Part shown: piece after piece, positions 1-64,000 of the stretch
How the letters are laid out: each line of letters begins with the position of its first letter
How positions within the stretch are numbered: position 1 is the stretch's first letter
NCBI RefSeq assembly: GCF_002886185.1
Contig: NZ_KZ614148.1
Location: 383,806 to 447,805 of the forward strand
Length of the DNA stretch: 64,000 bases
Reading direction: 5' to 3'
Source of the DNA: Salipaludibacillus neizhouensis
GTDB taxonomy: Bacteria > Bacillota > Bacilli > Bacillales > Salisediminibacteriaceae
Translations under genes and position numbers: made by a program
The notes under the pieces: generated by a model
What the model was told of the DNA's origin: nothing
The model's database searches: none
What the model saw: the letters and a program-made list of their open reading frames with translations, nothing else

Positions 1-2
1 AG

Positions 3-1247
3 GCTAGATCCTTAGTGGAAGCATTAGAACCTAGTACAGATAATTGGCAACCAAGAGAATACTTAAGGGCATCTGTATCAGGAGAAGGAATGATACGGGT
101 TATTGATGAATCATCGAGTATCACCGTTTCCGTAACTGCAAGAAATCAATTATTAAATCAATTGGACGGACAGTACACTGCAGAAGAAATGACAGCGAAA
201 CTGGAAACAAATATGGGATCATTTGCGGTGGCAAGAGTTCCAATGATTTGGTCGGATGGGGAAGTGGTTAGTCTTGAAATGTATGAGCCCCTTACATTAT
301 ACGAAGAGACACTGGGGATTTTACGCGTTATATTAATCATTGCTTCGCTCTTTATTATCGTCCCTAGTTATTTTGCCGGCCGATCGTTAAGTAACTTTAT
401 ATTAATCCCAATACAGGCTCTGGTAAAAACAATGAACCAAATCCGGGAAGAAGGTACGTTTAAAAAGATTGATATTAACGAAAAAGCAAAAGATGAACTC
501 ACTGAGATGGGACGAACGTTTAATCACATGATTGATTTGTTAAAGGAAAACTATGAGAAACAACAGCAATTTGTCTCTGACGCCTCTCATGAGTTAAAAA
601 CCCCTCTTACTGTAATTGACAGTTACGCCCAGCTATTGAAAAGATGGGGGAAAGACAAGCCAGAGGTATTAGATGAAGCAGTGAGTGCGATTTCATCCGA
701 GTCAAAGCGAATCAAAGAAATGACAAACCAAATGCTTGTTTTGGCTTCACAGGATGAAGCAGTTACTATGGAATTGCAGCAAGTGAATTTGGCGAAAACT
801 ATGTTTGAAACAGCTAGGCAAATGGAGACGACGTATCACAGGACGATTACCATTCAAACAGATGGTCATTCTCACTTTTTGATTCTTGGGAACGAGATGC
901 AATTAAAACAACTCGCGTTTATATTGCTTGAAAATGGGTTGAAATACAGTGAAGAAAAACTGGAAGTTATGATTCTGAAGCGCAGCGAGAACTTTGAGTT
1001 AACTGTAAAAGACTTCGGAGTAGGAATTGCAGAAGTGGATATCCCTCATGTATTTGACAGGTTTTATCGGGTGAATAAAGATCGTAATAGAAAAACGGGT
1101 GGCAGTGGTCTAGGTCTTGCGATCGCGAAGAAAATTGTAGCTAGTCATCGTGGCACGATCACCGTTGAAAGTGAAGAAGGAAAAGGGTCAACTTTCAGGA
1201 TCGTATTTCCGGTTCTAACCGAGGAGGAGGTAGATGATGAGAAATAA
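3..1247 (+). CDS. Sensor histidine kinase, YkoH-like (5' end outside window)
   Basis: This is the C-terminal part of a membrane sensor kinase; the frame is open to the window edge, so the true start lies upstream. In the visible part (counted from position 15) there is an extracytoplasmic segment, a transmembrane helix near residues 103-125, a HAMP linker, a HisKA H-box (SHELKTPLT, His near 192), then HATPase boxes: N (LLENGLKYS near 305), G1 (DFGVGIAE near 334) and G2 (GGSGLGLAI near 362). It overlaps the next gene, which encodes a PepSY protein. Kinase followed by PepSY proteins is the ykoGHI arrangement of B. subtilis, so the response regulator is expected just upstream of the window. The signal sensed is unknown. 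Confidence 0.9.
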   Translation, partial: ARSLVEALEPSTDNWQPREYLRASVSGEGMIRVIDESSSITVSVTARNQLLNQLDGQYTAEEMTAKLETNMGSFAVARVPMIWSDGEVVSLEMYEPLTLYEETLGILRVILIIASLFIIVPSYFAGRSLSNFILIPIQALVKTMNQIREEGTFKKIDINEKAKDELTEMGRTFNHMIDLLKENYEKQQQFVSDASHELKTPLTVIDSYAQLLKRWGKDKPEVLDEAVSAISSESKRIKEMTNQMLVLASQDEAVTMELQQVNLAKTMFETARQMETTYHRTITIQTDGHSHFLILGNEMQLKQLAFILLENGLKYSEEKLEVMILKRSENFELTVKDFGVGIAEVDIPHVFDRFYRVNKDRNRKTGGSGLGLAIAKKIVASHRGTITVESEEGKGSTFRIVFPVLTEEEVDDEK

Positions 1248-1947
1248 AAGCCTATTTTTCCTCCTCTTTGGGATTCTTCTTTTGATTGGTATTGGATACT
1301 TCACATACTCGGCCTTGACATCAGAGGAAATGATGTCAGAAGCTGATATTAAAACAATGTTGGAAGGACGTTACAATGGGAGTGTCTTGTCGTTGGAAGT
1401 GAACGAGGAAAGCACAGGTTTATCTTATGATGCTGAATTGCACTCTGCACAAGGAGCGTATTTGATTGAAGTGGATGCTCACAAAGGAGAGGTTCTATCC
1501 TTAGAGAAAATTTCAGCAGAGACAGAGTTCCAAGAAAAACAAGTGGATGTCGAATTAACCAAAGAAGAAATCACTGAGATTGTTGAGGCTCGGCTAACCG
1601 ATGAAGCGGAGATTCTGGATATCCAATTGAATGAAGGTGGAAGTGGTTCCATGTTCTATAGTGTGGCGGTAAATCATTCCGGAAACAGAGGAACGTTTGA
1701 AATAGATGCAACTTCAAAGGAAGTTCTCACTTATACCGAAGATCAAGTAGAGCAATTAACTCAGCAACAGGCTAGTGAAATTGCCTTAAATGAGCACTCC
1801 GGCGTCATTGATGATATTACTTTAGAACAACAAGACGGGCGACTTGTTTATGAAATAGAAGTCGAAAGTGATGAAACAGGAGTAGATGCAGATATCATCA
1901 TTGATGCATATTCAGGAGAAGTAATATCTGTAGTGTTGGATAATTGA
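1237..1947 (+). CDS. Membrane-anchored PepSY-domain protein
   Basis: An N-terminal hydrophobic helix (about residues 5-25) anchors an acidic extracytoplasmic part made of three PepSY-like units, each ending in a version of D-x-x-x-G-E-V (near residues 80, 155 and 230). PepSY domains are usually thought to modulate proteases or act as extracytoplasmic sensors. Two ATGs are adjacent (1234 and 1237); the second is better spaced from GGAGG at 1226-1230. The gene overlaps the kinase stop codon, so the two are translationally coupled and this protein probably belongs to the same signalling unit. Confidence 0.85.
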   Translation: MRNKSLFFLLFGILLLIGIGYFTYSALTSEEMMSEADIKTMLEGRYNGSVLSLEVNEESTGLSYDAELHSAQGAYLIEVDAHKGEVLSLEKISAETEFQEKQVDVELTKEEITEIVEARLTDEAEILDIQLNEGGSGSMFYSVAVNHSGNRGTFEIDATSKEVLTYTEDQVEQLTQQQASEIALNEHSGVIDDITLEQQDGRLVYEIEVESDETGVDADIIIDAYSGEVISVVLDN

Positions 1948-2057
1948 ATAAGGTGATGAACAGAGATTCGTAATTCTTCCAAACCACCAACCGCGATAAT
2001 AAAGCATCTAAAATAAAAATAAAAGACTCTCTGCAGTTCCATATCACTCTCATCGAA

Positions 2058-2097
2058 TTCTCATTTTTCTCTAAGGTTCTTATCATAATCCTTCTCT
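2058..2097 (+). promoter_or_regulatory. Candidate direct-repeat operator upstream of the second PepSY gene
   Basis: Four TTCTCA/TTCTCT/TTCTTA hexamers begin at 2058, 2067, 2077 and 2092, just upstream of the gene at 2131. Direct repeats about 10 bp apart are typical of OmpR-family regulator sites, so this may be where the partner regulator of the upstream kinase binds. This is inferred from spacing only. Confidence 0.35.
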
Positions 2098-2130
2098 ACA
2101 ATAAAGATATAACCTTAAGAGGAGGAATAA

Positions 2131-3012
2131 ATGATGAAGAAACTTACGATTATTTTAACGACGATCTTTGCTTTAGGAGGTACAACAGCATTGGGAATGG
2201 CAACCACGAATTCAAATGTTGAGCAGGCGGAGCTTCAATCGAATACAGCGGTGGTGGATACAGTAGGCGCGGAGGAAGATAAAACACAATCAGTAACGGA
2301 GAATAATACCAATGTGAGTAAAGATTCTAGCAGTGATAAAATCACTGAAGAAGAAGCGGTGAAGATCGCGCAAAATACGATCGATGGAAAACTTGATGAG
2401 GTAGAATTAGACACAGATGATGGTGTTCAAGTATATGAAGTAGAAATCGATTTTGAAGGTGACGATTATGATATCAAAGTCGATGCCTATACAGGTGAGA
2501 TACGAGAGACGGACGATGATTTATTAAACACTCCAGTAGCTGATGAAGTAAGTATTTCCTTGGAAGAAGCGAAAAAAATTGTGAGTGAATTAGCTCCAGG
2601 CGGAAACATAGATGATGTTGATCTGGAAATGAAAAACTCGCGTTACGTATATGAAATAGAAGTGGAAGTAAATGATGAAGACGGTGATGTGCACATTGAT
2701 GCGGAAACGGGTGAAGTTTTAAAAATAGAAGATGATCTAGAGAAGTTGTTGGAGGGGAATTCAGCCTCAAATGAGCAAAAAAACTCCAGTGAATCAAATG
2801 ATAATGCTTCGAAAGATAGTAAGGGTGAGCAAATTTCCAGTGAGGAAGCAAAGGAAATCGCATTAGCTCATGTTGGGAATGGCAAAGTGGATGACATTGA
2901 GCTAGACAATGAAGATGGATTGCTGCTTTTTGAAGTGGAAGTTGAGCATAATGATGATGATGTCGAGGTCTATATTGATGCGTATACGGGTGAAGTTGTT
3001 TACGTGGATTAG
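2131..3012 (+). CDS. Secreted triple-PepSY protein, YkoI-like
   Basis: The first 25 or so residues form a signal peptide (KKLTIILTTIFALGG...). The mature part is very acidic and holds three PepSY repeats (about residues 70-120, 140-190 and 235-293), each ending in a DAYTGE- or DAETGE-type motif. Serine- and asparagine-rich linkers separate them. B. subtilis YkoI has fewer units, so this is an expanded relative. A GGAGG at 2121-2125 precedes two adjacent ATGs (2131, 2134). It has its own upstream region with candidate operator repeats and ends before a bidirectional terminator. The acidic composition fits a salt-adapted cell. Function beyond the PepSY assignment is unknown. Confidence 0.85.
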   Translation: MMKKLTIILTTIFALGGTTALGMATTNSNVEQAELQSNTAVVDTVGAEEDKTQSVTENNTNVSKDSSSDKITEEEAVKIAQNTIDGKLDEVELDTDDGVQVYEVEIDFEGDDYDIKVDAYTGEIRETDDDLLNTPVADEVSISLEEAKKIVSELAPGGNIDDVDLEMKNSRYVYEIEVEVNDEDGDVHIDAETGEVLKIEDDLEKLLEGNSASNEQKNSSESNDNASKDSKGEQISSEEAKEIALAHVGNGKVDDIELDNEDGLLLFEVEVEHNDDDVEVYIDAYTGEVVYVD

Positions 3013-3129
3013 TAGTTGTGACGGAAATCCGAGCTTAAATGATAGGGCACGGGGTTGAAGTCAAAGTTCTCGACTACTATTTAAAGCTTTTTTCTAAGAA
3101 ATCAAAGTTTCTGACAAGCTAAAATGAAA

Positions 3130-3170
3130 CAATAAGGAGCACACAACTAGACATCGTGTGCTCCTTATTG
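3130..3170. terminator. Bidirectional terminator between PepSY gene and lasso operon
   Basis: A perfect 15-bp stem (3130-3144 with 3156-3170) with an 11-nt loop lies between two convergent genes. It has A-rich and T-rich flanks, so it can end the PepSY transcript and the lasso operon transcript. Confidence 0.85.
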
Positions 3171-3177
3171 TTATTTA

Positions 3178-4968
3178 TCATAACGTAGCTTCCATTTGTT
3201 TCTGTAGTAAAGAATTAAATACACTCTTTTTTTCCTGCGCTAGCTGTTCGAATTCACCGTTTTGAATCACGAACCCATCGTCTAAAACAATGACTTGGTC
3301 TGCATTGCGAATTGTCGACAGCCTGTGCGCAATTACGATAATTGTCATTTTGCCTTTTAAATGATCGAGTGCTTCTTTTATCCGTGCTTCATTTTCGGTA
3401 TCGAGGGCACTTGTTGCTTCGTCTAAAACGAGAATGGAAGGTTTTCGTAAGATAGCACGGGCCAAAACAACGCGTTGTCGCTCTCCACCTGACAGTTTTA
3501 TACCGCGGTCTCCGATAAGGGTATCAAGGCCTTCCGGCAGCTTGCTTACAAAGTCAGCTGCTGATGAGAATTCAAGCGCTTCCCACATTTCATCTTCTGT
3601 AGCATCTGTTTTCACTAGCTGCAAGTTCTCACGGATACTTTCGTTAAAAAGAAACGGATCTTGTGGGACGTAACTAATGGCACGCCGTAAAGAGATAAGG
3701 TTGTCTTTTGAAAGAGGAATCCCATCTATCAATAACTCTCCTTTTTCAGGTTTATTCAACCCCATTACGATATCGATCAATGTGCTTTTTCCTGCCCCGG
3801 AGCGGCCGACAACTGCAGTCATCTGATTGGCTGGAATGGTGACATTGATGTTTTTTAGTGCATATTCCGATTCATTATAACGGAAAAAAATATTTTTGCA
3901 CACAATGCTTTTATCCACTTGAAGCGGTCTAATCTCATGGTCAGCATTTTCAAATTCTACTGCAGATTTACATTCTTCCTGAATGGCAATCACTTCTTTA
4001 AATGCCGGAAGCATGGAGGCAATTTGCTCCAAAGATGATTGAATTCCAGCTACCCGGGGCCAAAGTCGGGAAAAGATAACCGTAATTAATAAAAGTTGCG
4101 CTCCTTGAGCTTGAAACAAATTTACGGATATAAAAATAAATGTGGCGATTAGTAAAGCGGAAGCAACCTTGTAAATCAATTGAGACTTAGTTTTTAACTT
4201 TGTATATTCTACCTGCTCATGCTCCATTCGTTTTGTTATGGAGCGGTACCAGTTCATTCGCGAATCTTCTAAAGTGTTACTTTTTATGTCTTTGATTCCA
4301 TTTATTTGGTCTGTGATCCCACCGAGATAATTTCTTCCTAACTCGTAATTTCTTTGCCCGAGAGCAAGGGATCTTTTAAGGAATGTTCGATTAAAAAAGA
4401 TCAAAATTAACCCGCACGATAAAACAAAAGCAGTGATCGAGGGAGTAAGCCAAAAGGCAATTCCTATTTGAATGATAGTGAAAATAAGAGAAGCAAAAAA
4501 CTGTAAAAAAGCATGGGTTCCTGCACTTGCGCGGGCTAGTTCGGCTGTTAATATATTGATAAGATCAGTCTTTCTGTTTTTAACGAAGAAACGCCAGTTG
4601 GCATGGAGCAGAGAGTCATACGTTTTCACACGCATATCTCGAAAAAAACCGTGTTGTATCTTTGCTTCACGAATCGTAATGTTCCTTTGAAGCACATTTT
4701 GCGCAATACTAATGAATACAAAAATAGCTAAAATTATTGGCAAACCTGTCGTTACAGGAATCCCTTGTAAGAACTCAAAAATGCCAGCGACAGGAGTATT
4801 TCCTGCGTCGATGTCTACGATGCCAGTCATGCTGATCATTGGTATTAAAAGCAGGATGCCAACACCGTCAAGTAAACTAATTAAAATCATTGCCAGGAGA
4901 TTGAAATAGAGAATAGTACCGGCATAGGCATGTATTTGTTTTACGAAATAGAAAACAGGTTTTAACAT
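3178..4968 (-). CDS. Lasso peptide ABC exporter (D protein)
   Basis: A fused ABC exporter half-transporter of 596 residues. The N-terminal half has about six membrane helices. The ATPase half has Walker A GRSGAGKST near 383, the signature LSGGERQR near 490, Walker B ILVLDEATSALD near 512 and the H-loop IAHRLST near 548. There is no N-terminal C39 peptidase domain, as expected when the leader is removed by a separate B2 protein. It is the last gene of the lasso operon, 12 nt after the nucleotidyltransferase gene, and presumably exports the mature peptides and gives self-immunity. It is close in type to the D proteins of paeninodin-like clusters. Confidence 0.88.
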   Translation of the reverse strand: MLKPVFYFVKQIHAYAGTILYFNLLAMILISLLDGVGILLLIPMISMTGIVDIDAGNTPVAGIFEFLQGIPVTTGLPIILAIFVFISIAQNVLQRNITIREAKIQHGFFRDMRVKTYDSLLHANWRFFVKNRKTDLINILTAELARASAGTHAFLQFFASLIFTIIQIGIAFWLTPSITAFVLSCGLILIFFNRTFLKRSLALGQRNYELGRNYLGGITDQINGIKDIKSNTLEDSRMNWYRSITKRMEHEQVEYTKLKTKSQLIYKVASALLIATFIFISVNLFQAQGAQLLLITVIFSRLWPRVAGIQSSLEQIASMLPAFKEVIAIQEECKSAVEFENADHEIRPLQVDKSIVCKNIFFRYNESEYALKNINVTIPANQMTAVVGRSGAGKSTLIDIVMGLNKPEKGELLIDGIPLSKDNLISLRRAISYVPQDPFLFNESIRENLQLVKTDATEDEMWEALEFSSAADFVSKLPEGLDTLIGDRGIKLSGGERQRVVLARAILRKPSILVLDEATSALDTENEARIKEALDHLKGKMTIIVIAHRLSTIRNADQVIVLDDGFVIQNGEFEQLAQEKKSVFNSLLQKQMEATL

Positions 4969-4980
4969 TTCACTTTCCTC

Positions 4981-6162
4981 CTAGGATATTGCATGTTTCC
5001 TCGTTTTCCTCCACCCCCAAAGAAATGGCCGTAACGGAAAGTAAAGAAAATGAAGTTTTTTTGGCAACGGCAGCGTTTTTGCATCTTCTGGGTAGGGATA
5101 TAAAAAGCTTAAAATAAATAGAAGCTTTTGGGATAATGACATTAACGAAAATAAATGACGGCTATGATAACGTGCTGTCTTTTCTGGAACAGGTGTTGTA
5201 TGAAGATTCACCATGTTTTCTAAATAAAAGACAGCATCCTGCGCTAATCTCATTGGCTGTTTCCCTTTTAATAATGGATTTAGAGTTTCATGGATGTGTG
5301 AATTTATAAGGTAGGTTGCTAAGACAATCGATTGTCCACCAACAGAAAGACTTTTCCCTTTTTTGAAAAGTTTACAGACGATTTCCCAATTTACATCTAG
5401 TTTTAATAGTTGATTAATATCTACTAACCACCGCAATCTTGACCAACCGTGACGGCTTCCGTGGGATACGAGAAATACAAATAAGTCTTCTTTCCCCAGA
5501 TAATATACAGGGGAACTTGTGATAGAGGTGATACTTTTTCTGTCCCATAAGTCGTTAAAACTAGGTTCTATCCCTGGTCCAGGATGTAACCGCCAGTGAA
5601 CTTCCAACTTTAACCCTTTTTCAGGATGGATATAAGTGACGTGGTGGTGTCTCCATCGCCAGTCATTAAGAACGGTTTGAATATAGTCATCCTTAGCATA
5701 GCCAAGTTCACTCAGAAGATTGCCGACAGTTTCAAGCGCTTCAATAGGAATGAGAAAATCTAAGTCACTGGAAGTTCTTAGTGACAGATCTCCATACAAT
5801 TCATAAGCCAAATGAGGACCTTTCAGGAAAAGAACACGTATTTGATTCTCGTCTAACAATTGACTGACAGTCTCCATTTCTCGTGTTAAATGGAGCATTT
5901 GGAACGTATTTCTTTGATAATATTGATATAAAGTTTTCGTAACGTTTACTGGTATAACATCATTACACTGCTTTGCTTTCTTGTAAAGGATAGGGTATAG
6001 ACGGTGATGTAGGGATAGGTCAATAAACAACTCCCAATTAATATCTTTAAAAAGTTCATGATAAATTTGATGGGATTCGTCCTGTTGATCTTTTATTAGT
6101 TCAAGAATAAGTGATAACTCCTTTGGTACCTGTTCTAAATTAAGAACAATTTGATTATCCAT
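4981..6162 (-). CDS. Nucleotidyltransferase family protein, lasso tailoring (PadeN/PsmN type)
   Basis: The protein resembles the uncharacterised nucleotidyltransferase family (NTP_transf_5). The active-site region lies near residues 107-135, with FLKGPHLAYELYG followed by R-T-S-S-D-L-D-F, whose acidic pair should bind metal. A second block, RWRHHHVTY followed by LEVHWRLHP, is also typical of the family. In paeninodin/pseudomycoidin-type clusters the homologue sits next to the kinase and is linked to further modification of the phosphorylated C-terminal residue. Here it overlaps the B2 gene by 8 nt and precedes the exporter, so a lasso role is well supported by context. The exact group transferred cannot be read from sequence. 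Confidence 0.8.
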   Translation of the reverse strand: MDNQIVLNLEQVPKELSLILELIKDQQDESHQIYHELFKDINWELFIDLSLHHRLYPILYKKAKQCNDVIPVNVTKTLYQYYQRNTFQMLHLTREMETVSQLLDENQIRVLFLKGPHLAYELYGDLSLRTSSDLDFLIPIEALETVGNLLSELGYAKDDYIQTVLNDWRWRHHHVTYIHPEKGLKLEVHWRLHPGPGIEPSFNDLWDRKSITSITSSPVYYLGKEDLFVFLVSHGSRHGWSRLRWLVDINQLLKLDVNWEIVCKLFKKGKSLSVGGQSIVLATYLINSHIHETLNPLLKGKQPMRLAQDAVFYLENMVNLHTTPVPEKTARYHSRHLFSLMSLSQKLLFILSFLYPYPEDAKTLPLPKKLHFLYFPLRPFLWGWRKTRKHAIS

Positions 6163-6631
6163 AGTTTTCTCCTTCAGAATGTTTCAAAGAGGTTTTATTT
6201 GCAAATATACTAACAACCGTAAATTTTTCCATACCTTCCGAGCCAGAAATATAATAAGGTCCGCTGCGTAACCAAGCATGTGCTGCGAAAGCTCCACTTT
6301 CATCTTTTCCGGTACCGAGGTATAACGTACTTTCAATTTCACGTTTTTCTAACATTTTCATCGCTGCAATAGCTTTTACAAGACATTGACTTTCCCAAAT
6401 TGTGTACCGGCTCATCAAATGAATTGCTTGAGATACTCTGGAAAGTGTTTCCTTATTATTACTATTAGAGGAATACGTCGTTTCCTGCATATGCTCTCCT
6501 AAGGAAGGCGCAATTTTAGAAAAAGGCATTTTTTTAAGAATTCGGGCCCAGCCTAAATATATAAATGCTTCTATTAGTAATCGTTTCATTTTCGAGTCGA
6601 AACTCAAGAATAACCTGATTTTTTTAACCAT
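6155..6631 (-). CDS. Lasso peptide leader peptidase B2 (transglutaminase-like)
   Basis: A small transglutaminase-fold protein of the B2 type, which cuts the leader off the lasso precursor after recognition by B1. The catalytic Cys is in ESQCLVKA near residue 82, and the His in AAHAWLR near 118. I chose ATG 6631 over the GTG at 6634 because it is 8 nt from AAAGGA. The length of about 158 residues fits stand-alone B2 proteins of Firmicutes. It is 31 nt after B1 and overlaps the nucleotidyltransferase gene. It must serve both precursors, as no second copy is present. Confidence 0.88.
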   Translation of the reverse strand: MVKKIRLFLSFDSKMKRLLIEAFIYLGWARILKKMPFSKIAPSLGEHMQETTYSSNSNNKETLSRVSQAIHLMSRYTIWESQCLVKAIAAMKMLEKREIESTLYLGTGKDESGAFAAHAWLRSGPYYISGSEGMEKFTVVSIFANKTSLKHSEGENYG

Positions 6632-6662
6632 CACAGCTGTCCTTTCATCGATTATTGATCTA

Positions 6663-6956
6663 TTATTCTTTCGTCTGAATCAGATCTTCTTTATAGAGCA
6701 TTTCTAAAAATGATAGGACATGTTCTTCACATTGATTTTTATCAACGTCATAGGTGGACATCAGCGTGTTTACTAGACTATCTATTGCTATTGGTTTCTC
6801 GATGAGTTTCCAAATCTCTCCGCCAATATCTCCTAAGTTATAGTATTTTCCGTTATTAATACTTAACATGACCTTTTCGCCATCCATATCACTGACGATG
6901 TTTCCAGGTTTTTGACTGATGAAATGACCAGTCAGAAAATTTTTATTTGTAATCAT
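6663..6956 (-). CDS. Lasso peptide recognition protein B1 (RRE, PqqD-like)
   Basis: A 97-residue PqqD-like RiPP recognition element. Typical features are the beta-hairpin VMLSINNGKYYNLGDIGGEIWKLIE (split around residues 28-52) and the helical end with CEEHVLSFLEMLYKEDLI. RRE proteins bind the leader, in this class through a W/Y-x-x-P-x-L/I-x-x-L-D motif, and deliver it to B2 and the cyclase. Both precursor leaders here carry that motif. The start ATG overlaps the kinase stop codon (ATGA), so the two are translationally coupled. Confidence 0.9.
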   Translation of the reverse strand: MITNKNFLTGHFISQKPGNIVSDMDGEKVMLSINNGKYYNLGDIGGEIWKLIEKPIAIDSLVNTLMSTYDVDKNQCEEHVLSFLEMLYKEDLIQTKE

Positions 6957-7885
6957 ATGCGTATCTCCTTTTTAATTTTTGAAAGTACTAGAGCAGATAT
7001 TTCATTAGCGGTAAAACGAGATGTTGGGCGTTGGATTTGGAAAAGTTCCAACTTATTGACCATAGCCGCACAAGTAGCGAAATGCCATTCCATTAATCCA
7101 GAAGGTTTGAGGAAGAAGTTACGATACGTATGATAAAACAGTGTATGGAATCGTTCCAGGTTTTTAATAGGTTGAATGTCTAATTCTTCGCCTTCAGTTT
7201 TAACTAATTCGAATATACCTGCAAGTGGTAACGATTCAGTTGTAAACTGAGAGAGCACAGGAATAGCAAACTTTGTTTCTCTATCAACAATGGGGCGCAA
7301 GTTTCCTGAATCCATTCCAAACTCATCAAGGCTTTCCTGCCATAGCTTTTGCTGAGGATAGGCCGGTGTTACCATTGGAACATTATCCGGCGTTAAGGTA
7401 ACAGGGATGACATCATCACTAATAAGTTCATAGCCCAGTTTTAACAGAGCAGATGCAGTGGTAGATTTACCGGCGCCAGAGTCTCCAACAATGGCGTATG
7501 CCTTCCCGTCAATTGCTATGGCACTGCCATGTAACGGTAAGATTTTTCGTTGCATTAAGATTGCGCCCATGCAGGTACCTAAGAGGTAGAGGCGGATATG
7601 GTCGTCACTTGCTTGGTCTAGAGGCGATACGACAATGTTACGACCATTTGTAATAGAAAAAATAGCTACATTTGGCATGTGGAACATGATGAGATTTGCC
7701 TTGATGACAAAAGTTTGGTTTGGTTCTGCTAGTTCAGCCCACTGTGCAGTAAGATCGCCTTTTTTTATCACTACGTCTGTATCAATATAATTGGATGTTT
7801 CTTTAAGTAATTCGGGTAAATCGTATTCACTTGAGATAGTTAATCTGAATGCTTTATATATAATCTTTTCAGTTGTTTCAATCAT
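6953..7885 (-). CDS. HPr-kinase-like lasso precursor kinase (PadeK type)
   Basis: The protein has an HPr kinase/phosphorylase-like C-terminal domain with Walker A GDSGAGKST near residue 132, followed by LISDDVIPV, whose Asp pair matches the catalytic region of the family. PadeK from the paeninodin cluster phosphorylates the C-terminal Ser of the precursor. Both precursors encoded here end in Ser, which supports the same reaction. The gene follows precursor 1 across a stem-loop and overlaps B1. It is not the housekeeping HPr kinase, because it lacks that protein's N-terminal domain arrangement and sits inside a RiPP operon. Confidence 0.87.
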   Translation of the reverse strand: MIETTEKIIYKAFRLTISSEYDLPELLKETSNYIDTDVVIKKGDLTAQWAELAEPNQTFVIKANLIMFHMPNVAIFSITNGRNIVVSPLDQASDDHIRLYLLGTCMGAILMQRKILPLHGSAIAIDGKAYAIVGDSGAGKSTTASALLKLGYELISDDVIPVTLTPDNVPMVTPAYPQQKLWQESLDEFGMDSGNLRPIVDRETKFAIPVLSQFTTESLPLAGIFELVKTEGEELDIQPIKNLERFHTLFYHTYRNFFLKPSGLMEWHFATCAAMVNKLELFQIQRPTSRFTANEISALVLSKIKKEIRI

Positions 7886-7911
7886 CTGTTTTGATCCTTT
7901 CTGGTTAATTA

Positions 7912-7939
7912 ACCCTTATACTTTAATAAGTATAAGGGT
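7912..7939 (-). terminator. Intercistronic stem-loop after lasso precursor 1
   Basis: A perfect 10-bp inverted repeat (7912-7921 with 7930-7939, 8-nt loop) lies between the precursor and kinase genes. No T-tract follows it on the minus strand, so it is more likely an mRNA-stabilising or attenuating hairpin than a full terminator. It would give more precursor than enzyme message. Confidence 0.6.
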
Positions 7940-7950
7940 ATTGGGAGCCG

Positions 7951-8103
7951 TTAACTTAAACAGCTAGCATTAGACCGTCCATCGTGAGTCTCACTTTTTC
8001 CATCTGAAACATCAAAACAATCAGCATTCGCATTACCTGGACCATTCATTGTCATACTTATATCAAGAACATCTAGCACTGGTGCAGACCATGTCTTTTT
8101 CAT
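7951..8103 (-). CDS. Lasso peptide precursor 1 (50 aa)
   Basis: A small gene between the cyclase and kinase genes with a strong ribosome binding site (GAGGGGGTGA). The leader MKKTWSAPVLDVLDISMTM has the W-x-x-P-x-L-x-x-L-D recognition motif and the conserved penultimate Thr (T18). By alignment with paeninodin, cleavage after M19 gives a 31-residue core. It starts NGPGNANAD, so Asn1 would be joined to Asp9 in a nine-residue ring. The tail has Cys at core positions 10 and 29 and ends in Ser, the expected kinase target. Cleavage one residue later would give Gly1 and an eight-residue ring; the Thr at -2 rule favours Asn1. Confidence 0.88.
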   Translation of the reverse strand: MKKTWSAPVLDVLDISMTMNGPGNANADCFDVSDGKSETHDGRSNASCLS

Positions 8104-8128
8104 CTGTTCACCCCCTCTCCATCCCAAG

Positions 8129-10072
8129 TCATGGTGTACTCTTAATAAAACGGTAAAGAATTAAGTAATGTGTTAATTTTTTAAAGTCATGATCGATGAT
8201 CAGTTCAGGATGAGGTTGGTTAGATAGCTTCTTTATAATATCTTTGAAGGCGTCTATATTAATTAGTTCAGCTATCCTATCATCCATAAACATCTGTGCA
8301 ATTTCTTCCGTAAAAGAAGACCAGTTGCTTGCCATTCGATGAATGATATCTCCTCCTTGAAAACCTCTACTTATTTGATTTAGCCTTACTTTGTCTGGCA
8401 ATGCATTTTTAGTAACACGGCGTAAAAAGGAACGTTCCAATCCATCTTGGACATACTGTTCATCTGGTAAAGCTAAACAAAATTGTATAACTCTTAAATC
8501 ATTTGTTGGATCTCGATCCCATACTCCGTAGCGAAGACTCATTTTCGTATTAACAACCCCACTTTTGTTCCATGGGTAGAGTTGCTGATAATATTTTTTT
8601 CGGTAGTCTGTTAGATTTGTCACAGAGTCGTTTATATTCATTCCATTACCTAGAAGTTCTTCATATACATTTGTTTTTCTAGCAAATTCACCATTAATCA
8701 TTGAAGTGAATGGACTATCTTGTTTTCTTTTTCCCCATTGTGAGATCTTAGGAAATGCTTTTTTTGCAATAAAGGGTACAACAACTTTTTTTCCGGTATT
8801 AAAGTTCTGACAGTAAACTCCTAGTTCCCGATATAGACTGATCCATTTAAGTTTATTCATGAGGGTTGTGTAGTAGCAGTATGTTAAATTTAATGATCCC
8901 CAAGAGATCGAATGATTTCCTCTTGCACCATTAAGCATGATCTTAATCCCTTTGGACTGTGCTTCTTCATTAATTCCTTTGAGCCAGAAGGTGTTCTCAA
9001 AAAACTTATAAGGCATTTCCATCAATTCTAGAAAGTCATCTACTTCTGTATACGGACTTTTGCCAGGAAAACTCATGTAATGGTCATTGATATTCCCTAC
9101 GTGTGCGACCGTTTCTTTGATAAAGGGTGATTCATCGGCTTGATAATAAGAAGGGGTCCAGTCTTGGAAATCTTTTTCTGGGATGTAGCTATACGTATGT
9201 AGTTGTTTATGATCTTTCTTTAATAGATTTGCTGCAAAACTTACAACCGTTCCAGAATCTAATCCACCGCTTAAATGAGAGCCTACTTCACCATGTGTTC
9301 TAATACGGTCACTCACTGCTCTCCCGAAAATGTCCCTAAAGGCTTCTTCGTACTCTTCATCTGAATTTAATTTCAACTTCTTATCCACATTAATCATGCA
9401 ATATCTTGAAAGAGTGATTCTTCCATTCAGTACAGTGATGCTATGAGAAGGAGGTATTTGTTGAATGTCTTTGTATACTGTTGCTTTCATGTCTGCGGCT
9501 TCGACCATTGTTGGTATAACTATAAATTGGGCTAACCAATCTTCATTCAGCTTTTTTGTTATATATGGTAATGAAAAGAGTGATTTTATTGTGGTAGAAA
9601 ACGCAAAATGATTGTTCTCATTGAAATAATAAAGCGTTCGAGACCCTGAAAAATCTCTTGCTCCAAAAAGTTGCTGTTTTCTCTCATCCCATATCATGAA
9701 AGCAAAATCACCGATTAAGTGTTTCGGAGTCTCTTCTTGCCATTTTGCATAGGCTAATAATATTAACTGACTATCAGGCATGATTTTTCTTTGGGCTTGA
9801 TCTACTTGTAACGTGTTAAATAATTCTCTACGATTATCAATAATCGCATCGGCAGCTATCACTAATTGTCTTTCGGAGTCATAATAAGGGACAACCTCAC
9901 CAACTGATTCCGGAGTGATCCATTGTGCATGACATCCTAGAAAAACAGTATCTTTTTTCCATATATCAATAGCATCAGCAGGGAATTGCTTAAAGGAGTC
10001 CATTAAGCTTCTAATATATTCACTATTTATCGGCTCTCTGTTAAAGTGGATAAGACCAGTAATTGCGCTCAT
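8129..10072 (-). CDS. Lasso cyclase C1 (asparagine synthetase B-like)
   Basis: The protein is built like AsnB: an N-terminal glutaminase-like domain and a C-terminal synthetase domain with the ATP-pyrophosphatase motif SGGLDSG near residue 264. It begins MSAITGL, so the Cys2 nucleophile of true class II amidotransferases is replaced by Ser. That is usual for lasso cyclases, which activate the ring Asp as an AMP ester and close the macrolactam instead of making asparagine. The gene is 25 nt upstream of precursor 1. It is clearly related to the cyclase at 10554, with long shared blocks such as FLGCHAQWITPESVGE. Confidence 0.9.
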   Translation of the reverse strand: MSAITGLIHFNREPINSEYIRSLMDSFKQFPADAIDIWKKDTVFLGCHAQWITPESVGEVVPYYDSERQLVIAADAIIDNRRELFNTLQVDQAQRKIMPDSQLILLAYAKWQEETPKHLIGDFAFMIWDERKQQLFGARDFSGSRTLYYFNENNHFAFSTTIKSLFSLPYITKKLNEDWLAQFIVIPTMVEAADMKATVYKDIQQIPPSHSITVLNGRITLSRYCMINVDKKLKLNSDEEYEEAFRDIFGRAVSDRIRTHGEVGSHLSGGLDSGTVVSFAANLLKKDHKQLHTYSYIPEKDFQDWTPSYYQADESPFIKETVAHVGNINDHYMSFPGKSPYTEVDDFLELMEMPYKFFENTFWLKGINEEAQSKGIKIMLNGARGNHSISWGSLNLTYCYYTTLMNKLKWISLYRELGVYCQNFNTGKKVVVPFIAKKAFPKISQWGKRKQDSPFTSMINGEFARKTNVYEELLGNGMNINDSVTNLTDYRKKYYQQLYPWNKSGVVNTKMSLRYGVWDRDPTNDLRVIQFCLALPDEQYVQDGLERSFLRRVTKNALPDKVRLNQISRGFQGGDIIHRMASNWSSFTEEIAQMFMDDRIAELINIDAFKDIIKKLSNQPHPELIIDHDFKKLTHYLILYRFIKSTP

Positions 10073-10286
10073 GATTTCCTCCAGATCAAAAGTGATTATA
10101 ACTGAAAAAAAAATTTAATTCATTTAAGTTATCCATAATAACGAGCAGAAGAGATTACTTTCATAAATAATGTCTTATTAATTATAATTGCGAAAAGTAA
10201 TTCGTTATATGGAACAAATTGTGATGGTTTTACAGTTTTTTTGTGTTGTCAACTAGTTAAATAGGTAAATCTTGAATTATAAAAGG

Positions 10287-10320
10287 GAAGCCCCTAAAAT
10301 TGATAAAATATAGAGGCTTC
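10287..10320 (-). terminator. Stem-loop between the two cyclase-precursor modules
   Basis: A 10-bp near-perfect hairpin (10287-10296 with 10311-10320, one G-T pair) lies downstream of precursor 2. On the minus strand it is followed by a short CCCTTTTAT stretch, so it may be a leaky terminator that limits read-through into the second module. The rest of 10073-10407 holds no gene I can support and is AT-rich; a TATAAT at about 10098 could be a weak internal promoter. Confidence 0.5.
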
Positions 10321-10407
10321 AGTTAGTAATTAAATGAAATGTGCTAAATAGAATAAAACAAAATAAGTATTGTAGAAGATTACTAACTACCATCAATTGT
10401 AATACGA

Positions 10408-10539
10408 TTAACTAAATGTCAATTGATCCTTTGGTGTTTGGTCCGGAAAATCATTATCAGTAAAATTACCATCACCTTGTAACATAGTTTTGTTAACATC
10501 AAGAATGTCTATTTCGGGCTTTTGCCATTGCTTCTTCAT
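10408..10539 (-). CDS. Lasso peptide precursor 2 (43 aa)
   Basis: A second precursor gene, 14 nt after cyclase C2, with the same ribosome binding site as precursor 1. The leader MKKQWQKPEIDILDVNKTM aligns residue for residue with the first, keeping W5, P8, L13-D14, T18 and M19. The predicted 24-residue core begins LQGDGNFTD, placing Asp at ring position 9 and Leu at position 1, and it ends in Thr-Phe-Ser. There is no Cys. The terminal Ser again fits the shared kinase. Leu1 is unusual, as most lasso peptides start with Gly, Ala, Ser or Cys. Confidence 0.88.
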   Translation of the reverse strand: MKKQWQKPEIDILDVNKTMLQGDGNFTDNDFPDQTPKDQLTFS

Positions 10540-10553
10540 AATCTCACCCCCTC

Positions 10554-12491
10554 TCAGTTGAAATTTTTAACAAACCGGCTTATAATTATGCTTCGCATTA
10601 AAATTTTATAATCTGTATCAGTTGCATATTCTACTCTAGGACCTTTTTTAACCTTTTCTAGAGCAGTGTTCAAAATGTCTCTATCAAGAAACGCCAACAT
10701 TCTATCGTCTTTTGTTAGAGCGTCCACTTCACTAACAAATGAACCCCAATACGGTTTCATGCGGTGAACCCAGTCAGCACCTTGTACCCCATGGATTCGC
10801 TGATTCAATCTAACTTTGTCGGGTAATATGTCTTTTGTTGCTCTTCTAATTAAAGCCCGGTCCAATCCTTGTTGAACATATTGATCATCTGGAATTGATA
10901 AACAAAACCGTATTACTCTTAAATCATTTGTAGGATCACGTTTCCATAACGAATGACGTAAAGATAGTTTACAAGTAAAACTATTTCCTGTGTTCCACGG
11001 AAAAAAGTCTTCAAAAAGTCTCTTTCTTTCCTTGTAAATATCGTTTGTAGTGAACCAACCCGTTTCGCCAAGACCAGATTTTTTTAATTTATTGAATACA
11101 TCAGTGCGTTCAGAAAATTTATGATTGATTATTCTTGGCAGTTTCCAAGGGATATTATTAGAGAATCGGTTTAGTACTGGGTAACCTATGCATGCAATAT
11201 GGGGTAAGTTACGTAATCTTGATCCACCAATTTTCCTGCTATATTTATTTAATTCTTGGTAAAGCTTTACCCATTTTAATTTTTTCATCAGAATAGAGAA
11301 ATAATTAAAGGCAGAACCCCATGAAATGGTGTAATTACCTCTATCACCGTTAAGTAAAATCCCTACTCCTTTTTCTTCAGCAACCTCAAACATTCCCTTC
11401 AACCAAAAAGAGTTTTCAAAAAATTTATAAGGCATTTCATTAATTTCTAGAAAGGTATCTATTTCTGAATAAGAATTTTCCCCTTCAAAATCTAAATAAT
11501 GATCTGAAATACCTCCAACTTGATGAACAGTTGATTTAATAAATGGTCTCTCATCGGCCAATAAATGGTTTGGTGTAAAATCTATAAAGTCTCTTGGTGG
11601 GATATAACTAAATGTATGTAATTGTTTATTTTCTTTTCGCATTTCTTTTGCTGCAAATCCAACTACTGCACCTGAGTCTAATCCACCACTTAATTGTGAG
11701 CCGACATTATGATGTGTTCGTAATCTTGCCTTAACTGCTTTTTGGAAGACTTCTTGGAATGCCTCCACATATTCTTCGTTTGAATTTAATTTTATTTTTT
11801 TGTCTGGGTACAAGGAACAATATCTTGTAAGCTTTAATTGATCTAAATATATTGAGAAACTATGAGCTGGTGGTATTTGATAAATTTTTTCATAAGGAGT
11901 AGTAATTGCGTCTACTGTATCAATGTTTCCAGAGATTGCGAGATATTCAGCAAGCCATTCTTCATTTAGGTTTTTGGGAATGTAAGGCAGAGATAATAAT
12001 GGCTCTATCGTTGTACAAAAAGAAAACTTATTTTGATTGAAATGATAATAAAGAGTTCGATACCCCGCGTGATCTCGAGCGCCAAAAAGCTTTTGTTTCT
12101 TTTCATCCCACAGTACGAATGCAAAATCACCAATTAGATATTTAGGGGACTCCTCACCCCATTTATCATAAGCGAGTAACATTAATTGACTATCTGTCAT
12201 TTTTTTTCTGTCTTCTCGGTCAACTTGTAATAGATTAAATAACTCAGAACGATTATCTATAATCGCATCAGCTGTTATAGCTAACTGTCTTTCATAATCA
12301 TAGAAGGGGAGCAGTTCTCCTACTGATTCCGGAGTTATCCATTGTGCATGACATCCTAAAAAAATATTTTGTTTTTTCCATATTTGAATATCATTTGCTG
12401 GAAACTGGAGTAAAGATTCCATTATTGCATCAATATTATCTTGTGATACAGGTTCGTCATTTGTATGAAGAATGCCAGCTATTGCACTCAT
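10554..12491 (-). CDS. Lasso cyclase C2 (asparagine synthetase B-like)
   Basis: First gene of the operon and a paralogue of the cyclase at 8129, of nearly equal length (645 versus 647 residues). It begins MSAIAGI, so it also lacks the glutaminase Cys2, and has SGGLDSG near residue 266. AGGAGG lies 5 nt before the ATG. It is followed directly by precursor 2, so the cyclase-precursor pair appears to have been duplicated and then diverged. Keeping a private cyclase suggests each enzyme is matched to its own core sequence, while leader recognition (B1/B2) is shared. Confidence 0.9.
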   Translation of the reverse strand: MSAIAGILHTNDEPVSQDNIDAIMESLLQFPANDIQIWKKQNIFLGCHAQWITPESVGELLPFYDYERQLAITADAIIDNRSELFNLLQVDREDRKKMTDSQLMLLAYDKWGEESPKYLIGDFAFVLWDEKKQKLFGARDHAGYRTLYYHFNQNKFSFCTTIEPLLSLPYIPKNLNEEWLAEYLAISGNIDTVDAITTPYEKIYQIPPAHSFSIYLDQLKLTRYCSLYPDKKIKLNSNEEYVEAFQEVFQKAVKARLRTHHNVGSQLSGGLDSGAVVGFAAKEMRKENKQLHTFSYIPPRDFIDFTPNHLLADERPFIKSTVHQVGGISDHYLDFEGENSYSEIDTFLEINEMPYKFFENSFWLKGMFEVAEEKGVGILLNGDRGNYTISWGSAFNYFSILMKKLKWVKLYQELNKYSRKIGGSRLRNLPHIACIGYPVLNRFSNNIPWKLPRIINHKFSERTDVFNKLKKSGLGETGWFTTNDIYKERKRLFEDFFPWNTGNSFTCKLSLRHSLWKRDPTNDLRVIRFCLSIPDDQYVQQGLDRALIRRATKDILPDKVRLNQRIHGVQGADWVHRMKPYWGSFVSEVDALTKDDRMLAFLDRDILNTALEKVKKGPRVEYATDTDYKILMRSIIISRFVKNFN

Positions 12492-12534
12492 TGTTACCTC
12501 CTAATTAACGCGGAATGTATATGATAATTGGTTT

Positions 12535-12610
12535 ACTATACAGGTGAATGAGGTTCTTGTAAAAGAACAACACATACTTTTTTTAGTTCTTGACGTACGT
12601 TATAAAGAAC
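12535..12610 (-). promoter_or_regulatory. Lasso operon promoter with SinR-like inverted repeats
   Basis: On the minus strand TTTACA (12558-12563) and TATAGT (12535-12540) are 17 bp apart, a good sigma-A promoter for the cyclase C2 gene. The -35 box lies inside an inverted repeat, GTTCTTGTAAAAGAAC (12553-12568). Its halves match the SinR site GTTCTYT in a 7-2-7 layout, apart from one base in the left half. A second, wider repeat (GTTCTT 12586-12591, AAGAAC 12605-12610) lies further upstream. Binding would block the promoter. The remaining gap to 12899 holds no gene; a stem (12863-12870 with 12880-12887) lies behind fdhD. Confidence 0.55.
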
Positions 12611-12899
12611 ATATTATGAATAATTTACCACCCCCGATTATTAAAGTCAACTTAAATTTAATAATCAAATATGTTGTATTTTGAGCGTAGGACAAATCAT
12701 ATAGGATTATCCTTTTTATGTTGACGTCGTGAACCGTAATTTCATTGAAAAACGACAATTATTTTATTGTTACTATGATGGATGAGAGAATTGGAGGGGG
12801 AAGTGGGGGGATATATTGGATAGCGAATAAAGTTGCTACCAGCTGAGGATAAGCGTCCCACCGGTATTATTTCTAGACTATAATACCAGCAAGATTTTA

Positions 12900-13694
12900 T
12901 TATTCTAAAACAATTCTTTCAGGATGGGAATAGACATTAAAGGAACTACCGCGAATAAAACCAACCGCGGTAATGTTTAGGTCTTCTGCAAGTTTAATGG
13001 CTAAGTCGGTAGGAGCGGACTTAGATAGAACGATTCCAACGCCGATTTTAGCTGCTTTTGTAAGAACTTCAGAGGAAATACGGCCACTAAAAACCAGTAC
13101 CTTATCTCTTACCGGAACATTGTTCAAAATGCTATATCCATATAACTTATCGAGCGCGTTATGGCGACCTATATCTGTACGGCTTACAATCAATTCCTCA
13201 TTTGAGCAAAGGGCGGCATTGTGAACTCCGCCTGTCCCCTTAAAGACAAGGCTGTCCTCTTGCATTTTACGCATTAACTGGATACATTGTTCTGCTGTAA
13301 TAAATGATTTTATCGTAGAAGTTTTTGTTGTTTTTGCATCGTTTTGGAAATAAAATTGTCTGCTCTTGCCACAACAGGAGCCAATAAAACGCTTTGAATA
13401 GGATTGTTGATTCATAACTTTTTTATTATAAAGATCTATGTATGCGAACCCCTTGTCTTCATCAATTTCAAGTGTCTGAATATCATCTTTAAAACGAAGG
13501 ACACCTTCCGATGCCAGAAAACCAACAATCATTTCCTCAAAATTAGTCGGTGTGCACACCATTGTCGCAAATTCTTCATTGTTTACATGAATAGTTAAAG
13601 GGAATTCTGTTACAATATCATCTTCCAGCGTTTGAAAAGCGCCATCTTTATACTTTACAATCTGCCTTTTCAGGCACACTTCGTGTTGAGACAT
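12900..13694 (-). CDS. fdhD: Formate dehydrogenase accessory sulfurtransferase FdhD
   Basis: FdhD moves sulfur from a cysteine desulfurase to the molybdenum cofactor of formate dehydrogenase and is needed for its activity. The family's cysteine loop is seen as GSCCGKSRQF near residue 103, and the later blocks FKGTGGVHNAALCS, SRTDIGRHNALDKLYG and VFSGRISSEVLTKAAKIGV are typical. ATG 13694 is well spaced from AGAGGTGG; the upstream GTG at 13703 overlaps that site. The gene is divergent from the OFA transporter and near the molybdoenzyme at 16200, its likely client. Confidence 0.92.
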   Translation of the reverse strand: MSQHEVCLKRQIVKYKDGAFQTLEDDIVTEFPLTIHVNNEEFATMVCTPTNFEEMIVGFLASEGVLRFKDDIQTLEIDEDKGFAYIDLYNKKVMNQQSYSKRFIGSCCGKSRQFYFQNDAKTTKTSTIKSFITAEQCIQLMRKMQEDSLVFKGTGGVHNAALCSNEELIVSRTDIGRHNALDKLYGYSILNNVPVRDKVLVFSGRISSEVLTKAAKIGVGIVLSKSAPTDLAIKLAEDLNITAVGFIRGSSFNVYSHPERIVLE

Positions 13695-13909
13695 TAGTTC
13701 CACCTCTTTTCAAAACTATAATAAAAAGCTACCTTAGATAAAGTATCATATATGCTATTAGATTATGATTATAAACAGTTATTTTCCAAGAGACAAGTGT
13801 CATGAATTTCCCCTTTTTCAAATGTGTCTAAATAATGAATGGTATTAAAATTAACTATTGTAACTGCTTACAAAAGAAGGTATGATTTAGATAAATTCAT
13901 AGAATTGTC

Positions 13910-14074
13910 ACATTTAAGATGCGAGACAGCGAACCTGTCGTCCGGTTTAAATGTTACAACTCTAAAAACGATTACAGTTAGCATAAAGTAGCGAACCTGC
14001 TTAAAACTAACCGTTGCGTTCTTTTTGAAATGGAGCTCTCATTCATTTTAAAAAGTATTAGCAACGGTTTTTTG
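13910..14074 (+). ncRNA. Structured leader with two similar hairpins and a terminator (riboswitch-like)
   Basis: Two hairpins of the same design precede the OFA transporter gene. The first (13910-13954) has an outer stem ACATTTAA/TTAAATGT, an internal loop and an inner stem GACAG/CTGTC with loop CGAAC. The second (13977-14011) has outer stem GTTAG/CTAAC and inner stem AAGTAG/CTGCTT, again with loop CGAAC. A long terminator follows (CCGTTGC near 14011-14017, GCAACGG 14061-14067, then T6). The 3' arm of the second hairpin overlaps the 5' arm of the terminator, so the two are mutually exclusive. This is the layout of a transcription-attenuating RNA sensor. I cannot assign it to a known class. 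Confidence 0.6.
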
Positions 14075-14201
14075 TTTGGAAAGATAAAGGAGATTGCTTC
14101 ACGCAACACTTTTCAAGGAGGAAATCCCTTAAGCTAGTGGATAATTCTAGCTGTAATTAGTAGATAGCAGTTTATTTTAATTAGGAGAAGGAGTGAAGGT
14201 A

Positions 14202-15446
14202 ATGGGGAAAACAAAGAATCGTTGGCTGATTGCTCTTGCAGCAGTTGGTATTCACATTTCAATTGGTTCCGTATATGCATGGAGTGTATTTACAAACCCT
14301 TTAGCAGAACAATTTGGCTGGAGTTTAAGTGAGATCTCCTTAACTTTTAGTATTGCAATTGCGTTTTTGGGTCTTTCAGCTGCATTTATGGGACATTTTG
14401 TGGAAAAGTATGGACCCCGCATTTCGGGGCTTGTTGCAGCTACCTTTTTTGGAATAGGTATTGTCGGAGCAGGATTTGCTGTAGATATTGGTTCGCTTTG
14501 GCTATTATACCTTACATACGGGGCCTTAGGAGGTATTGGCTTAGGTATCGGTTATATTACACCAGTATCGACGCTTGTAAAATGGTTTCCTGACCGTCGA
14601 GGTCTTGCAACAGGATTAGCAATTATGGGATTTGGTTTTGCAGCAATGATTGCAAGTCCGATTATGGCTTCTTTAATCAATTCAGTTGGAATTTCGAACA
14701 CGTTCTATATTCTTGGAATTAGCTATTTTATTATAATGATAGGATCTTCTTTATATCTTGAAAGACCACCAGAAGGTTACATGGAAGGGGCTGCTGTTGC
14801 GAATAAAAAAACGCAAGCAGACCTTTCACAATTAACTGCAAATGAGGCAGTGAAAACGAAACGATTCTGGTTTTTATGGACCATGTTATTTATTAATGTG
14901 ACGTGTGGGATAGCAATTTTAGCTGTTGCGTCACCAATGGCACAGGAAATCGCTGGTCTGTCAGCAGTAGCGGCGGCGACAATGGTTGGTATTATGGGCT
15001 TCTTCAATGGTGCAGGGCGTCTGGCATGGGCTTCTATTTCCGATTACATTGGACGTCCAAATGTGTATACAACATTTTTTGTCCTCCAAATTGGCGCTTT
15101 TTTTATGCTACCATCGATCTCACACGCTATAGCATTTCAAGTAGTTTTGTTTCTAATCATCACCTGTTATGGAGGTGGGTTCGCTTCGATACCGGCTTAT
15201 ATTGGAGACTTATTTGGCACAAAGCAACTAGGGGCCATTCACGGATATATCCTGACTGCTTGGGCTCTTGCTGGTTTAGTCGGACCAATTGTTGCAGCTC
15301 GGGTTCGAGAAGTGACTGAAAGCTATGCGGCCACTCTGTATATCTTTGGTGGAATGTTTATTGTAGCGCTCGTTGTATCACTGATTATTCGCATGGACAT
15401 TAAACAATTAAGAGAAAAAAATGCTAATGAAACACTAGCAGGTTGA
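14202..15446 (+). CDS. OFA-family MFS transporter (oxalate/formate antiporter-like)
   Basis: A 12-helix major facilitator of 414 residues in the OFA group. The N-terminal signature HISIGSVYAWSVFTNPL and the block GIGYITPVSTLVKWFPDRRGLATG are typical. Members exchange oxalate and formate or carry other small monocarboxylates; the substrate here is not certain, but formate is favoured by the neighbouring fdhD and formate dehydrogenase-like gene. ATG 14202 is preceded by AGGAGAAGGAG; the GTG at 14193 lies within that site. Expression is probably set by the attenuator-like leader upstream. Confidence 0.85.
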   Translation: MGKTKNRWLIALAAVGIHISIGSVYAWSVFTNPLAEQFGWSLSEISLTFSIAIAFLGLSAAFMGHFVEKYGPRISGLVAATFFGIGIVGAGFAVDIGSLWLLYLTYGALGGIGLGIGYITPVSTLVKWFPDRRGLATGLAIMGFGFAAMIASPIMASLINSVGISNTFYILGISYFIIMIGSSLYLERPPEGYMEGAAVANKKTQADLSQLTANEAVKTKRFWFLWTMLFINVTCGIAILAVASPMAQEIAGLSAVAAATMVGIMGFFNGAGRLAWASISDYIGRPNVYTTFFVLQIGAFFMLPSISHAIAFQVVLFLIITCYGGGFASIPAYIGDLFGTKQLGAIHGYILTAWALAGLVGPIVAARVREVTESYAATLYIFGGMFIVALVVSLIIRMDIKQLREKNANETLAG

Positions 15447-15502
15447 CATTTTATATTCTTACTACTAATCTTTTATTATAAACGTATCGAGATTGGAGTA
15501 TC

Positions 15503-15868
15503 ATGGGCAAATATGAAGCAGAATTCAGCAACTTAGTTCGGGCATTCAGGAAAAAACATATGGGAAAGGGCCCAAGCAAAATCAGTACAACTTTTTGCAA
15601 GAACTGGGCTATATGTGAAATGGAAGGGAATTTGTCACCTATAGAAAAGTTTATTGCAAGTGCCGAAGATGGGAAAACAATGCTACGTTCGGCTAGAACT
15701 GAAATGGTGAAAGAAATGTATCGTAAAAACCGCCCAATTGAAATGGAAGAGTTTTTAGGATATAACTTTGTTGAACTATTCGTAGATATTGATATAGAAC
15801 AAGATAAAGGAATGTCTATCTTTGTTTTTGATGGTAACCTGGAAGAAAAGTTTACTAAATTAAAATAG
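15503..15868 (+). CDS. DUF2294 (MpsC-like) domain protein
   Basis: A 121-residue soluble protein of the DUF2294 family, recognised from AFRKKHMGKGPSKI near the N-terminus and the following LSPIEKFIASAEDGKTML. Its biochemical role is not established; family members often lie beside formate dehydrogenase genes in Bacillaceae, as here between the OFA transporter and the molybdoenzyme. It starts 56 nt after the transporter behind GGAG and is followed by a terminator. Confidence 0.82.
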   Translation: MGKYEAEFSNLVRAFRKKHMGKGPSKISTTFCKNWAICEMEGNLSPIEKFIASAEDGKTMLRSARTEMVKEMYRKNRPIEMEEFLGYNFVELFVDIDIEQDKGMSIFVFDGNLEEKFTKLK

Positions 15869-15906
15869 TTAGGTTTGGCACTTGGCAGCGTTCCTGTTTA
15901 AGACTC

Positions 15907-15951
15907 AACCACCGATGCATTTTTTGATTAAAATGTGCGGTGGTTTTTTTA
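15907..15951 (+). terminator. Rho-independent terminator after the DUF2294 gene
   Basis: Stem AACCACCG (15907-15914) pairs with CGGTGGTT (15938-15945), followed by a T-run. It separates the transporter/DUF2294 transcript from the molybdoenzyme gene. Confidence 0.85.
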
Positions 15952-16063
15952 AAATTACAGTATCGATGAGTGTTTATTTTGAAAAGTTATCGCTTTCGTC
16001 CTACGGTGAAGTCCCGAGCCAAAAGGTCAAATTATATTTTTAACAAGAAAAGATTTAATAAGT

Positions 16064-16179
16064 TGACAGCTATCTTTAAGCCACACGCATCAAGGGAAGT
16101 TCGCCCCTGGATGCCTAAAAGATGGTGGCCTTAAAGATCACGCTGTATATAATAAAAGACGGCTATGCCGTTTTTCTTA
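16064..16179 (+). repeat. Structured intergenic repeat, copy 1
   Basis: A 116-bp element starting TGACAGC and ending in a small hairpin plus TTTTTCTTA. It folds into nested stems: ACAGC with GCTGT, ATCTTTAAG-CCAC with GTGGCCTTAAAGAT, a third stem GCATC...GGATGC, and a separate 3' hairpin ACGGC-TAT-GCCGT followed by T5. The same layout recurs at 18558, 24056 and 26299 with compensating base changes. This copy ends 20 nt before the start codon of the molybdoenzyme gene, where its 3' hairpin could act as a terminator or attenuator. Confidence 0.75.
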
Positions 16180-16199
16180 AAATACGAAGGGGTGTAAAG

Positions 16200-18557
16200 A
16201 TGGGGAAGACGAAACACAATGGCCCGATGAAAAAATCTAAAATGCCAGCACCAGAACATTGGGTGAGTCCAATTCCATTCGGCCTTGGAAAAATTAAACC
16301 AACGCATATTCGTGACTCATTTAAAACAGTATGGGAAAACAAAGATAATATTAATTATGCAAAAAATATTATAACGAAGGGTGTATGTGATGGATGTGCG
16401 CTGGGAGTCTCTGGTTTATATGACCAAACGCTAACAGGGCCGCACATGTGTACAACGAGGTTTAATGTTCTTCGGTTAAATACGATGCCTGCAATTAAAG
16501 AAGAGATCCTTCACCAAGATATTGATGAGTTGCGTAAATATTCAAGCACAGAGCTTCGAAAGTTAGGTAGAATTCCATACCCGCTGATTCGCAAACCAGG
16601 GGAGAAGAACTTTTCCCGCATTACTTGGGATGAAGCGATGAATACAATAGCCGAAAAAATGAAAACACTGGATCCAAAACAGTATGCATTTTATATGACT
16701 TCCCGAGGGATTACGAATGAGTCATATTATGTGGGCGGGAAAGTTTCCCGTTTCTTAGGTACAAATAATGTCGACAATGCTTCACGCATTTGTCACTCAC
16801 CTAGTAAAACGGCGATGAAACGTTCATTAGGGGTTGGAGCATCTACATCCAATTACCAAGACTGGATCGGGACTGATGTTCTATTGTTTTGGGGGAGTGT
16901 GGCTTCTAATTCCTCACCAGTTTCTACAAAATACATGCTGGAAGCAAAGAAAAAAGGGACAAAGATCATTGTTATTAATCCTTACAGAGAACCATCGATG
17001 GATAAATATTGGGTTCCTTCTGTTCCTGAATCTGCATTATTTGGAACAAAGGTGGCGGATGATTTTTATCAAGTAAATATCGGTGGTGATATTGCTTTTA
17101 TGCATGGAATTATGAAGCATTGGTTTGACATGGAAGAGAAAGAACACGGATCTGCAATTAACCATCCATTTGTTCAAGAGCATGTGAATGATTATGATGA
17201 ACTTAAAGAAAATGTCGAAAAGCAATCCTGGGATTCAATTGTGGACTCAGCAGGAGTATCGAAAGAAAGAATCATAGAATTATCGGAGCTATTGGCAAAA
17301 AGTAAAAATGCTGTTTTTGCCTGGGCATTAGGTTTAACAATGCACTCATTTGCTACCGATAACATCTCCCAGGTATCGAATCTTGCTCTGTTGCGCGGGT
17401 TTATTGGGCGTAAGTATAGTGGGTTAATGCCGTTCCGTGGCCACTCCTCTGTACAGGGTAGTGGTGAAATGGGGGCAGACCCATTTGTATTACCCGGTGG
17501 AGACTATAAAGGTGATAATATTGAGCGTATTGAAAAGCTATGGGGCTTTGAGTTACCTAAATGGCAAGGTGATATTGTAGGTGTTACGCTTGAAAACATC
17601 GTTCTTCCAGAAGAAAATGAACGCAAAATTAAACTATATTATATGTCGGGTGGTAACTTCCTAGAAACGATGCCTGAACCTGCATTCATTGAAAAAGCAC
17701 TATCTGAATTAGATATCAGGGTTCATCAAGACATTATTTTAAATACGTCCACTCTTTTGGATGCGAAAGAAGCAGTTATTGTACTGCCGGCAAAAACCCG
17801 TTATGAGCAAGAGGGAGGGGGAACGTCGACTTCCACAGAGCGAATGGTGTACTTTTCTCCTGAAATAGAAGGGAACAAAAATAGGATTGAAGAGGCTCGT
17901 ACTGAATGGAAAATTTATATTGATCTGGCGAAGCGTGTAAAACCGGAAACCGCTCATTTGATAGACTTTAAGGATGCTTACGAGATTCGTGATGAAATCG
18001 CCAAAGCAAATCCAAGCTATGATGGGGTCCAACACTTGAAAAAACAAGGAGATGTTTTTCAATGGGGCGGAGCGTGGCTATGTGAAGATGGTATCTGTCC
18101 TACCCCTGATGGAAAGGGTAATTTAATTTCAGTTGAGATTCCTGATTTAAATAAAAAACCCGGAGATTTTTACGTAACTACGAGACGAGGGAAACAATTT
18201 AACTCGATGGTTTACGGGGAAACGGATCCTTTTAATCAGGCGGAAAGGTATGACGTACTAATAAATGAAGAAGATGCGAAAGAACTAAGTATTTTAGAAG
18301 GAGAAGGGATTGTCGTTTATAATCAATACGGCGTGTTTCAAGGTCAGGCTAAGTTTGTCGAGATTGCAAAATCGAATCTTGGAGTTCACTTTCCTGAAGG
18401 AAACTTTCTCCTGCCGAAAGGCCGCTATGAAAAATTTGCTGGTATGCCTGATTACAATATTGCTGTGAAGGTTGAAAAGGCTGATCGGTTCAATGCACGC
18501 AAAGACACAAAATACCTTGAAAAACCAGTGGAAGATTTAGAAGTTACTCAAAGCTAG
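16200..18557 (+). CDS. FdhF/YdeP-like molybdopterin oxidoreductase (formate dehydrogenase-like)
   Basis: A 785-residue MGD-dependent oxidoreductase of the YdeP group. Near the N-terminus Cys residues occur in GVCDGCALGVSG (about 60-70) and GPHMCTTR (about 83), probably an Fe-S site. The molybdopterin core follows (ITWDEAMNTIAEKM, FRGHSSVQGSGEMG, VTTRRGKQFNSMVYG). True formate oxidation is not proven for this group, but fdhD and an OFA transporter nearby support it. The start is ATG 16200 behind GAAGGGGTG. An upstream in-frame ATG at 16122 would translate through the 3' part of repeat copy 1 and is unlikely. Confidence 0.85.
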   Translation: MGKTKHNGPMKKSKMPAPEHWVSPIPFGLGKIKPTHIRDSFKTVWENKDNINYAKNIITKGVCDGCALGVSGLYDQTLTGPHMCTTRFNVLRLNTMPAIKEEILHQDIDELRKYSSTELRKLGRIPYPLIRKPGEKNFSRITWDEAMNTIAEKMKTLDPKQYAFYMTSRGITNESYYVGGKVSRFLGTNNVDNASRICHSPSKTAMKRSLGVGASTSNYQDWIGTDVLLFWGSVASNSSPVSTKYMLEAKKKGTKIIVINPYREPSMDKYWVPSVPESALFGTKVADDFYQVNIGGDIAFMHGIMKHWFDMEEKEHGSAINHPFVQEHVNDYDELKENVEKQSWDSIVDSAGVSKERIIELSELLAKSKNAVFAWALGLTMHSFATDNISQVSNLALLRGFIGRKYSGLMPFRGHSSVQGSGEMGADPFVLPGGDYKGDNIERIEKLWGFELPKWQGDIVGVTLENIVLPEENERKIKLYYMSGGNFLETMPEPAFIEKALSELDIRVHQDIILNTSTLLDAKEAVIVLPAKTRYEQEGGGTSTSTERMVYFSPEIEGNKNRIEEARTEWKIYIDLAKRVKPETAHLIDFKDAYEIRDEIAKANPSYDGVQHLKKQGDVFQWGGAWLCEDGICPTPDGKGNLISVEIPDLNKKPGDFYVTTRRGKQFNSMVYGETDPFNQAERYDVLINEEDAKELSILEGEGIVVYNQYGVFQGQAKFVEIAKSNLGVHFPEGNFLLPKGRYEKFAGMPDYNIAVKVEKADRFNARKDTKYLEKPVEDLEVTQS

Positions 18558-18698
18558 TAAGAAAAACGGCATAGCCGTCTTTTATTAAATACAGCGTCAG
18601 CTTCCACCGCCCCCGAGTAGCACCTACGAAGTGTGTGTAGGTGCTACTCGAAAGGATGTGGGTTTCCCTTGTTACGCGCGGTGTGAAGGTAGCTGCCA
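18558..18698 (-). repeat. Structured intergenic repeat, copy 2 (inverted, enlarged)
   Basis: A 141-bp copy on the minus strand, directly after the molybdoenzyme stop codon. The ends match copy 1 (hairpin ACGGC-ATA-GCCGT and the ACAGCGTCAGCTT arm), but the inner arm has gained a perfect 14-bp stem, CGAGTAGCACCTAC and its complement, around 18614-18650. Next to the gene its 3' hairpin reads as a bidirectional terminator. With copy 1 it brackets the molybdoenzyme gene as an inverted pair. Confidence 0.72.
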
Positions 18699-18753
18699 AT
18701 TTTATAAATTCTTATCTCTTAAGAAAAATCATAAAGTTAAAGCTTATTGGACA

Positions 18754-18800
18754 ATAAAAGAAACAAGGATGACTTTAAAAGTCATCCTTGTTTCTTTTAT
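18754..18800. terminator. Bidirectional terminator, 23-bp perfect palindrome
   Basis: Bases 18754-18776 are the exact complement of 18778-18800 around a single central base, with A-rich and T-rich ends. It lies between the molybdoenzyme gene and the convergent siderophore transport operon and can terminate both. Confidence 0.85.
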
Positions 18801-18861
18801 TATATATGGCTTTTAAGAGTATCTCAAAGTTTTGTTAACATGATAGAGTCAGTCTCTACTA

Positions 18862-19932
18862 TTACTCTAATCCTTCTTGCACATCTTCAACCATTCCGGC
18901 GACAGAAGTTAAACCACCAGCAGCTAAATACCAATAGCTCGGGTCTACGTAAACAACGTTATCTTCTTGATAAGCAGTTGTTTGTTTAATGAGTTCATTT
19001 TCAATTGTTTCTTGTGCAGAAAATTCCTCATCACCAATTGCTGCGCCACGATCCATTACAAAAAGATAATCAGGGTTTGTTTCTAGTACATATTCAAAAG
19101 AAACATTTTGACCGTGAGATGAGTCCTCAATGTTTTCATCTGCAGCAGGTATCCCAAATTCATCATGGATAATACCGAAACGTGAACCAAGACCATAAGC
19201 ACTCAATTCACCTTCATTTGCCAATGTAAACAGACCAGTAATTTCATTTGCTGTAGCAGTTTCATAAAGCGTTGCGATTGCTTCATCAATTTCAGCTAGT
19301 TTAGTCTCGACTAGCTCTGTTTCCCCAAAAATTTCACCAAGAAGAAGAGAGTTCTCTTGAAATGACTCTACGTAGTTAGCAGTATCTACTCCGACATGGA
19401 TAGTTGGTGCGATCTCAGATAGTTCATCAAAAGCTTCAGCTGCACGACCAGAGATGATAATTAAGTCGGGCTCTAAGCCATAAATAGTTTCGAAGTCAGG
19501 CTCGAACAAAGTCCCTGCATTCTCATATTCCTCACCTTCGAACTCACCTAAGTATTCAGGGATATTTCCTTGAGGAACGGCAATAGGATCAACGCCAATT
19601 TCACGTAATGTATCTAAAACACCGTAATCAAAGACTACAACATTCTCTGGGTTTGTTGGTACAACAGTTTCTCCTAATTCGTGCTCTACAGTGATTTCGG
19701 CAGGAGTTTCTTCCACTTCCACTTCTGCGTTTCCTGAATTTTCATTGCTTTCATTTGCTGCGTTTTCCACTTCTGTGTTCTCGTTCTCACTTGCATTATT
19801 CTCTTGCTCCGTGCTTTCTTCGTTTGCTGCTGCATTGTTTTCGGCAGCGTTTGACTCCTCATTCGATCCGCAAGCTACTGTAAAGACAGCCAATAGCATT
19901 GACATAGAAATAATAGATAGTGATTTTTTCAT
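18862..19932 (-). CDS. yclQ: Siderophore-binding lipoprotein, YclQ-like (petrobactin type)
   Basis: The substrate-binding lipoprotein of an iron-siderophore ABC importer, 356 residues. The signal peptide ends in a lipobox, TVAC, with the lipidated Cys at 21. A linker of about 65 residues very rich in Glu, Asn and Ala follows. The periplasmic-binding fold then begins (HELGETVVPTNPENVVVFDYG) and includes DLIIISGRAAEAFDEL. ATG 19932 is preceded by AGAGGAG; a longer frame from 20004 runs into the ATPase gene. The operon order permease-permease-ATPase-binding protein matches yclNOPQ, the petrobactin system of B. subtilis. The exact siderophore is inferred from that. Confidence 0.87.
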   Translation of the reverse strand: MKKSLSIISMSMLLAVFTVACGSNEESNAAENNAAANEESTEQENNASENENTEVENAANESNENSGNAEVEVEETPAEITVEHELGETVVPTNPENVVVFDYGVLDTLREIGVDPIAVPQGNIPEYLGEFEGEEYENAGTLFEPDFETIYGLEPDLIIISGRAAEAFDELSEIAPTIHVGVDTANYVESFQENSLLLGEIFGETELVETKLAEIDEAIATLYETATANEITGLFTLANEGELSAYGLGSRFGIIHDEFGIPAADENIEDSSHGQNVSFEYVLETNPDYLFVMDRGAAIGDEEFSAQETIENELIKQTTAYQEDNVVYVDPSYWYLAAGGLTSVAGMVEDVQEGLE

Positions 19933-19987
19933 GCTGGTAACACTCCTCTTTAAAATTTGTTTGTTTACTTCCCACACACAGAAACGT

Positions 19988-20746
19988 CTATGAGAAGTAA
20001 ACACAGATTTGCTGATTATTAATGTTTTGAATTTGAATATCCATGTCGTAAATCTCCTTTAATGTGCCACTTTGAATGATATCGCATTTATGACCTTCTT
20101 TAACGATTTCTCCATTTTTAAGAGCAACAATGTAATCGGAATAACAAGATGCAAAATTAATGTCATGGATGACAAGAACAACGGTTTTGCCTAACTCATC
20201 AACCATACGACGAAGAACTTTCATTATTTGAACGGAATGCTTCATATCTAGATTGTTTAAAGGTTCATCGAGAAGAACATAGTCAGTGTCTTGAGCTACA
20301 ACCATCGCGATGTAGGCACGTTGTCGCTGACCGCCACTGAGTTCGTCAAGATACTTCTCTTGCATGTCGCCAAGCTCCAGGTAGTCAATGGCCTCATCAA
20401 TAAGACGCAAATCCTCTTTTTTCAAATTCCCCTGTGAATAAGGGAAGCGACCAAACGAAACGAGGTCTCTAACTGTAAGACGAAGGTTCGTGTGATTGGT
20501 TTGTTTTAGGATCGAAATCTTTTTAGCGAGATCGTTATCTTTTTGCTTACTAATGTCTTTGCCCTCGATATATACTTCCCCTTCATCTTTAACAATGAGG
20601 CGACTGATCATCGATAAAAGCGTACTTTTTCCAGCCCCGTTTGGACCGATAAATGTCGTAATTTTCCCTTTTTGTATGTTTACCGAGACATCCTTAATGA
20701 CGGTTTTGTTGTTGTAGCTTTTAAAAAGTTTCAATGCTTCTACCAT
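19988..20746 (-). CDS. yclP: Siderophore ABC transporter ATPase, YclP-like
   Basis: A 252-residue FecE-type ATPase, the length of B. subtilis YclP. Walker A GPNGAGKST lies near residue 35, signature LSGGQRQR near 139 and Walker B YVLLDEP near 159, then the switch His in VIHDI. The start codon overlaps the stop of the upstream permease by one base. It powers the two permeases in taking up the ferric siderophore. Confidence 0.9.
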   Translation of the reverse strand: MVEALKLFKSYNNKTVIKDVSVNIQKGKITTFIGPNGAGKSTLLSMISRLIVKDEGEVYIEGKDISKQKDNDLAKKISILKQTNHTNLRLTVRDLVSFGRFPYSQGNLKKEDLRLIDEAIDYLELGDMQEKYLDELSGGQRQRAYIAMVVAQDTDYVLLDEPLNNLDMKHSVQIMKVLRRMVDELGKTVVLVIHDINFASCYSDYIVALKNGEIVKEGHKCDIIQSGTLKEIYDMDIQIQNINNQQICVYFS

Positions 20747-21690
20747 TATTTTCGCTCCCTTAACAATAAGTATAGGAAATAGACTCCACCGATAAAGTTA
20801 ACAATAACACTTAACGTTGTACTGAATGTAAAGATTCGTTCAACGATCAGCTGACCGCCAATAAGTGCAATGATACTAATGAAGATACTCGCTGGAATAA
20901 TTCTGCTGTGCTTATAGGTTTTCAGAAATTCATAAGTGACGTTAGCAACAAGTAATCCCAAGAAAGTGATTGGACCAACTAAAGCAGTCGCAATTGAAAT
21001 GAGGATGGCGACGACTAATAACATTCGTTTCACAACTTTATCAAAAGGGACACCTAAATTAACAGCATGATCTTTTCCTAATGAAATGACGTCTAGATAC
21101 TTCATATACCTTATACAATAGATACTCACAGCTATAAAGATAATTGTAGAAAGAAGAAGTAAATCAGAATTTACATTGTTAAAGCTAGCAAACATTCTAT
21201 TCTGTATAGTCAGAAATTCATTCGGATCAATTAATACTTGCATAAAAGTTGTTAAGCTTGAGAAAAAAGTTCCTAAAATTAACCCAATCAATAACAGGAA
21301 GTAAATGTTGTTACCCTCTCCGCGAAACAAAAGCTGGTAAAAAATAAAGGAGAACAAAATCATTCCACCAGCAGTAATAATAAAGTTGAGATTGGCATTT
21401 GTCATTGCTATGCTCATGGATCCAAAAGTAAAAATAACAAACGTTTGGATTAACATGTAAAGGGAATCTAGACCGATAATGCTCGGTGTAAGAATACGAT
21501 TATTTGTAATTGTTTGGAATAGAATGGTTGAAAAAGAAATCGCAGCACCGGTAATCAGAATTGCAAATAAATTTTTGGACCTTCTTGGAATGATATATTC
21601 CCAATTGCCTCCAGAATCAATAAGCATATAAATCGCTATTAATACGAGTGATCCAGCAACTAAAATAGTAAGTTTTGTTTTATAAGCCAT
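20746..21690 (-). CDS. yclO: Siderophore ABC transporter permease, YclO-like
   Basis: A 314-residue FecCD-type permease with about nine hydrophobic segments. The coupling region GPITFLGLLVANVTYEFLKTYKHSRIIPAS is the family's ATPase-contact block (split around residues 233-265). It overlaps the preceding permease gene by 11 nt and forms a heterodimer with it. Confidence 0.9.
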   Translation of the reverse strand: MAYKTKLTILVAGSLVLIAIYMLIDSGGNWEYIIPRRSKNLFAILITGAAISFSTILFQTITNNRILTPSIIGLDSLYMLIQTFVIFTFGSMSIAMTNANLNFIITAGGMILFSFIFYQLLFRGEGNNIYFLLLIGLILGTFFSSLTTFMQVLIDPNEFLTIQNRMFASFNNVNSDLLLLSTIIFIAVSIYCIRYMKYLDVISLGKDHAVNLGVPFDKVVKRMLLVVAILISIATALVGPITFLGLLVANVTYEFLKTYKHSRIIPASIFISIIALIGGQLIVERIFTFSTTLSVIVNFIGGVYFLYLLLRERK

Positions 21691-22633
21691 ATTTTTTCCT
21701 CCTTAACAGTAAAAAGAGGAAAAGGCCACTGCCAATAACTCCTACAGTTAATCCAATCGGTATTTCATATGGAAAAATAATTATCCTACCAAGCATATCG
21801 CAAATTAATACGAACACAGCTCCTAATGCAGCTGTATGAGGAAGGTTTTTCCTAATGTTGTCCCCACGGAAAATCGTAACGATGTTTGGGACAACCAAAC
21901 CTAGGAATGGAATCATTCCGACCGTAATCACAACGGTTGAAGTAATGATTGCTACGATAATTAATCCAAGGTTAACGACCTGTCTGTAATTAAGACCAAG
22001 GTTTTTTGAGAAGTCTTCTCCCATCCCTGCTAACGTGAACCGATTAGCAAACATATAGGAAAGAAAAACGAGGGGAACGGCTATGTATAAAGTTTCATAG
22101 TTCCCGGACATCGTAGTTGCAAAGTTTCCTTGGAGCCATGCACTCATATTCTGGATTAAATCATATTTATAGGCGAAAAAAGTCGTAATTGAACCAATGA
22201 TATTACCAAACATGAGTCCCACAAGCGGAATAAATATTGGGTCTTTAAATTTTACTTTGTCTAAAATTTTCATGAATAAGAATGTTCCTGCAATTGCAAA
22301 CGCCATGGCGACTAACAACCGCGTTATTGGACCTGCCGAGGCAAAAACCATCATGGAGACGAGAATACCAAGGCGTGCTGAATCCATTGTTCCAGCAGTT
22401 GTTGGTGATACAAACTTGTTTCGGGTGAGTTGTTGCATAATTAATCCGGCAATACTCATACCGGTTCCTGCTATGATAATACTAACGAGACGAGGAATTC
22501 GACTCGTCCAAAATATATGTGATTGTTGATCCGTCATCGAAAACAGATCCATAGGTGAGAGTGGAGATACACCGATAAATAAAGACGAAAATGCTACAAC
22601 AATTAAAAGAAAGATCAAATACTTGAGCTTCAT
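21680..22633 (-). CDS. yclN: Siderophore ABC transporter permease, YclN-like
   Basis: First gene of the operon, a 317-residue FecCD-type permease. Typical blocks are FWTSRIPRLVSIIIAG near the N-terminus, GLIMQQLTRNKFVSPTTAGTMD near residue 65, and GMIPFLGLVVPNI near 240. The operon is preceded by a Fur box, so it should be induced by iron limitation. Confidence 0.9.
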   Translation of the reverse strand: MKLKYLIFLLIVVAFSSLFIGVSPLSPMDLFSMTDQQSHIFWTSRIPRLVSIIIAGTGMSIAGLIMQQLTRNKFVSPTTAGTMDSARLGILVSMMVFASAGPITRLLVAMAFAIAGTFLFMKILDKVKFKDPIFIPLVGLMFGNIIGSITTFFAYKYDLIQNMSAWLQGNFATTMSGNYETLYIAVPLVFLSYMFANRFTLAGMGEDFSKNLGLNYRQVVNLGLIIVAIITSTVVITVGMIPFLGLVVPNIVTIFRGDNIRKNLPHTAALGAVFVLICDMLGRIIIFPYEIPIGLTVGVIGSGLFLFLLLRRKKYGL

Positions 22634-22706
22634 AAAACTCCTCCAACGACGACTAATAAGAGAGACTGTTCCTCCAATCCTAGATTAGAGTAATTATTAT
22701 CTAAAC

Positions 22707-22725
22707 GATAATGAGATTCATTATC
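22707..22725. promoter_or_regulatory. Fur box of the siderophore operon
   Basis: GATAATGAGATTCATTATC is a perfect 8-3-8 palindrome and matches the classical 19-bp Fur consensus at 17 positions. It lies 74 bp upstream of the first permease gene. The rest of the gap to 23064 is AT-rich and holds only the presumed murB promoter. Confidence 0.88.
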
Positions 22726-23064
22726 AATTAAAGGCCTAAATATTATTCTAGCAGTTTTTAAGTAGACTGCAAGGTTTTTTTGGAAAACTTATGGATTATT
22801 AAGAAAATCATTTAAAAAATGCGCTATAAACTGAGGAATTGGGGCGTTGTTGTTTACTTTTAAGGGAACAAGAAGCTAATAGGACCAGCCTTGCTGATTA
22901 AGAGTTATAAATCTTGATGCACTCCAAGTTTAGAAGAAGATAACAAATCTCGACATAATTCTAAGCAGATGGTTTTCATATGCGTTAAATTGGATTAGAA
23001 TAATAAAGAGTATTGAATAGAATAAAAGTGAAGATTAAAAATAAATTTTAAAGAGGTACTTATA

Positions 23065-23985
23065 ATGAATAATGATGAGATATATAATCAGTTAATCCAG
23101 ATTACTAATAAGGAGAACGTGTTTAGGGATGAGCCTTTAAGGGCACATACACTAACTAAAATTGGTGGTAGTGCTGATTTTTTAGTCACACCTGAATCGT
23201 ATAATGAAGTTGCAGATATTGTGAAATTGAAAAACAGTCATAACTTTTCCTTTATGCTGCTTGGAAATGGTTCAAACATGATCATTCGTGACGGCGGAAT
23301 TCGCGGAGTGGTGCTAAACATGAAAAAACTGTCCAAGGTGTATGTTGAGAACGACAAACTCATTGCACAGGGCGGGGCGGATATAAAAGATGCTTCTCAA
23401 CTGGCTTTGCAGCAAGAGTTAGCGGGATTAGAATTTGCTTGTGGTATTCCTGGATCTATAGGCGGTGCAATGATTATGAATGCCGGTGCTTATGGAGGGG
23501 AAGTCAAAGATGTTATTGACTACGTGAAAGTGGTGAATAGAGCCGGAGAGCTTCTTACTCTTTATAAGGGTGAATTAGAACTGAATTACAGATCAAGTAT
23601 TCTCGGAAAAAATCAGGACATTGTATTGGAAGCGACGTTTCAACTTGAAAAAGGAGAGCCTCTGCTAATCAAAGAGAAAGTGGATGATTTTACTTTTCAA
23701 AGGGAGTCGAAGCAGCCACTTGAATATCCGTCTGTAGGAAGTGTTTTCAAACGCCCGCCTGGTTACTTTGCGGGAAAGCTTATTCAAGATAGTGGACTGC
23801 AAGGAAAAGGTGTTGGAGGAGCGGAAGTATCTTTGAAGCATGCTGGTTTTATCATTAATAGACGTGAAGCCACAGCATCTGATTATATTGCTACGATCAA
23901 GATGGTTCAGGACAAGGTCAGAGAAAATTTTGGAGTAGAACTTGAGTTAGAAGCAAAAATTGTAGGGGTGGATAAAATAGAATAA
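23065..23985 (+). CDS. murB: UDP-N-acetylenolpyruvoylglucosamine reductase
   Basis: MurB reduces the enolpyruvyl group of UDP-GlcNAc-enolpyruvate to make UDP-MurNAc in the cytoplasm, using FAD and NADPH. The FAD-binding block LLGNGSNMIIRDGGIRG lies near residues 72-88, GIPGSIGGAMIMNAGAYGGE near 128, and the catalytic-Ser region YPSVGSVFKRP near 225, with VSLKHAGFIIN after it. The length of 306 residues is normal. It stands alone here, outside a cell-wall cluster, behind AAAGAGG. Confidence 0.93.
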   Translation: MNNDEIYNQLIQITNKENVFRDEPLRAHTLTKIGGSADFLVTPESYNEVADIVKLKNSHNFSFMLLGNGSNMIIRDGGIRGVVLNMKKLSKVYVENDKLIAQGGADIKDASQLALQQELAGLEFACGIPGSIGGAMIMNAGAYGGEVKDVIDYVKVVNRAGELLTLYKGELELNYRSSILGKNQDIVLEATFQLEKGEPLLIKEKVDDFTFQRESKQPLEYPSVGSVFKRPPGYFAGKLIQDSGLQGKGVGGAEVSLKHAGFIINRREATASDYIATIKMVQDKVRENFGVELELEAKIVGVDKIE

Positions 23986-24034
23986 AAAAGAGCACTGAAA
24001 AAATAATTATTTACTCTTTTTTCAGTGCTCTTTT
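23986..24034 (+). terminator. murB terminator
   Basis: A long stem, AAAAGAGCACTGAAAAA pairing with TTTTTCAGTGCTCTTTT, ends the murB transcript. It has T-rich ends in both directions. Confidence 0.85.
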
Positions 24035-24055
24035 AACAGATAAGAAAGCATAAAT

Positions 24056-24171
24056 TGACAGCTATCTTTACGCCACAAGTATCAAGGGAACCCCACCCTT
24101 GATACTTAAATGATAGTGGCTAAAAAGATCACGCTGTAATTTAATAAAAGACTGCTATGCCGTTTTTCTTA
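24056..24171 (+). repeat. Structured intergenic repeat, copy 3
   Basis: Also 116 bp, like copy 1. The third stem is a perfect GTATCAAGGG/CCCTTGATAC, where copy 1 has GCATC/GGATGC, a compensating change. The 3' hairpin is imperfect (ACTGC/GCCGT). Its end overlaps the stop codon of the convergent GNAT gene, so it probably supplies that gene's transcription end. Confidence 0.75.
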
Positions 24172-24654
24172 TCTGTCTATTGGATTTTTTATTCTTTCTT
24201 TCGAATTCAAAAACCAGTGAACCATTTGATGCTCTTCGCCAGTTCGTATCATATCCACTTTCTCAAGAACACGTATCGACGCTCGATTATCATGTCTGCA
24301 TTCAGCTTTGATAGATTGGACATTTTTCTGATGAAAAGCCCAATGCATTAATATTTTCAAAGATTCAGTCGCATATCCTTTTTCTCGTGAATGGGGTAGA
24401 ATTCCATATCCGACTTCAACAGAAGAAAGGTGGTCCGGTTGACCTTTGAATCCTATGTCACCAATAACTTGTTCATGTTCGCGATGCAAAATCAGCCAAG
24501 GACCCCAACCGTATAACGAAGGTTCTTTATCAAGTTTTATTAAATGTCCTTGTATATGAGGTAGATCAAGATGAGGATCATTTTGAAGCAATGGTGATAG
24601 TTGGGAAGAACAAGCGGCCAGTATTAATCTATCCGTATAAAGAATTAACTCCAT
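24169..24654 (-). CDS. GNAT-family acetyltransferase (RimJ/RimL-like)
   Basis: A 161-residue acetyl-CoA-dependent N-acetyltransferase. The acetyl-CoA loop is visible as GILPHSREKGYATESLK near residues 93-110, and the RimJ/RimL-type end ECRHDNRASIRVLEKVDM near 118-135. The substrate is unknown. AAAGGAG precedes the start. Its stop codon lies in the end of repeat copy 3. Confidence 0.85.
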   Translation of the reverse strand: MELILYTDRLILAACSSQLSPLLQNDPHLDLPHIQGHLIKLDKEPSLYGWGPWLILHREHEQVIGDIGFKGQPDHLSSVEVGYGILPHSREKGYATESLKILMHWAFHQKNVQSIKAECRHDNRASIRVLEKVDMIRTGEEHQMVHWFLNSKERIKNPIDR

Positions 24655-24854
24655 AGCGAGCTCCTTTCAAAGTTTGCCTTGTTACATAACCATAACATGA
24701 TAGGGGGAGATTAAAAAACTGTATTTTAGAGAAGTCATTACAAGTTCTCATCTCCAAAACGGGATATGAGAACTGGAGAAACCATTGAGTTTCCTGTGCT
24801 GAAGGACCTGAATATTAACTGCAATGATAATAGCTTTATTTTAGGGTCAAAAAG

Positions 24855-24892
24855 AAGGACTGAAAAAGTACAATCGACTTTTCCAGTCCTTT
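24855..24892 (-). terminator. Terminator of the ferritin-like gene
   Basis: AAGGACTG pairs with CAGTCCTT, the stem extended by AAAAAGT with ACTTTTC. On the minus strand CTTTTTG follows. Confidence 0.8.
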
Positions 24893-24927
24893 CGGTTTCT
24901 ATTAGATAGTTACGAGCAAACCTTCTT

Positions 24928-25359
24928 TTATAAACGCGGGTCGTCTAGGAGACGAGCCATTTCTTCTTTGTGTCCTGTTTCATCAGCAATGAAATCTTCA
25001 ATTTTCACAACTAATTCTGTTAATCCTAAAGCTTCAGCTTGTTTCTTTCTTGTTTCATATCTTTCAATCGTTTCCTTCTCAGCTTTGTGTGCTTCGACTA
25101 ACATGTCCTTAACATCATTAAGTTGTTTTACAGGTGCAGGAGTAGTAGTCGGAGTACCACCTAGTGTTTTAATTTTTTCTGACAAGTATAAAGCATGGCC
25201 TGCTTCGTCAGTTACTTCACTTTCGAAAAATGGCTTTAGTACTTGGCGATAAAGACCAGAGACAACCGCTGCATTGTAAGTGTACATGATAACTGCAGCA
25301 TACTCATTTGCTAGATCCTCATTTAGTCCTTTTACTAGTTCTTTTGTCTTTGCGTCCAT
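24928..25359 (-). CDS. Ferritin-like domain protein (Dps/bacterioferritin superfamily)
   Basis: A 143-residue four-helix protein with two E-x-x-H motifs, DEAGH near residue 52 and DETGH near 129, plus Glu18 and Glu95 on the other helices. That is the ligand set for a di-iron centre. A Thr/Pro-rich loop (TPTTTPAP) joins the two helix pairs. It may store iron or handle peroxide. The neighbouring siderophore system fits an iron role, but the gene has its own transcription unit. Confidence 0.8.
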   Translation of the reverse strand: MDAKTKELVKGLNEDLANEYAAVIMYTYNAAVVSGLYRQVLKPFFESEVTDEAGHALYLSEKIKTLGGTPTTTPAPVKQLNDVKDMLVEAHKAEKETIERYETRKKQAEALGLTELVVKIEDFIADETGHKEEMARLLDDPRL

Positions 25360-25670
25360 TATTAAATCATCCCTTCCTTATTTGAAGAAGTCTTGATCAC
25401 TCTACTTATCTTTTTCCACATTTGAATTTAAATAAACATCTTTTCTGTGAACAGTTTGAGTCGAAGGGTTAGAAACGAAGCTTGAAGAAGCAGAAGGTTG
25501 CAACTCTAGCGGGAAAGCATTGCCCGCTGAAAGCTTTCGTCAGTAGCGGACTCAAGACCCTCTGTACTTAGTAATTTAACAAGCTTATGTAGAGCTGGAG
25601 CATCACACAAAAAAAGGACTACCCTATAAAAACAGGCATATAATTAATGAGGAAAAGGGGGGCGGAGATT

Positions 25671-26183
25671 ATGGCGTTTCTCTCAGCTTTATTGATGATA
25701 CTTTTCGTAAGTTTTGATGGGCTGATTTGGGGTGTTTTAATTGGATACAAAAGACATTACTTTCCATTTTTTCACTTTATTTTATTAACAGCAGGAACGG
25801 CTTTAATTTTATGGGCTTTTTACCATATGGGTATCATTATTGAAGACTTTATACCTTTTGAACTTTTTAATAAAATATCAGGTGCCATCCTGCTTATATT
25901 GAGTATTTATCATTTAATAGATGGAGAGGGAGTTTTTAAAAGAGCACTGCTATTAAAGGTTTTCATTATCGTTAATATTGATAACATAGGGTTTGGGTTG
26001 TCGGCTGGCTATTCTAACTTAAATGAGTATGTTCCAATTTTTGCAGGAGTACTATTTGGTGTTTTATTCTTGGTGGGGTTATATGTATCCTACCGATTAC
26101 CGGTCTATAAGCTTCAGCAGTTAGGTGAACTTCTTCCGTTTCTCGTCCTCTTCAGCATGGGATTATTTAAGCTGCTAATATGA
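25671..26183 (+). CDS. MntP/YtaF-like membrane protein
   Basis: A 170-residue membrane protein with about six helices. Two internally related motifs, VSFDGLIWGVLIG near the start and VNIDNIGFGLSAGY near residue 110, match the paired Asp motifs of the MntP manganese exporter and sporulation protein YtaF. I chose ATG 25671 because GGGGGGCGGAG lies just before it; an upstream in-frame ATG at 25647 lacks a site. The gap 25360-25670 has no gene, only a GCGGGAAAG...CCCGC inverted repeat near 25510. The substrate is not determined. Confidence 0.7.
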   Translation: MAFLSALLMILFVSFDGLIWGVLIGYKRHYFPFFHFILLTAGTALILWAFYHMGIIIEDFIPFELFNKISGAILLILSIYHLIDGEGVFKRALLLKVFIIVNIDNIGFGLSAGYSNLNEYVPIFAGVLFGVLFLVGLYVSYRLPVYKLQQLGELLPFLVLFSMGLFKLLI

Positions 26184-26195
26184 AAGAAATAAAAA

Positions 26196-26219
26196 GGGGT
26201 CTAAAAAGGGGTCAGACCC
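26196..26219. repeat. GGGGTCAGACCC-type short repeat
   Basis: GGGGTCT, then AAAAA and GGGGTCAGACCC. The same core occurs at 28612, 30610 and inside the palindrome at 35566. These short palindromes are scattered between genes and do not overlap any coding region here. Confidence 0.6.
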
Positions 26220-26232
26220 GCCAATATTTACC

Positions 26233-26273
26233 AAAAAGAGTTAGCCCAGTTTAGTGCCGGGCTAACTCTTTTT
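26233..26273 (+). terminator. Terminator after the MntP-like gene
   Basis: AAAAAGAGTTAGCCC pairs with GGGCTAACTCTTTTT, a long stem with A/T flanks. It can act in both directions. Confidence 0.88.
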
Positions 26274-26298
26274 CCTGAAGAAAAGAAAGGGTATAGGA

Positions 26299-26409
26299 TG
26301 ACAGCTAGCTTTACGCCACACGCATCAAGGGAAACCCACCCTTTATGCTTAAGTGATGGTGGCGAAAGCTCACGCTGCAATTAATAAAAGACATTACGCG
26401 TTTTTCTTA
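26299..26409 (+). repeat. Structured intergenic repeat, copy 4
   Basis: A 111-bp copy. The second stem reads AGCTTT/AAAGCT where copies 1 and 3 read ATCTTT/AAAGAT, a compensating T-A to G-C change. The third stem is GCATCAAGGG/CCCTTTATGC with one mismatch. The 3' hairpin has decayed to GACATTACGCG, but the T-run remains. It abuts the stop codon of the LmrB-like gene. Confidence 0.73.
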
Positions 26410-26410
26410 G

Positions 26411-27877
26411 TTAAATACTTTTTGGTAATACGGTTCGTTTCATAAATAATGCAAGAATAAAGGAAATTATCGCAAAGATTAATCCTACTTGGAAGGAAGC
26501 TTGGACTCCAGCTGTCATTGCATTAGAAATGTTAATTGGTTCACTCGGATCATTAACCCCTTCAAGATAACTCGCTTGACCAGATGACATTATCCCAATG
26601 AATAAGGCGATTCCAATTGCTCCACTTACTTGCATCAGTGTGTTTATAACTGCTGTACCGTGAGGATAATAGGTTGGGGGTAGTTGATTCAACCCATTTG
26701 TTTGTCCGGGCATCATCACCATAGCAATCGCAATCATTAAGAACGAATGAAGCAAGATAAACACATATGCTGATGTATCTGTAGAGACCTGTGTAAACAA
26801 CGCCATAACAACAACTAAAATAAATGTCCCTGGAATAACAAGGAATCTTGGTCCGAATCGGTCAAAAATTTTACCGGCTATAGGGGACATAATTCCATTT
26901 AGTACACCACCAGGAAGCAATGCTAAACCAGCGGCAAGTGCGGAAAAGGCTAAAGGCCCTTGGAGGTACATTGGTAGTATTATCATTGTTGAAAACATTG
27001 TCATCATCATAATAATTAATAGAACAGTTGTTAATGAAAACATTGGTGATTTGAATACCCGGAATTCAAGAATTGGTTCTTTTAGTTTTAATTGACGAGT
27101 GATGAACAAGAAAAGAGCAATAATGCTTATGATAATTGAGAGGTAAACTTCAGGATGTGACCAGCCTGCCTCACCTTCACCAATGCTGCTAAAACCAAAT
27201 ACAAGACCACCAAATCCGAGTGTAGATAAGATTATTGAAAGAACATCGACTCTCGGCTTGGTTACTATCGTTAGATTCTTTAAATAGACGAATGCAAAAC
27301 CGATTGAGAAAAGCGAGAAAGGCAGAACAAAAATGAAAAGCCATCTCCAATCTAATGCTTCGATAATGAGTCCTGATATAGTTGGACCTATGGCAGGAGC
27401 AAACATGATAACTAAACCTACCATTCCCATTGCGGCTCCACGTTTTTCCGGTGGGTATAAAAATAAGATCGTATTCATTAATATAGGAATTAATAGTCCA
27501 GTTCCAGCCGCCTGAATTAATCGGCCAATGAGTAAGAGCGAAAAAGTCGGGGCGAATGCACAAATAATTGTTCCAATCGTAAACATAATCATTGCTCCGA
27601 GGAACATTTGTCTTGTCGTAAACCATCTTACTAATAGTGCTGAGATCGGAACTAGAACCCCAACAATTAACATAAAGCTTGTTGTTAACCATTGAACGGT
27701 AGACGCAGTAACTCCGAATGTAGCCATAAGATCTAAATAGGCTACATTTAATAATGTTTCATTTAAGATAGCAAAAAACACACCGATAAGTAATGAGATC
27801 ATAATAGGCAGTTTTTTAATATCAGTATGCTTAATTTCTGTTTCTATGTTTGATTCTTCAATGTTGTTGGATTGCAT
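26411..27877 (-). CDS. lmrB: DHA2-family multidrug exporter, LmrB-like
   Basis: A 488-residue proton-driven exporter with about 14 helices. DHA2 markers include QWLTTSFMLIVGVLVPISALL in the N-terminal half, GRLIQAAGTGLLIPI and the motif-C block GMVGLVIMFAPAIGPTISG. The TetR-family gene upstream closely resembles B. subtilis LmrA/YxaF, which controls lmrB, so lincomycin- or puromycin-type drugs are likely substrates. It lies 55 nt downstream of the repressor gene, as in the lmrAB operon. Confidence 0.85.
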   Translation of the reverse strand: MQSNNIEESNIETEIKHTDIKKLPIMISLLIGVFFAILNETLLNVAYLDLMATFGVTASTVQWLTTSFMLIVGVLVPISALLVRWFTTRQMFLGAMIMFTIGTIICAFAPTFSLLLIGRLIQAAGTGLLIPILMNTILFLYPPEKRGAAMGMVGLVIMFAPAIGPTISGLIIEALDWRWLFIFVLPFSLFSIGFAFVYLKNLTIVTKPRVDVLSIILSTLGFGGLVFGFSSIGEGEAGWSHPEVYLSIIISIIALFLFITRQLKLKEPILEFRVFKSPMFSLTTVLLIIMMMTMFSTMIILPMYLQGPLAFSALAAGLALLPGGVLNGIMSPIAGKIFDRFGPRFLVIPGTFILVVVMALFTQVSTDTSAYVFILLHSFLMIAIAMVMMPGQTNGLNQLPPTYYPHGTAVINTLMQVSGAIGIALFIGIMSSGQASYLEGVNDPSEPINISNAMTAGVQASFQVGLIFAIISFILALFMKRTVLPKSI

Positions 27878-27932
27878 GATAATACCTCCGAATTTCTAAA
27901 TAGTTTCATAAAAATGATATAGTTAAAATAAC

Positions 27933-28499
27933 TTAAGGTTTAATAATTAGCGGGATCTGTTCTTTTAAAATACGCAGGGGCTCACTGTTATCTTGAGTCA
28001 CAGAGACAGTAAGTGCTCCTTCCAATGTACATTGCAGAAGAATGCCTAATTCTCTTGCTCTATCTTGTTTGAACCCATTTTCAATTAATTTATCAGCAAA
28101 AAGTCTTTGCCAACTTGTAAAAGCTTCAGAGCAAGCCTTTCTTAATTTTTCACTCATGGAGCAGGTCTCCAATGCAATTAAACCAATAGGAACACCCTCC
28201 ACATCTTCAGGATGGCCTAAATGATCAACTAGATGTTGAACTACCGACTGAAGGGATTCTACAGGATCAGCAGAAGCAGTGAGTGTTTTATTTAATTGTT
28301 CTCGAACAATTTTGCCTGTATATTCAACCGCCTCTAAAGCAATTTGCTCTTTTCCTTCCGGGAAATGGTAATAAATAGAGCCTTTCGGTGATCCACTCTC
28401 CTTTATAATCTGATTTAAGCCAGTAGCATGATATCCTTGCACTTGGAATAGCTTAGAAGCTGTTTCAAGAATGTTTAACCGTGAGCTGGAACTACCCAT
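27933..28499 (-). CDS. lmrA: TetR-family repressor, LmrA/YxaF-like
   Basis: A 188-residue TetR-type repressor. The helix-turn-helix is seen at GLNQIIKESGSPKGSIYYHFPEGK (about residues 26-50), with the YYHF signature. The C-terminal part (VEGVPIGLIALET, then FADKLIENGF) follows the LmrA/YxaF pattern. It should repress itself and the exporter gene and let go when drug binds. A dyad with a central ACCGGT lies just upstream of the gene. Confidence 0.88.
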   Translation of the reverse strand: MGSSSSRLNILETASKLFQVQGYHATGLNQIIKESGSPKGSIYYHFPEGKEQIALEAVEYTGKIVREQLNKTLTASADPVESLQSVVQHLVDHLGHPEDVEGVPIGLIALETCSMSEKLRKACSEAFTSWQRLFADKLIENGFKQDRARELGILLQCTLEGALTVSVTQDNSEPLRILKEQIPLIIKP

Positions 28500-28521
28500 A
28501 TAAGAAACTCCTTCACAATAA

Positions 28522-28545
28522 ATTATGACAACCGGTCTATATAAT
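28522..28545. promoter_or_regulatory. LmrA-type operator
   Basis: A dyad with ATTAT/ATAAT outer arms around AGACCGGT (read on the minus strand) lies 23 bp upstream of the repressor gene. The known LmrA/YxaF sites have a TAGACCGGTCTA-like core, so this probably serves for autoregulation and exporter control. Confidence 0.65.
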
Positions 28546-28653
28546 TGTGGCGACTTCTCCTTGAATAGTCAAGACTTATTTTTGTGAACATTTTTAAAGC
28601 GTTACTGTGAAGGGGTCAGTCCCCCCCATATATTTCCAGGGGGTGGTATTTGA

Positions 28654-28680
28654 TAATAAATGTTATGCCGTTTTTCTTAA
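28654..28680 (+). repeat. Structured intergenic repeat, 3' fragment
   Basis: Only the last 27 bp of the repeat family remain (ATAATAAA...TTATGCCGTTTTTCTTA). A GGGGTCAG...CCCCC short repeat lies 30 bp before it. No other part of the element is visible. Confidence 0.55.
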
Positions 28681-28687
28681 TAAGTAA

Positions 28688-28716
28688 TTGACTCTAACGT
28701 TACGTTATACTTTATC
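28688..28716 (+). promoter_or_regulatory. MerR-type promoter/operator of the Mta-like gene
   Basis: TTGACT (28688-28693) is followed by a perfect TAACGT-T-ACGTTA palindrome (28695-28707) in the spacer, then a weak -10 region 17-19 bp downstream. An operator inside a long spacer is the standard MerR-family arrangement, pointing to autoregulation. Confidence 0.65.
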
Positions 28717-28739
28717 GTAAGAATAGAGAGGTGGTTAGG

Positions 28740-29495
28740 ATGCTTAAAATTAAGGAGGTTGCAGATTTAGTAGGTGTAAGTGTTCGCACATTACATCATT
28801 ATGATCAGATTGGATTATTAAAACCGGAAAAATTAGAAGAGAATGGGTATCGTCTATATAACCAGATAGAATTAGATCGATTACAGCAAATACTTTTCTT
28901 TAAAGAGATGGAAGTTCCTTTGCGTATGATAAAACGTATTTTAGACGATCCTTTTTTCGATCAAATGCACGCATTGAAAGTTCATAAAGATTTGCTATTA
29001 AAGAAGAGAGATCGCCTCGATCGAATTATAGATTCAATAAATTCGTCCATGGATAAGTTAAAAGGAGGAAGGGAAATGACAGATCAAGAACGTTTTGAAC
29101 CATTTGGTATGACTGAAATTGAAGAACAGCAGAAGAAGTATGAAGCGGAAATAAAAGAGAAATACGGTCACACGAAAGCCTACAAAGAATCTCAACAAAA
29201 AACGAAAAACTATAAAGTGACAGACTGGGAAAAGATTCAACAAGAGGGAAACCACATATATGAGGAAATGGCTAAGCGAACAGCCAGTGGACCGCAAGAT
29301 AGAAAGGTTCAAGAGCTTGTTGCTAGTTATCAACAACACATTACGGATAATTTCTATGAATGCACGACAGAGATCTATTCTGGGCTTGCTGATATGTATG
29401 TATCAGATGCCAGGTTCACAAAAAACATTGATAAATTCGGTGAAGGATTTGCTTTTTTTCTTCATGATGCAATAAAATTTTATTGCAGAAAATAG
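28740..29495 (+). CDS. mta: MerR-family activator with TipAS domain, Mta-like
   Basis: A 251-residue regulator. The N-terminal winged helix (LKIKEVADLVGVSVRTLHHYDQIGLL) and a coiled dimerisation helix (about residues 75-115) are followed by a TipAS-type effector domain. Length and layout match B. subtilis Mta (multidrug transporter activation). Such proteins bend a long-spacer promoter when a drug binds. ATG 28740 is preceded by AGAGAGGTGG; the GTG at 28731 lies inside that site. Confidence 0.85.
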   Translation: MLKIKEVADLVGVSVRTLHHYDQIGLLKPEKLEENGYRLYNQIELDRLQQILFFKEMEVPLRMIKRILDDPFFDQMHALKVHKDLLLKKRDRLDRIIDSINSSMDKLKGGREMTDQERFEPFGMTEIEEQQKKYEAEIKEKYGHTKAYKESQQKTKNYKVTDWEKIQQEGNHIYEEMAKRTASGPQDRKVQELVASYQQHITDNFYECTTEIYSGLADMYVSDARFTKNIDKFGEGFAFFLHDAIKFYCRK

Positions 29496-29582
29496 TGCCA
29501 AAAAAGTTACTCCGTATCTGAAAAAGACAGATCGATCATGCCAGCTTTGACTAATGGAGCAACTCCATTCATTACTATTTTT

Positions 29583-30047
29583 CTACATGAAGGAATAAAC
29601 CAAGAATCCAAGACTGGCTGCAAAAATTAATAGTTCGTTCAATCCACCGGTCCTATATAAGGGTATTCCGGTTCGTTTTGATGTAAATGGATAGAGTAAA
29701 GGAATTCCTCCTCTGGAAAAAGAGTCTTCTATGATATGTAAGATCACTCCTGCAGATAGTCCAACTAAAAATTGACTTTCTGTATTCACAAGTAAAAATC
29801 CCATTAATGCGAGTACTAGTCCTGAGTGAGTAAGTCCACGATGACCAAAAAGAAACTTTATAATGCCTGATAAAACAGGTACTCTTCGCCCGAGCCATGA
29901 TCTCGTTTCATCAATATCAGGAAGAACAGCTCCGAGTAGAAGTCCGGTAACTGTAACAGTAGACTCAACTGGAATGTTCAAAGGAGAATATGTCGTTAGC
30001 AAAACAGCTGCTGATAAAGAAGTTGTGATGTGTGTGTAATACCTCAT
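29583..30047 (-). CDS. YdjM-like membrane-bound metal-dependent hydrolase (DUF457)
   Basis: A 154-residue membrane protein with about four helices. Polar motifs include RYYTHITTSLSAAVL at the start, LLGAVLPDIDETRS near 40, FGHRGLTHSG near 70 and GVILHIIEDSF near 100. The His/Asp residues match the DUF457 family, often annotated as membrane-bound metal-dependent hydrolases. The substrate is unknown. AAGGAG precedes the start. Confidence 0.8.
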   Translation of the reverse strand: MRYYTHITTSLSAAVLLTTYSPLNIPVESTVTVTGLLLGAVLPDIDETRSWLGRRVPVLSGIIKFLFGHRGLTHSGLVLALMGFLLVNTESQFLVGLSAGVILHIIEDSFSRGGIPLLYPFTSKRTGIPLYRTGGLNELLIFAASLGFLVYSFM

Positions 30048-30181
30048 GATGTTGCTCTCCTTTATTAATATAGTAAGAACAAGATCATATCAATAATTGG
30101 GGGAATTGAATAGAGGGGAAGAATTCAATTTTACCAAAGCGATACTCAATTACATAGTGCGTTTTACAAAAACGAAAAAAG

Positions 30182-30206
30182 ACCAACGATTCCGTTGGCC
30201 TTTCAA
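30182..30206 (-). terminator. Terminator of the DUF2680 gene
   Basis: CCAACG and CGTTGG pair around a 4-nt loop. On the minus strand TCTTTTTT follows. A related hairpin stands behind the DUF2680 remnant at 34282. Confidence 0.85.
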
Positions 30207-30214
30207 TCATGATA

Positions 30215-30535
30215 TTAGTTGTTTTCTTCTTTCTCCGAATGCTTTTTAGATCTATCACAATTAGGAATAAACCCGTTTTCCTCGAGTTCACTAAATTTTT
30301 CATCCATATGAGCTTGCAGTTTTTGTGCTTTTTCTTCTGTGAAAACTCCGTATTCAACGTACTTGTTAATAATCTCCTTCTTTCGTTCGATGGCATCCTT
30401 TTGAAGCAAGGACATCTCCATACGCTGATCCTCGGTAAGTTCAACATCGTTAACACCCTCTGCACTCACTGGAGCAGATAATGTCGCTACAGAAAGCATG
30501 CAAACTGCTAGAAATCCAAATAAATATTTAACCAT
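30215..30535 (-). CDS. Secreted DUF2680 protein, YckD-like
   Basis: A 106-residue protein with a signal peptide (cleavage likely after ASAPVSA-like residues 20-25). The charged helical part contains LTEDQRMEMSLLQKDAIERKKEIINKYVEYG (split around residues 33-63), typical of DUF2680, and ends FIPNCDRSKKH. The function is unknown. A truncated second copy lies 3.7 kb away at 34282. Confidence 0.8.
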   Translation of the reverse strand: MVKYLFGFLAVCMLSVATLSAPVSAEGVNDVELTEDQRMEMSLLQKDAIERKKEIINKYVEYGVFTEEKAQKLQAHMDEKFSELEENGFIPNCDRSKKHSEKEENN

Positions 30536-30705
30536 TCGATCTCTCCTTTAGTAATATTTCCCTTATCTTGCTCCGCCATCGATTATCTTATTCACAATCT
30601 TAATAAAAAGGGGTCTGACCCTATAATACAGTCCTATAAAAGGGCACCCCACTTCGCTTTGTTTTTCCATGATATTGTAAGGGAAGCAATGAATGACATT
30701 ATAAA

Positions 30706-30731
30706 AAGGCCAACAAGTTTAGTTGGCCTTT
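30706..30731 (-). terminator. Terminator of the beta-helix protein gene
   Basis: AAGGCCAAC and GTTGGCCTT pair around a 7-nt loop, with CTTTTTAT following on the minus strand. Confidence 0.85.
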
Positions 30732-30796
30732 AATTTTGCGAAATCAATAGTTTGTCCGGCACTGTTTTTCAAGGTTCATAATAATGTTTTTGTCAT

Positions 30797-33700
30797 TTAA
30801 ACTCTTTTTATGAACACATTTATTTCCATGTCATCATTAGAGATAATCTCCACTGTTTTATTATCTAAAATAAATATAGAAGGGGTAACTAATTCTCCAG
30901 TATCTTTCTTTATAGAAATAAATGGATTTAATGTTTGTAAATCATGAATTACGGTAGCTTTATATATTGTATCGACAAGCTCTAATGATACATTTTTACT
31001 TACGGAATTGTCAGGGTTGTGGAATGAGTACTTGTCACCTACTAAACCCCCTATAATAACGTTTTTGTAAATTACGTCAGCCAAGATGCCAGTGTGAATC
31101 GTACCTTCTCGTGAATTAAACTGTGTCTCTAGCATACCTTCCCCCGTGTACTCTATAGTGGTGTCCTTTATAGAGAGGCTCAAAGAGTTAATGTTCAGAT
31201 TAGAAGAGTATGATATAGTCTCCAAGTCATGTTTGTCTGTCTGTAGAACGCAATTCTCAATATTTATCTCAACGGCTTGGGCTATATTGGTACCTGCCAT
31301 TACAAAGTAAGAATTTTCGTATCCATCAGAAATACTAAGTGTGCTATTTGATATATTCATCCTTGTGCGTAAACCAGCATCAGAGTTAACTCCACCCCTA
31401 GCAATTAATTGGGTATCAAATATATCGCAACCTTTAATGTTCAAGGTGAATACCTCCATATCTGACCTCGATGATGTCGTAACAATACATCTGTTCAGGG
31501 TACAGTTTTTTACTGTAAGATGCCCAGAGTACTTAAAAATATCAATTTTCACGTTATGAAACTCGTTACCCTCTAGTACTTCTGGTCCAGCACCGTATAT
31601 CATAAGTGAGGAGTGTTCTTCACCCATACCAATAAATTTATTTCTTTTTATGTTATCTCCCTCAAGTGTACCGCTTTGCCCATTTTTTAGAATGACATAG
31701 TTGCCCTCACACATGCCATTAGCTACCTGCAATCCTCCACCTATTACATGGTTACCCTGTACTATGCACTCATAACTTGCGTTTCCTAATACTATATTTC
31801 CATTACAGTAGTTCCCTATCACTTGGATAGCCCCTAGTAAGCTTGTTCCCGATGATGTTATAGGATTGCCAGTTTGTATATAATTCCCTGATATGTGACC
31901 ATACTCCATTCCGTACACCCTAATTCCCCAACCGCAATTATTTATAACATTGTTCTCTATAAATGCGGAATACACACCTATAAGCATCCCGTGAAAACTT
32001 CCGTATATATGATTACCTCTTATAATAGTATTGTCTCCATAAGAGTCTTCTTGATTAATCCCGTACCTTGTAGAGTCTGGAAATGTAGGTACACCTCCGT
32101 GCATCCATCCATTACTAGAACCATTATCTCGTAGTTCATTATACTGTATGACATTATAAGACCCGCCAGGGGTTATACCACCTCTATGACCGTCAACAAT
32201 CTCGTTGTATTCAACCAGGTTATGGTGTACGCCTCCGTAGTTAATGAAAATTTGCATATTTTTACTAGCATTGGTTTCTCCGATATACACCATTCTAAAG
32301 TGGGTAGCAAGTGGGGGTACAGTCACTGGTGCATGTACTTTGTTGTTTGTTAGTCTTCCTAGATAATCCCCATTACTATAGTAGTATACGTCAAAGCGTT
32401 TACTTAGTATGTTCGTGGTTCTTGAATACCCTTGACCACTCAAGGAAAGTATTGGGCTAATGTTTTCACCGTTTTCTCTCGGTATAGTTATTAGTGCGGA
32501 TACTACGGAGTTTGCTTCCTCATCCTCTATCACATTCCCTTCACTATTATCCACATAACCCACAACTTGATGATTCCCCTGACCAGACGTACCAGTACGT
32601 ACAGATCCAGTAGAGCTAAAACTGACACAATCTCCCATGTATCCTGCGACATAACAGTTGCTGACAGAACAGTAGGATGAGCCTCCAGTAAGTAGAACAC
32701 CATAAGTCCATTCTACCCACCTTTCTTCACTATGGATAAAGCTTCTTTCGTATTTACACCCAATAATCCTACCATTTTTAAGGTGGGCATTTCGTACATT
32801 TCTAAACGAAATTGTGTTACCTCCAAATCTATGGGTGCCATTACTAGACGTATCAAAAGGAGACCTACTATCGGAGTCATACATGACTTTAAGTGTGGAA
32901 CCTCCAAGGTTAAGGGTCTGATAATCCTGTGGTAGTATTTCATAAGGATAACATATGGAGTAGTCTCCCTTGGGAAGGATAACTTCTGAGTAGCCAGCTT
33001 CAAACGCATGCATAAGTGCATCGTTAATGCCATCAACATTCCCTTTTGCTTTATAATAGTCTTCTTCTACATAGGGCTTCTCTGGAAATCCTGTCTCAAT
33101 TCCCCACCTACTAAGCTCAATGGCGAAAGTTCCTCTACTTGGCGATACTTTCCACTCTCCTTGGATGCTTAGAAGAATATCATCGCTTGTTACCCCGTCG
33201 GTAGGTATTCCCTCTGACTTTATAGGTTTCCAGATACCATCTTCATAAGATAACACATGACCTTGAGAAGGAGGAATCGTTGAAACGTCTACATCCGTTA
33301 GACCATTTAAACTAGTGGCGCCATTTCCGTTTCCCTGGGGAAGAGATTTCGATACAAACATTTGCTGTTCCGAATCGTATTGTAGCGCGTTCCCATTTGT
33401 CCGGTCTGTTGCATCTACATCGGTTAGATTTGAAAGGGAATGCGTGTGGCTAGTAGTAGCTTTTGAATCGAACTCAGTTGTTAGTTTGCTTGCTGACCAC
33501 GCTTCATTATCACTAATTGAATCATCATTAATAGTGACAAACGTGGCAGGTAAATCCTCAATATTCGCTTTCAAGTCAAGTGCTTCTAAGATAGCTTGAT
33601 CGTTGTAAACTTGAAGTTCTTCACCATCTACAATGATAAATCCATTATCTTCACTTACAGATATATTAGACCCGGTTTCATTGGGAATATCACTCTTCTT

Positions 33701-33832
33701 AGCAAGTGAAATATTACCATTTGATGAACCAATGAACAGCTCTTGTGTATCTGTACTATAGCCAAATTCACCTTCATCTAACGAAGGTAGGTTCACTAAT
33801 AATTCACGTCTAATTATAATTTTGTAAGCCAT
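30797..33832 (-). CDS. Phage-tail-like right-handed beta-helix protein (tail spike-like)
   Basis: A 1011-residue protein. Residues 1-45 (KIIIRRELLVNLPSLDEGEFGYSTDTQELFIG) match the short N-terminal module of phage tail fibres. Two LTDVD-type repeats follow near 140 and 180. From about residue 240 there is a pectate-lyase-like start (NVDGINDALMHAFEAGYSEVILPKGDYSI), then a long beta-helix rich in N-x-I/V-x-x-N turns. No signal peptide or membrane helix is visible. It sits alone, with no other phage gene nearby. It could be a relic of a prophage or a domesticated surface glycan-binding or -degrading protein. GGAAGGTGATACA precedes the start. Confidence 0.75.
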   Translation of the reverse strand: MAYKIIIRRELLVNLPSLDEGEFGYSTDTQELFIGSSNGNISLAKKSDIPNETGSNISVSEDNGFIIVDGEELQVYNDQAILEALDLKANIEDLPATFVTINDDSISDNEAWSASKLTTEFDSKATTSHTHSLSNLTDVDATDRTNGNALQYDSEQQMFVSKSLPQGNGNGATSLNGLTDVDVSTIPPSQGHVLSYEDGIWKPIKSEGIPTDGVTSDDILLSIQGEWKVSPSRGTFAIELSRWGIETGFPEKPYVEEDYYKAKGNVDGINDALMHAFEAGYSEVILPKGDYSICYPYEILPQDYQTLNLGGSTLKVMYDSDSRSPFDTSSNGTHRFGGNTISFRNVRNAHLKNGRIIGCKYERSFIHSEERWVEWTYGVLLTGGSSYCSVSNCYVAGYMGDCVSFSSTGSVRTGTSGQGNHQVVGYVDNSEGNVIEDEEANSVVSALITIPRENGENISPILSLSGQGYSRTTNILSKRFDVYYYSNGDYLGRLTNNKVHAPVTVPPLATHFRMVYIGETNASKNMQIFINYGGVHHNLVEYNEIVDGHRGGITPGGSYNVIQYNELRDNGSSNGWMHGGVPTFPDSTRYGINQEDSYGDNTIIRGNHIYGSFHGMLIGVYSAFIENNVINNCGWGIRVYGMEYGHISGNYIQTGNPITSSGTSLLGAIQVIGNYCNGNIVLGNASYECIVQGNHVIGGGLQVANGMCEGNYVILKNGQSGTLEGDNIKRNKFIGMGEEHSSLMIYGAGPEVLEGNEFHNVKIDIFKYSGHLTVKNCTLNRCIVTTSSRSDMEVFTLNIKGCDIFDTQLIARGGVNSDAGLRTRMNISNSTLSISDGYENSYFVMAGTNIAQAVEINIENCVLQTDKHDLETISYSSNLNINSLSLSIKDTTIEYTGEGMLETQFNSREGTIHTGILADVIYKNVIIGGLVGDKYSFHNPDNSVSKNVSLELVDTIYKATVIHDLQTLNPFISIKKDTGELVTPSIFILDNKTVEIISNDDMEINVFIKRV

Positions 33833-33839
33833 TGTATCA

Positions 33840-34248
33840 CCTTCCTATTAGGTCGATTGATGTTCCATGCTTCAAAAATCCCCCTCTCTTTATTGGCACT
33901 CCTCTCTGATTTTTTATTTAGGTGCTACTGAACAACTCCAGGGAAGAGACGTGGATTTATAAGAGTAGGGATGACGCTTACATTGCTTCTTTTCCCGCGG
34001 AGGAGCGGGGCAAGCCTTTCGGTGTATTGCTTTGCTCTTTCTTCCGCAGGAGCCTTCGTTATTGCAGAGGCATTTTGCATCATCTCTGCGAATTTAAAAG
34101 GGTAATCTCTTGAGACTCAAAGATCTTATTGTTGTTCAGCATCCTTTTTCTATTATTATGTAATCAGCTTTCTACTGCTTGTATGTTTGTTCTCAATCAA
34201 GCGTGGAAATCCTATACGTCCTTAGGATCTTTTTAATCAAGTATGAAA
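33840..34248. other. Intergenic region without a supported gene
   Basis: I see no credible gene here. Around 33990-34075 there are GC-rich stretches (CCCGCGGAGGAGCGGGG and CTTCCGCAGGAG) like the short dispersed sequences between genes of many Bacillaceae. A 63-codon open frame at 33922 has no ribosome binding site. Confidence 0.6.
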
Positions 34249-34274
34249 AAAGGCCAACTATTTCGTTGGCCTTT
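34249..34274 (-). terminator. Terminator behind the DUF2680 remnant
   Basis: AAAGGCCAAC and GTTGGCCTTT pair around TATTTC. The sequence is close to the terminator of the intact DUF2680 gene and appears to have been copied with it. Confidence 0.75.
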
Positions 34275-34281
34275 CGATCTT

Positions 34282-34372
34282 TTACTCGTCATTTTCTTCT
34301 TCCGAGTGCTTTTCTGACCAATCACAGTTTGGTATAAAACCATTCTCTTCCTCCTTAAGTTCCCTCCCATAA
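34282..34372 (-). pseudogene. C-terminal remnant of a second DUF2680 gene
   Basis: On the minus strand the frame reads EEENGFIPNCDWSEKHSEEE and stops at 34282. It closely matches the C-terminus of the protein at 30215 (LEENGFIPNCDRSKKHSEKE). No start codon, signal peptide or upstream helix is left. It is followed by the same kind of terminator as the intact gene, which shows a duplication followed by decay. Confidence 0.8.
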
Positions 34373-34467
34373 TGTGGGAAATTATTTTTATAGAGGAACG
34401 TCAACTATAAGGAATAAATTGATGGTAAGATAAAGGATACTAAATGAGTGTTGGCGAGGGATAGTTC

Positions 34468-35442
34468 ATGATTGGAAATTTTGTTTTTGCACTTGCGATT
34501 GTGATAATAGGTTTATTAGTAGGCAAAGGACTCAGGGTTCTTTTAGATAAAGGTACAATATCGTCACCGGAAAAAATGCATCGGATATTAAAAGGCTCAA
34601 CAATGTCTGCATTGCTAGTTGTTAATCCACTGATTATTTTCGGTGCGTTTTGGTATGTTCAGTTAGATGATTTGAGATTAATCGTTATACCAATATTAGG
34701 AGCGATAGCTATTGCATTAGGTGGCGGTCTATCCTTGTATGCGGCTAAGTGGCTGAAGTTAGGCAGAAAACAGCAAGGATCCATGTTTGCTTCCGGTACG
34801 TTTACAAACTTAGGGAGTTTTGGGAACTTATTTTGTTTTGTTTTTTTAGGAGAAGCAAGTCTTGTTTTCGTAGCGTTATTTAGATTGTTCGAAGATCTAA
34901 TATACTATGCAGTAGGTTTTCCGGTTGCCCAGTCTTATGGGGAAAATCAAGGATTAAAAGAGAAGTCCCTCTTAAAAAAGTTAGCAACAAATCCCTTTAT
35001 CATTATTACACTTATTGCGATAGTTATAGGTGGAAGTTTGAACCTGTCTCCGTGGGAACGTCCAGCGTTTTACGCGGATTTAAACAGTGTCCTGGTTCCT
35101 ATTTTTACGATCTTGCTCGTTGTCCCTACAGGATTTAATTTACAAGTAGGAAAGGTTAAAGGGTACTTAAAAGAAAGCTTCGTTGTTGCGGCGATCAAGT
35201 ATGGAATTGTTCCTGTTGCTGTAACAATTCTCGCACTTATGTTTGGACTTAGAGAGGTTTATGACGGCATTGCATTCAAAACAATCATTATCCTATCGGC
35301 GATGCCCCCTGGATTTACTTCTTTAGTGCCACCTCAACTGTTCAATTTGGATAAGGATCTAGCAAATTCCAGTTGGTTTATAACAACAGTTTTATTGATC
35401 TTTGTTTTGCCTGTCTTGTATCTGATGACGCTCTATCTATAG
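34468..35442 (+). CDS. AEC-family (auxin efflux carrier-like) transporter
   Basis: A 324-residue membrane protein with about ten helices. AEC features include the polar break FASGTFTNLGSFGNLFC near residues 110-126, and the C-terminal half with ILSAMPPGFTSLVPPQLFNLD near 273-293. Bacterial members carry small organic acids such as malate or malonate; the substrate here is unknown. GAGGGATAG precedes the start. Confidence 0.82.
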   Translation: MIGNFVFALAIVIIGLLVGKGLRVLLDKGTISSPEKMHRILKGSTMSALLVVNPLIIFGAFWYVQLDDLRLIVIPILGAIAIALGGGLSLYAAKWLKLGRKQQGSMFASGTFTNLGSFGNLFCFVFLGEASLVFVALFRLFEDLIYYAVGFPVAQSYGENQGLKEKSLLKKLATNPFIIITLIAIVIGGSLNLSPWERPAFYADLNSVLVPIFTILLVVPTGFNLQVGKVKGYLKESFVVAAIKYGIVPVAVTILALMFGLREVYDGIAFKTIIILSAMPPGFTSLVPPQLFNLDKDLANSSWFITTVLLIFVLPVLYLMTLYL

Positions 35443-35565
35443 GATATAGACACTTCTATTTTGATAGTACGTGATCGATAAGGGGTTAATGAAGTGAAAG
35501 GATAACAATCCGCAGAAGACTTTCATCCTATTTAACATTGTCCTTTCAACACCACTTTCTAAAAA

Positions 35566-35604
35566 GGGGGCTAAAAAAGGGGTCAGACCCCTTTTTTAGC
35601 CCCC
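35566..35604. repeat. Perfect 39-bp palindrome containing the GGGGTCAGACCC core
   Basis: Bases 35566-35584 are exactly complementary to 35586-35604 around one central A. The arm is GGGGGCTAAAAAAGGGGTC. The hairpin has an internal A/T block and could act as a terminator in either direction. The rest of 35443-35762 has no gene; the promoter for the alarmone synthetase gene probably lies in 35690-35730. Confidence 0.75.
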
Positions 35605-35762
35605 CCAGAAAATGGGAAACCACAGTAATACCGAAATAATACATTTCCTTAATGTTTCACAATTCTTCACAGGATGTTCATCCTCTGTTCATAAACTATT
35701 GATATGATATAACTATAGATTAAATATAGGTTATTCATAAGTTTGGAAATCAATGGAGGTTT

Positions 35763-36455
35763 ATGAAGATGAGCGAAAAATCAAAGATTTGGAAAGCCTT
35801 TTTACTTCCGTATAAATTTGCCCTGGATGAAATGAAAACAAAAATTAATATTATGGTAGAAGAAGCTAAATATATGCGGGATGAAAATATGATCGAGCAT
35901 GTTAAAACTCGCCTGAAAACACCGGAAAGTATCGTGTCTAAGTTAAACAGAAAAAAACTTAAAGTCTCGGTTAGTTCTGCTAGAGAAAACTTGTATGATA
36001 TCGCTGGAGTGAGGGTAGTTTGTCCTTTTTCCTCAGATGTATATGATATGTACGAACTGTTAATGAAAAGAAAGGACCTCTGTGTTGTAGATGTGAAGGA
36101 TTATATTCGATTTCCAAAACCGAATGGCTACCAAAGTTTACATATGATTATAGAGGTTCCGATAACACTCTCGGATCGTGTGGAATATGTAAATGTCGAA
36201 GTTCAATTACGAACACTTGCAATGGATTTTTGGGCAAGCCTAGAACATAAAATTTACTATAAATATGACAAGACAATTCCTAAACATTTGGAAAAAGGTC
36301 TATTAGAAGCAGCTAAAACAGCAAGTGCAATGGATGAAAAGATGAAAGACATTCACGATGAAGTTAAACGTATGGACCATACTGGAGGAGCGTCATCGAA
36401 AATAGTATCTATCACAGGACCACATGTTAAGGAGGAGATGAATCGTGATGGTTAA
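35763..36455 (+). CDS. ywaC: Small alarmone synthetase, YwaC/RelP-like
   Basis: A single-domain (p)ppGpp synthetase of 230 residues with no hydrolase domain. The block YDIAGVRVVCPFSSDVYDMYELL (split around residues 74-96) and RFPKPNGYQSLHMIIEVP near 118-136 hold the ATP and GTP binding residues, and EVQLRTLAMDFWASLEHKIYYK near 147 is the family hallmark. The closest B. subtilis match is YwaC, induced by cell-wall stress. Two in-frame ATGs follow GGAGG; the second (35769, MSEKSK) has the better spacing. The C-terminus overlaps a 37-codon reading frame. Confidence 0.9.
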   Translation: MKMSEKSKIWKAFLLPYKFALDEMKTKINIMVEEAKYMRDENMIEHVKTRLKTPESIVSKLNRKKLKVSVSSARENLYDIAGVRVVCPFSSDVYDMYELLMKRKDLCVVDVKDYIRFPKPNGYQSLHMIIEVPITLSDRVEYVNVEVQLRTLAMDFWASLEHKIYYKYDKTIPKHLEKGLLEAAKTASAMDEKMKDIHDEVKRMDHTGGASSKIVSITGPHVKEEMNRDG

Positions 36456-36561
36456 ATACAAAAAGAAAACATCCTCAGAATTAGTCCTAGAATTACGTAA
36501 CAAAGGTATTCAAGCCGCACTTTGTATACGTCCCGAAAAAATCCAGCATAAAGGCTGTTAA
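36448..36561 (+). CDS. Possible 37-aa basic peptide coupled to the alarmone synthetase
   Basis: A short frame overlaps the last eight bases of the synthetase gene and has a strong AAGGAGGAG 10 nt before its ATG. The peptide begins MVKYKKKTSSELVLELRN and ends HKGC. I recognise no family. The strong ribosome binding site, rather than conservation, is the evidence. Confidence 0.45.
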   Translation: MVKYKKKTSSELVLELRNKGIQAALCIRPEKIQHKGC

Positions 36562-36585
36562 CAATAAATTAATTAAAGATTAAAT

Positions 36586-36617
36586 GAAAGCTTGTGAGTC
36601 CCCCCTCATGAGCTTTC
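36586..36617 (+). terminator. Hairpin after the alarmone synthetase unit
   Basis: GAAAGCTTGTGAG pairs with CTCATGAGCTTTC with one weak pair. The T-run that follows is poor, so termination may be partial. Confidence 0.45.
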
Positions 36618-36704
36618 GTGCTGTTTGAAATTGATGGAACGATTACGCCACTTTCAGATGTTTTATAGTATGACGTTAAAATGCGAAGAATTGGAGGTGT
36701 TTCC

Positions 36705-37397
36705 ATGAAAAATAGTATGAAAATACTTGTAGTAGAAGACGATCCTTATATAAGTGAACTGCTGGACCTCTATCTTTCGAAAGAAGGATACAAAGTCATA
36801 TTTGCAGCGGATGGGGAAGCAGGATTGGAGCAATATTACGATAAAAACCCGGAATTCGTTATTTTAGATATTATGCTTCCAAAGCAAGATGGATGGGAAG
36901 TTTGTAAAGAAATTAATCGCGATGAACGCTCCGTCCCTATTCTCATGTTAACGGGAAAAGGAGAGAGCTACGATAAGGTGAGAGGATTAGAATTAGGTGC
37001 AGATGATTATGTTGTGAAGCCTTTTGATCCAAAAGAAATCATTGCTAGAATTAAGGCGATTCTTAGAAGGACAAGTCCCAATGCTCAAAAAAATCCAAGC
37101 TTAATGTTCTTAAACATGACACTTGATATTAGTCAGTACCGTCTTGTTCGAAATGATGAATTTATCATGTTACCTCCAAAGGAGTTGGAGTTGCTGTATT
37201 ATCTTGCTTCCAATGAGAATCACGTTTTCACTCGTCAGCAGCTTGTACAACAAATCTGGGGGTTTGATTATGAAGGCGATAACCGAACTGTCGATGTGCA
37301 TATTAAACGAATTCGAGAAAAAATTAACGATGAGTTACCTCATTGGCAGTTAAAAACGATACATGGGATCGGCTATAAATTTGAGGTGAACGAGTGA
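36705..37397 (+). CDS. OmpR-family response regulator
   Basis: A 230-residue regulator. The receiver has the acidic pair EDD near residue 12, the phosphorylated Asp in FVILDIMLP near 54, and Lys in VVKPFDP near 104. The winged-helix output domain ends with the typical NRTVDVHIKRIREKI and TIHGIGYKFE. ATG 36705 follows GGAGGTG; an in-frame ATG at 36681 lies before that site. Its stop overlaps the kinase start (TGATG). Confidence 0.93.
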   Translation: MKNSMKILVVEDDPYISELLDLYLSKEGYKVIFAADGEAGLEQYYDKNPEFVILDIMLPKQDGWEVCKEINRDERSVPILMLTGKGESYDKVRGLELGADDYVVKPFDPKEIIARIKAILRRTSPNAQKNPSLMFLNMTLDISQYRLVRNDEFIMLPPKELELLYYLASNENHVFTRQQLVQQIWGFDYEGDNRTVDVHIKRIREKINDELPHWQLKTIHGIGYKFEVNE

Positions 37398-38800
37398 TGG
37401 TTAAACGAAGCAGTGTCTTTAAGAAATTGTTCACGTCACATCTTCTAATATTATTTCTTTCTTTTCTTATCTTTGCAATAGTCTTAAACACACTTATCCA
37501 TCACGAAATGCTGTCGAGATATAATCGAACATTCGAACACCAGATTAATCAAATACAAGATTTCTTTGAGAGTGCAAGTGAAGTCGGAATGTCAGACGAT
37601 GAACTTCATCATTCCTTAGAATTCAACATGGATCAAGAAAATCGACAAATACTCCTTTTTGATACAGAAGGAAGGGCGTTGTTTCATCCAGGATTTTTGC
37701 AAGAGCAAGGACTTTCTTCAAATATTGTCGATCAAGCTTTGTCTGGAGAAGAAACGGTATCTGAACGACTGTTGGGAAAACGAAAAGAAATATCGTATGT
37801 GATGGCTTCAAAAATTAACATTCCATCCCTTTCGCAAGAACCACAAGCTATTGTCATGGTGTTTCATGAGTTTGATCGTGAGTCCCGTCAAATTATTTGG
37901 ATAAACTTTTTAACGGCACTAATTGCTTTGGTAATAACCGCAATGATTATATATTATACTTCGAGAAAAATAACAGATCCCTTAACGAATATGAACCATA
38001 GCGCACTTCAATTTGCCAAGGGGGATTTCTCTCATCGTGTAAATGTGAAAACGACAGATGAAATTGGTCAATTGGGCAACACTCTCAATCATATGGCGAA
38101 AGAACTTGGAAGTTTGGATCAGTTGAGAAAAGATTTTGTAGCCAATGTTTCTCATGATCTACGAACTCCATTAACATCGATTCGGGGATTTCTAGGTGCA
38201 ATGCTGGATGGAACGATCCCAAGAGCAAAAGAAAAGCACTATTTAACCATCATGCATCATGAAACAGATCGTTTAATGAAACTGGTCAATGATCTGTTGA
38301 GCACGGCGAGTCTCGAAGCAGGAAATTGGGAATTGGATCGTAAGGTGTATAATGTCACAGAGCAACTCCGAATAATATTGGCTAAATTAGAACCGGAAAC
38401 GTCAAAGCGAGAGATGGAGATTCAATTCGATACAGGAAAAAAAGATGTATACATTTATGCTGATTCCGAACGGATGGAACAAGTATTTATAAATCTGGTA
38501 CAAAATGCTATACAATACTCATCTTATGGAAGCAAAATTGGCATTCTTGTTAAAGAACAAAAAAATGTGGTTCAAATAAATATATCAGATCAAGGTCTAG
38601 GGATGTCAGAAGATGAACTAGCGAACATTTGGGAACGATTTTATAAATCTGATAAAGCACGTTCGCAAAAAGTAGGCACGGGAATTGGTCTTTCCATTGT
38701 GAAACAAATTCTGGATCTCCACAACGCTACAATAATAGTGGAAAGTAATGTAGGACAAGGAACAACGTTCACACTAACGATCGCAAAAGAAAAACAATAG
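37397..38800 (+). CDS. Sensor histidine kinase partner
   Basis: A 467-residue kinase with two membrane helices (about 12-32 and 170-190) around an extracytoplasmic sensor domain. A HAMP linker follows, then the H-box NVSHDLRTPLTSIRG (His near 252). The ATPase domain has NLVQNAIQYS, DQGLGMSEDEL and GTGIGLSIVKQILDLH. It forms an operon with the response regulator. The signal is unknown, but the system lies directly upstream of the exopolysaccharide operon. Confidence 0.92.
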   Translation: MVKRSSVFKKLFTSHLLILFLSFLIFAIVLNTLIHHEMLSRYNRTFEHQINQIQDFFESASEVGMSDDELHHSLEFNMDQENRQILLFDTEGRALFHPGFLQEQGLSSNIVDQALSGEETVSERLLGKRKEISYVMASKINIPSLSQEPQAIVMVFHEFDRESRQIIWINFLTALIALVITAMIIYYTSRKITDPLTNMNHSALQFAKGDFSHRVNVKTTDEIGQLGNTLNHMAKELGSLDQLRKDFVANVSHDLRTPLTSIRGFLGAMLDGTIPRAKEKHYLTIMHHETDRLMKLVNDLLSTASLEAGNWELDRKVYNVTEQLRIILAKLEPETSKREMEIQFDTGKKDVYIYADSERMEQVFINLVQNAIQYSSYGSKIGILVKEQKNVVQINISDQGLGMSEDELANIWERFYKSDKARSQKVGTGIGLSIVKQILDLHNATIIVESNVGQGTTFTLTIAKEKQ

Positions 38801-38813
38801 ATGATTTATAAGA

Positions 38814-38846
38814 AACGGCATGAGTGATGATAGCTCATGTTGTTTT
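38814..38846 (+). terminator. Terminator of the two-component operon
   Basis: AACGGCATGAG pairs with CTCATGTTGTT, followed by a short T-run. Confidence 0.75.
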
Positions 38847-38956
38847 CCATAAAAAATTGCATTTATTGAACATTTTAAAAACGAAATACATAGAAAAATG
38901 TCGTAAATATGGGAGTAGTTATGGAAAAAGCTACTTTACAAAAAAATCATAAAAAA

Positions 38957-38999
38957 GTTCTCTATTTTTGTTGACTTGTTCGTTATTAAGAATTAATAT
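38957..38999 (+). promoter_or_regulatory. eps operon promoter with a SinR-type half-site
   Basis: TTGACT (38971-38976) and TAATAT (38994-38999) are 17 bp apart. GTTCTCT at 38957-38963 matches the SinR site GTTCTYT exactly, 7 bp upstream of the -35 box. Bases 38974-38996 are repeated exactly at 40466-40488. A 75-nt untranslated leader would precede the first gene. Confidence 0.65.
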
Positions 39000-39074
39000 A
39001 GGTGTAATGCAAAAGATATTGTACTGATTTACAGTTACTGCTCTTTATCAAGCACCAACAGGAGGCGGAATCAA

Positions 39075-39785
39075 ATGAACGGTTCGAGCGAGAAAGAAAT
39101 TCAAATTAAACCAATTTTAATGGCATTAGTCACCCGTTGGTGGATCATCATTCTTATGACGGGAGTTATAGGAGGGTTAGGAACTTATTATCAACATGAA
39201 AATGTAGCCGCACCAATTTATTCTGCAACCGCATCTATTTTGGTACAAGAAGAAAGCGTAAATATGCACACATTGAAGACTTTCATTACGGAGCCTATTG
39301 TTCTGGATGAAGTAGCAAAGGATCCATCTATTGAAGCTTCGGCTGAACAATTAGGAAGTCTCATTTTGGTTTCCGATGTGGAAGGATCTGAGATAATAAA
39401 AATTGATGCAACTGGTAGTTCACCAGAAAATGCAGTATTAGTCGCCAATACAGTAGGAACAGTCTTTTCCGAAGTCGTTCGCGAACGATTAGGCTATACA
39501 GAAATCAGTATGTTATCAGAAGCAACTGTTCAAGATTCTCTTTATCCGATTAATGAAACAACTAATACTCTCAGTTTTGCCAGTTTCATATTGGGTGCTG
39601 TATTGGCTGTAGGATTTGCTCTTTTATTGGATAGTATCGATAACAGAATTAAAACCGAAAGGCAAATTGAAAGTATGATGGAAGTCCCGGTATTAGGCAG
39701 TGTTTCAAGAATTCAGCGTTTAACATTGAGAAGCAATCCTGCTCGGAAAAAGAAAACATCATTGAGAGGTGAAACGAGTGTTTGA
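39075..39785 (+). CDS. epsA: Wzz/CapA-type polysaccharide co-polymerase, EpsA-like
   Basis: A 236-residue membrane protein with a Wzz fold: one helix near residues 20-40 (WWIIILMTGVIGGLGTYY), an extracytoplasmic domain, and a second helix near 165-185 (LSFASFILGAVLAVGFALLLD). It is the activator and chain-length partner of the adjacent CapB-like ATPase. First gene of the exopolysaccharide operon, with GGAGGCGG before the ATG. It overlaps the next gene. Confidence 0.88.
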   Translation: MNGSSEKEIQIKPILMALVTRWWIIILMTGVIGGLGTYYQHENVAAPIYSATASILVQEESVNMHTLKTFITEPIVLDEVAKDPSIEASAEQLGSLILVSDVEGSEIIKIDATGSSPENAVLVANTVGTVFSEVVRERLGYTEISMLSEATVQDSLYPINETTNTLSFASFILGAVLAVGFALLLDSIDNRIKTERQIESMMEVPVLGSVSRIQRLTLRSNPARKKKTSLRGETSV

Positions 39786-40452
39786 TAAATATAAAAATCA
39801 GCATTTCTTAACGTTTTACAATCGTACAGAATCTAAGTTATTTAAGGATTATAAACATATTAAATCAAATATTGAGTTTGCTGCATACAAGAATAAGTAT
39901 CAAACTGTTTCTTTTATTTCTCCGACATCCGGGGAGGGGAAGACAACGACATGCTGTCATTTGGCACTAACTTTTGCCAGAGAAGGCAAAAACGTATTAC
40001 TAATAGACGGAAACCTAAATCATCCAATGCTTAATAAGATATTCCATGTGAAAAATGACTACGGATTAAGCAATGTACTAGTCGGACAAAAAAAACTGTC
40101 TGAATCGATAAATACCACACAATTTGAGAGTTTAAAACTTTTAACATCTGGACCAACGATGGCTAATTTCAATCCAATTTTGCAATCTTCAGCAATGGAC
40201 CATCTCATTGGAGAAGTGAAAGAAAAGTTTGACTTTATTTTTATCGATAATCCACCAGTTCTCGATAGTGATACAGGGAAAATCATAGCGAGTAAGTCTG
40301 ACGGAACGGTTTTAGTAGTAAGAGATCATAAGACGGATATAAATGAAATGCTAGAGGCAAAGAGAGTATTAGACGCATATGCTGTGAATCTTATAGGTGT
40401 CATCTTTAACGGAAAAAAACTATCTATAAAGGATCGACTGATAAGAGCATAA
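39778..40452 (+). CDS. epsB: CapB/EpsB-type BY-kinase-like ATPase with altered Walker A'
   Basis: A MinD-like ATPase of the bacterial tyrosine kinase family. Walker A is SPTSGEGKTTT near residue 50 and Walker B-like DFIFIDNPP near 150. The Walker A' motif reads LLIDGNLNHP instead of the usual LLIDADLRxP, so one of its two Asp residues is missing. The C-terminus (KKLSIKDRLIRA) has no tyrosine cluster. It may still regulate the co-polymerase, but kinase activity is doubtful. The GTG at 39778 has an AGAGGTG site; the frame can be extended to 39769. Confidence 0.85.
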   Translation: MFDKYKNQHFLTFYNRTESKLFKDYKHIKSNIEFAAYKNKYQTVSFISPTSGEGKTTTCCHLALTFAREGKNVLLIDGNLNHPMLNKIFHVKNDYGLSNVLVGQKKLSESINTTQFESLKLLTSGPTMANFNPILQSSAMDHLIGEVKEKFDFIFIDNPPVLDSDTGKIIASKSDGTVLVVRDHKTDINEMLEAKRVLDAYAVNLIGVIFNGKKLSIKDRLIRA

Positions 40453-40465
40453 ATTTTTTTAATTC

Positions 40466-40488
40466 ACTTGTTCGTTATTAAGAATTAA
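40466..40488 (+). repeat. Second copy of the 23-bp eps promoter-region repeat
   Basis: Identical to 38974-38996, which overlaps the promoter of the operon. Here it lies just before the EAR-like RNA and the epsC-like gene. The shared bases start ACTTGTTCGTTATT and end AAGAATTAA. A TTCACT just before it could be a weak -35 box. Confidence 0.75.
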
Positions 40489-40502
40489 ATTAGTTACACT
40501 TT

Positions 40503-40622
40503 ACAGGTGATATCTCCTTACCTTTACTAATGGAGATACTCGATCATTCTGTGGGTATTTAAAGATACCTTAGACGCTTGTCGTCGCTAGTGTGGTGTGA
40601 GGAGGGGTTGAATGCCCACTTT
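40503..40622 (+). ncRNA. EAR element (epsC RNA motif)
   Basis: The 279-nt gap between the epsB-like and epsC-like genes holds a compact structured RNA. Stem GATATCTCC pairs with GGAGATA. A larger domain is closed by GTGGGTATT and AATGCCCAC and contains a hairpin GGTATT/GATACC and a purine-rich GTGTGAGGAGGGG. In B. subtilis the EAR element occupies exactly this place, between epsB and epsC, and lets RNA polymerase read through terminators in the long operon. The assignment rests on position and fold, not on a covariance search. Confidence 0.75.
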
Positions 40623-40731
40623 ATTTTATTTTTTACTCATGTGAATCTTTTGAATAAGATTTAACTGGGTAAACAATAAAATGTGCTATATAAAGAATCT
40701 GATGTCAAAAATGTCTTAACTGGGGGTTATT

Positions 40732-42585
40732 ATGAGCAATAAAAAAAGAGTTCCATATTTTATTATTTTTGACTCATTATTTATACTTACCGCGTTTTTT
40801 GCTAGTTTTATCATCATTAACGAGCCGAGTATTTATTTTAATACGAATTTTTGGCTATCCTGTTTTATCATACTGTTTAGTTATCATTTATTTTCATTTT
40901 GGTTCAGGCTCAACAAGAAAGTGTGGCAATATGCGAGCGTAGGTGAATTACAAATTATTTTAAAGACATTGACATTTGCTATTATTTTAAATGCCTTTAT
41001 CCAACTAACGGTATTCTCGCATATTCAATACCGAATCCTCTTCGTTACCTGGCTGTTACAAGTGCTGTTAATCGGGGGTTCACGTTTTTGGTGGCGGATG
41101 GCAAAAGAAAAAATTTCTAGGGACAGCGTGACTGGTAAAAGAAAAAGAACGATGATTGTAGGGGCTGGTTCAGCAGGAATGATGGTGACAAGGCAATTAT
41201 TAAATAATCATTCGAGCGATCTATCACCATTAGTTTTTGTGGATGATGACCCAAATAAACACAAGTTTGATATATTCGGCATTCCGGTAGCTGGTGGAAT
41301 AAAGGATATATCGAAGTTAGTGAAAGAGTTTCGTATAGAAAATATTATCATAGCGATCCCTTCATTAAATAGACCGAAACTTAATAGCATCTACAGGGAA
41401 TGCTCCAAAGCAGAAGTGAAAACACAAGTATTGCCGATGATCGAAGACCTTGTTACTGGTAAAGTTACTGTTAGTCAATTTAGAGAAGTAAATGTGGAAG
41501 ATTTATTAGGAAGAAAACCTGTCGAACTTGATAACAAAAGAATATCAGCTTCCATAACCGGGAAGGTCGTTTTGGTGACCGGTGCAGGGGGTTCCATAGG
41601 ATCAGAACTATGTCGACAGATTTCCGAGTACTCACCAGAGAAGCTCATTTTATTAGGACATGGGGAACATAGTATTTATTCGATAGAAATGGAGTTGCAG
41701 GAAGTATTTAAGCAAACATCAATGCAAATTGTTACAGAAATTGCCGATATCCAGGATTTAAAAAAGATCATGAATATTTTTGCCTTACATCGTCCGGAAA
41801 TCGTTTATCATGCGGCTGCCCACAAGCACGTTCCCTTAATGGAAAGAAATCCAGAAGAAGCATTGAAAAACAATACGATAGGGACGATGAACGTAGCAAA
41901 GGCTGCCGATACACATAAGGTGAAGACGGTTGTTATGATTTCGACCGATAAAGCCGTGAAACCTACTAGTGTCATGGGGGCTACAAAACGATTAGCTGAA
42001 ATCGTGATACAAAATATGAACCGTAAAAGCAAGACAAAGTTTACCGTCGTTCGATTTGGTAATGTTCTCGGCAGCAGTGGAAGTGTCATTCCATTATTTC
42101 GAAAACAGATTGAGAAAGGTGGTCCTGTAACGGTTACTCACCCGGATATGGTCCGCTACTTCATGACAATTCCTGAAGCCTCCAGATTGGTTATACAGGC
42201 CGGATGCCTTGCAAAAGGAGGCGAAACCTTTGTATTGGATATGGGATTACCGGTGAAAATCGTGGATTTAGCCAAAAATCTGATTAAACTTTCCGGAAAT
42301 TCTCTTGAAGATATTGAAATAGAGTACACGGGCATTAGAGCTGGCGAGAAATTATATGAGCAACTACTCGACGAGGATGAAATTGAAGAAGACCAGATTT
42401 TCCCTAAGATTCATTTAGGGAAACCTTCCACGATCTACATTAAAGATATTGAGGATTTAATCATGATTTATCCATTATTTGATAAAGAAGCGTTGAGAAG
42501 TAAATTACTTCAGTTGAGCAATGGGGAAAAAGAAACTTCTAAGAAACTACTAGCTAAAGCTATTCCAGTAGAAGTGGAAGCATAA
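40732..42585 (+). CDS. epsC: NDP-sugar 4,6-dehydratase, CapD/EpsC-like
   Basis: A 617-residue membrane-linked sugar nucleotide dehydratase. Four N-terminal helices (residues 8-120) are followed by a first Rossmann domain (VGAGSAGMMVTRQL near 145) and a catalytic Rossmann domain (VTGAGGSIGSELCRQ near 283). The active-site stretch STDKAVKPTSVMGATKR has Met in place of the usual Tyr, as in PglF-type enzymes. It likely makes a UDP-4-keto-6-deoxy-hexosamine, the starting point for an aminated sugar with EpsN and EpsM. Confidence 0.92.
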   Translation: MSNKKRVPYFIIFDSLFILTAFFASFIIINEPSIYFNTNFWLSCFIILFSYHLFSFWFRLNKKVWQYASVGELQIILKTLTFAIILNAFIQLTVFSHIQYRILFVTWLLQVLLIGGSRFWWRMAKEKISRDSVTGKRKRTMIVGAGSAGMMVTRQLLNNHSSDLSPLVFVDDDPNKHKFDIFGIPVAGGIKDISKLVKEFRIENIIIAIPSLNRPKLNSIYRECSKAEVKTQVLPMIEDLVTGKVTVSQFREVNVEDLLGRKPVELDNKRISASITGKVVLVTGAGGSIGSELCRQISEYSPEKLILLGHGEHSIYSIEMELQEVFKQTSMQIVTEIADIQDLKKIMNIFALHRPEIVYHAAAHKHVPLMERNPEEALKNNTIGTMNVAKAADTHKVKTVVMISTDKAVKPTSVMGATKRLAEIVIQNMNRKSKTKFTVVRFGNVLGSSGSVIPLFRKQIEKGGPVTVTHPDMVRYFMTIPEASRLVIQAGCLAKGGETFVLDMGLPVKIVDLAKNLIKLSGNSLEDIEIEYTGIRAGEKLYEQLLDEDEIEEDQIFPKIHLGKPSTIYIKDIEDLIMIYPLFDKEALRSKLLQLSNGEKETSKKLLAKAIPVEVEA

Positions 42586-42609
42586 ACAAGAGAGAAAGGG
42601 GTTGTTTCT

Positions 42610-43488
42610 ATGAAAGTACGAAAAGCAATTATACCGGCAGCAGGACTTGGGACAAGGTTTCTACCGGCAACGAAAGCAATGCCAAAAGAAATGCTTCCCA
42701 TCTTAGATAAACCTACGATTCAATATATCGTTGAAGAAGCGATTGCTTCCGGAATTGAGGACATTATCATTGTTACTGGCAAAGGAAAAAGAGCTATTGA
42801 AGATCATTTTGATCATTCCTTTGAATTAGAAGAAACCCTTTTTCTAAAAGGAAAGATGGAACTTCTTGAGAAAGTCCAGGAAGCATCAAATATGGTAGAT
42901 ATTCATTATATTCGCCAAAAAGAGCCGAAGGGTTTAGGACATGCGATCTGGTGCGCTAGAAAATTTATAGGTGATGAACCATTCGCAGTTCTTCTTGGAG
43001 ATGACATTGTTCAAGCGGAGGAACCTTGTTTAAAACAATTAATGAATCAATATAATCGTTATCAGTCATCCATTTTGGGAGTGCAAAAAGTTGGGACAGA
43101 TGAGGTACATCGTTATGGAATAGTTGATTCGATGCAACTATCCGACCGACTTTACAATGTAAATGGTCTCGTTGAAAAGCCAGCACCTGGGGAAGCACCG
43201 TCGGACCTTGCGATTTTAGGTCGTTACATCTTATCACCGAAAATTTTCGATAAATTAAATGATCAGGAGCCGGGAAGCGGCGGAGAGATTCAGTTAACAG
43301 ATGCAATTGCTCGTCTGAATGAGGAAGAGGCTGTCTATGCTTATGATTTTGAAGGAGAAAGGTATGACGTCGGTGAAAAGGAAGGTTTTATAAAAACGAC
43401 CATCGAGTTTGCCTTGCAGGATGAGCAGCTAAGAGAGCCAATATTAGGATTTCTCAGTGAGATAATGGAGAAGGAATCTATCAAATAG
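42610..43488 (+). CDS. galU: UTP-glucose-1-phosphate uridylyltransferase
   Basis: Makes UDP-glucose from UTP and glucose 1-phosphate in the cytoplasm. The N-terminal [21 protein letters not shown] binds the nucleotide, followed by [16 protein letters not shown]. Length (292) is normal for GalU/GtaB. It has AAAGGGG before its start and lies 24 nt after the dehydratase gene. Including it in the eps operon gives the pathway its own UDP-glucose supply, and UDP-glucose would have been the substrate of the decayed galE downstream. Confidence 0.93.
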
Positions 43489-43497
43489 AGAGGGAAT

Positions 43498-44658
43498 GTG
43501 AGACTTATGCCAAGAAAAATATTGTTTTGCGCAACAGTAGATTATCATTTTCAGGCTTTTCACTTACCTCAGATGAAATGGTTCCAAGAACAAGGATGGG
43601 AAGTCCATGTTGCTGCCTCAGGAAATATAGATTTAGAGTATACGGATAAAAAATTTACGATCCCTATCGCCCGCTCACCATTCAAATTTTCTAACATTCA
43701 GGCATACAAGGATTTAAAACAAATCATCGATGATAACCATTATTCGATGATTCATTGTCATACTCCATTGGGAGGGGTTATAACAAGGCTAGCGGCATTT
43801 GGAAGCAGAAAAAGACGTGTTAGTCACGTATTGTACACTGCTCATGGCTTCCATTTTTGTCACGGATCACCGATTTCAAATTGGCTTCTCTATTATCCTG
43901 TGGAACGATTTTTATCGGGTTACACAGATACTTTAATTACGATCAATGAAGAAGATCATCTTCTAGCGACTAAAAGATTACTAGCAAAAGAGATTAAACA
44001 TGTTCATGGTGTAGGAGTTAACACAAGTAAATTTAAAGCCTTGAACCAAAAAGAGAAAAAGGAAGGTAGAAAATCGTTGGGGTATAGCCCAGACGGTTTT
44101 TTATTGTTTTATGGAGCAGAATTCAACAAAAATAAAAATCAACAATTACTTCTAAAAGCAATGGCGATTATTATAGTAAAACGACCAAATACTAGGCTTT
44201 TATTAGCAGGCCCGGGTTCTTATCAATCGTGTGACAAACTGGCGAAATCGCTGGAAATAGACAATTATATTGATTTTTTAGGAATGCGTAACGATATTGA
44301 CACACTTTTGCCGATCTGTGATGTGGCAGTCGGATCAAGTTTGCGAGAAGGTTTACCAGTAAACATTATGGAAGCGATGGCCTGTCAATTACCGGTCGTT
44401 GCCACTGAAAATCGAGGCCACTCAGAATTAATCAGGAATGATCATAATGGCTGGACAGTGAAGCAAGACGATCCAATGGAGTTTGCAGAAATGATTATCC
44501 AACTGATGGATAATGAGGGATTAAGAATCAAATTTGGGAAAGCAGGAAGAGAAATGATCGAGGAAAAATACAGTCTAACTCGCGTCCTTCAAGAGCAAAC
44601 CAACATATACTCAAAATACATGGAGGAAGAAGGTGCGATTAGTTGGGCAGTGCAGTAA
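43498..44658 (+). CDS. epsD: GT-B glycosyltransferase, EpsD-like
   Basis: A family-4-type glycosyltransferase of 386 residues. The N-terminal domain begins RKILFCATVDYHFQAFHLPQ and includes HCHTPLGGVITRLAA. The C-terminal domain has VGSSLREGLPVNIMEAMACQLPVVATENRGHSELI (split around 285-320), the nucleotide-sugar binding block. GTG 43498 directly follows an AGAGAGG site; ATG 43507 is the alternative. It probably adds a sugar to the lipid-linked repeat unit on the inner membrane face. Confidence 0.88.
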   Translation: MRLMPRKILFCATVDYHFQAFHLPQMKWFQEQGWEVHVAASGNIDLEYTDKKFTIPIARSPFKFSNIQAYKDLKQIIDDNHYSMIHCHTPLGGVITRLAAFGSRKRRVSHVLYTAHGFHFCHGSPISNWLLYYPVERFLSGYTDTLITINEEDHLLATKRLLAKEIKHVHGVGVNTSKFKALNQKEKKEGRKSLGYSPDGFLLFYGAEFNKNKNQQLLLKAMAIIIVKRPNTRLLLAGPGSYQSCDKLAKSLEIDNYIDFLGMRNDIDTLLPICDVAVGSSLREGLPVNIMEAMACQLPVVATENRGHSELIRNDHNGWTVKQDDPMEFAEMIIQLMDNEGLRIKFGKAGREMIEEKYSLTRVLQEQTNIYSKYMEEEGAISWAVQ

Positions 44659-44745
44659 GGAGATTGCCTCGTAATTTTGATTAATACAATGAAGGGCTTT
44701 TTTAAATTTTAACCTAAAGCAAAAGCCGTTGAAAGGATATATTAT

Positions 44746-45825
44746 ATGGGAGTCTTATGGTTAAACCTTGCTACTGTATTTGGTTTTTCACTCAGTGCAA
44801 GATATTTTTCCAAATCAAGATTAAATATAGACAATTTTGTTGTTCCAATCAAAGCGAGTAAATTTCTTGTGTTTTTTGCTTTTCTATCACTAGTTTTTGT
44901 TTCAGGCCTAAGAAGTAACATAGGAGATACTAATACTTATATAAACTCTTTTCAACTGAATGTGTTCACTTGGGAAACTATCAGAGAACAGAATGAAATT
45001 GGATTTGCTTTATTGCAAATGGGGGTACATTACTTCACATCTGATGCTCAAGTATTTATTTTTACGTGTTCATTTATCACCTTGTTTTTAATTGTAAGTA
45101 CGTTGTATAACTATTCAAGGCTGTTTGAACTAAGTATTTTCGTTTTTATAACTTCAGGGATGTATTTAGTGTCAATGAACGGGATTCGTCAATACTTGGC
45201 CGCATCGATCATATTTGCAGGCACAAAATTCTTATTAGAAGGAAAGTTCTTCAAATACACAACTGTTATTCTTATTGCTTCGACGATCCATCAAAGTGCC
45301 ATTGTTTTGTTACCTGTCTACTTTATTGTTCGAAGAGAGGCGTGGTCACGAAATACGATGATCTTATTGTGCGCTGGAGTAATAGGAGTGGCCGGATATA
45401 ATCAACTTTCTGAAATTTTCTTTGCAGCTATTTCCAATACTGATTATGGTGCATATGCTAATTTTCAAGAGGGTGGGGCCAATGTTATAAGAGTTGCGGT
45501 AACTGCATCCCCTTTAATTCTCGCCTATTTGGGCAGAGTGAGATTGAAAGAGCTATTCCCTAAAAGTGATTATATTGTGAATCTTTGTTTGCTAGGTGTT
45601 CTTTTCATGGTGCTCTCTACCCAACAATGGATTTTTGCAAGATTTGCAATTTACTTTGATTTGTTCAATTTGATTTTAATTTCATGGGTAGTGAAAACTT
45701 TTCAGAATAAGAATCAAACGTTTGTTTACTACATGATTATCGTCCTTTATCTTATGTATTTTATTTATGAGTATGTAATTACATTAAATATTGAATACAG
45801 GAGTGATTATATTACTCTTTTGTAA
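44746..45825 (+). CDS. epsG: EpsG-like polysaccharide polymerase
   Basis: A 359-residue protein with about ten membrane helices. Family markers are LRSNIGDTNTYI near residues 55-66, GIRQYLAASIIFAG near 145, and ASTIHQSAIVLLPVYF near 178. EpsG/Wzy-type proteins join lipid-linked repeat units outside the membrane. GAAAGGATA precedes the start, 87 nt after the glycosyltransferase. Confidence 0.87.
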   Translation: MGVLWLNLATVFGFSLSARYFSKSRLNIDNFVVPIKASKFLVFFAFLSLVFVSGLRSNIGDTNTYINSFQLNVFTWETIREQNEIGFALLQMGVHYFTSDAQVFIFTCSFITLFLIVSTLYNYSRLFELSIFVFITSGMYLVSMNGIRQYLAASIIFAGTKFLLEGKFFKYTTVILIASTIHQSAIVLLPVYFIVRREAWSRNTMILLCAGVIGVAGYNQLSEIFFAAISNTDYGAYANFQEGGANVIRVAVTASPLILAYLGRVRLKELFPKSDYIVNLCLLGVLFMVLSTQQWIFARFAIYFDLFNLILISWVVKTFQNKNQTFVYYMIIVLYLMYFIYEYVITLNIEYRSDYITLL

Positions 45826-45842
45826 ACAGGGGGGGTGACAAA

Positions 45843-46499
45843 TTGGAAGTTGTGATGATCGGTCAAGGTGGCCATAGTAAAGTGTTGGCTGATATAGCAA
45901 GAATGGATGATCTTATAAAAATCATTGGCTATTTTGATGATAAGTTCACAAGCATGACGACAGAAGACGATGTTTTCTTTGGACCTCTATCCCAAGCTTC
46001 AAAGATCGATCAGCGAAATAGCAATGCGAAGTGGGTGGTGGCAATTGGCAATAATTATTTAAGAAAAACTATTGTTAAAAAACTATCTTTTCCTAGAAGT
46101 AAATTTACTTGTCTCATCCATCCGTCAGCAATTATTAGTCCTAGTGCGGAAATAGGGTACGGTACTGTTATTATGCCAAATGTCGTGATCAATGCAGGGG
46201 CAAAAATAAAGGACCATGTCATCATCAATACAGGAGCAATAGTCGAACACGATACGATCATTGAAGACTTTGTTCACATCTCTCCTAATGTGACGTTAAC
46301 AGGAAGCGTTATTGTAAAAGAAGGTGCTCATATTGGTGCAAATGCAACAGTTATTCCAAGTAAGATTATTGGAGATTGGACGGTTATCGGTGCAGGTTCA
46401 ACTGTGATTGATTCCATCCCTCCATTCATGACTGCAGTTGGTGTTCCAGCCCAATTTAAAACGAAAGCAGGTGACAATGTTGTTGAATACAAAGTCTGA
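45843..46499 (+). CDS. epsM: NeuD/EpsM-type sugar O/N-acetyltransferase
   Basis: A 218-residue acetyltransferase. The N-terminal Rossmann-like domain (MIGQGGHSKVLADIARMD) is followed by a left-handed beta-helix of hexapeptide repeats from about residue 95 (IGYGTVIMPNVVINAGAKI). In B. subtilis, EpsM works with EpsC and EpsN on an amino sugar. Translation starts at TTG 45843 behind GGGGGG. It overlaps the aminotransferase gene. Confidence 0.9.
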   Translation: MEVVMIGQGGHSKVLADIARMDDLIKIIGYFDDKFTSMTTEDDVFFGPLSQASKIDQRNSNAKWVVAIGNNYLRKTIVKKLSFPRSKFTCLIHPSAIISPSAEIGYGTVIMPNVVINAGAKIKDHVIINTGAIVEHDTIIEDFVHISPNVTLTGSVIVKEGAHIGANATVIPSKIIGDWTVIGAGSTVIDSIPPFMTAVGVPAQFKTKAGDNVVEYKV

Positions 46500-47658
46500 C
46501 ATGATCTTTCTTTCTCCTCCACATTTGGGTGAAAAAGAAAAAGATTACATTCAGGAGGCATTAGATTCCAATTGGATCGCTCCGACAGGACCCCATTTGG
46601 ATGCATTTGAAAAAGAAGTCGCTGATTATATAGGAGTCGATGGCGCTGTAGCCCTTAGTTCAGGAACTGCAGCGATCCATGTGGCTCTTTCTTTATTGAA
46701 TATTGAAAAAGGGGACAAAGTATTCTGTTCCACATTGACGTTTGTTGCCAGCGCAAACCCCATTTTATATTTAGGGGGAGAGCCAGTGTTTATTGACTCC
46801 GAACCGACGTCTTGGAACATGTCTTCTGTTGCTTTAGCAAAAGCATTAAAAGAAGCGGCAATAAAGGATGAGTTACCGAAAGCAGTGATTGTCGTTCATT
46901 TGTATGGGCAAACAGCTAAAATGGATGAAATTATGGAAATATGTAATGACTATGAAGTCCCAGTTATTGAGGACGCAGCGGAATCACTCGGTTCCACGTA
47001 TAAAGGAAAGGCAAGTGGGTCTATCGGAGAATATGGGATTTTTTCTTTTAACGGAAACAAAATCATAACAAGTTCAGGAGGAGGAATGATAGTTTCAAAC
47101 TCCAAAGAAGCACTTGAAAAAGCAAGGTTTCTCGCCACTCAGGCAAAAGACCCTGCACCATTTTATCAACATAGTAAGATGGGATTTAATTACCGGTTAA
47201 GTAATATCCTTGCAGCAATTGGAAGAGCACAGTTTAGCTTATTGGATGAAAGAGTTCATTTAAGAAGAAAAGTATTTACTGTTTATCAGAAAGAACTTAA
47301 TCAGATCAATGGTGTCTCATTTATGCCTGAATATCTTGGTTCTCGTTCCAGCAGATGGCTGACAGTCTTATTGGTTGATGAAAAAGTAACAGGGAATTCA
47401 GCAAGTGAAATCGTAACATATTTAAATCAGCAAAATATTGAGGCAAGAGCTGTTTGGAAACCCCTGCATTTACAACCTTTGTTTAAAGGGTGTAGTTATT
47501 ATTCTCATTATCCAGGAAAGCATGTTGCCGAAGAATTATTTCAAAGTGGAATTTGTTTACCTTCCGGTTCGAGTTTAACAGAAATTGATCAGATGTTTGT
47601 CATCAATCACCTAAAAAAGGTTCTAGAGAGTTCGTATGACCGAGAGGCGGTTATTTAA
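46477..47658 (+). CDS. epsN: PLP-dependent sugar aminotransferase, EpsN-like
   Basis: A DegT/DnrJ/EryC1-type aminotransferase of about 393 residues. The N-terminal IFLSPPHLGEKEKDYI and the PLP-lysine block FSFNGNKIITSSGGG (Lys near 194) are characteristic, with DAAESLGSTYKG just before. It would aminate the 4-keto sugar made by the dehydratase, which EpsM then acetylates. ATG 46477 has AGGTG nearby; a longer frame starts at 46438 inside epsM and a shorter one at 46501. Confidence 0.9.
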   Translation: MLLNTKSDMIFLSPPHLGEKEKDYIQEALDSNWIAPTGPHLDAFEKEVADYIGVDGAVALSSGTAAIHVALSLLNIEKGDKVFCSTLTFVASANPILYLGGEPVFIDSEPTSWNMSSVALAKALKEAAIKDELPKAVIVVHLYGQTAKMDEIMEICNDYEVPVIEDAAESLGSTYKGKASGSIGEYGIFSFNGNKIITSSGGGMIVSNSKEALEKARFLATQAKDPAPFYQHSKMGFNYRLSNILAAIGRAQFSLLDERVHLRRKVFTVYQKELNQINGVSFMPEYLGSRSSRWLTVLLVDEKVTGNSASEIVTYLNQQNIEARAVWKPLHLQPLFKGCSYYSHYPGKHVAEELFQSGICLPSGSSLTEIDQMFVINHLKKVLESSYDREAVI

Positions 47659-47682
47659 ATAATTAAAAAAGAGGTAACCAAA

Positions 47683-48030
47683 ATGATAGGGGATAATATT
47701 AACCGACTCAGAAAACAAAAGGGTTTAACATTAACGGAATTAGCAGAAAGAGCAAATATCGCTAAATCAAATCTAAGTAATATTGAACGAAATATTAATC
47801 AGAATCCATCTATTAAAGTACTAGAAAAACTCGCTATTGTTTTGGATGTAGAGCTAATCACTGTTTTGGGGATAAAAATTAATTTGGGTGAAGATGCAGA
47901 TCAATTGCTTGAGGAAGGATGCCAGGACCTTTTCCGAAGCTTGAAGAGAAAAGGTGTGACAACAACTCAGCTGAAAGAATATGAGAAAGTTATTGAGTTT
48001 ATTGAATGGAAGAATAAAGAGACGAACTAG
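47683..48030 (+). CDS. SinR-like XRE-family repressor inside the eps operon
   Basis: A 115-residue protein that aligns with SinR of B. subtilis over its full length. The helix-turn-helix LTELAERANIAKSNLSNIER is nearly identical to the SinR recognition region (AKSYLSSIER), and NPSIKVLEKLAIVLDV follows as in SinR. The C-terminal FRSLKRKGVTTTQLKEY resembles the SinR multimerisation helices. SinR represses the eps operon; here the regulator is encoded within the operon it would control, giving a negative loop. No SinI-like antirepressor is adjacent. Confidence 0.88.
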   Translation: MIGDNINRLRKQKGLTLTELAERANIAKSNLSNIERNINQNPSIKVLEKLAIVLDVELITVLGIKINLGEDADQLLEEGCQDLFRSLKRKGVTTTQLKEYEKVIEFIEWKNKETN

Positions 48031-48090
48031 CTTGGGAATTTAGACTAAGCAATCTCATTTTAACCAAGTTGTATTTAAGGGGAGTTATGT

Positions 48091-48828
48091 ATGGAAGCTG
48101 GGAAAATACCAAAGACGATCCATTATTGCTGGTTCGGCGGTAAAGAAAAGCCTGCAATGATAAAAAAATGTATTGCAAGTTGGCATGCTAATCTCGATGG
48201 TTATAAGATTATTGAATGGAATGAGCAGAATTCTAATTTAAATGTTAATAAATATGTAAGAGATGCCTACGTAACAAAAAATTATGCTTTCGTTAGTGAC
48301 TATATAAGAGTTTTTGCTTTGTATCACTACGGAGGTATTTATCTAGATACGGATGTGGAAGTATTCAAACCATTCGATGATCTGTTACACCATCAGGCAT
48401 TTTGGGGATTTGAACAGGAAAACTATATAGCTACTAGTACTATCGGTAGTAGTAAAGGAAACGAGTTTATTAAATCCTTTTTAGATTCGTATGAAGAAAA
48501 AGGATTTCTAAATGTTGACGGAACAGCGGATACGTCCACTAATGTAGCTCTCGTTACTAAAATGTTGCGAAACAAGGGACTTCAACAGAATGGAAAGTAT
48601 CAAAAACTTAAAGGGATAGGTACATTTTATCCTCTGACGTATTTTTCTCCTTACGATTATATCAATTGCAGAAGTTTTATTACAGAAGACACTTATGCAA
48701 TGCATTATTTCCATAAGAGCTGGCTACCACCTAAACAAAAATTTAAAGGGAATATAAAGTATGTATTGTCAAAAGTTATTGGGGGAGAAAATATTGCGAG
48801 GCTTAGAAAGTTAGCATCAAGATCTTAA
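48091..48828 (+). CDS. GT-A glycosyltransferase with DXD motif
   Basis: A 245-residue capsular-type glycosyltransferase. It begins KIPKTIHYCWFGGKEKP, the usual opening of the Gly_transf_sug family, and has the metal-binding GGIYLDTDVEVFKPFD near residues 84-99. DYIRVFALYHYGG precedes it. The sugar is unknown. The tail is followed 11 nt later by the next glycosyltransferase gene, with AAGGAGG between. Confidence 0.87.
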   Translation: MEAGKIPKTIHYCWFGGKEKPAMIKKCIASWHANLDGYKIIEWNEQNSNLNVNKYVRDAYVTKNYAFVSDYIRVFALYHYGGIYLDTDVEVFKPFDDLLHHQAFWGFEQENYIATSTIGSSKGNEFIKSFLDSYEEKGFLNVDGTADTSTNVALVTKMLRNKGLQQNGKYQKLKGIGTFYPLTYFSPYDYINCRSFITEDTYAMHYFHKSWLPPKQKFKGNIKYVLSKVIGGENIARLRKLASRS

Positions 48829-48839
48829 GGAGGTAAAGA

Positions 48840-50030
48840 ATGAAAAAAGTGTTGATTGCCTCTTATGATATGGAGGTAGGTGGAGTAGAAAGAAGCCTAA
48901 TTAGTATGCTGGAACACTTTGATTATACCAGTTTTAAAGTTGATCTCATGTTATACCGACACCAAGGGGAGTTTATGAATTTAATCCCTCCAGAAGTAAC
49001 TATTCTAAATGAAGTCGCACAATATACGACTTTCCGAAAATCTATTAAAGAAGTTTTTAAAGAAAAGCATTATAGACTTGGTCTTGCTAGGCTTCAATCT
49101 AAAGTTAATGCGGATGTTTTGGGGAAAATAAAAAAAATGACTGAACCAGGTTACTATCAAATGCAACTGATGTGGAAATATTCATTACCTTTCCTTCCGG
49201 AGTTAGAGCGAGAATATGATGTAGCCATTAGCTATCTATGGCCACATTACTTTGTGGCTGAAAAGGTTAAAGCAAAGAAGAAAATTGCTTGGATTCATAC
49301 CGATTATTCTACGGTTGAAACTGATATAAACCTAGATTTGAAACTGTGGAACAAGTTTGACCATATTATTGCAGTTTCAGACGCCTGCAAAGATTCTTTT
49401 TTGAATAAATATGGTGCTCTTAAAAACAAGATCACCGTCATAGAGAATATCACGTCCCCGCATTTTATAAAAAAAATGAGTAACCAAGAAGTTGATAATC
49501 CAATGGAAAATGATAATAGATTTAAAATTCTTACAGTTGCAAGATTATCTCATGCAAAAGGTATCGATATTGCAATAAAAGCATTAAAAATATTAAAAGA
49601 CGAAGGTTTCGAAAATATTGTTTGGTATCTAGTTGGTTATGGTGGGGATGAATTGAAAATTAAGGAGTTAATCAAAACTAATGAGCTTAAAGACACATTT
49701 ATTCTCTTAGGTAAAAAAACAAACCCTTATCCTTTTATAAAGAAAGCCAATATATATGTTCAGCCATCAAGATATGAAGGGAAAGCTGTCACAGTTAGAG
49801 AAGCCCAAGTTCTTGGGAAACCAGTACTTATAACAAACTATCCTACATCTAAGAGTCAGGGGTTAGACGGGGTTGATTTATTAATTACTTCACTAAGTCC
49901 AAAAGGGGTGGCAGAAGGAATATCAAGTCTTATTAGAGATGATAACCTCAGGAAAAAACTTTCATATAATACATTAAAAACGGATTATTCTAATAAGAAA
50001 GAAATAGATAAACTAAATTGCTTAACTTAA
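48840..50030 (+). CDS. GT-B glycosyltransferase (family 4 type)
   Basis: A 396-residue glycosyltransferase. It begins KKVLIASYDMEVGGVERSLI, a family-4 opening, and has HADYST-like IAWIHTDYSTVE near 155. The C-terminal domain carries ILTVARLSHAKGIDIAIKAL and YVQPSRYEGKAVTVREAQVLGKPVL (split around 300-325). It acts in the cytoplasm on the lipid-linked oligosaccharide. The donor sugar cannot be read from sequence. Confidence 0.88.
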   Translation: MKKVLIASYDMEVGGVERSLISMLEHFDYTSFKVDLMLYRHQGEFMNLIPPEVTILNEVAQYTTFRKSIKEVFKEKHYRLGLARLQSKVNADVLGKIKKMTEPGYYQMQLMWKYSLPFLPELEREYDVAISYLWPHYFVAEKVKAKKKIAWIHTDYSTVETDINLDLKLWNKFDHIIAVSDACKDSFLNKYGALKNKITVIENITSPHFIKKMSNQEVDNPMENDNRFKILTVARLSHAKGIDIAIKALKILKDEGFENIVWYLVGYGGDELKIKELIKTNELKDTFILLGKKTNPYPFIKKANIYVQPSRYEGKAVTVREAQVLGKPVLITNYPTSKSQGLDGVDLLITSLSPKGVAEGISSLIRDDNLRKKLSYNTLKTDYSNKKEIDKLNCLT

Positions 50031-50074
50031 AAGAGAATAATATTAACACCAACTAAAGATAGCAGGGGGAATAT

Positions 50075-51124
50075 ATGAATGTTAAAGTAAGTATCATTGT
50101 TCCTATTTACAATGTTGAAAAATACCTGGAAGAATGCATAGATTCTATATTAGCTCAAAGCTTAAGGGATATTGAGGTTATACTTGTTGATGATGGATCA
50201 ACTGATCGAAGTAGAGATATTGTAGATGAATATGCATTAAAGGATAAACGAATCAAGGTAGTTCACCAAATAAATAGTGGAGTAAGCTATTCAAGAAATA
50301 AAGGCGTGGAAATGGCTGCAGGAGAATATATAGGATTTGTTGATCCAGACGATTGGATAAGTTTAAATTGTTATCAAATTATGTTTACTAAAGCTGTTGA
50401 AAGCAGTGCAGATGTACTAATATGTGGTTTCACTGAGATATATGAGAAGACTGGTAGGCGTGTAAATATACTATATCCTTTTTTAAAAGAAGAATATTTA
50501 ACAAAAGAAGAGGTATTAAATATTATATTTATGGGTTTAATAAAGGGTCAGTTGCATGCATTTACTTGGAACAAATTGTATAAAAAAGACCTTCTTATTA
50601 ATAATAAAATAACGTCTCCATTAGACATGCCTTTAATGCAAGATATTGTTTATAATTTAAAGGTTTTTTCTTGTGCTCAAAATACGTTCTACGTTAACAA
50701 ACCATTATATATATATAGACGACACAGTAATTCTAATTCGTTAATATATAGAAAAGATAGATTTTCTATGATTTTAAGGTTATTTGATGAAAAGAGTAAT
50801 TACTTATGTGTGAATAATATAAAAAATGAAAAGAATAAACAAATAATTAACGGTTGGTTTTTACAGCAAGTAATTAATACCATAATATTAGAATTTAGTT
50901 CTAAGAATAAAATATGCATGATTTCTAAGGTGAAAAAATTTAATGAAATTGTATCTAATCCAAAAACTAAAGGTGCATTAATTAAACCTACTGTAAGACT
51001 GAATCTCATGGGTAAGTTTATGTTATATACGATAAAGGCTAGATTATATTTTATGACTATTGCGATTACACTTCTATACAACAATTTAGCTAGTTTAAAA
51101 AAATCATTGTCAATAAATAAATGA
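50075..51124 (+). CDS. GT2-family glycosyltransferase, EpsJ-like
   Basis: A 349-residue GT-A enzyme. It opens VKVSIIVPIYNVEKYLEECI, with DDGSTDRSRDIVDEYA for the nucleotide and GEYIGFVDPDDWI near 85-97 for the metal and sugar. The C-terminal third is Lys-, Ile- and Asn-rich and more AT-rich than the rest. It resembles the gene at 56117 in its N-terminal half, so the two are probably paralogues. Confidence 0.88.
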   Translation: MNVKVSIIVPIYNVEKYLEECIDSILAQSLRDIEVILVDDGSTDRSRDIVDEYALKDKRIKVVHQINSGVSYSRNKGVEMAAGEYIGFVDPDDWISLNCYQIMFTKAVESSADVLICGFTEIYEKTGRRVNILYPFLKEEYLTKEEVLNIIFMGLIKGQLHAFTWNKLYKKDLLINNKITSPLDMPLMQDIVYNLKVFSCAQNTFYVNKPLYIYRRHSNSNSLIYRKDRFSMILRLFDEKSNYLCVNNIKNEKNKQIINGWFLQQVINTIILEFSSKNKICMISKVKKFNEIVSNPKTKGALIKPTVRLNLMGKFMLYTIKARLYFMTIAITLLYNNLASLKKSLSINK

Positions 51125-51168
51125 AATTTATAAACTAATATAATTTAAGTGAGGAAGGAATATGCTAG

Positions 51169-52695
51169 ATGTCCTCAAAAGATATTAAAAAAGGCATTTT
51201 ATCATCTTATGGTATGTATGGTGCTGAAATTATCGCAGGTCTTCTTTTCACTCCCTTTTTAATTAACTCACTAGGCCAATCTGAATATGGTATCTACGCA
51301 TTAATGGGAGCTATGATTGCAAGTTTTACCCTGATGGATTTTGGATTCGGGAATGCAATTACTCGTTATGTATCTCAGTATCGGTTTGAAGGTAGAAAGG
51401 ACAAGGAATCAAATTTAATTGGAATGTCTATACTAATCTATCTAGTTATTGCAGCTCTTGCTTTACTTTTAGGTATAGTACTTTATTATTTTATTGAAGA
51501 CATTTATAGTTCTGGTTTAACTACTAATGAATTAAATATTGCAAAAGCAATATTTATCATTGCTATATTAAATCTTTCAGTATCTTTTTTTATAGGTGCC
51601 CTTAATGCTTATATACAAGCGTATGAAAAGTTCACAATTATAAATCTATTTAATTTTGTTAGACTAATTATCAGAATAGCAGTATTATATACTTTACTTT
51701 CTTTAGGATATAAGTCGATTGCAGTTGTAATAGTTGATACAATATTGAACTTAGTTACAGGTATAGCATATGTCGTTTATTCAAAATTTAAGTTAAATTT
51801 AAAAATATCATTCGATAAGATGGATAGAAAACTATTGAAAGAGATAAGTGGCTATTCATTTTTTGTTTTCCTAAGTAACCTTGCAGATATGTTCTATTGG
51901 AGAGTTTGTTTGCTCATACTAGGAGCAATTTCTGGTTCTACTTCAGTTGCTGTTTTTGCTATTGGATTGACTTTAGCGAGTTACTATCAATATATATCTG
52001 GTATTATTAATAGTAAGTTATTTCCCAGGATCACACAGATGGTTTCATCAGGTGTAAACGGAAAGGACTTAACACTTTTCATAGTTAGAACTGCAAGAAT
52101 ACAAGTTACATTACTTGGTGGAATATTAATCGCATTTCAACTTTATGGCTCTGAATTTATTTATTTATGGATTGGTAATGATTATTCACAAGCAGCATCA
52201 ATAGGACTGATTCTAATGGCGGCTATGATTATAAACGCTGTTCTTTACCCTTGTGTAATGATTCTTCGGGCAAAAAAAAATGATGGCTCAAGAACTATTC
52301 TACAATTAGCTTTAATGATTGTAGGATTAATTCTTGGATTATTTTTATTTCAATGGTTAGGAGTAATCGGAATTGCATTAGGTTTAACAATCGCAATAAT
52401 ATTGTTAAATTGGATAGTAATACAAAAAATATATATAAAAGCTTTTGAATTCAATGTCTATGTTTTTGGTAATGAAATAATTAAAATTTTACCTAGTATG
52501 GGGATGTCTTATGCATTTGGCTTTGTTCTTAACAATCTTCTTATTGACTATAGTTGGAGTCTCTTTTTTATTAAATGTATTCTATTTACTGCTTTTTACA
52601 TTACTTTTATATGGAGATATGGGGCAAATGAAACAGAAAGAGAATTAGTTAAAAACTTGGTAAGTACTATGAAAACAGGCTTAGTCCACTCATAA
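51169..52695 (+). CDS. Wzx-type flippase for the exopolysaccharide repeat unit
   Basis: A 508-residue membrane protein with about 12-14 helices. It begins KKGILSSYGMYGAEIIAGLLFTPF and has LMDFGFGNAITRYVSQYR near residues 60-78, both typical of the polysaccharide transporter family. It should move lipid-linked repeat units across the membrane for the EpsG-like polymerase. GAGGAAGGA lies 9 nt before the start. Confidence 0.88.
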   Translation: MSSKDIKKGILSSYGMYGAEIIAGLLFTPFLINSLGQSEYGIYALMGAMIASFTLMDFGFGNAITRYVSQYRFEGRKDKESNLIGMSILIYLVIAALALLLGIVLYYFIEDIYSSGLTTNELNIAKAIFIIAILNLSVSFFIGALNAYIQAYEKFTIINLFNFVRLIIRIAVLYTLLSLGYKSIAVVIVDTILNLVTGIAYVVYSKFKLNLKISFDKMDRKLLKEISGYSFFVFLSNLADMFYWRVCLLILGAISGSTSVAVFAIGLTLASYYQYISGIINSKLFPRITQMVSSGVNGKDLTLFIVRTARIQVTLLGGILIAFQLYGSEFIYLWIGNDYSQAASIGLILMAAMIINAVLYPCVMILRAKKNDGSRTILQLALMIVGLILGLFLFQWLGVIGIALGLTIAIILLNWIVIQKIYIKAFEFNVYVFGNEIIKILPSMGMSYAFGFVLNNLLIDYSWSLFFIKCILFTAFYITFIWRYGANETERELVKNLVSTMKTGLVHS

Positions 52696-52825
52696 AGGGT
52701 TTTAAATAATGGAGCTACCTTATATTCACAAATGTGAGGTTTCAGTGTCTGGTAAAATCAAATAACTGTTATCAATGAAATGAAAAATAAGGATGTACCT
52801 AATATGAGATGGAAAGGATGAATTC

Positions 52826-53905
52826 ATGGAGTTATCAAGAAAAGACACAACAATACTAAAAGGCATGGCTATATTGTTGATGATTAACTTGCATCTATTT
52901 GCTAGGAAGGATATTGACGGGTTATACGTTTCATTCTTTTGGATTAATGACGTTCCAGTGGAATATTACGTTGGGTTACTTGGTGATGCTTGTAGACCAA
53001 TATATTTATTTGCAACAGGATATGCTTTTTATATTGTTTATAAGAAAAACCAAGAAACCTTTGTCTTAAAGAATTTCAGACGGATACTAAAGTTGTCCGT
53101 TAATTTCTGGATTGTCTTAGTTATGTTTGTATCTATTGGGATTTTAACCGGTCAAGCAGATACGTTCCCAGGTAGTGCTTCTAAATTTTTTCAGAATTTC
53201 TTCTTTCTTTCTAATTCTTATAATGGTGCTTGGTGGTTTCTACAAGTATATATAATTATAACCCTGTTATCTCCTATCTTAATTAAGTTAGTAAAAAGAT
53301 ACAATCCTATAGCGTTATTTTTAGGCTCAGGTGTTATCTATTTTATTTGTTACGTCCAGTTTTATAAAAATATAATTAATGTAAGTGATTATGATTTATT
53401 AAGTTCTACTGTAAGCATGGTTACCTTGTTAGGGACCTCTCAATTATCGTTTATAATCGGCTCTATTTTTGCAAAGGAAAGAATTTATACAAAAATCCAT
53501 AATAAATTCAGTAATATAGAATTTAAAAATACTTTATGTGCATTAGGGATTTTCTCACTCATTATTTTTCATGGGATAATAGAATCTGCGATTATAGGAC
53601 CTATAAACGGAATCCTATTTGTATGCTTATTCTCATTAATGAATAAGAGTATTCTTGTGCAAAAAGTCTTAACTTATCTTAGTAACCACTCAACAAATTT
53701 ATGGCTGATACACATGTTTTTTTATACTATGTTTATTCCGCAAGTAACTTTTTTTCCGGAGTATCCACCTTTAATATTTATTTGGTTAATTGTTTTATGT
53801 TTGATTACATCCCATGTTATTAAACTTCTATATAAACCAATTTTTAATTTAATTGATAAAAGATCACAAAAAATGGAGGGAGAGGGTCATATAAATATTA
53901 GTTGA
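52826..53905 (+). CDS. Acyltransferase family 3 membrane protein
   Basis: A 359-residue membrane protein with about ten helices. The N-terminal KGMAILLMINLHLFARKD carries the His typical of acyltransferase-3 proteins, and STNLWLIHMFFYTMF near residue 292 is the matching C-terminal block. It may add acetyl or another acyl group to the polysaccharide. No catalytic extracytoplasmic domain is attached. Confidence 0.85.
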   Translation: MELSRKDTTILKGMAILLMINLHLFARKDIDGLYVSFFWINDVPVEYYVGLLGDACRPIYLFATGYAFYIVYKKNQETFVLKNFRRILKLSVNFWIVLVMFVSIGILTGQADTFPGSASKFFQNFFFLSNSYNGAWWFLQVYIIITLLSPILIKLVKRYNPIALFLGSGVIYFICYVQFYKNIINVSDYDLLSSTVSMVTLLGTSQLSFIIGSIFAKERIYTKIHNKFSNIEFKNTLCALGIFSLIIFHGIIESAIIGPINGILFVCLFSLMNKSILVQKVLTYLSNHSTNLWLIHMFFYTMFIPQVTFFPEYPPLIFIWLIVLCLITSHVIKLLYKPIFNLIDKRSQKMEGEGHINIS

Positions 53906-53976
53906 AAATAACCTTTAAATTATACGACTCAGATGATTCCTATTAAGGGATTTTTTTTGTTTATAGAGCTGCATAG

Positions 53977-54349
53977 AAAAATTCTAGTACTGGCGATGCT
54001 GCTATTATGGGGAAACATACGTGTGTAGAACTTTTAAAAACTGGTTACGATGTTGTCATTTCCAATTAAAGATTATATTCTTGTTTCGGTTCGTACTATT
54101 GGTCACTGAAGTTCATTAGAGTTAGATTTTACCTGTCCTGGAATCGAGGTCTACAACCTAGGGACCGAAGAAGAAGTGAGTGTTATTCAAATATGTTGAT
54201 AAGCTTTGAAGCAGGGTGTAGGAAGGAAGATTCCGTATTGTGTAAAGAAACATCGGTCCGGAGATATTGCTGTTAGTTTATGCAGTTCTTCGAAAACGGC
54301 GACAGATTGGAACGGGAAGCTGAAAGAGAGAATGGATAACTTTCTATAA
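53977..54349 (+). pseudogene. galE: Decayed galE (UDP-glucose 4-epimerase)
   Basis: No intact frame lies here, but pieces of GalE can be read in order. KILV, then after a one-base shift TGDAAIMGKHTCVELLKTGYDVVISN, match the N-terminal Rossmann strand (VTGGAGYIGSHTCVELL). After a stop and a large internal deletion come DYILVSVRTIGH, GIEVYNLGT and KIPYCVKKHRSGDIAV, which match the conserved GalE C-terminus. At least three stops and one frameshift are present. Loss suggests the present polysaccharide needs no UDP-galactose from this locus. Confidence 0.8.
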
Positions 54350-54380
54350 CAAAAAAGATGAATATAAAGGTGGGGGAATT

Positions 54381-54434
54381 ATGAAAATAGGATTTTCAAT
54401 CGAAAGCTATATTAATGCAGGTGATCATCAATGA
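54381..54434 (+). CDS. Possible 17-aa leader peptide coupled to the EpsL-like gene
   Basis: An open frame of 17 codons (MKIGFSIESYINAGDHQ) has GGTGGGGGAATT before its ATG. Its stop codon overlaps the start of the next gene (ATGA). It may be a translational coupler or the last remnant of a lost gene after galE. Confidence 0.4.
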   Translation: MKIGFSIESYINAGDHQ

Positions 54435-55072
54435 AACGCACCTTTGATCTAGTTATCTCTATAATAGCGTTAATTTGTCTTTCCCCTATCCTCACAATTA
54501 TTAGCATGATGATTTTAATAAAGATGGGAAGACCAATATGTTTCAAACAAGTTAGGCCAGGACTTCACGGCACTCCGTTTACAGTTTTCAAGTTTAGGAC
54601 AATGTCTGATGCGACAGATGGAAACGGTAAATTAATGAAGGATGAGCTAAGGGCGACTCGCTTAGGTATGCTGTTACGGGCAACGAGCTTGGATGAGTTG
54701 CCGCAGTTGTTTAACGTGATTAAAGGAGAGCTAAGTTTAGTTGGACCTAGACCGTTATTAATGCAGTATTTGCCATTATACTCTGAAGAACAAAAACGTC
54801 GGCACCATGTGAGGCCAGGAATTACTGGTTGGGCACAAATTAATGGAAGAAACAGGATTACGTGGGAGGATAAATTTTATTATGATCTTGTATACGTGGA
54901 CCAGCAATCCTTCCTTTTCGACCTGAAAATTATCTTATTGACTGTAAAAAAGGTAATTATAAAAGAGGGGATACAAGATAAAGGGCATTTTAGTATAGAG
55001 CCCTTTAAAGGTGAAATTAAAACAGAACCGACTACATTATATGAATGGTCTAGACAGAATATAAAAGATTGA
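54431..55072 (+). CDS. epsL: Priming sugar-1-phosphate transferase, EpsL-like
   Basis: A 213-residue enzyme that transfers a sugar phosphate to undecaprenyl phosphate and so starts repeat-unit synthesis. It has one N-terminal helix (RTFDLVISIIALICLSPIL), the conserved FKQVRPGLHGTPFTVFKFRTM near 38-58 and RATSLDELPQLFNVIKGELSLVGPRP (split around 78-104). AGGTGAT precedes the start. The length is typical of the small EpsL/WcaJ-C type. Confidence 0.92.
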   Translation: MKRTFDLVISIIALICLSPILTIISMMILIKMGRPICFKQVRPGLHGTPFTVFKFRTMSDATDGNGKLMKDELRATRLGMLLRATSLDELPQLFNVIKGELSLVGPRPLLMQYLPLYSEEQKRRHHVRPGITGWAQINGRNRITWEDKFYYDLVYVDQQSFLFDLKIILLTVKKVIIKEGIQDKGHFSIEPFKGEIKTEPTTLYEWSRQNIKD

Positions 55073-55100
55073 AAGAAGATAGGTTATCGGGGTGCTGAAG

Positions 55101-56073
55101 ATGAAATTCTTCATTAGGATCTCAATAGGAATTTTAGTTTTTCTAATCAGTTTAACAGTTTATACAATCTGGGACAATAACAGGATTAGAGTTATGGAAG
55201 AAACTATTTATATAGAAGACTTACCAGCGGATTTGCAAGGATTTCAAATTTTACAGATTGCTGATTTACATGAAAAGACGTTTGGAAAAGGACAAGAGAA
55301 GTTGATTCAAACAATTAATGAATTGGAGTATGATGTGGCTGTATTTACCGGTGATATGCTAAATGATGAGAACAGTGATAATTATGATCCTACTTATTCG
55401 CTTCTTGATGGAATGGATAACTTGAACGATGCATTATTTGTTCCTGGTAATACTGATCCTGGAGGTGTTTTTACAGGACCGACCTATTCTTTAGATCAAC
55501 ATGATTTTATTACTGGAATGAGTGATAGAGGCGTGGAACAATTGGATGCAGTTCAAAACGATTAATAGAGGGGATGGCAAGGTTCATTTTGTTGAATTTG
55601 GTCTTTCGCTAATAGACACATCAGCGAAGTTAGAACAACTATCAGAAGTCTCCGGTTTAAATCAAGAAGAAACGTATCAAAAGTCTTTATATGAAGAGTT
55701 GAATGTAATAGAGGTGTTAACAGATCAAGAAATCTTAATTTCGCTTTACCATTATCCTCTTGTTGATAGGAGGATAGATATTCATAAAGATGACCCGTCG
55801 GTTGTTTTCCGCGATTATGATCTTCATATTGCCGGGCATTATCATGGTGGGCAAATAAGGATTCCGTTATTAGGCGCACGGATGGTTCCGGAAGCTTATT
55901 ATGAGAACAATGGTTTCTTTCCACCTAGAGACAGAGTGAGTGGTTTTTGGGAATACGATGGCTTAAACCAATATGTAAGTAGAGGTCTCGGTAGCAGCAA
56001 TGCAATAGGGTTCCTTAACTTTCGGCTTTTTAATACACCTGAGATTAATTTATTGACACTTGAAAGGAAATAA
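55101..56073 (+). pseudogene. Metallophosphoesterase gene with a frameshift
   Basis: Two overlapping frames together make one YkuE-like phosphoesterase. The first (from ATG 55101) has a membrane helix and the metal motifs QIADLHEKTFG, FTGDML and VPGNTD. Its frame ends at 55565. The +1 frame continues with INRGDGKVHFVEFG and later SLYHYPL and HIAGHYHGGQIRIP, the C-terminal metal-binding His residues. The shift lies about 55550-55562. Either the gene is broken or the base call is wrong. The normal product would be a membrane-bound enzyme of about 320 residues. Confidence 0.82.
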
Positions 56074-56116
56074 GTTTTAAATTATTAAACTTATCTAAAG
56101 TATGGAGGTGATAATA

Positions 56117-57184
56117 ATGAGACCGAAAGTAAGTATAATAGTGCCAGTATTTAACGTTGAACAATATTTAAATAGGTGTATTGATAGTATATTATCTCAA
56201 AGCTTATTTGATATTGAAGTGATTGCAATCAATGATGGATCTACAGATAAAAGTTCTAAAATACTTCATGAATATCAAACTGTCGATCAACGTGTCATAG
56301 TTATCGATCAAACAAATAAGGGAGTTTCCGCTGCCAGAAACAAAGGATTACAGATTGCCAGGGGTGAATATATTGGATTTGTTGATCCTGATGATTGGAT
56401 ACAGAAAGATATGTATGCACAAATGTATAATACCGCAATGGAACAAGATACAGACATCGTCATGTGTTCCTACATTCGAGAGTTTGGAAGTCATTCCAAA
56501 GAGAAACAATTTCCCTTGTCTCATCTTGAATCTTTCAGGGGAAATGAGCTAAATAAATTAATGTTGAGAAGATTAATCGGTCCACTTGAAAAGGAAATAT
56601 CTAATCCGGAATATCTTGATGCTTGGGGAACTGTCTGGACCAAACTATATCGAAGCGAAGTAATACAAGACAATGACATTACCTTTACAGACTTAAATGC
56701 AATTGGTACCAACGAGGATTCATTGTTTAATATAAATGCTTTTTTTCATGCTCAGAGTTTTACTTTTATCGATAGCCCTTATTATCACTATTGGCGTGCA
56801 AACAGTTCTTCTGTTACGACAGGATACAAGCCAAACTTAATTATTCAATGGAATTCTTTATATGAAATTATAGATGATTTTATTGTTACGAATGATTTAA
56901 CAGAAGAATACGAAAAGGCATTAACTAATCGTGTGTGTCTTAATACGTTAGGATTAGGGTTGAATAATATTAGTAGAAGAAATAATGTAAATGTTTTTCG
57001 GAAGATTAGACAAATTAAGTCTATTCTGAATAACACTCGGTTAAAGAATTCATTCATAGACTTTGACATAAAACAGTTTCCAATTCATTGGAAACTGTTT
57101 TATTGTTTTGCTAAGTATCGGTTTGCAACAGGTTTTTTTACGATGTTACTAGTTATTGAAGGTTTAAGAAAAGCTACCAGATAG
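56117..57184 (+). CDS. GT2-family glycosyltransferase
   Basis: A 355-residue GT-A enzyme. It opens RPKVSIIVPVFNVEQYLNRCI and has INDGSTDKSSKI and GEYIGFVDPDDWIQKDMY near 85-102. Its first half closely follows the enzyme at 50075 (IDSILSQSLFDIEVI versus IDSILAQSLRDIEVI), so the two arose by duplication. ATG 56117 is 8 nt after GGAGGTG; the ORF can be extended to 56102, within that site. Confidence 0.88.
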   Translation: MRPKVSIIVPVFNVEQYLNRCIDSILSQSLFDIEVIAINDGSTDKSSKILHEYQTVDQRVIVIDQTNKGVSAARNKGLQIARGEYIGFVDPDDWIQKDMYAQMYNTAMEQDTDIVMCSYIREFGSHSKEKQFPLSHLESFRGNELNKLMLRRLIGPLEKEISNPEYLDAWGTVWTKLYRSEVIQDNDITFTDLNAIGTNEDSLFNINAFFHAQSFTFIDSPYYHYWRANSSSVTTGYKPNLIIQWNSLYEIIDDFIVTNDLTEEYEKALTNRVCLNTLGLGLNNISRRNNVNVFRKIRQIKSILNNTRLKNSFIDFDIKQFPIHWKLFYCFAKYRFATGFFTMLLVIEGLRKATR

Positions 57185-57196
57185 GAGGGGAATAGT

Positions 57197-58321
57197 ATGG
57201 AACCAATTAGGGTACTTCAAGTAGTCACTATTATGAATAGAGGCGGACTTGAAACGATGTTAATGAATTATTACCGCCAAATGGAACATAAAAAGATTCA
57301 ATTTGATTTTTTAGTGCATAGGTCTGAAAGGGGCCACTATGACGATGAAATTGAAAGGTTAGGTGGGAAGATTCATAGAATGCCACATATTCGTCCAGGT
57401 AACTATCGGAAATATTTCAGAGGGCTGGATAAATTCTTCAGTGAAAACTATCATTACAAAGTCGTACATTCACATATTAATGAAAATAGTGGTTTCGTCT
57501 TAAAGGCCGCTAATCGAGCAGGCGTACCTTGCAGAATTGCTCATAGTCATTTAAGCGATTTAGGAATAGATTTAAAATTACCATTCCGTTTATATGCTAG
57601 ATTAGCGATGAAGAATCAACCAAATAGATATTTTGCCTGTTCCGAAAAGGCGGGAGAATGGTTATTCGGTAAAGTTGAGAATATAAAAGTATTGAATAAC
57701 GCAGTTAATGTGAAAGAGTTCCAATATAATGAAGAATTACGAAAAAAAGTTAGACGAGAACTTCAAGTCGAGAATAACTTAGTCATTGGGCATATTGGCA
57801 GATTTAATACGCAAAAAAATCATGAACTATTAATTGATATTTTTAAAAAGGTAAATGAAAAGAACCCTAATTCGACATTACTCTTAGTAGGCGAGGGTGA
57901 CTTGAAAATTAGGATGGAAGAAAAGGTTAAAAAGTTAGGATTATCATCTGCAGTTAAATTTTTGGGTGTTAGAGAAGATATATCAGAGATTATGCAAGGT
58001 ATGGATGTCTTTTTATTTCCTTCCTTGTTTGAAGGATTACCCGTAGTTCTTGTTGAAGCGCAAGCTGCTGGGTTAAAATGTATTGTTTCTGATACGATAA
58101 CTTCGGAAACAGATGTAACGGGGCAACTCGATTTTAAAAGCCTTAAAACTTCTCCTGAGAAGTGGGCAACAGCTATTTTAAATTCTTCAGTAAGGCATAG
58201 GGACAATGCTACTGACATGCGTGAAAAAGGATTTGATACCGTTACAATGGCGACTTGGTTAACTGATTATTATATTACTGAAGCAAATGGGAGTCAATCA
58301 AAACTGGAGGTAACAGGATGA
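57197..58321 (+). CDS. GT-B glycosyltransferase, EpsF-like
   Basis: A 374-residue family-4 enzyme. It opens IRVLQVVTIMNRGGLETMLMNYYR, the EpsF-type start, and contains VHSHINENSGFVLKAANRAGVPCRIAHSH (split around 93-122). The sugar-nucleotide block is FPSLFEGLPVVLVEAQAAGLKCIVSD near 275-300. Its stop overlaps the next start codon (ATGA). Confidence 0.9.
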   Translation: MEPIRVLQVVTIMNRGGLETMLMNYYRQMEHKKIQFDFLVHRSERGHYDDEIERLGGKIHRMPHIRPGNYRKYFRGLDKFFSENYHYKVVHSHINENSGFVLKAANRAGVPCRIAHSHLSDLGIDLKLPFRLYARLAMKNQPNRYFACSEKAGEWLFGKVENIKVLNNAVNVKEFQYNEELRKKVRRELQVENNLVIGHIGRFNTQKNHELLIDIFKKVNEKNPNSTLLLVGEGDLKIRMEEKVKKLGLSSAVKFLGVREDISEIMQGMDVFLFPSLFEGLPVVLVEAQAAGLKCIVSDTITSETDVTGQLDFKSLKTSPEKWATAILNSSVRHRDNATDMREKGFDTVTMATWLTDYYITEANGSQSKLEVTG

Positions 58322-59220
58322 ATCCAATTATAACGATTTTTACCCCAACATATAATCGTGCTTATACACTTCACTTAGGCTATGAGAGCTTGAAAAAACA
58401 AGATTGTAAAGATTTTATTTGGTTAATCATTGATGATGGATCTTCAGACAATACAAAAGATTTAGTTGATACGTGGATTCATGAAGGGGAAGTTTCGATT
58501 AGATATTACTATCAAGAAAATAAGGGGATGCACGGAGCACATAACACCGCATACGAATTAATTGAGACGGAGTTAAATATTTGCATAGATTCGGATGATT
58601 ATATGGCTGATAATGCAATAGGAAAAATCATTCAATTTTGGAGAGCATATGGAAGTAGTAAATATGCTGGTATCGTTGGCTTGGATGCAAGTCCTGTGGG
58701 AAAGGTTATTGGAACAGAAATGCCAAGACATATAAAGTCTTCCACCTCTGCTGATTTATATGAAGTGCATAAAGTTAAAGGCGACAAAAAGATGGTATAT
58801 CGAACAGTACTTACTCGAAAAGTACTTTCATACCCGGTTTTTGAAGGAGAGAAGTACTGCCCTCTGAGTTATAAATATATACTGATTGACCAAGAAGCTC
58901 CTTTATTAATAATGAATAAGGTTCTTTGCCATGTGGAGTATTTAGAAGATGGATCTAGTTTGAATATGTTTAAACAATACAGAAAAAATCCTAAGGGGTT
59001 TGCTTTCTTTAGGAAAGTTGCAATGCAATACGCATCTTCTCCATCATACAGGTTTCGTCAATCAGTTCACTACGTATCCAGCAGTATTATGGTAAAAAAT
59101 TACAAATATTTATTTGAAACACCATGTAAGTTTAATACTTTTTTAGCAACACCATTCGGATTTGCACTTTATATGTATATACAAAAAACAAATAAATCAA
59201 CAGTAGTTAAGACTCATTAA
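58318..59220 (+). CDS. GT2-family glycosyltransferase, last gene of the eps operon
   Basis: A 300-residue GT-A enzyme. It opens PIITIFTPTYNRAYTLHLGYESL, with IIDDGSSDNTKDLVD and NICIDSDDYMADNAI near 88-103 for the metal. It overlaps the preceding gene by four bases. The Lys-rich C-terminus has no membrane helix. No strong terminator follows before the small frame at 59288. Confidence 0.88.
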   Translation: MNPIITIFTPTYNRAYTLHLGYESLKKQDCKDFIWLIIDDGSSDNTKDLVDTWIHEGEVSIRYYYQENKGMHGAHNTAYELIETELNICIDSDDYMADNAIGKIIQFWRAYGSSKYAGIVGLDASPVGKVIGTEMPRHIKSSTSADLYEVHKVKGDKKMVYRTVLTRKVLSYPVFEGEKYCPLSYKYILIDQEAPLLIMNKVLCHVEYLEDGSSLNMFKQYRKNPKGFAFFRKVAMQYASSPSYRFRQSVHYVSSSIMVKNYKYLFETPCKFNTFLATPFGFALYMYIQKTNKSTVVKTH

Positions 59221-59287
59221 ACATAGCTTGCGATGCTCTAGCAAATAGATTATAAAAAGCAGGAAACAAAGGAGGGAATGGGTTAAT

Positions 59288-59425
59288 ATGAAAGAACTAA
59301 ACTTCAAGAAACTACTGCAAGAGTTCAAAGGTAAAGGGACGGAAAACCCAAACATCGAAGTAAAAGAAATGATGGAGCTTATTCAAAGTGGATTGCAAGA
59401 AGTGATTTATCCAATAAAATGGTAA
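59288..59425 (+). CDS. Possible 45-aa protein after the eps operon
   Basis: A 45-codon frame with AAAGGAGG about 12 nt before the ATG. The product is charged, opens MKELNFKKLLQEFKGKG and ends EVIYPIKW. I do not recognise a family. It could be the start of a decayed gene. Confidence 0.4.
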   Translation: MKELNFKKLLQEFKGKGTENPNIEVKEMMELIQSGLQEVIYPIKW

Positions 59426-59533
59426 ATGAATTATCCCTTTCACTAACTGGGAAGTTTGGTGTTTTTACTCACCTTACAAGTATATTTGCTATAATTAAAA
59501 TCAATGTAGCGATGTGAGAGAGGGGCCGTTGAA

Positions 59534-60358
59534 TTGAAACTTTATTTATCTGTTGATATGGAAGGTATTAGTGGTTTGGTAGATTCGACATTTGTAGATT
59601 CGTCTAGCAGGAACTATCGCCGTGGTCAGGAAATGATGACGCAGGAAGCTAATCATGTGATAGAGGCCGCGTTTAGCAAGGATTGCTATGAGGTGGTTGT
59701 TAACGATAGTCATTCAAAAATGAACAACCTTTTAATCGAAGAACTTCATTCCGAAGCGAAACTTATTGCCGGGGATGTGAAGCCTTTTGCGATGGTTCAA
59801 GGGTTGGATGATAGTTTTGGTGGAGCAATGTTTATCGGTTATCATGCCAGGGCTGCGAAGGCTGGCGTGATGAGCCACACGATGACGTTTGGTGTACATA
59901 ATATGTGGGTGAATGATGTGGAAGTTGGAGAGTTAGGGTTAAATGCGTATGTGGCTGGCCATTTTGGTGTTCCGTTGCTTATGGTTGCCGGGGATGATGA
60001 AACAGCGAAGGAAGCGAAGCAGCTAATCCCGAACGTTACAACTGCTATTGTAAAGGAACAACAATCAAGATCAGCTGCGATATGCTTAACACCAGCAAAA
60101 ACGAAAGAATTGCTGCATGAAAAAACGAAAGAAGCCATTGAAAATGCTGCTCAAGTAAAACCTCTCGTACCCCCTGAAAATCCGACATTGAAGATTGAAT
60201 TCACAAATTACGGAGAAGCGGAGTGGGCAAGTTTAATGCCTGGTACGGTTTTAGAAGAAGGGACGACGATTGTGTCTTTTCAAGCAAAGGATATCTTAGA
60301 AGCATACCGAGCGATGGTTGTCATGACAGAATTAGCGATGAAAACAGCGTTTGTATAA
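59534..60358 (+). CDS. dppA: D-aminopeptidase DppA
   Basis: A zinc peptidase of family M55, 274 residues, that releases N-terminal D-amino acids from peptides such as D-Ala-D-Ala. The zinc ligands lie in SVDMEGISG at the N-terminus, VNDSHSKMNN near 60 and GYHARA near 103. The family block INEFANYGQAEWA is seen as IEFTNYGEAEWASLMPGT near 224. Translation starts at TTG 59534, 9 nt after GAGAGAGGGG. In B. subtilis dppA heads the dpp transport operon, but no dpp transporter genes follow here. Confidence 0.92.
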   Translation: MKLYLSVDMEGISGLVDSTFVDSSSRNYRRGQEMMTQEANHVIEAAFSKDCYEVVVNDSHSKMNNLLIEELHSEAKLIAGDVKPFAMVQGLDDSFGGAMFIGYHARAAKAGVMSHTMTFGVHNMWVNDVEVGELGLNAYVAGHFGVPLLMVAGDDETAKEAKQLIPNVTTAIVKEQQSRSAAICLTPAKTKELLHEKTKEAIENAAQVKPLVPPENPTLKIEFTNYGEAEWASLMPGTVLEEGTTIVSFQAKDILEAYRAMVVMTELAMKTAFV

Positions 60359-60573
60359 AGGATAGTAATGGAAAGATTAAAAAACATAGTTTTGAGAATC
60401 AAAAATGTGATAGTTGTATGCATTTAACAAATTAATTGACTCTATTAAGAGGTGCGTTAGTGGTACGAAAAGTTTCTAACTTAACTGGGGGAATGGGAAA
60501 AAGGAGCGATAACTTCAAACCCTTGCCTATCTGTATCAAGAAGCTAGTTGCCTTTTGAAATTAGAGAGTCGAT

Positions 60574-60648
60574 TTAGTAATTGAACTTAACAAAACCGTT
60601 AGACTCATTAAAAATCACTTTATTATTTACCTTTTTTTGATTGTTCAT
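60574..60648 (-). CDS. Possible 24-aa peptide downstream of the SARP-type regulator
   Basis: On the minus strand, 28 nt after the regulator's stop codon, GGGAGG precedes an ATG by six bases. A 24-codon frame follows (opens MNNQKKVNNKVIF, ends FVKFNY). It is basic and has no signal peptide I can see. The rest of 60359-60573 shows no supported gene. Confidence 0.4.
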   Translation of the reverse strand: MNNQKKVNNKVIFNESNGFVKFNY

Positions 60649-60676
60649 AAGTGGCCTCCCAATAATCAACCTTCTT

Positions 60677-61825
60677 CTAAGAGGAATAATAAGTATTTGT
60701 TCCATCAGACTTTTTATTTAAATAATATTTATACAAATCAATAATTAATATAGGTATTTCAGTCCCTAAATCCCCTTCTATTGTTTCACATATCCAAGAG
60801 TATAAATCCTTCATCTTTTTGATGTTATTAATTCGTCCTAAATAATCGATATATTCGTACATATATCGTTCATTATACATGTCTAATCTCAACATTTTTT
60901 CCAGACATTTTTCAACTAAAATATCGGGTTCTTTATGAGCATGAGATAGTTCAATAAATTGCTCAAAGTAATTTAATACTGACTGTTTCAACCAATGTCT
61001 AAACTGGGTCCCCCATACATAATCATTTTCCTCTAAGTAATCACCGCGATAAAGTTCAAGTAGCCTTTTAATACTTGAAGGATTCACATCTTTAGCTTGT
61101 ATGAATTTCTCAATCTCCATTACATCACTATCAATGGGTACAGTTAACAAATAGCGATCATTGAGAAGTGAAACTGAATTATCTACCCCAATTTCTTTCA
61201 GTTTTTTTCTTAATAGGTAGACAGTTGTATGTAAAAGCGATGTTGCTTTCGGTGCCTCCATTTCAGGCCAGAGTTCTTCCAGTAATCTTATTTTATGAAC
61301 AGGGGCTTCACGATGATGCCATAAATAAACGAATAGCTCTTTAACTTTTCTTGTACGCCATTTCACTTCATTTTCTTGAAGGTCAATAAGCAGGAAGTTA
61401 TTCATTGTATAAATATATAATACTTGGTTTCTCTTAGAAGATGTTCCCAGTCCGGCATGATATAAATCTAACTTATCTTGCGTTTTACTTATGGCCTTTT
61501 TTAATCGTTCTAATGAAACTGGTTTTAATAAGTAATCAATCGCATTCACCTCGAAGGCTTCTAATGCGAACTGAGAATGTGCCGTAACGAATATAACCTC
61601 TGTATGACTATAATCTGCTAGAATACTTTCAGCCAAATCAATTCCGTGAAACTCTCCCATTTCCATATCAATAAAAATTGCGTCTACCTGTATGCTTGCT
61701 AAATCACGGATCGCTGCATGTGGATCCGAGTATGCACCAATTATCTCTATACCTTCGATTTTATTTAGATTGAACGTCAAAATATCTAATGCAAGCTTCT
61801 CATCATCAATCAATAATACTCTCAT
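60677..61825 (-). CDS. Response regulator with SARP/BTAD-like output domain
   Basis: A 382-residue regulator. The receiver domain opens MRVLLIDDEKLALDIL, has the phosphorylated Asp in DAIFIDMEMGEFHG near 54 and Lys in LLKPVSLERL near 104. After a linker comes a winged helix (RKVKELFVYLWHHREAP) and a bacterial transcriptional activation domain of helices (LELYRGDYLEENDYVWG). ATG 61825 follows AGGGG; the frame continues upstream to 61900 without a better site. It is divergent from the histidine kinase at 62114, its likely partner. Confidence 0.87.
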   Translation of the reverse strand: MRVLLIDDEKLALDILTFNLNKIEGIEIIGAYSDPHAAIRDLASIQVDAIFIDMEMGEFHGIDLAESILADYSHTEVIFVTAHSQFALEAFEVNAIDYLLKPVSLERLKKAISKTQDKLDLYHAGLGTSSKRNQVLYIYTMNNFLLIDLQENEVKWRTRKVKELFVYLWHHREAPVHKIRLLEELWPEMEAPKATSLLHTTVYLLRKKLKEIGVDNSVSLLNDRYLLTVPIDSDVMEIEKFIQAKDVNPSSIKRLLELYRGDYLEENDYVWGTQFRHWLKQSVLNYFEQFIELSHAHKEPDILVEKCLEKMLRLDMYNERYMYEYIDYLGRINNIKKMKDLYSWICETIEGDLGTEIPILIIDLYKYYLNKKSDGTNTYYSS

Positions 61826-62113
61826 CGTATAACCCCTATTAATTTCATTGTTATTAATTAGATTTTTCTGAACTATTTCTCTATCATTAAGGATCATCAT
61901 TCTGCTTTCCGACTTAATAAGTACTTATATAATTTTATAATGAATAACTAAAATATGCCAATAATAAGTATTTTATACAAATTTAAGGAGGAGTATTATT
62001 TAACGAAGTATTATAGTCATATTTATGATAAAAACCTACAACTTTTAGCAGATCAGTGATAAAATGCGGGTATATAAGAAAATACTGTAAGAAAATATTA
62101 AAATAATTTCTCC

Positions 62114-64000
62114 ATGAAAGTAGAATTTCCTAATATGAAGTTACTATCAAAAAAAAATTGGATATTAATAATTATCATTTTTCTTATTGCGATAACGTCT
62201 ATACGCTTAACATGGATGAATTTTTTATCCATCTTCGACTATCCACAAAATCCCTCAGCGGTTCACGGCGTATTAGATTTACGCGAATCGGAATTTTCAA
62301 GCAACCAAACATTTACTTTGAATGGAGAATGGGAATTTTATCCCTCAAATTTTTTAAAACCAGAAGTACTAACAGATCAGGAACTATCTAAACATGAAAA
62401 AATCTATCTGAAAGTCCCAAATACTTTAGATAATGCAATTAAGTACGATGAAGATCGTTCCTTTGGCTTTGGAACTTACAGACTACGAATATTGCTCAAT
62501 GATCAGAACAAGCAGACTTTTGGGTTACGTATGTACAAAATTAAAGATGCCTCTACAATATATGTGAACGGTCAATTAATAGGGGGAGCGGGACAACCAG
62601 CAACAGAAGAGGGATATCAAGAGGCTAATACGATTCCATACACAGTCAGTTTCAAACCAGATAACAATGAAATCGATTTGTTTATCCAAGTATCGAGTAA
62701 TCTTAAAGAAGGTGGAATACTACAATCCATTCGTTTTGGAACAATGGAGGCAATTACGTTTCGAACTTATCTTTCCATGGGATTACAGCTTTTACTCTGC
62801 GTTGTTTTATTATTACATCTTGTGTATGCGATAGTCTTATTTTTCATTGGCTCTCCTCAGAAAAATGTTATGATTTATTTCTCATTGTTGCTCTTATCTG
62901 CTATTTTCAGTGTCCTAACTGCTGACGATAGATTATTATTTAGTTGGTTTTCAACTGGATATGAATGGTCGGTGAAAATTAGCTTCTTGTCTTATATTGG
63001 TGTGGCGGCATTTATTCCACCATTTATTAATAGTCTATTCCCTATACAGAAAAATAAAAAATTATTAAAAGCTTTTTCGATTTATTGTATGTTGGACATT
63101 TGCTTTGTCTTATTTGCATCTTCAAAGGATATTATAAACTTAACTCCTGTACTGCTAGGCTCAGTCTTGATCTTTTCAATTGTGATTTCGATTAACATGC
63201 TTCGTAGGATCGTAAAAGAAAAAGAGGAAACCATATTTCTTCTACTTGGATGCTTAACTATTGGAATAAATATTGTTTGGGTTATTATTTTGGGTAACAC
63301 AACACCAGAATTGATGCATTACCCATTTGATCTAATTATTGCACTTCTTGCTTTTACCGCATTTTGGTTCAAACGATTTTTCCTAATAACTTCAGAAGCA
63401 AAACAACTTGCTGGAAAGCTACAGCTTGAAGATAAGCGAAAGGACGAGTTTCTGGTTAATACCTCTCATGAGTTGAGAAACCCGTTGCATGGAATTATAA
63501 ATATTATTCAATCGATATTGGATGATCAAACGTCCCCTCCAAGTAATGAGCATAGAAAACGCTTAAACATCTTGATCCATGTCAGTAAGCGTATGTCTTT
63601 CATGTTAAATGATTTGCTAGAGGTTACCAGACTGAAAGAAAAAACTATTCAACTAGACATAAATAAGGTAAGGGTGCAATCAGTGGTTACAGGCGTTCTC
63701 GACATGATTAAACTAATGTTAGAAGGGAAACCGATCGATTTACAGGTAGACATTGCTAACACTTTTCCAGCAGTAAAGGCCGATGAACGCAGACTTATTC
63801 AAATTCTATTTAATTTACTACATAATGCGGTGAAGTTCACGGATAAAGGAACGATCTCGATTCGCTCATATGAATCAAACGGAATGGCTTATATTGAAGT
63901 AGAAGATACGGGGATTGGCATTGAGAAAGATGTTTCACAAAATATTTTCCACCCCTATGAACAAGCTGCTCGAAATTCGAAAAGAGCAAGTGGTGGATTT
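62114..64000 (+). CDS. 7TM-DISM sensor histidine kinase (3' end outside window)
   Basis: An open frame runs from ATG 62114 (or 62135) to the window edge with no stop. After an N-terminal helix there is an extracytoplasmic beta-rich domain (LNGEWEFYPSNF, SFGFGTYRLRILL, typical of 7TMR-DISMED2). Seven membrane helices cover about residues 215-425. The kinase part has the H-box NTSHELRNPLHGIINI (His near 453) and ATPase motifs NLLHNAVKFTDKGT and VEDTGIGIEKD. It probably senses a carbohydrate or similar ligand. The end of the ATPase domain and any receiver domain lie beyond the window. Confidence 0.88.
   Translation, partial: MKVEFPNMKLLSKKNWILIIIIFLIAITSIRLTWMNFLSIFDYPQNPSAVHGVLDLRESEFSSNQTFTLNGEWEFYPSNFLKPEVLTDQELSKHEKIYLKVPNTLDNAIKYDEDRSFGFGTYRLRILLNDQNKQTFGLRMYKIKDASTIYVNGQLIGGAGQPATEEGYQEANTIPYTVSFKPDNNEIDLFIQVSSNLKEGGILQSIRFGTMEAITFRTYLSMGLQLLLCVVLLLHLVYAIVLFFIGSPQKNVMIYFSLLLLSAIFSVLTADDRLLFSWFSTGYEWSVKISFLSYIGVAAFIPPFINSLFPIQKNKKLLKAFSIYCMLDICFVLFASSKDIINLTPVLLGSVLIFSIVISINMLRRIVKEKEETIFLLLGCLTIGINIVWVIILGNTTPELMHYPFDLIIALLAFTAFWFKRFFLITSEAKQLAGKLQLEDKRKDEFLVNTSHELRNPLHGIINIIQSILDDQTSPPSNEHRKRLNILIHVSKRMSFMLNDLLEVTRLKEKTIQLDINKVRVQSVVTGVLDMIKLMLEGKPIDLQVDIANTFPAVKADERRLIQILFNLLHNAVKFTDKGTISIRSYESNGMAYIEVEDTGIGIEKDVSQNIFHPYEQAARNSKRASGGF

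Follow-up and report, generated by a model that had tools for sequence, protein, structure and literature searches.

A paeninodin-type lasso gene cluster with two cyclases and two precursors in Salipaludibacillus neizhouensis

Paeninodin from Paenibacillus dendritiformis, whose precursor belongs to the PadeA family (NF033524), has a C-terminal Ser, an HprK-like kinase, split B1 and B2 proteins and an exporter. The cluster described here shares all of these, but it has two cyclases and two precursors, and its second core has two Cys and Asn1. Pseudomycoidin from Bacillus pseudomycoides resembles our cluster in having a kinase and a nucleotidyltransferase-like protein, PsmN, a relative of our protein N that a review links to a hexose on phosphorylated Ser; unlike ours, the pseudomycoidin cluster reportedly has one precursor and one cyclase. 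A single disulfide located wholly in the tail defines class IV lasso peptides (LP2006, pandonodin, felipeptins), and this is the state predicted for our second precursor, A2. A2 differs from them in belonging to the PadeA family, in its neighboring kinase and in having Cys10 immediately next to the ring Asp9, and its disulfide is only predicted.

One lasso cluster can carry multiple precursors that differ in their cores but have the same leader motifs (PMC13381572), and a Rhodococcus cluster has two predicted lasso peptides (PMC11433410). In these clusters, as in ours, several precursors use common leader-handling enzymes, but the relevant passages of the two papers mention no second cyclase, whereas in our cluster the two precursor types are each matched by a separate cyclase clade. 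Clusters for linear polyphosphorylated peptides (LPP) and those of paeninodin type have the kinase, nucleotidyltransferase, exporter and RRE in common, but LPP clusters have no cyclase, their leader peptidase is signal-peptidase-like, and their leaders are of the Tyr type (PMC13381572). The literature compared also included PMC13352647, PMC8498205, PMC7533575, PMC9266682 and PMC10931772. We found no two-cyclase lasso cluster in the open-access literature searched, which did not cover the paeninodin, pseudomycoidin and RODEO papers, so prior mention there is possible; figures were also excluded, and such a cluster might appear in Figure 3B of PMC11705953 (Neobacillus clusters). The commonest start of the second core across relatives, NGPGNANAD, occurs in 0 papers of the same literature.

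Layout of the cluster and its shared enzymes

The window, meaning the whole stretch of DNA that we analyzed, is 64,000 nt of Salipaludibacillus neizhouensis (NZ_KZ614148.1, 383,806-447,805, forward strand; assembly GCF_002886185.1). On its minus strand the gene order is C1-A1-C2-A2-K-B1-B2-N-D (Table 1); its gene content and order show a lasso cluster of the paeninodin type that has two cyclases and two precursors, while the products are inferred. A terminator-like hairpin with 20 pairs lies 3' of D at 3172-3128, and no Rfam match was found in window positions 1-20000.

Table 1. Features of the two-cyclase cluster, in window coordinates
Feature	Position	Strand	Evidence
C1, AsnB-like lasso cyclase of slot 1, 645 aa	10554..12491	-	curated models, motif SGGLDS
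A1 precursor, 43 aa	10408..10539	-	NF033524, 42.0 bits, cut-off 27
A1-C2 gap, 335 nt, terminator-like hairpin inside	10073..10407	-	folding with shuffles
C2, AsnB-like lasso cyclase of slot 2, 647 aa	8129..10072	-	curated models, conserved columns
A2 precursor, 50 aa	7951..8103	-	NF033524, 55.2 bits, cut-off 27
K, HprK-like kinase (C-terminal Ser kinase by family)	6953..7885	-	weak HprK matches
B1, PqqD-like leader-binding protein (RRE), common to both slots	6663..6956	-	NF033536
B2, transglutaminase-like leader peptidase, common to both slots	6155..6634	-	NF033537
N, nucleotidyltransferase-like protein, common to both slots	4981..6162	-	PF14907
D, ABC exporter, common to both slots	3178..4968	-	gene identity

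The separate B1 and B2 proteins that are a criterion of the paeninodin family are both present, B1 passing its model with 139.1 bits against a cut-off of 80 and B2 with 106.7 bits against 33. The kinase criterion is met by weak HprK matches (TIGR00679, 33.6 bits versus 240; PF07475, 31.6 versus 33.3) together with 45-65% identity between K and the kinases at the same place in the relatives compared. Genome searches show one B1, one B2 and one K, which is the only full-length kinase match, the second being weak (38% over 55 residues).

Both precursors pass the PadeA-family cut-off and have the WxxP leader with Thr at -2 (W5, P8, T18) and the C-terminal Ser expected of the paeninodin family, and Asp9 in both cores meets the lasso criterion of an acidic residue at core position 7-9. 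A1, which starts 14 nt behind C1, has the leader MKKQWQKPEIDILDVNKTM and the core LQGDGNFTDNDFPDQTPKDQLTFS, without Cys; A2, which starts 25 nt behind C2, has the leader MKKTWSAPVLDVLDISMTM and the core NGPGNANADCFDVSDGKSETHDGRSNASCLS, with Cys10 and Cys29. Leu1 and Asn1 are unusual first core residues.

Much of an initial annotation of this sequence held: every part of the cluster was at the position it had given, on the minus strand, as were the aligned leaders (W5, P8, L13-D14, T18-M19) and core Asp9 in both precursors. Its claim that B1, B2, the kinase, N and D occur once held genome-wide for the first three; the genome search did not extend to N and D. Its claim of one operon is unproven, because the A1-C2 gap holds a terminator-like hairpin (-14.2 kcal/mol, then CUUUUAUA; z -2.07, with 3/100 shuffles folding as well). 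Some such hairpin is found in 31 of the 34 A1-C2 gaps of the tandem loci described below, but some are weak, the scan was lax and had no shuffled control, and a simple terminator scan gave sites at chance level (6 versus 5.7 in shuffles). One operon with one terminator is thus unsettled.

Two cyclase clades across the relatives

A close cyclase was found in 90 of 397 genomes of the taxonomic order, and 22 of the 90, spanning 8 families, carry two less than 2 kb apart. The locus set excludes loci no longer than 9 kb and counts identical cyclase sequences once; it contains 34 distinct tandem loci (including two near-duplicate pairs, L024/L037 and L150/L155). Because it recurs in these 34 loci, we take the layout to be more than chance. 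The exact gene order of the window is found in 32 of them, and N is upstream in the other 2. The initial annotation had proposed a database search for this gene order, and the result is that it recurs across the taxonomic order and is no one-off.

C1 and C2 both keep the SGGLDS ATP motif of AsnB-like cyclases and contain PF00733 and PF13537; the best model for each is the lasso cyclase model NF033535 (418.9 and 417.9, both under the cut-off of 525). At 87 columns conserved in at least 97% of 133 cyclases, C1 has 1 departure (S142A) and C2 has 0, so the conserved residues are intact and there is no sign of a degenerate cyclase. The genome holds these two cyclases and two partial matches, 25% identical, of undetermined identity. 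Structurally solved relatives are only distant amidotransferases and asparagine synthetases.

On a tree of 137 cyclases, C1 and C2 fall into two deep clades, a split supported by 96.5 SH-aLRT/100 bootstrap in an 86-row set. The two cyclases of the window are 52-53% identical, and C2 shows higher identity (67-68%) to the C2 found in another genus than to the C1 beside it. A recent tandem or local duplication is ruled out, as the copies are not nearest relatives, and the duplicated module of the initial annotation is corrected in this respect. Within loci, C1 and C2 gave no signal of gene conversion (z at most 2.3 across 20 stretches). The 86-row tree omits L037, L155, L112, L113 and L114 and includes only 16 Cys-free single rows, the topology tests below omit L037 and L155, the column statistics omit L112, L114 and L115_T2 (with L113 also out of the 87-column count), and the Cys10/Cys12 subtype analysis below omits L111, L112, L114 and L115_T2.

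Among the 137 cyclases, 69 are single at their locus, as judged by locus (L076 is counted as single though its genome has a second cyclase), and members of each clade also stand alone beside a complete set of the other enzymes. Two genomes carry the modules at separate places, with the cyclases 27 and 42 kb from each other, and each of these genomes has one B1 and one B2. An alternative is that C1 and C2 act as a pair, as a heteromer or in sequential steps, on both precursors, which would fit with the cyclases lying side by side in 22 of the 90 genomes. We consider this very unlikely, because each clade also occurs alone with all other enzymes and C1 has been exchanged independently of C2 (see below).

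An A2 profile matches at E 0.001 in 38 of 398 genomes of the class, with most matches covering only the leader and first core residues. Gene content was checked for six of the 38 (the window's genome, G117, G716, G685, G573 and G036), and two Cys are present in the window and in G117 alone; G053 is known from its locus. No orphan two-Cys A2 was found among the strong matches: in all 8 of the genomes matching at E 1e-8 (40 relatives), A2 is directly behind C2.

Constancy and exchange at the two slots

The contrast between slot 1 (C1-A1) and slot 2 (C2-A2) is visible only with relatives and was absent from the data of the initial annotation. Slot-1 cores lack Cys in 34/34 tandem loci and vary widely in sequence, while slot-2 cores have exactly two Cys and Asp9 in 34/34; all 68 cores end in Ser and have Thr(-2) and a Trp leader. 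Most slot-2 tails read ETHxGRSNASC, conserved and with one His. In A2 core codons 1-13 there are 1086 silent versus 124 nonsynonymous differences in 2730 codon pairs from 21 loci, although these loci were chosen for the NGPGNAN..DCFD motif, which biases the nonsynonymous count low. Some C1-clade relatives have AGPGxxxxDxxQxDPDExxHYS-like cores; such cores resemble that of paeninodin. In a clade-linked set of slot-1-type cores, of which the L014 type is an example, Asp is at position 10, and 35 of 46 have no acid at 7-9.

Strict pairing of slot and core is thus shown, as is concordance between cyclase and core. Two Cys versus not requires 1 change on the 137-cyclase tree (scored over the 135 rows that have a precursor, with a single one-Cys row counted among the Cys-free), whereas two-Cys or tandem versus Cys-free single requires 8 changes on the kinase tree (99 rows). 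A second alternative is that the cyclases are redundant, either one closing both cores, and that the second copy either raises gene dosage or is left over from a second cluster whose own enzymes were lost. In its favor, both window cores have Asp9 and similar leaders, and single-cyclase loci of either type exist. It is unlikely, given that both cyclases are intact at conserved columns, that a single change on the tree accounts for the fit between the two deep clades and precursor type, that C1 and C2 are not homogenized, and that precursor type is kept per slot in every tandem locus.

Exchange of the C1-A1 cassette is shown in the sister species V. litoralis and V. subterraneus, between which C1-A1 is replaced while the flanks match (86-91% DNA identity upstream of C1-A1, 91% from about the start of C2 on). 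The identity between A1 cores follows that of C1 (rho 0.41, p 0.002, the minimum reachable with 500 permutations) but not C2 (rho 0.02) or K (rho -0.04). Core A2 tracks C2 weakly (rho 0.17, p 0.086), which is expected of a near-constant core but is no proof of dependence. Topology tests rejected every alternative tree for C1 and C2, but joined K+B2+D data also rejected the kinase's own tree (287 log units); the tests are crude, and therefore a more separate history of C1 is indicated only by how large the differences are. The positional pairing and contiguous exchange could also reflect linkage rather than enzyme specificity.

The first Cys of the slot-2 core is at position 12 rather than 10 in five loci, and at 8, inside the ring, in one (L158). 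The Cys10/Cys12 subtype requires 3 changes on the tree of C2 residues 421-647, 5 each on 1-215 and 216-420, and 4 each on 1-420 and the full length. It is possible that specificity is located in residues 421-647, but this is suggestive at best, with 5 Cys12 rows and 30 shuffles that reach 3-4.

A third alternative accepts a lasso peptide from slot 1 but has A2 giving another product: an unthreaded macrolactam, metal-binding Cys or a link to another molecule. A Cys10 abutting the ring Asp and a conserved one-His tail are unusual for the family, and the variable position of the first Cys also fits this view. We nevertheless regard it as unlikely, because A2 keeps the defining precursor features (Thr-2, Asp9, Trp leader) and most single C2 loci of two-Cys type carry ordinary lasso enzymes.

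Proposed pathway and its meaning

The reading we prefer, and consider likely, is a two-slot paeninodin-type lasso cluster in which each precursor is closed by a dedicated cyclase and the rest is shared. The initial annotation had read the genes in this way, and the window, its relatives and the split-locus genomes support it, although there are no product, transcript or enzyme data; every catalytic step, the A2 disulfide, export and the biological role of both peptides are inferred from sequence alone. The unusual first residues Leu1 and Asn1 and the cyclase scores under the model cut-off also weigh against it. Each slot would yield one lasso peptide. K would phosphorylate the C-terminal Ser of both precursors, B1 would capture A1 and A2 via their WxxP leaders, and B2 would cleave after Thr(-2)-Met(-1). 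C1 would then form the Leu1-Asp9 ring of A1 and C2 the Asn1-Asp9 ring of A2, N would probably decorate the phosphate, and D would export both peptides.

Cys10 and Cys29 in the tail of A2 would probably pair in a tail-tail, class IV-like disulfide. A2 has the two tail Cys that the single tail disulfide of class IV requires, whereas in L158 the first Cys is inside the ring. That the conserved two-Cys family carries such a bond is possible, with no direct data. The mass of A2 may therefore be 2.016 Da below the precursor mass minus water that the initial annotation had predicted. The calculated monoisotopic neutral masses are 2681.188 for the A1 lasso and 2761.154 with a phosphate, and 3104.258 for the A2 lasso with the disulfide and 3184.225 with a phosphate; a hexose would add 162.053.

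We propose that the cluster retains two cyclases because each recognizes its own core, whereas the leaders are handled in common, and that slot 1 can therefore diversify by whole C1-A1 cassette exchange while slot 2 stays near constant. Matched cyclase-core pairs inside one cluster, with all else equal, are a natural test of cyclase specificity, to which natural exchanges add, both of cassettes and of the C-terminal part of the cyclase together with its precursor, the natural C2 recombinant having its junction near residue 280; cyclase swaps or hybrids between the slots could be a direct probe of specificity. That the two-Cys core is conserved suggests that its target or function is conserved too, and we found no described product for that peptide family, while the slot-1 cassettes are a ready library. 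A bolder reading, which we hold only as a possibility, is a "constant plus variable" lasso system in which the two-Cys lasso from slot 2 hardly changes over many genera and slot 1 is a recombination slot for whole cassettes differing in ring size (the Asp10 cores, if so closed, would mean ten-residue rings), and the two peptides may act together.

Gene order and occurrence of the paired cyclases

On the minus strand of the window, the genes run in the order C1-A1-C2-A2-K-B1-B2-N-D, where C1 and C2 are AsnB-like lasso cyclases (slots 1 and 2), A1 and A2 the precursors behind each, K an HprK-like kinase, B1 a PqqD-like leader binder, B2 a transglutaminase-like leader peptidase, N nucleotidyltransferase-like and D an ABC exporter. 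Both precursors belong to the PadeA family and start 14 nt (A1) and 25 nt (A2) after their own cyclase, and on reading the sequence we noted that the same potentially ribosome-binding GGGGGTG stretch precedes each. The cyclases are 53% identical; the SGGLDS motif is intact in both, as are almost all of the residues that relatives conserve. A search of the window's genome found no further close lasso cyclase, and one copy each of B1, B2 and this type of kinase. According to a review, kinases of K's kind act on the C-terminal Ser of the precursor before closure and N-type proteins are associated with hexose addition. Paeninodin-type B1 proteins favor Trp leaders (PMC13381572). By analogy with their families, K, N and B1 of the window may have these roles in Ser phosphorylation, hexose addition and Trp-leader binding.

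Within the genus, two cyclases occur in 3 of 8 genomes, and a single one in one more. In the family, 15/35 genomes have a cyclase match at E 1e-80 or better, and in 8 of these 15 the cyclases are an adjacent pair (G000, G002, G005, G017, G018, G019, G026, G029). Across the order, with at most 3 candidates scored per genome, 90/397 genomes have a match and 26 of the 90 have two; the two are less than 2 kb apart in 22, which span 8 families and 11 genera, and in the remaining four they are 27 kb apart, on different contigs, about 5 kb apart, or one broken gene in two pieces. Tandem loci, with two cyclase-precursor pairs side by side, make up 18/79 of a set of contig loci, which were selected as the most C1-like among 193 relatives rather than sampled at random; hosts of the tandem loci include Halalkalibacter, Virgibacillus, Halobacillus, Alkalihalobacterium, Evansella, Litchfieldia, Neobacillus and Aquibacillus. 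The window's gene order was recovered by script in 31 of 34 distinct tandem loci, and in 32 when we added L165, whose A2, with Leu replacing the leader Pro, was missed by the script and spotted by eye. N is placed upstream in 2/34. A different layout is seen in L162, where a full C-A-K-B1-B2-N-D cluster with an AGPG core is followed at its far end by a two-Cys C-A pair.

Two kinds of core and their cyclases

The cores, the precursor parts after the leader, differ between the slots. All 34 slot-1 cores are free of Cys, begin with A (22), L (8), Q (2), G (1) or S (1), and comprise 30 distinct first-nine stretches with a mean pairwise core identity of 0.26. All 34 slot-2 cores have two Cys and Asp9, begin with N (26), G (6), L (1) or T (1), and comprise only 15 such stretches, NGPGNANAD occurring in 17, with a mean core identity of 0.51. 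Over the first nine residues, identity is 0.75 for slot 2 versus 0.24 for slot 1. Because the C1 and C2 sets are similarly divergent (mean identity 0.563 and 0.576), the contrast in core variability is not due to age. In the A2 core codons of 21 loci we counted 1086 silent versus 124 other differences in 2730 codon pairs, although these loci were chosen by the NGPGNAN..DCFD motif, which biases the non-silent number low. In the A2 of L158 the first Cys is at core position 8, within the ring, rather than at 10 or 12; if bonded, it would join ring and tail (class III-like).

A C-terminal Ser and Thr(-2), the penultimate residue of the leader, are found in 68/68 precursors of tandem loci, as expected if a single kinase, B1 and B2 handle both precursors. 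Two precursors elsewhere that end in Cys, in contrast to these, are listed in the table.

Coordinates of cluster neighbors and unusual precursor-like genes
Sequence	Coordinates	Feature
Window	15-3012	flanking the cluster on the exporter side, opposite strand: histidine kinase, two PepSY-domain proteins
Window	12900-18557	adjoining the cluster, apparently unrelated: FdhD, MFS transporter, MpsC-type protein, molybdopterin oxidoreductase (formate dehydrogenase-like)
L048	10956-11084	slot-1-type precursor ending in Cys (..LTFC); kinase gene present
L205	5021-5149	slot-1-type precursor ending in Cys (..LTFC); kinase gene present
L204 (G036)	5546-5764	small Cys-free precursor-like ORF, paeninodin-type leader; no cyclase or other lasso gene found in the 12 kb examined

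In a set of 137 distinct cyclases, a Cys-free core accompanies 34/34 slot-1 cyclases, and a two-Cys core accompanies 33/34 slot-2 cyclases by script and the 34th by eye. The 69 single cyclases have Cys-free (59), two-Cys (8) or one-Cys (1) cores, and for one no precursor was found. On the cyclase tree, which is unrooted, the two-Cys label requires one change, with one-Cys pooled with Cys-free and L113 and L165 uncounted; the clade split has support of 96.5/100 in an 86-row tree. The kinase tree (99 rows) requires 8 changes to separate tandem or two-Cys loci from Cys-free single loci, so the close match to core type is peculiar to the cyclase. Similarity of A1 cores tracks C1 (0.41, p 0.002 by permutation, rising to 0.45 when K and to 0.47 when C2 is held constant), and in the same correlation test it does not track C2 or K. 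A2 cores track C2 weakly (0.17, p 0.086; 0.27-0.28 with C1 or K constant). A1 and A2 from one locus have leaders slightly closer to each other than those from different loci (0.592 versus 0.571, p 0.029), which a common B1 could favor.

Histories of the cluster parts

In 32 loci, under a simple LG model, the C1 data are at odds with the topologies of C2 (rejected by 893 log units) and K+B2+D (722), the C2 data with those of K+B2+D (228) and C1 (839), and the K+B2+D data with those of C1 (2397) and C2 (1446) and even with the kinase's own tree (287). Since rejections occur everywhere, all parts of the cluster have mixed histories. Within the limits of this model, we infer that C1 likely has the most separate history and that C2 is nearer to the common enzymes.

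Between Virgibacillus litoralis (L018) and V. subterraneus (L088), DNA identity is 86-91% upstream and 91% from about the start of C2 on; C1 is 62% identical and the A1 cores are unrelated, with C2 at 89% and D at 96%, a pattern of exchange of a C1-A1 cassette. In another same-genus pair (L027 and L110), C1 is 95% and D 98% identical, but the values fall to 70% for C2 and 77% for K. Within C2, residues 1-280 are 88-100% identical and the remainder 31-72%, one A2 is of the GGPG..DSYC form and the other of the NGPG..DCF form, and the divergent tract ends within K. This resembles a natural cyclase hybrid transferred along with its precursor, although one contiguous tract may account for the pattern with no need for selection.

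Ring size and inferred sharing in trans

All 135 precursors have the same spacing between the leader Trp and Thr(-2). Asp10 without an acid at 9 occurs in 46 of the 135 cores (beside the cyclases of L014, L025, L046, L052 and 42 more), 35 of which have no acid anywhere at 7-9, and no two-Cys core is among the 46. The Asp9/Asp10 label is clade-linked, requiring 2 changes on the cyclase tree versus at least 34 in 50 shuffles. Lasso rings are given as 7-9 residues in a review. Asp10 cores would either form ten-residue rings or follow a leader that is cleaved one residue later. Both cores of the window have Asp9.

Two genomes have their slots apart, and each has a single B1 and a single B2 genome-wide. 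In G117, 27 kb separate C1-A1-B1 from C2-A2-K-B2-N-D; G776 (Neobacillus novalis, L076) has a full C1 cluster and a separate C2-A2-K-N-D without B1 or B2, the cyclases being 42 kb apart. From gene content we infer that, if slot 2 is functional, it would use the B1 of slot 1 in both genomes, and also the B2 of slot 1 in G776. L153/L036 and L200 are one G117 contig, in which, as read from ORF starts, capsule/exopolysaccharide-looking genes come after C1-A1-B1.

Neither a two-cyclase lasso cluster nor the NGPGNANAD core was found in the open-access literature searched, which excludes the main subscription papers. As far as that literature goes, the two-cyclase arrangement is an apparently undescribed variant of the paeninodin-type lasso cluster.
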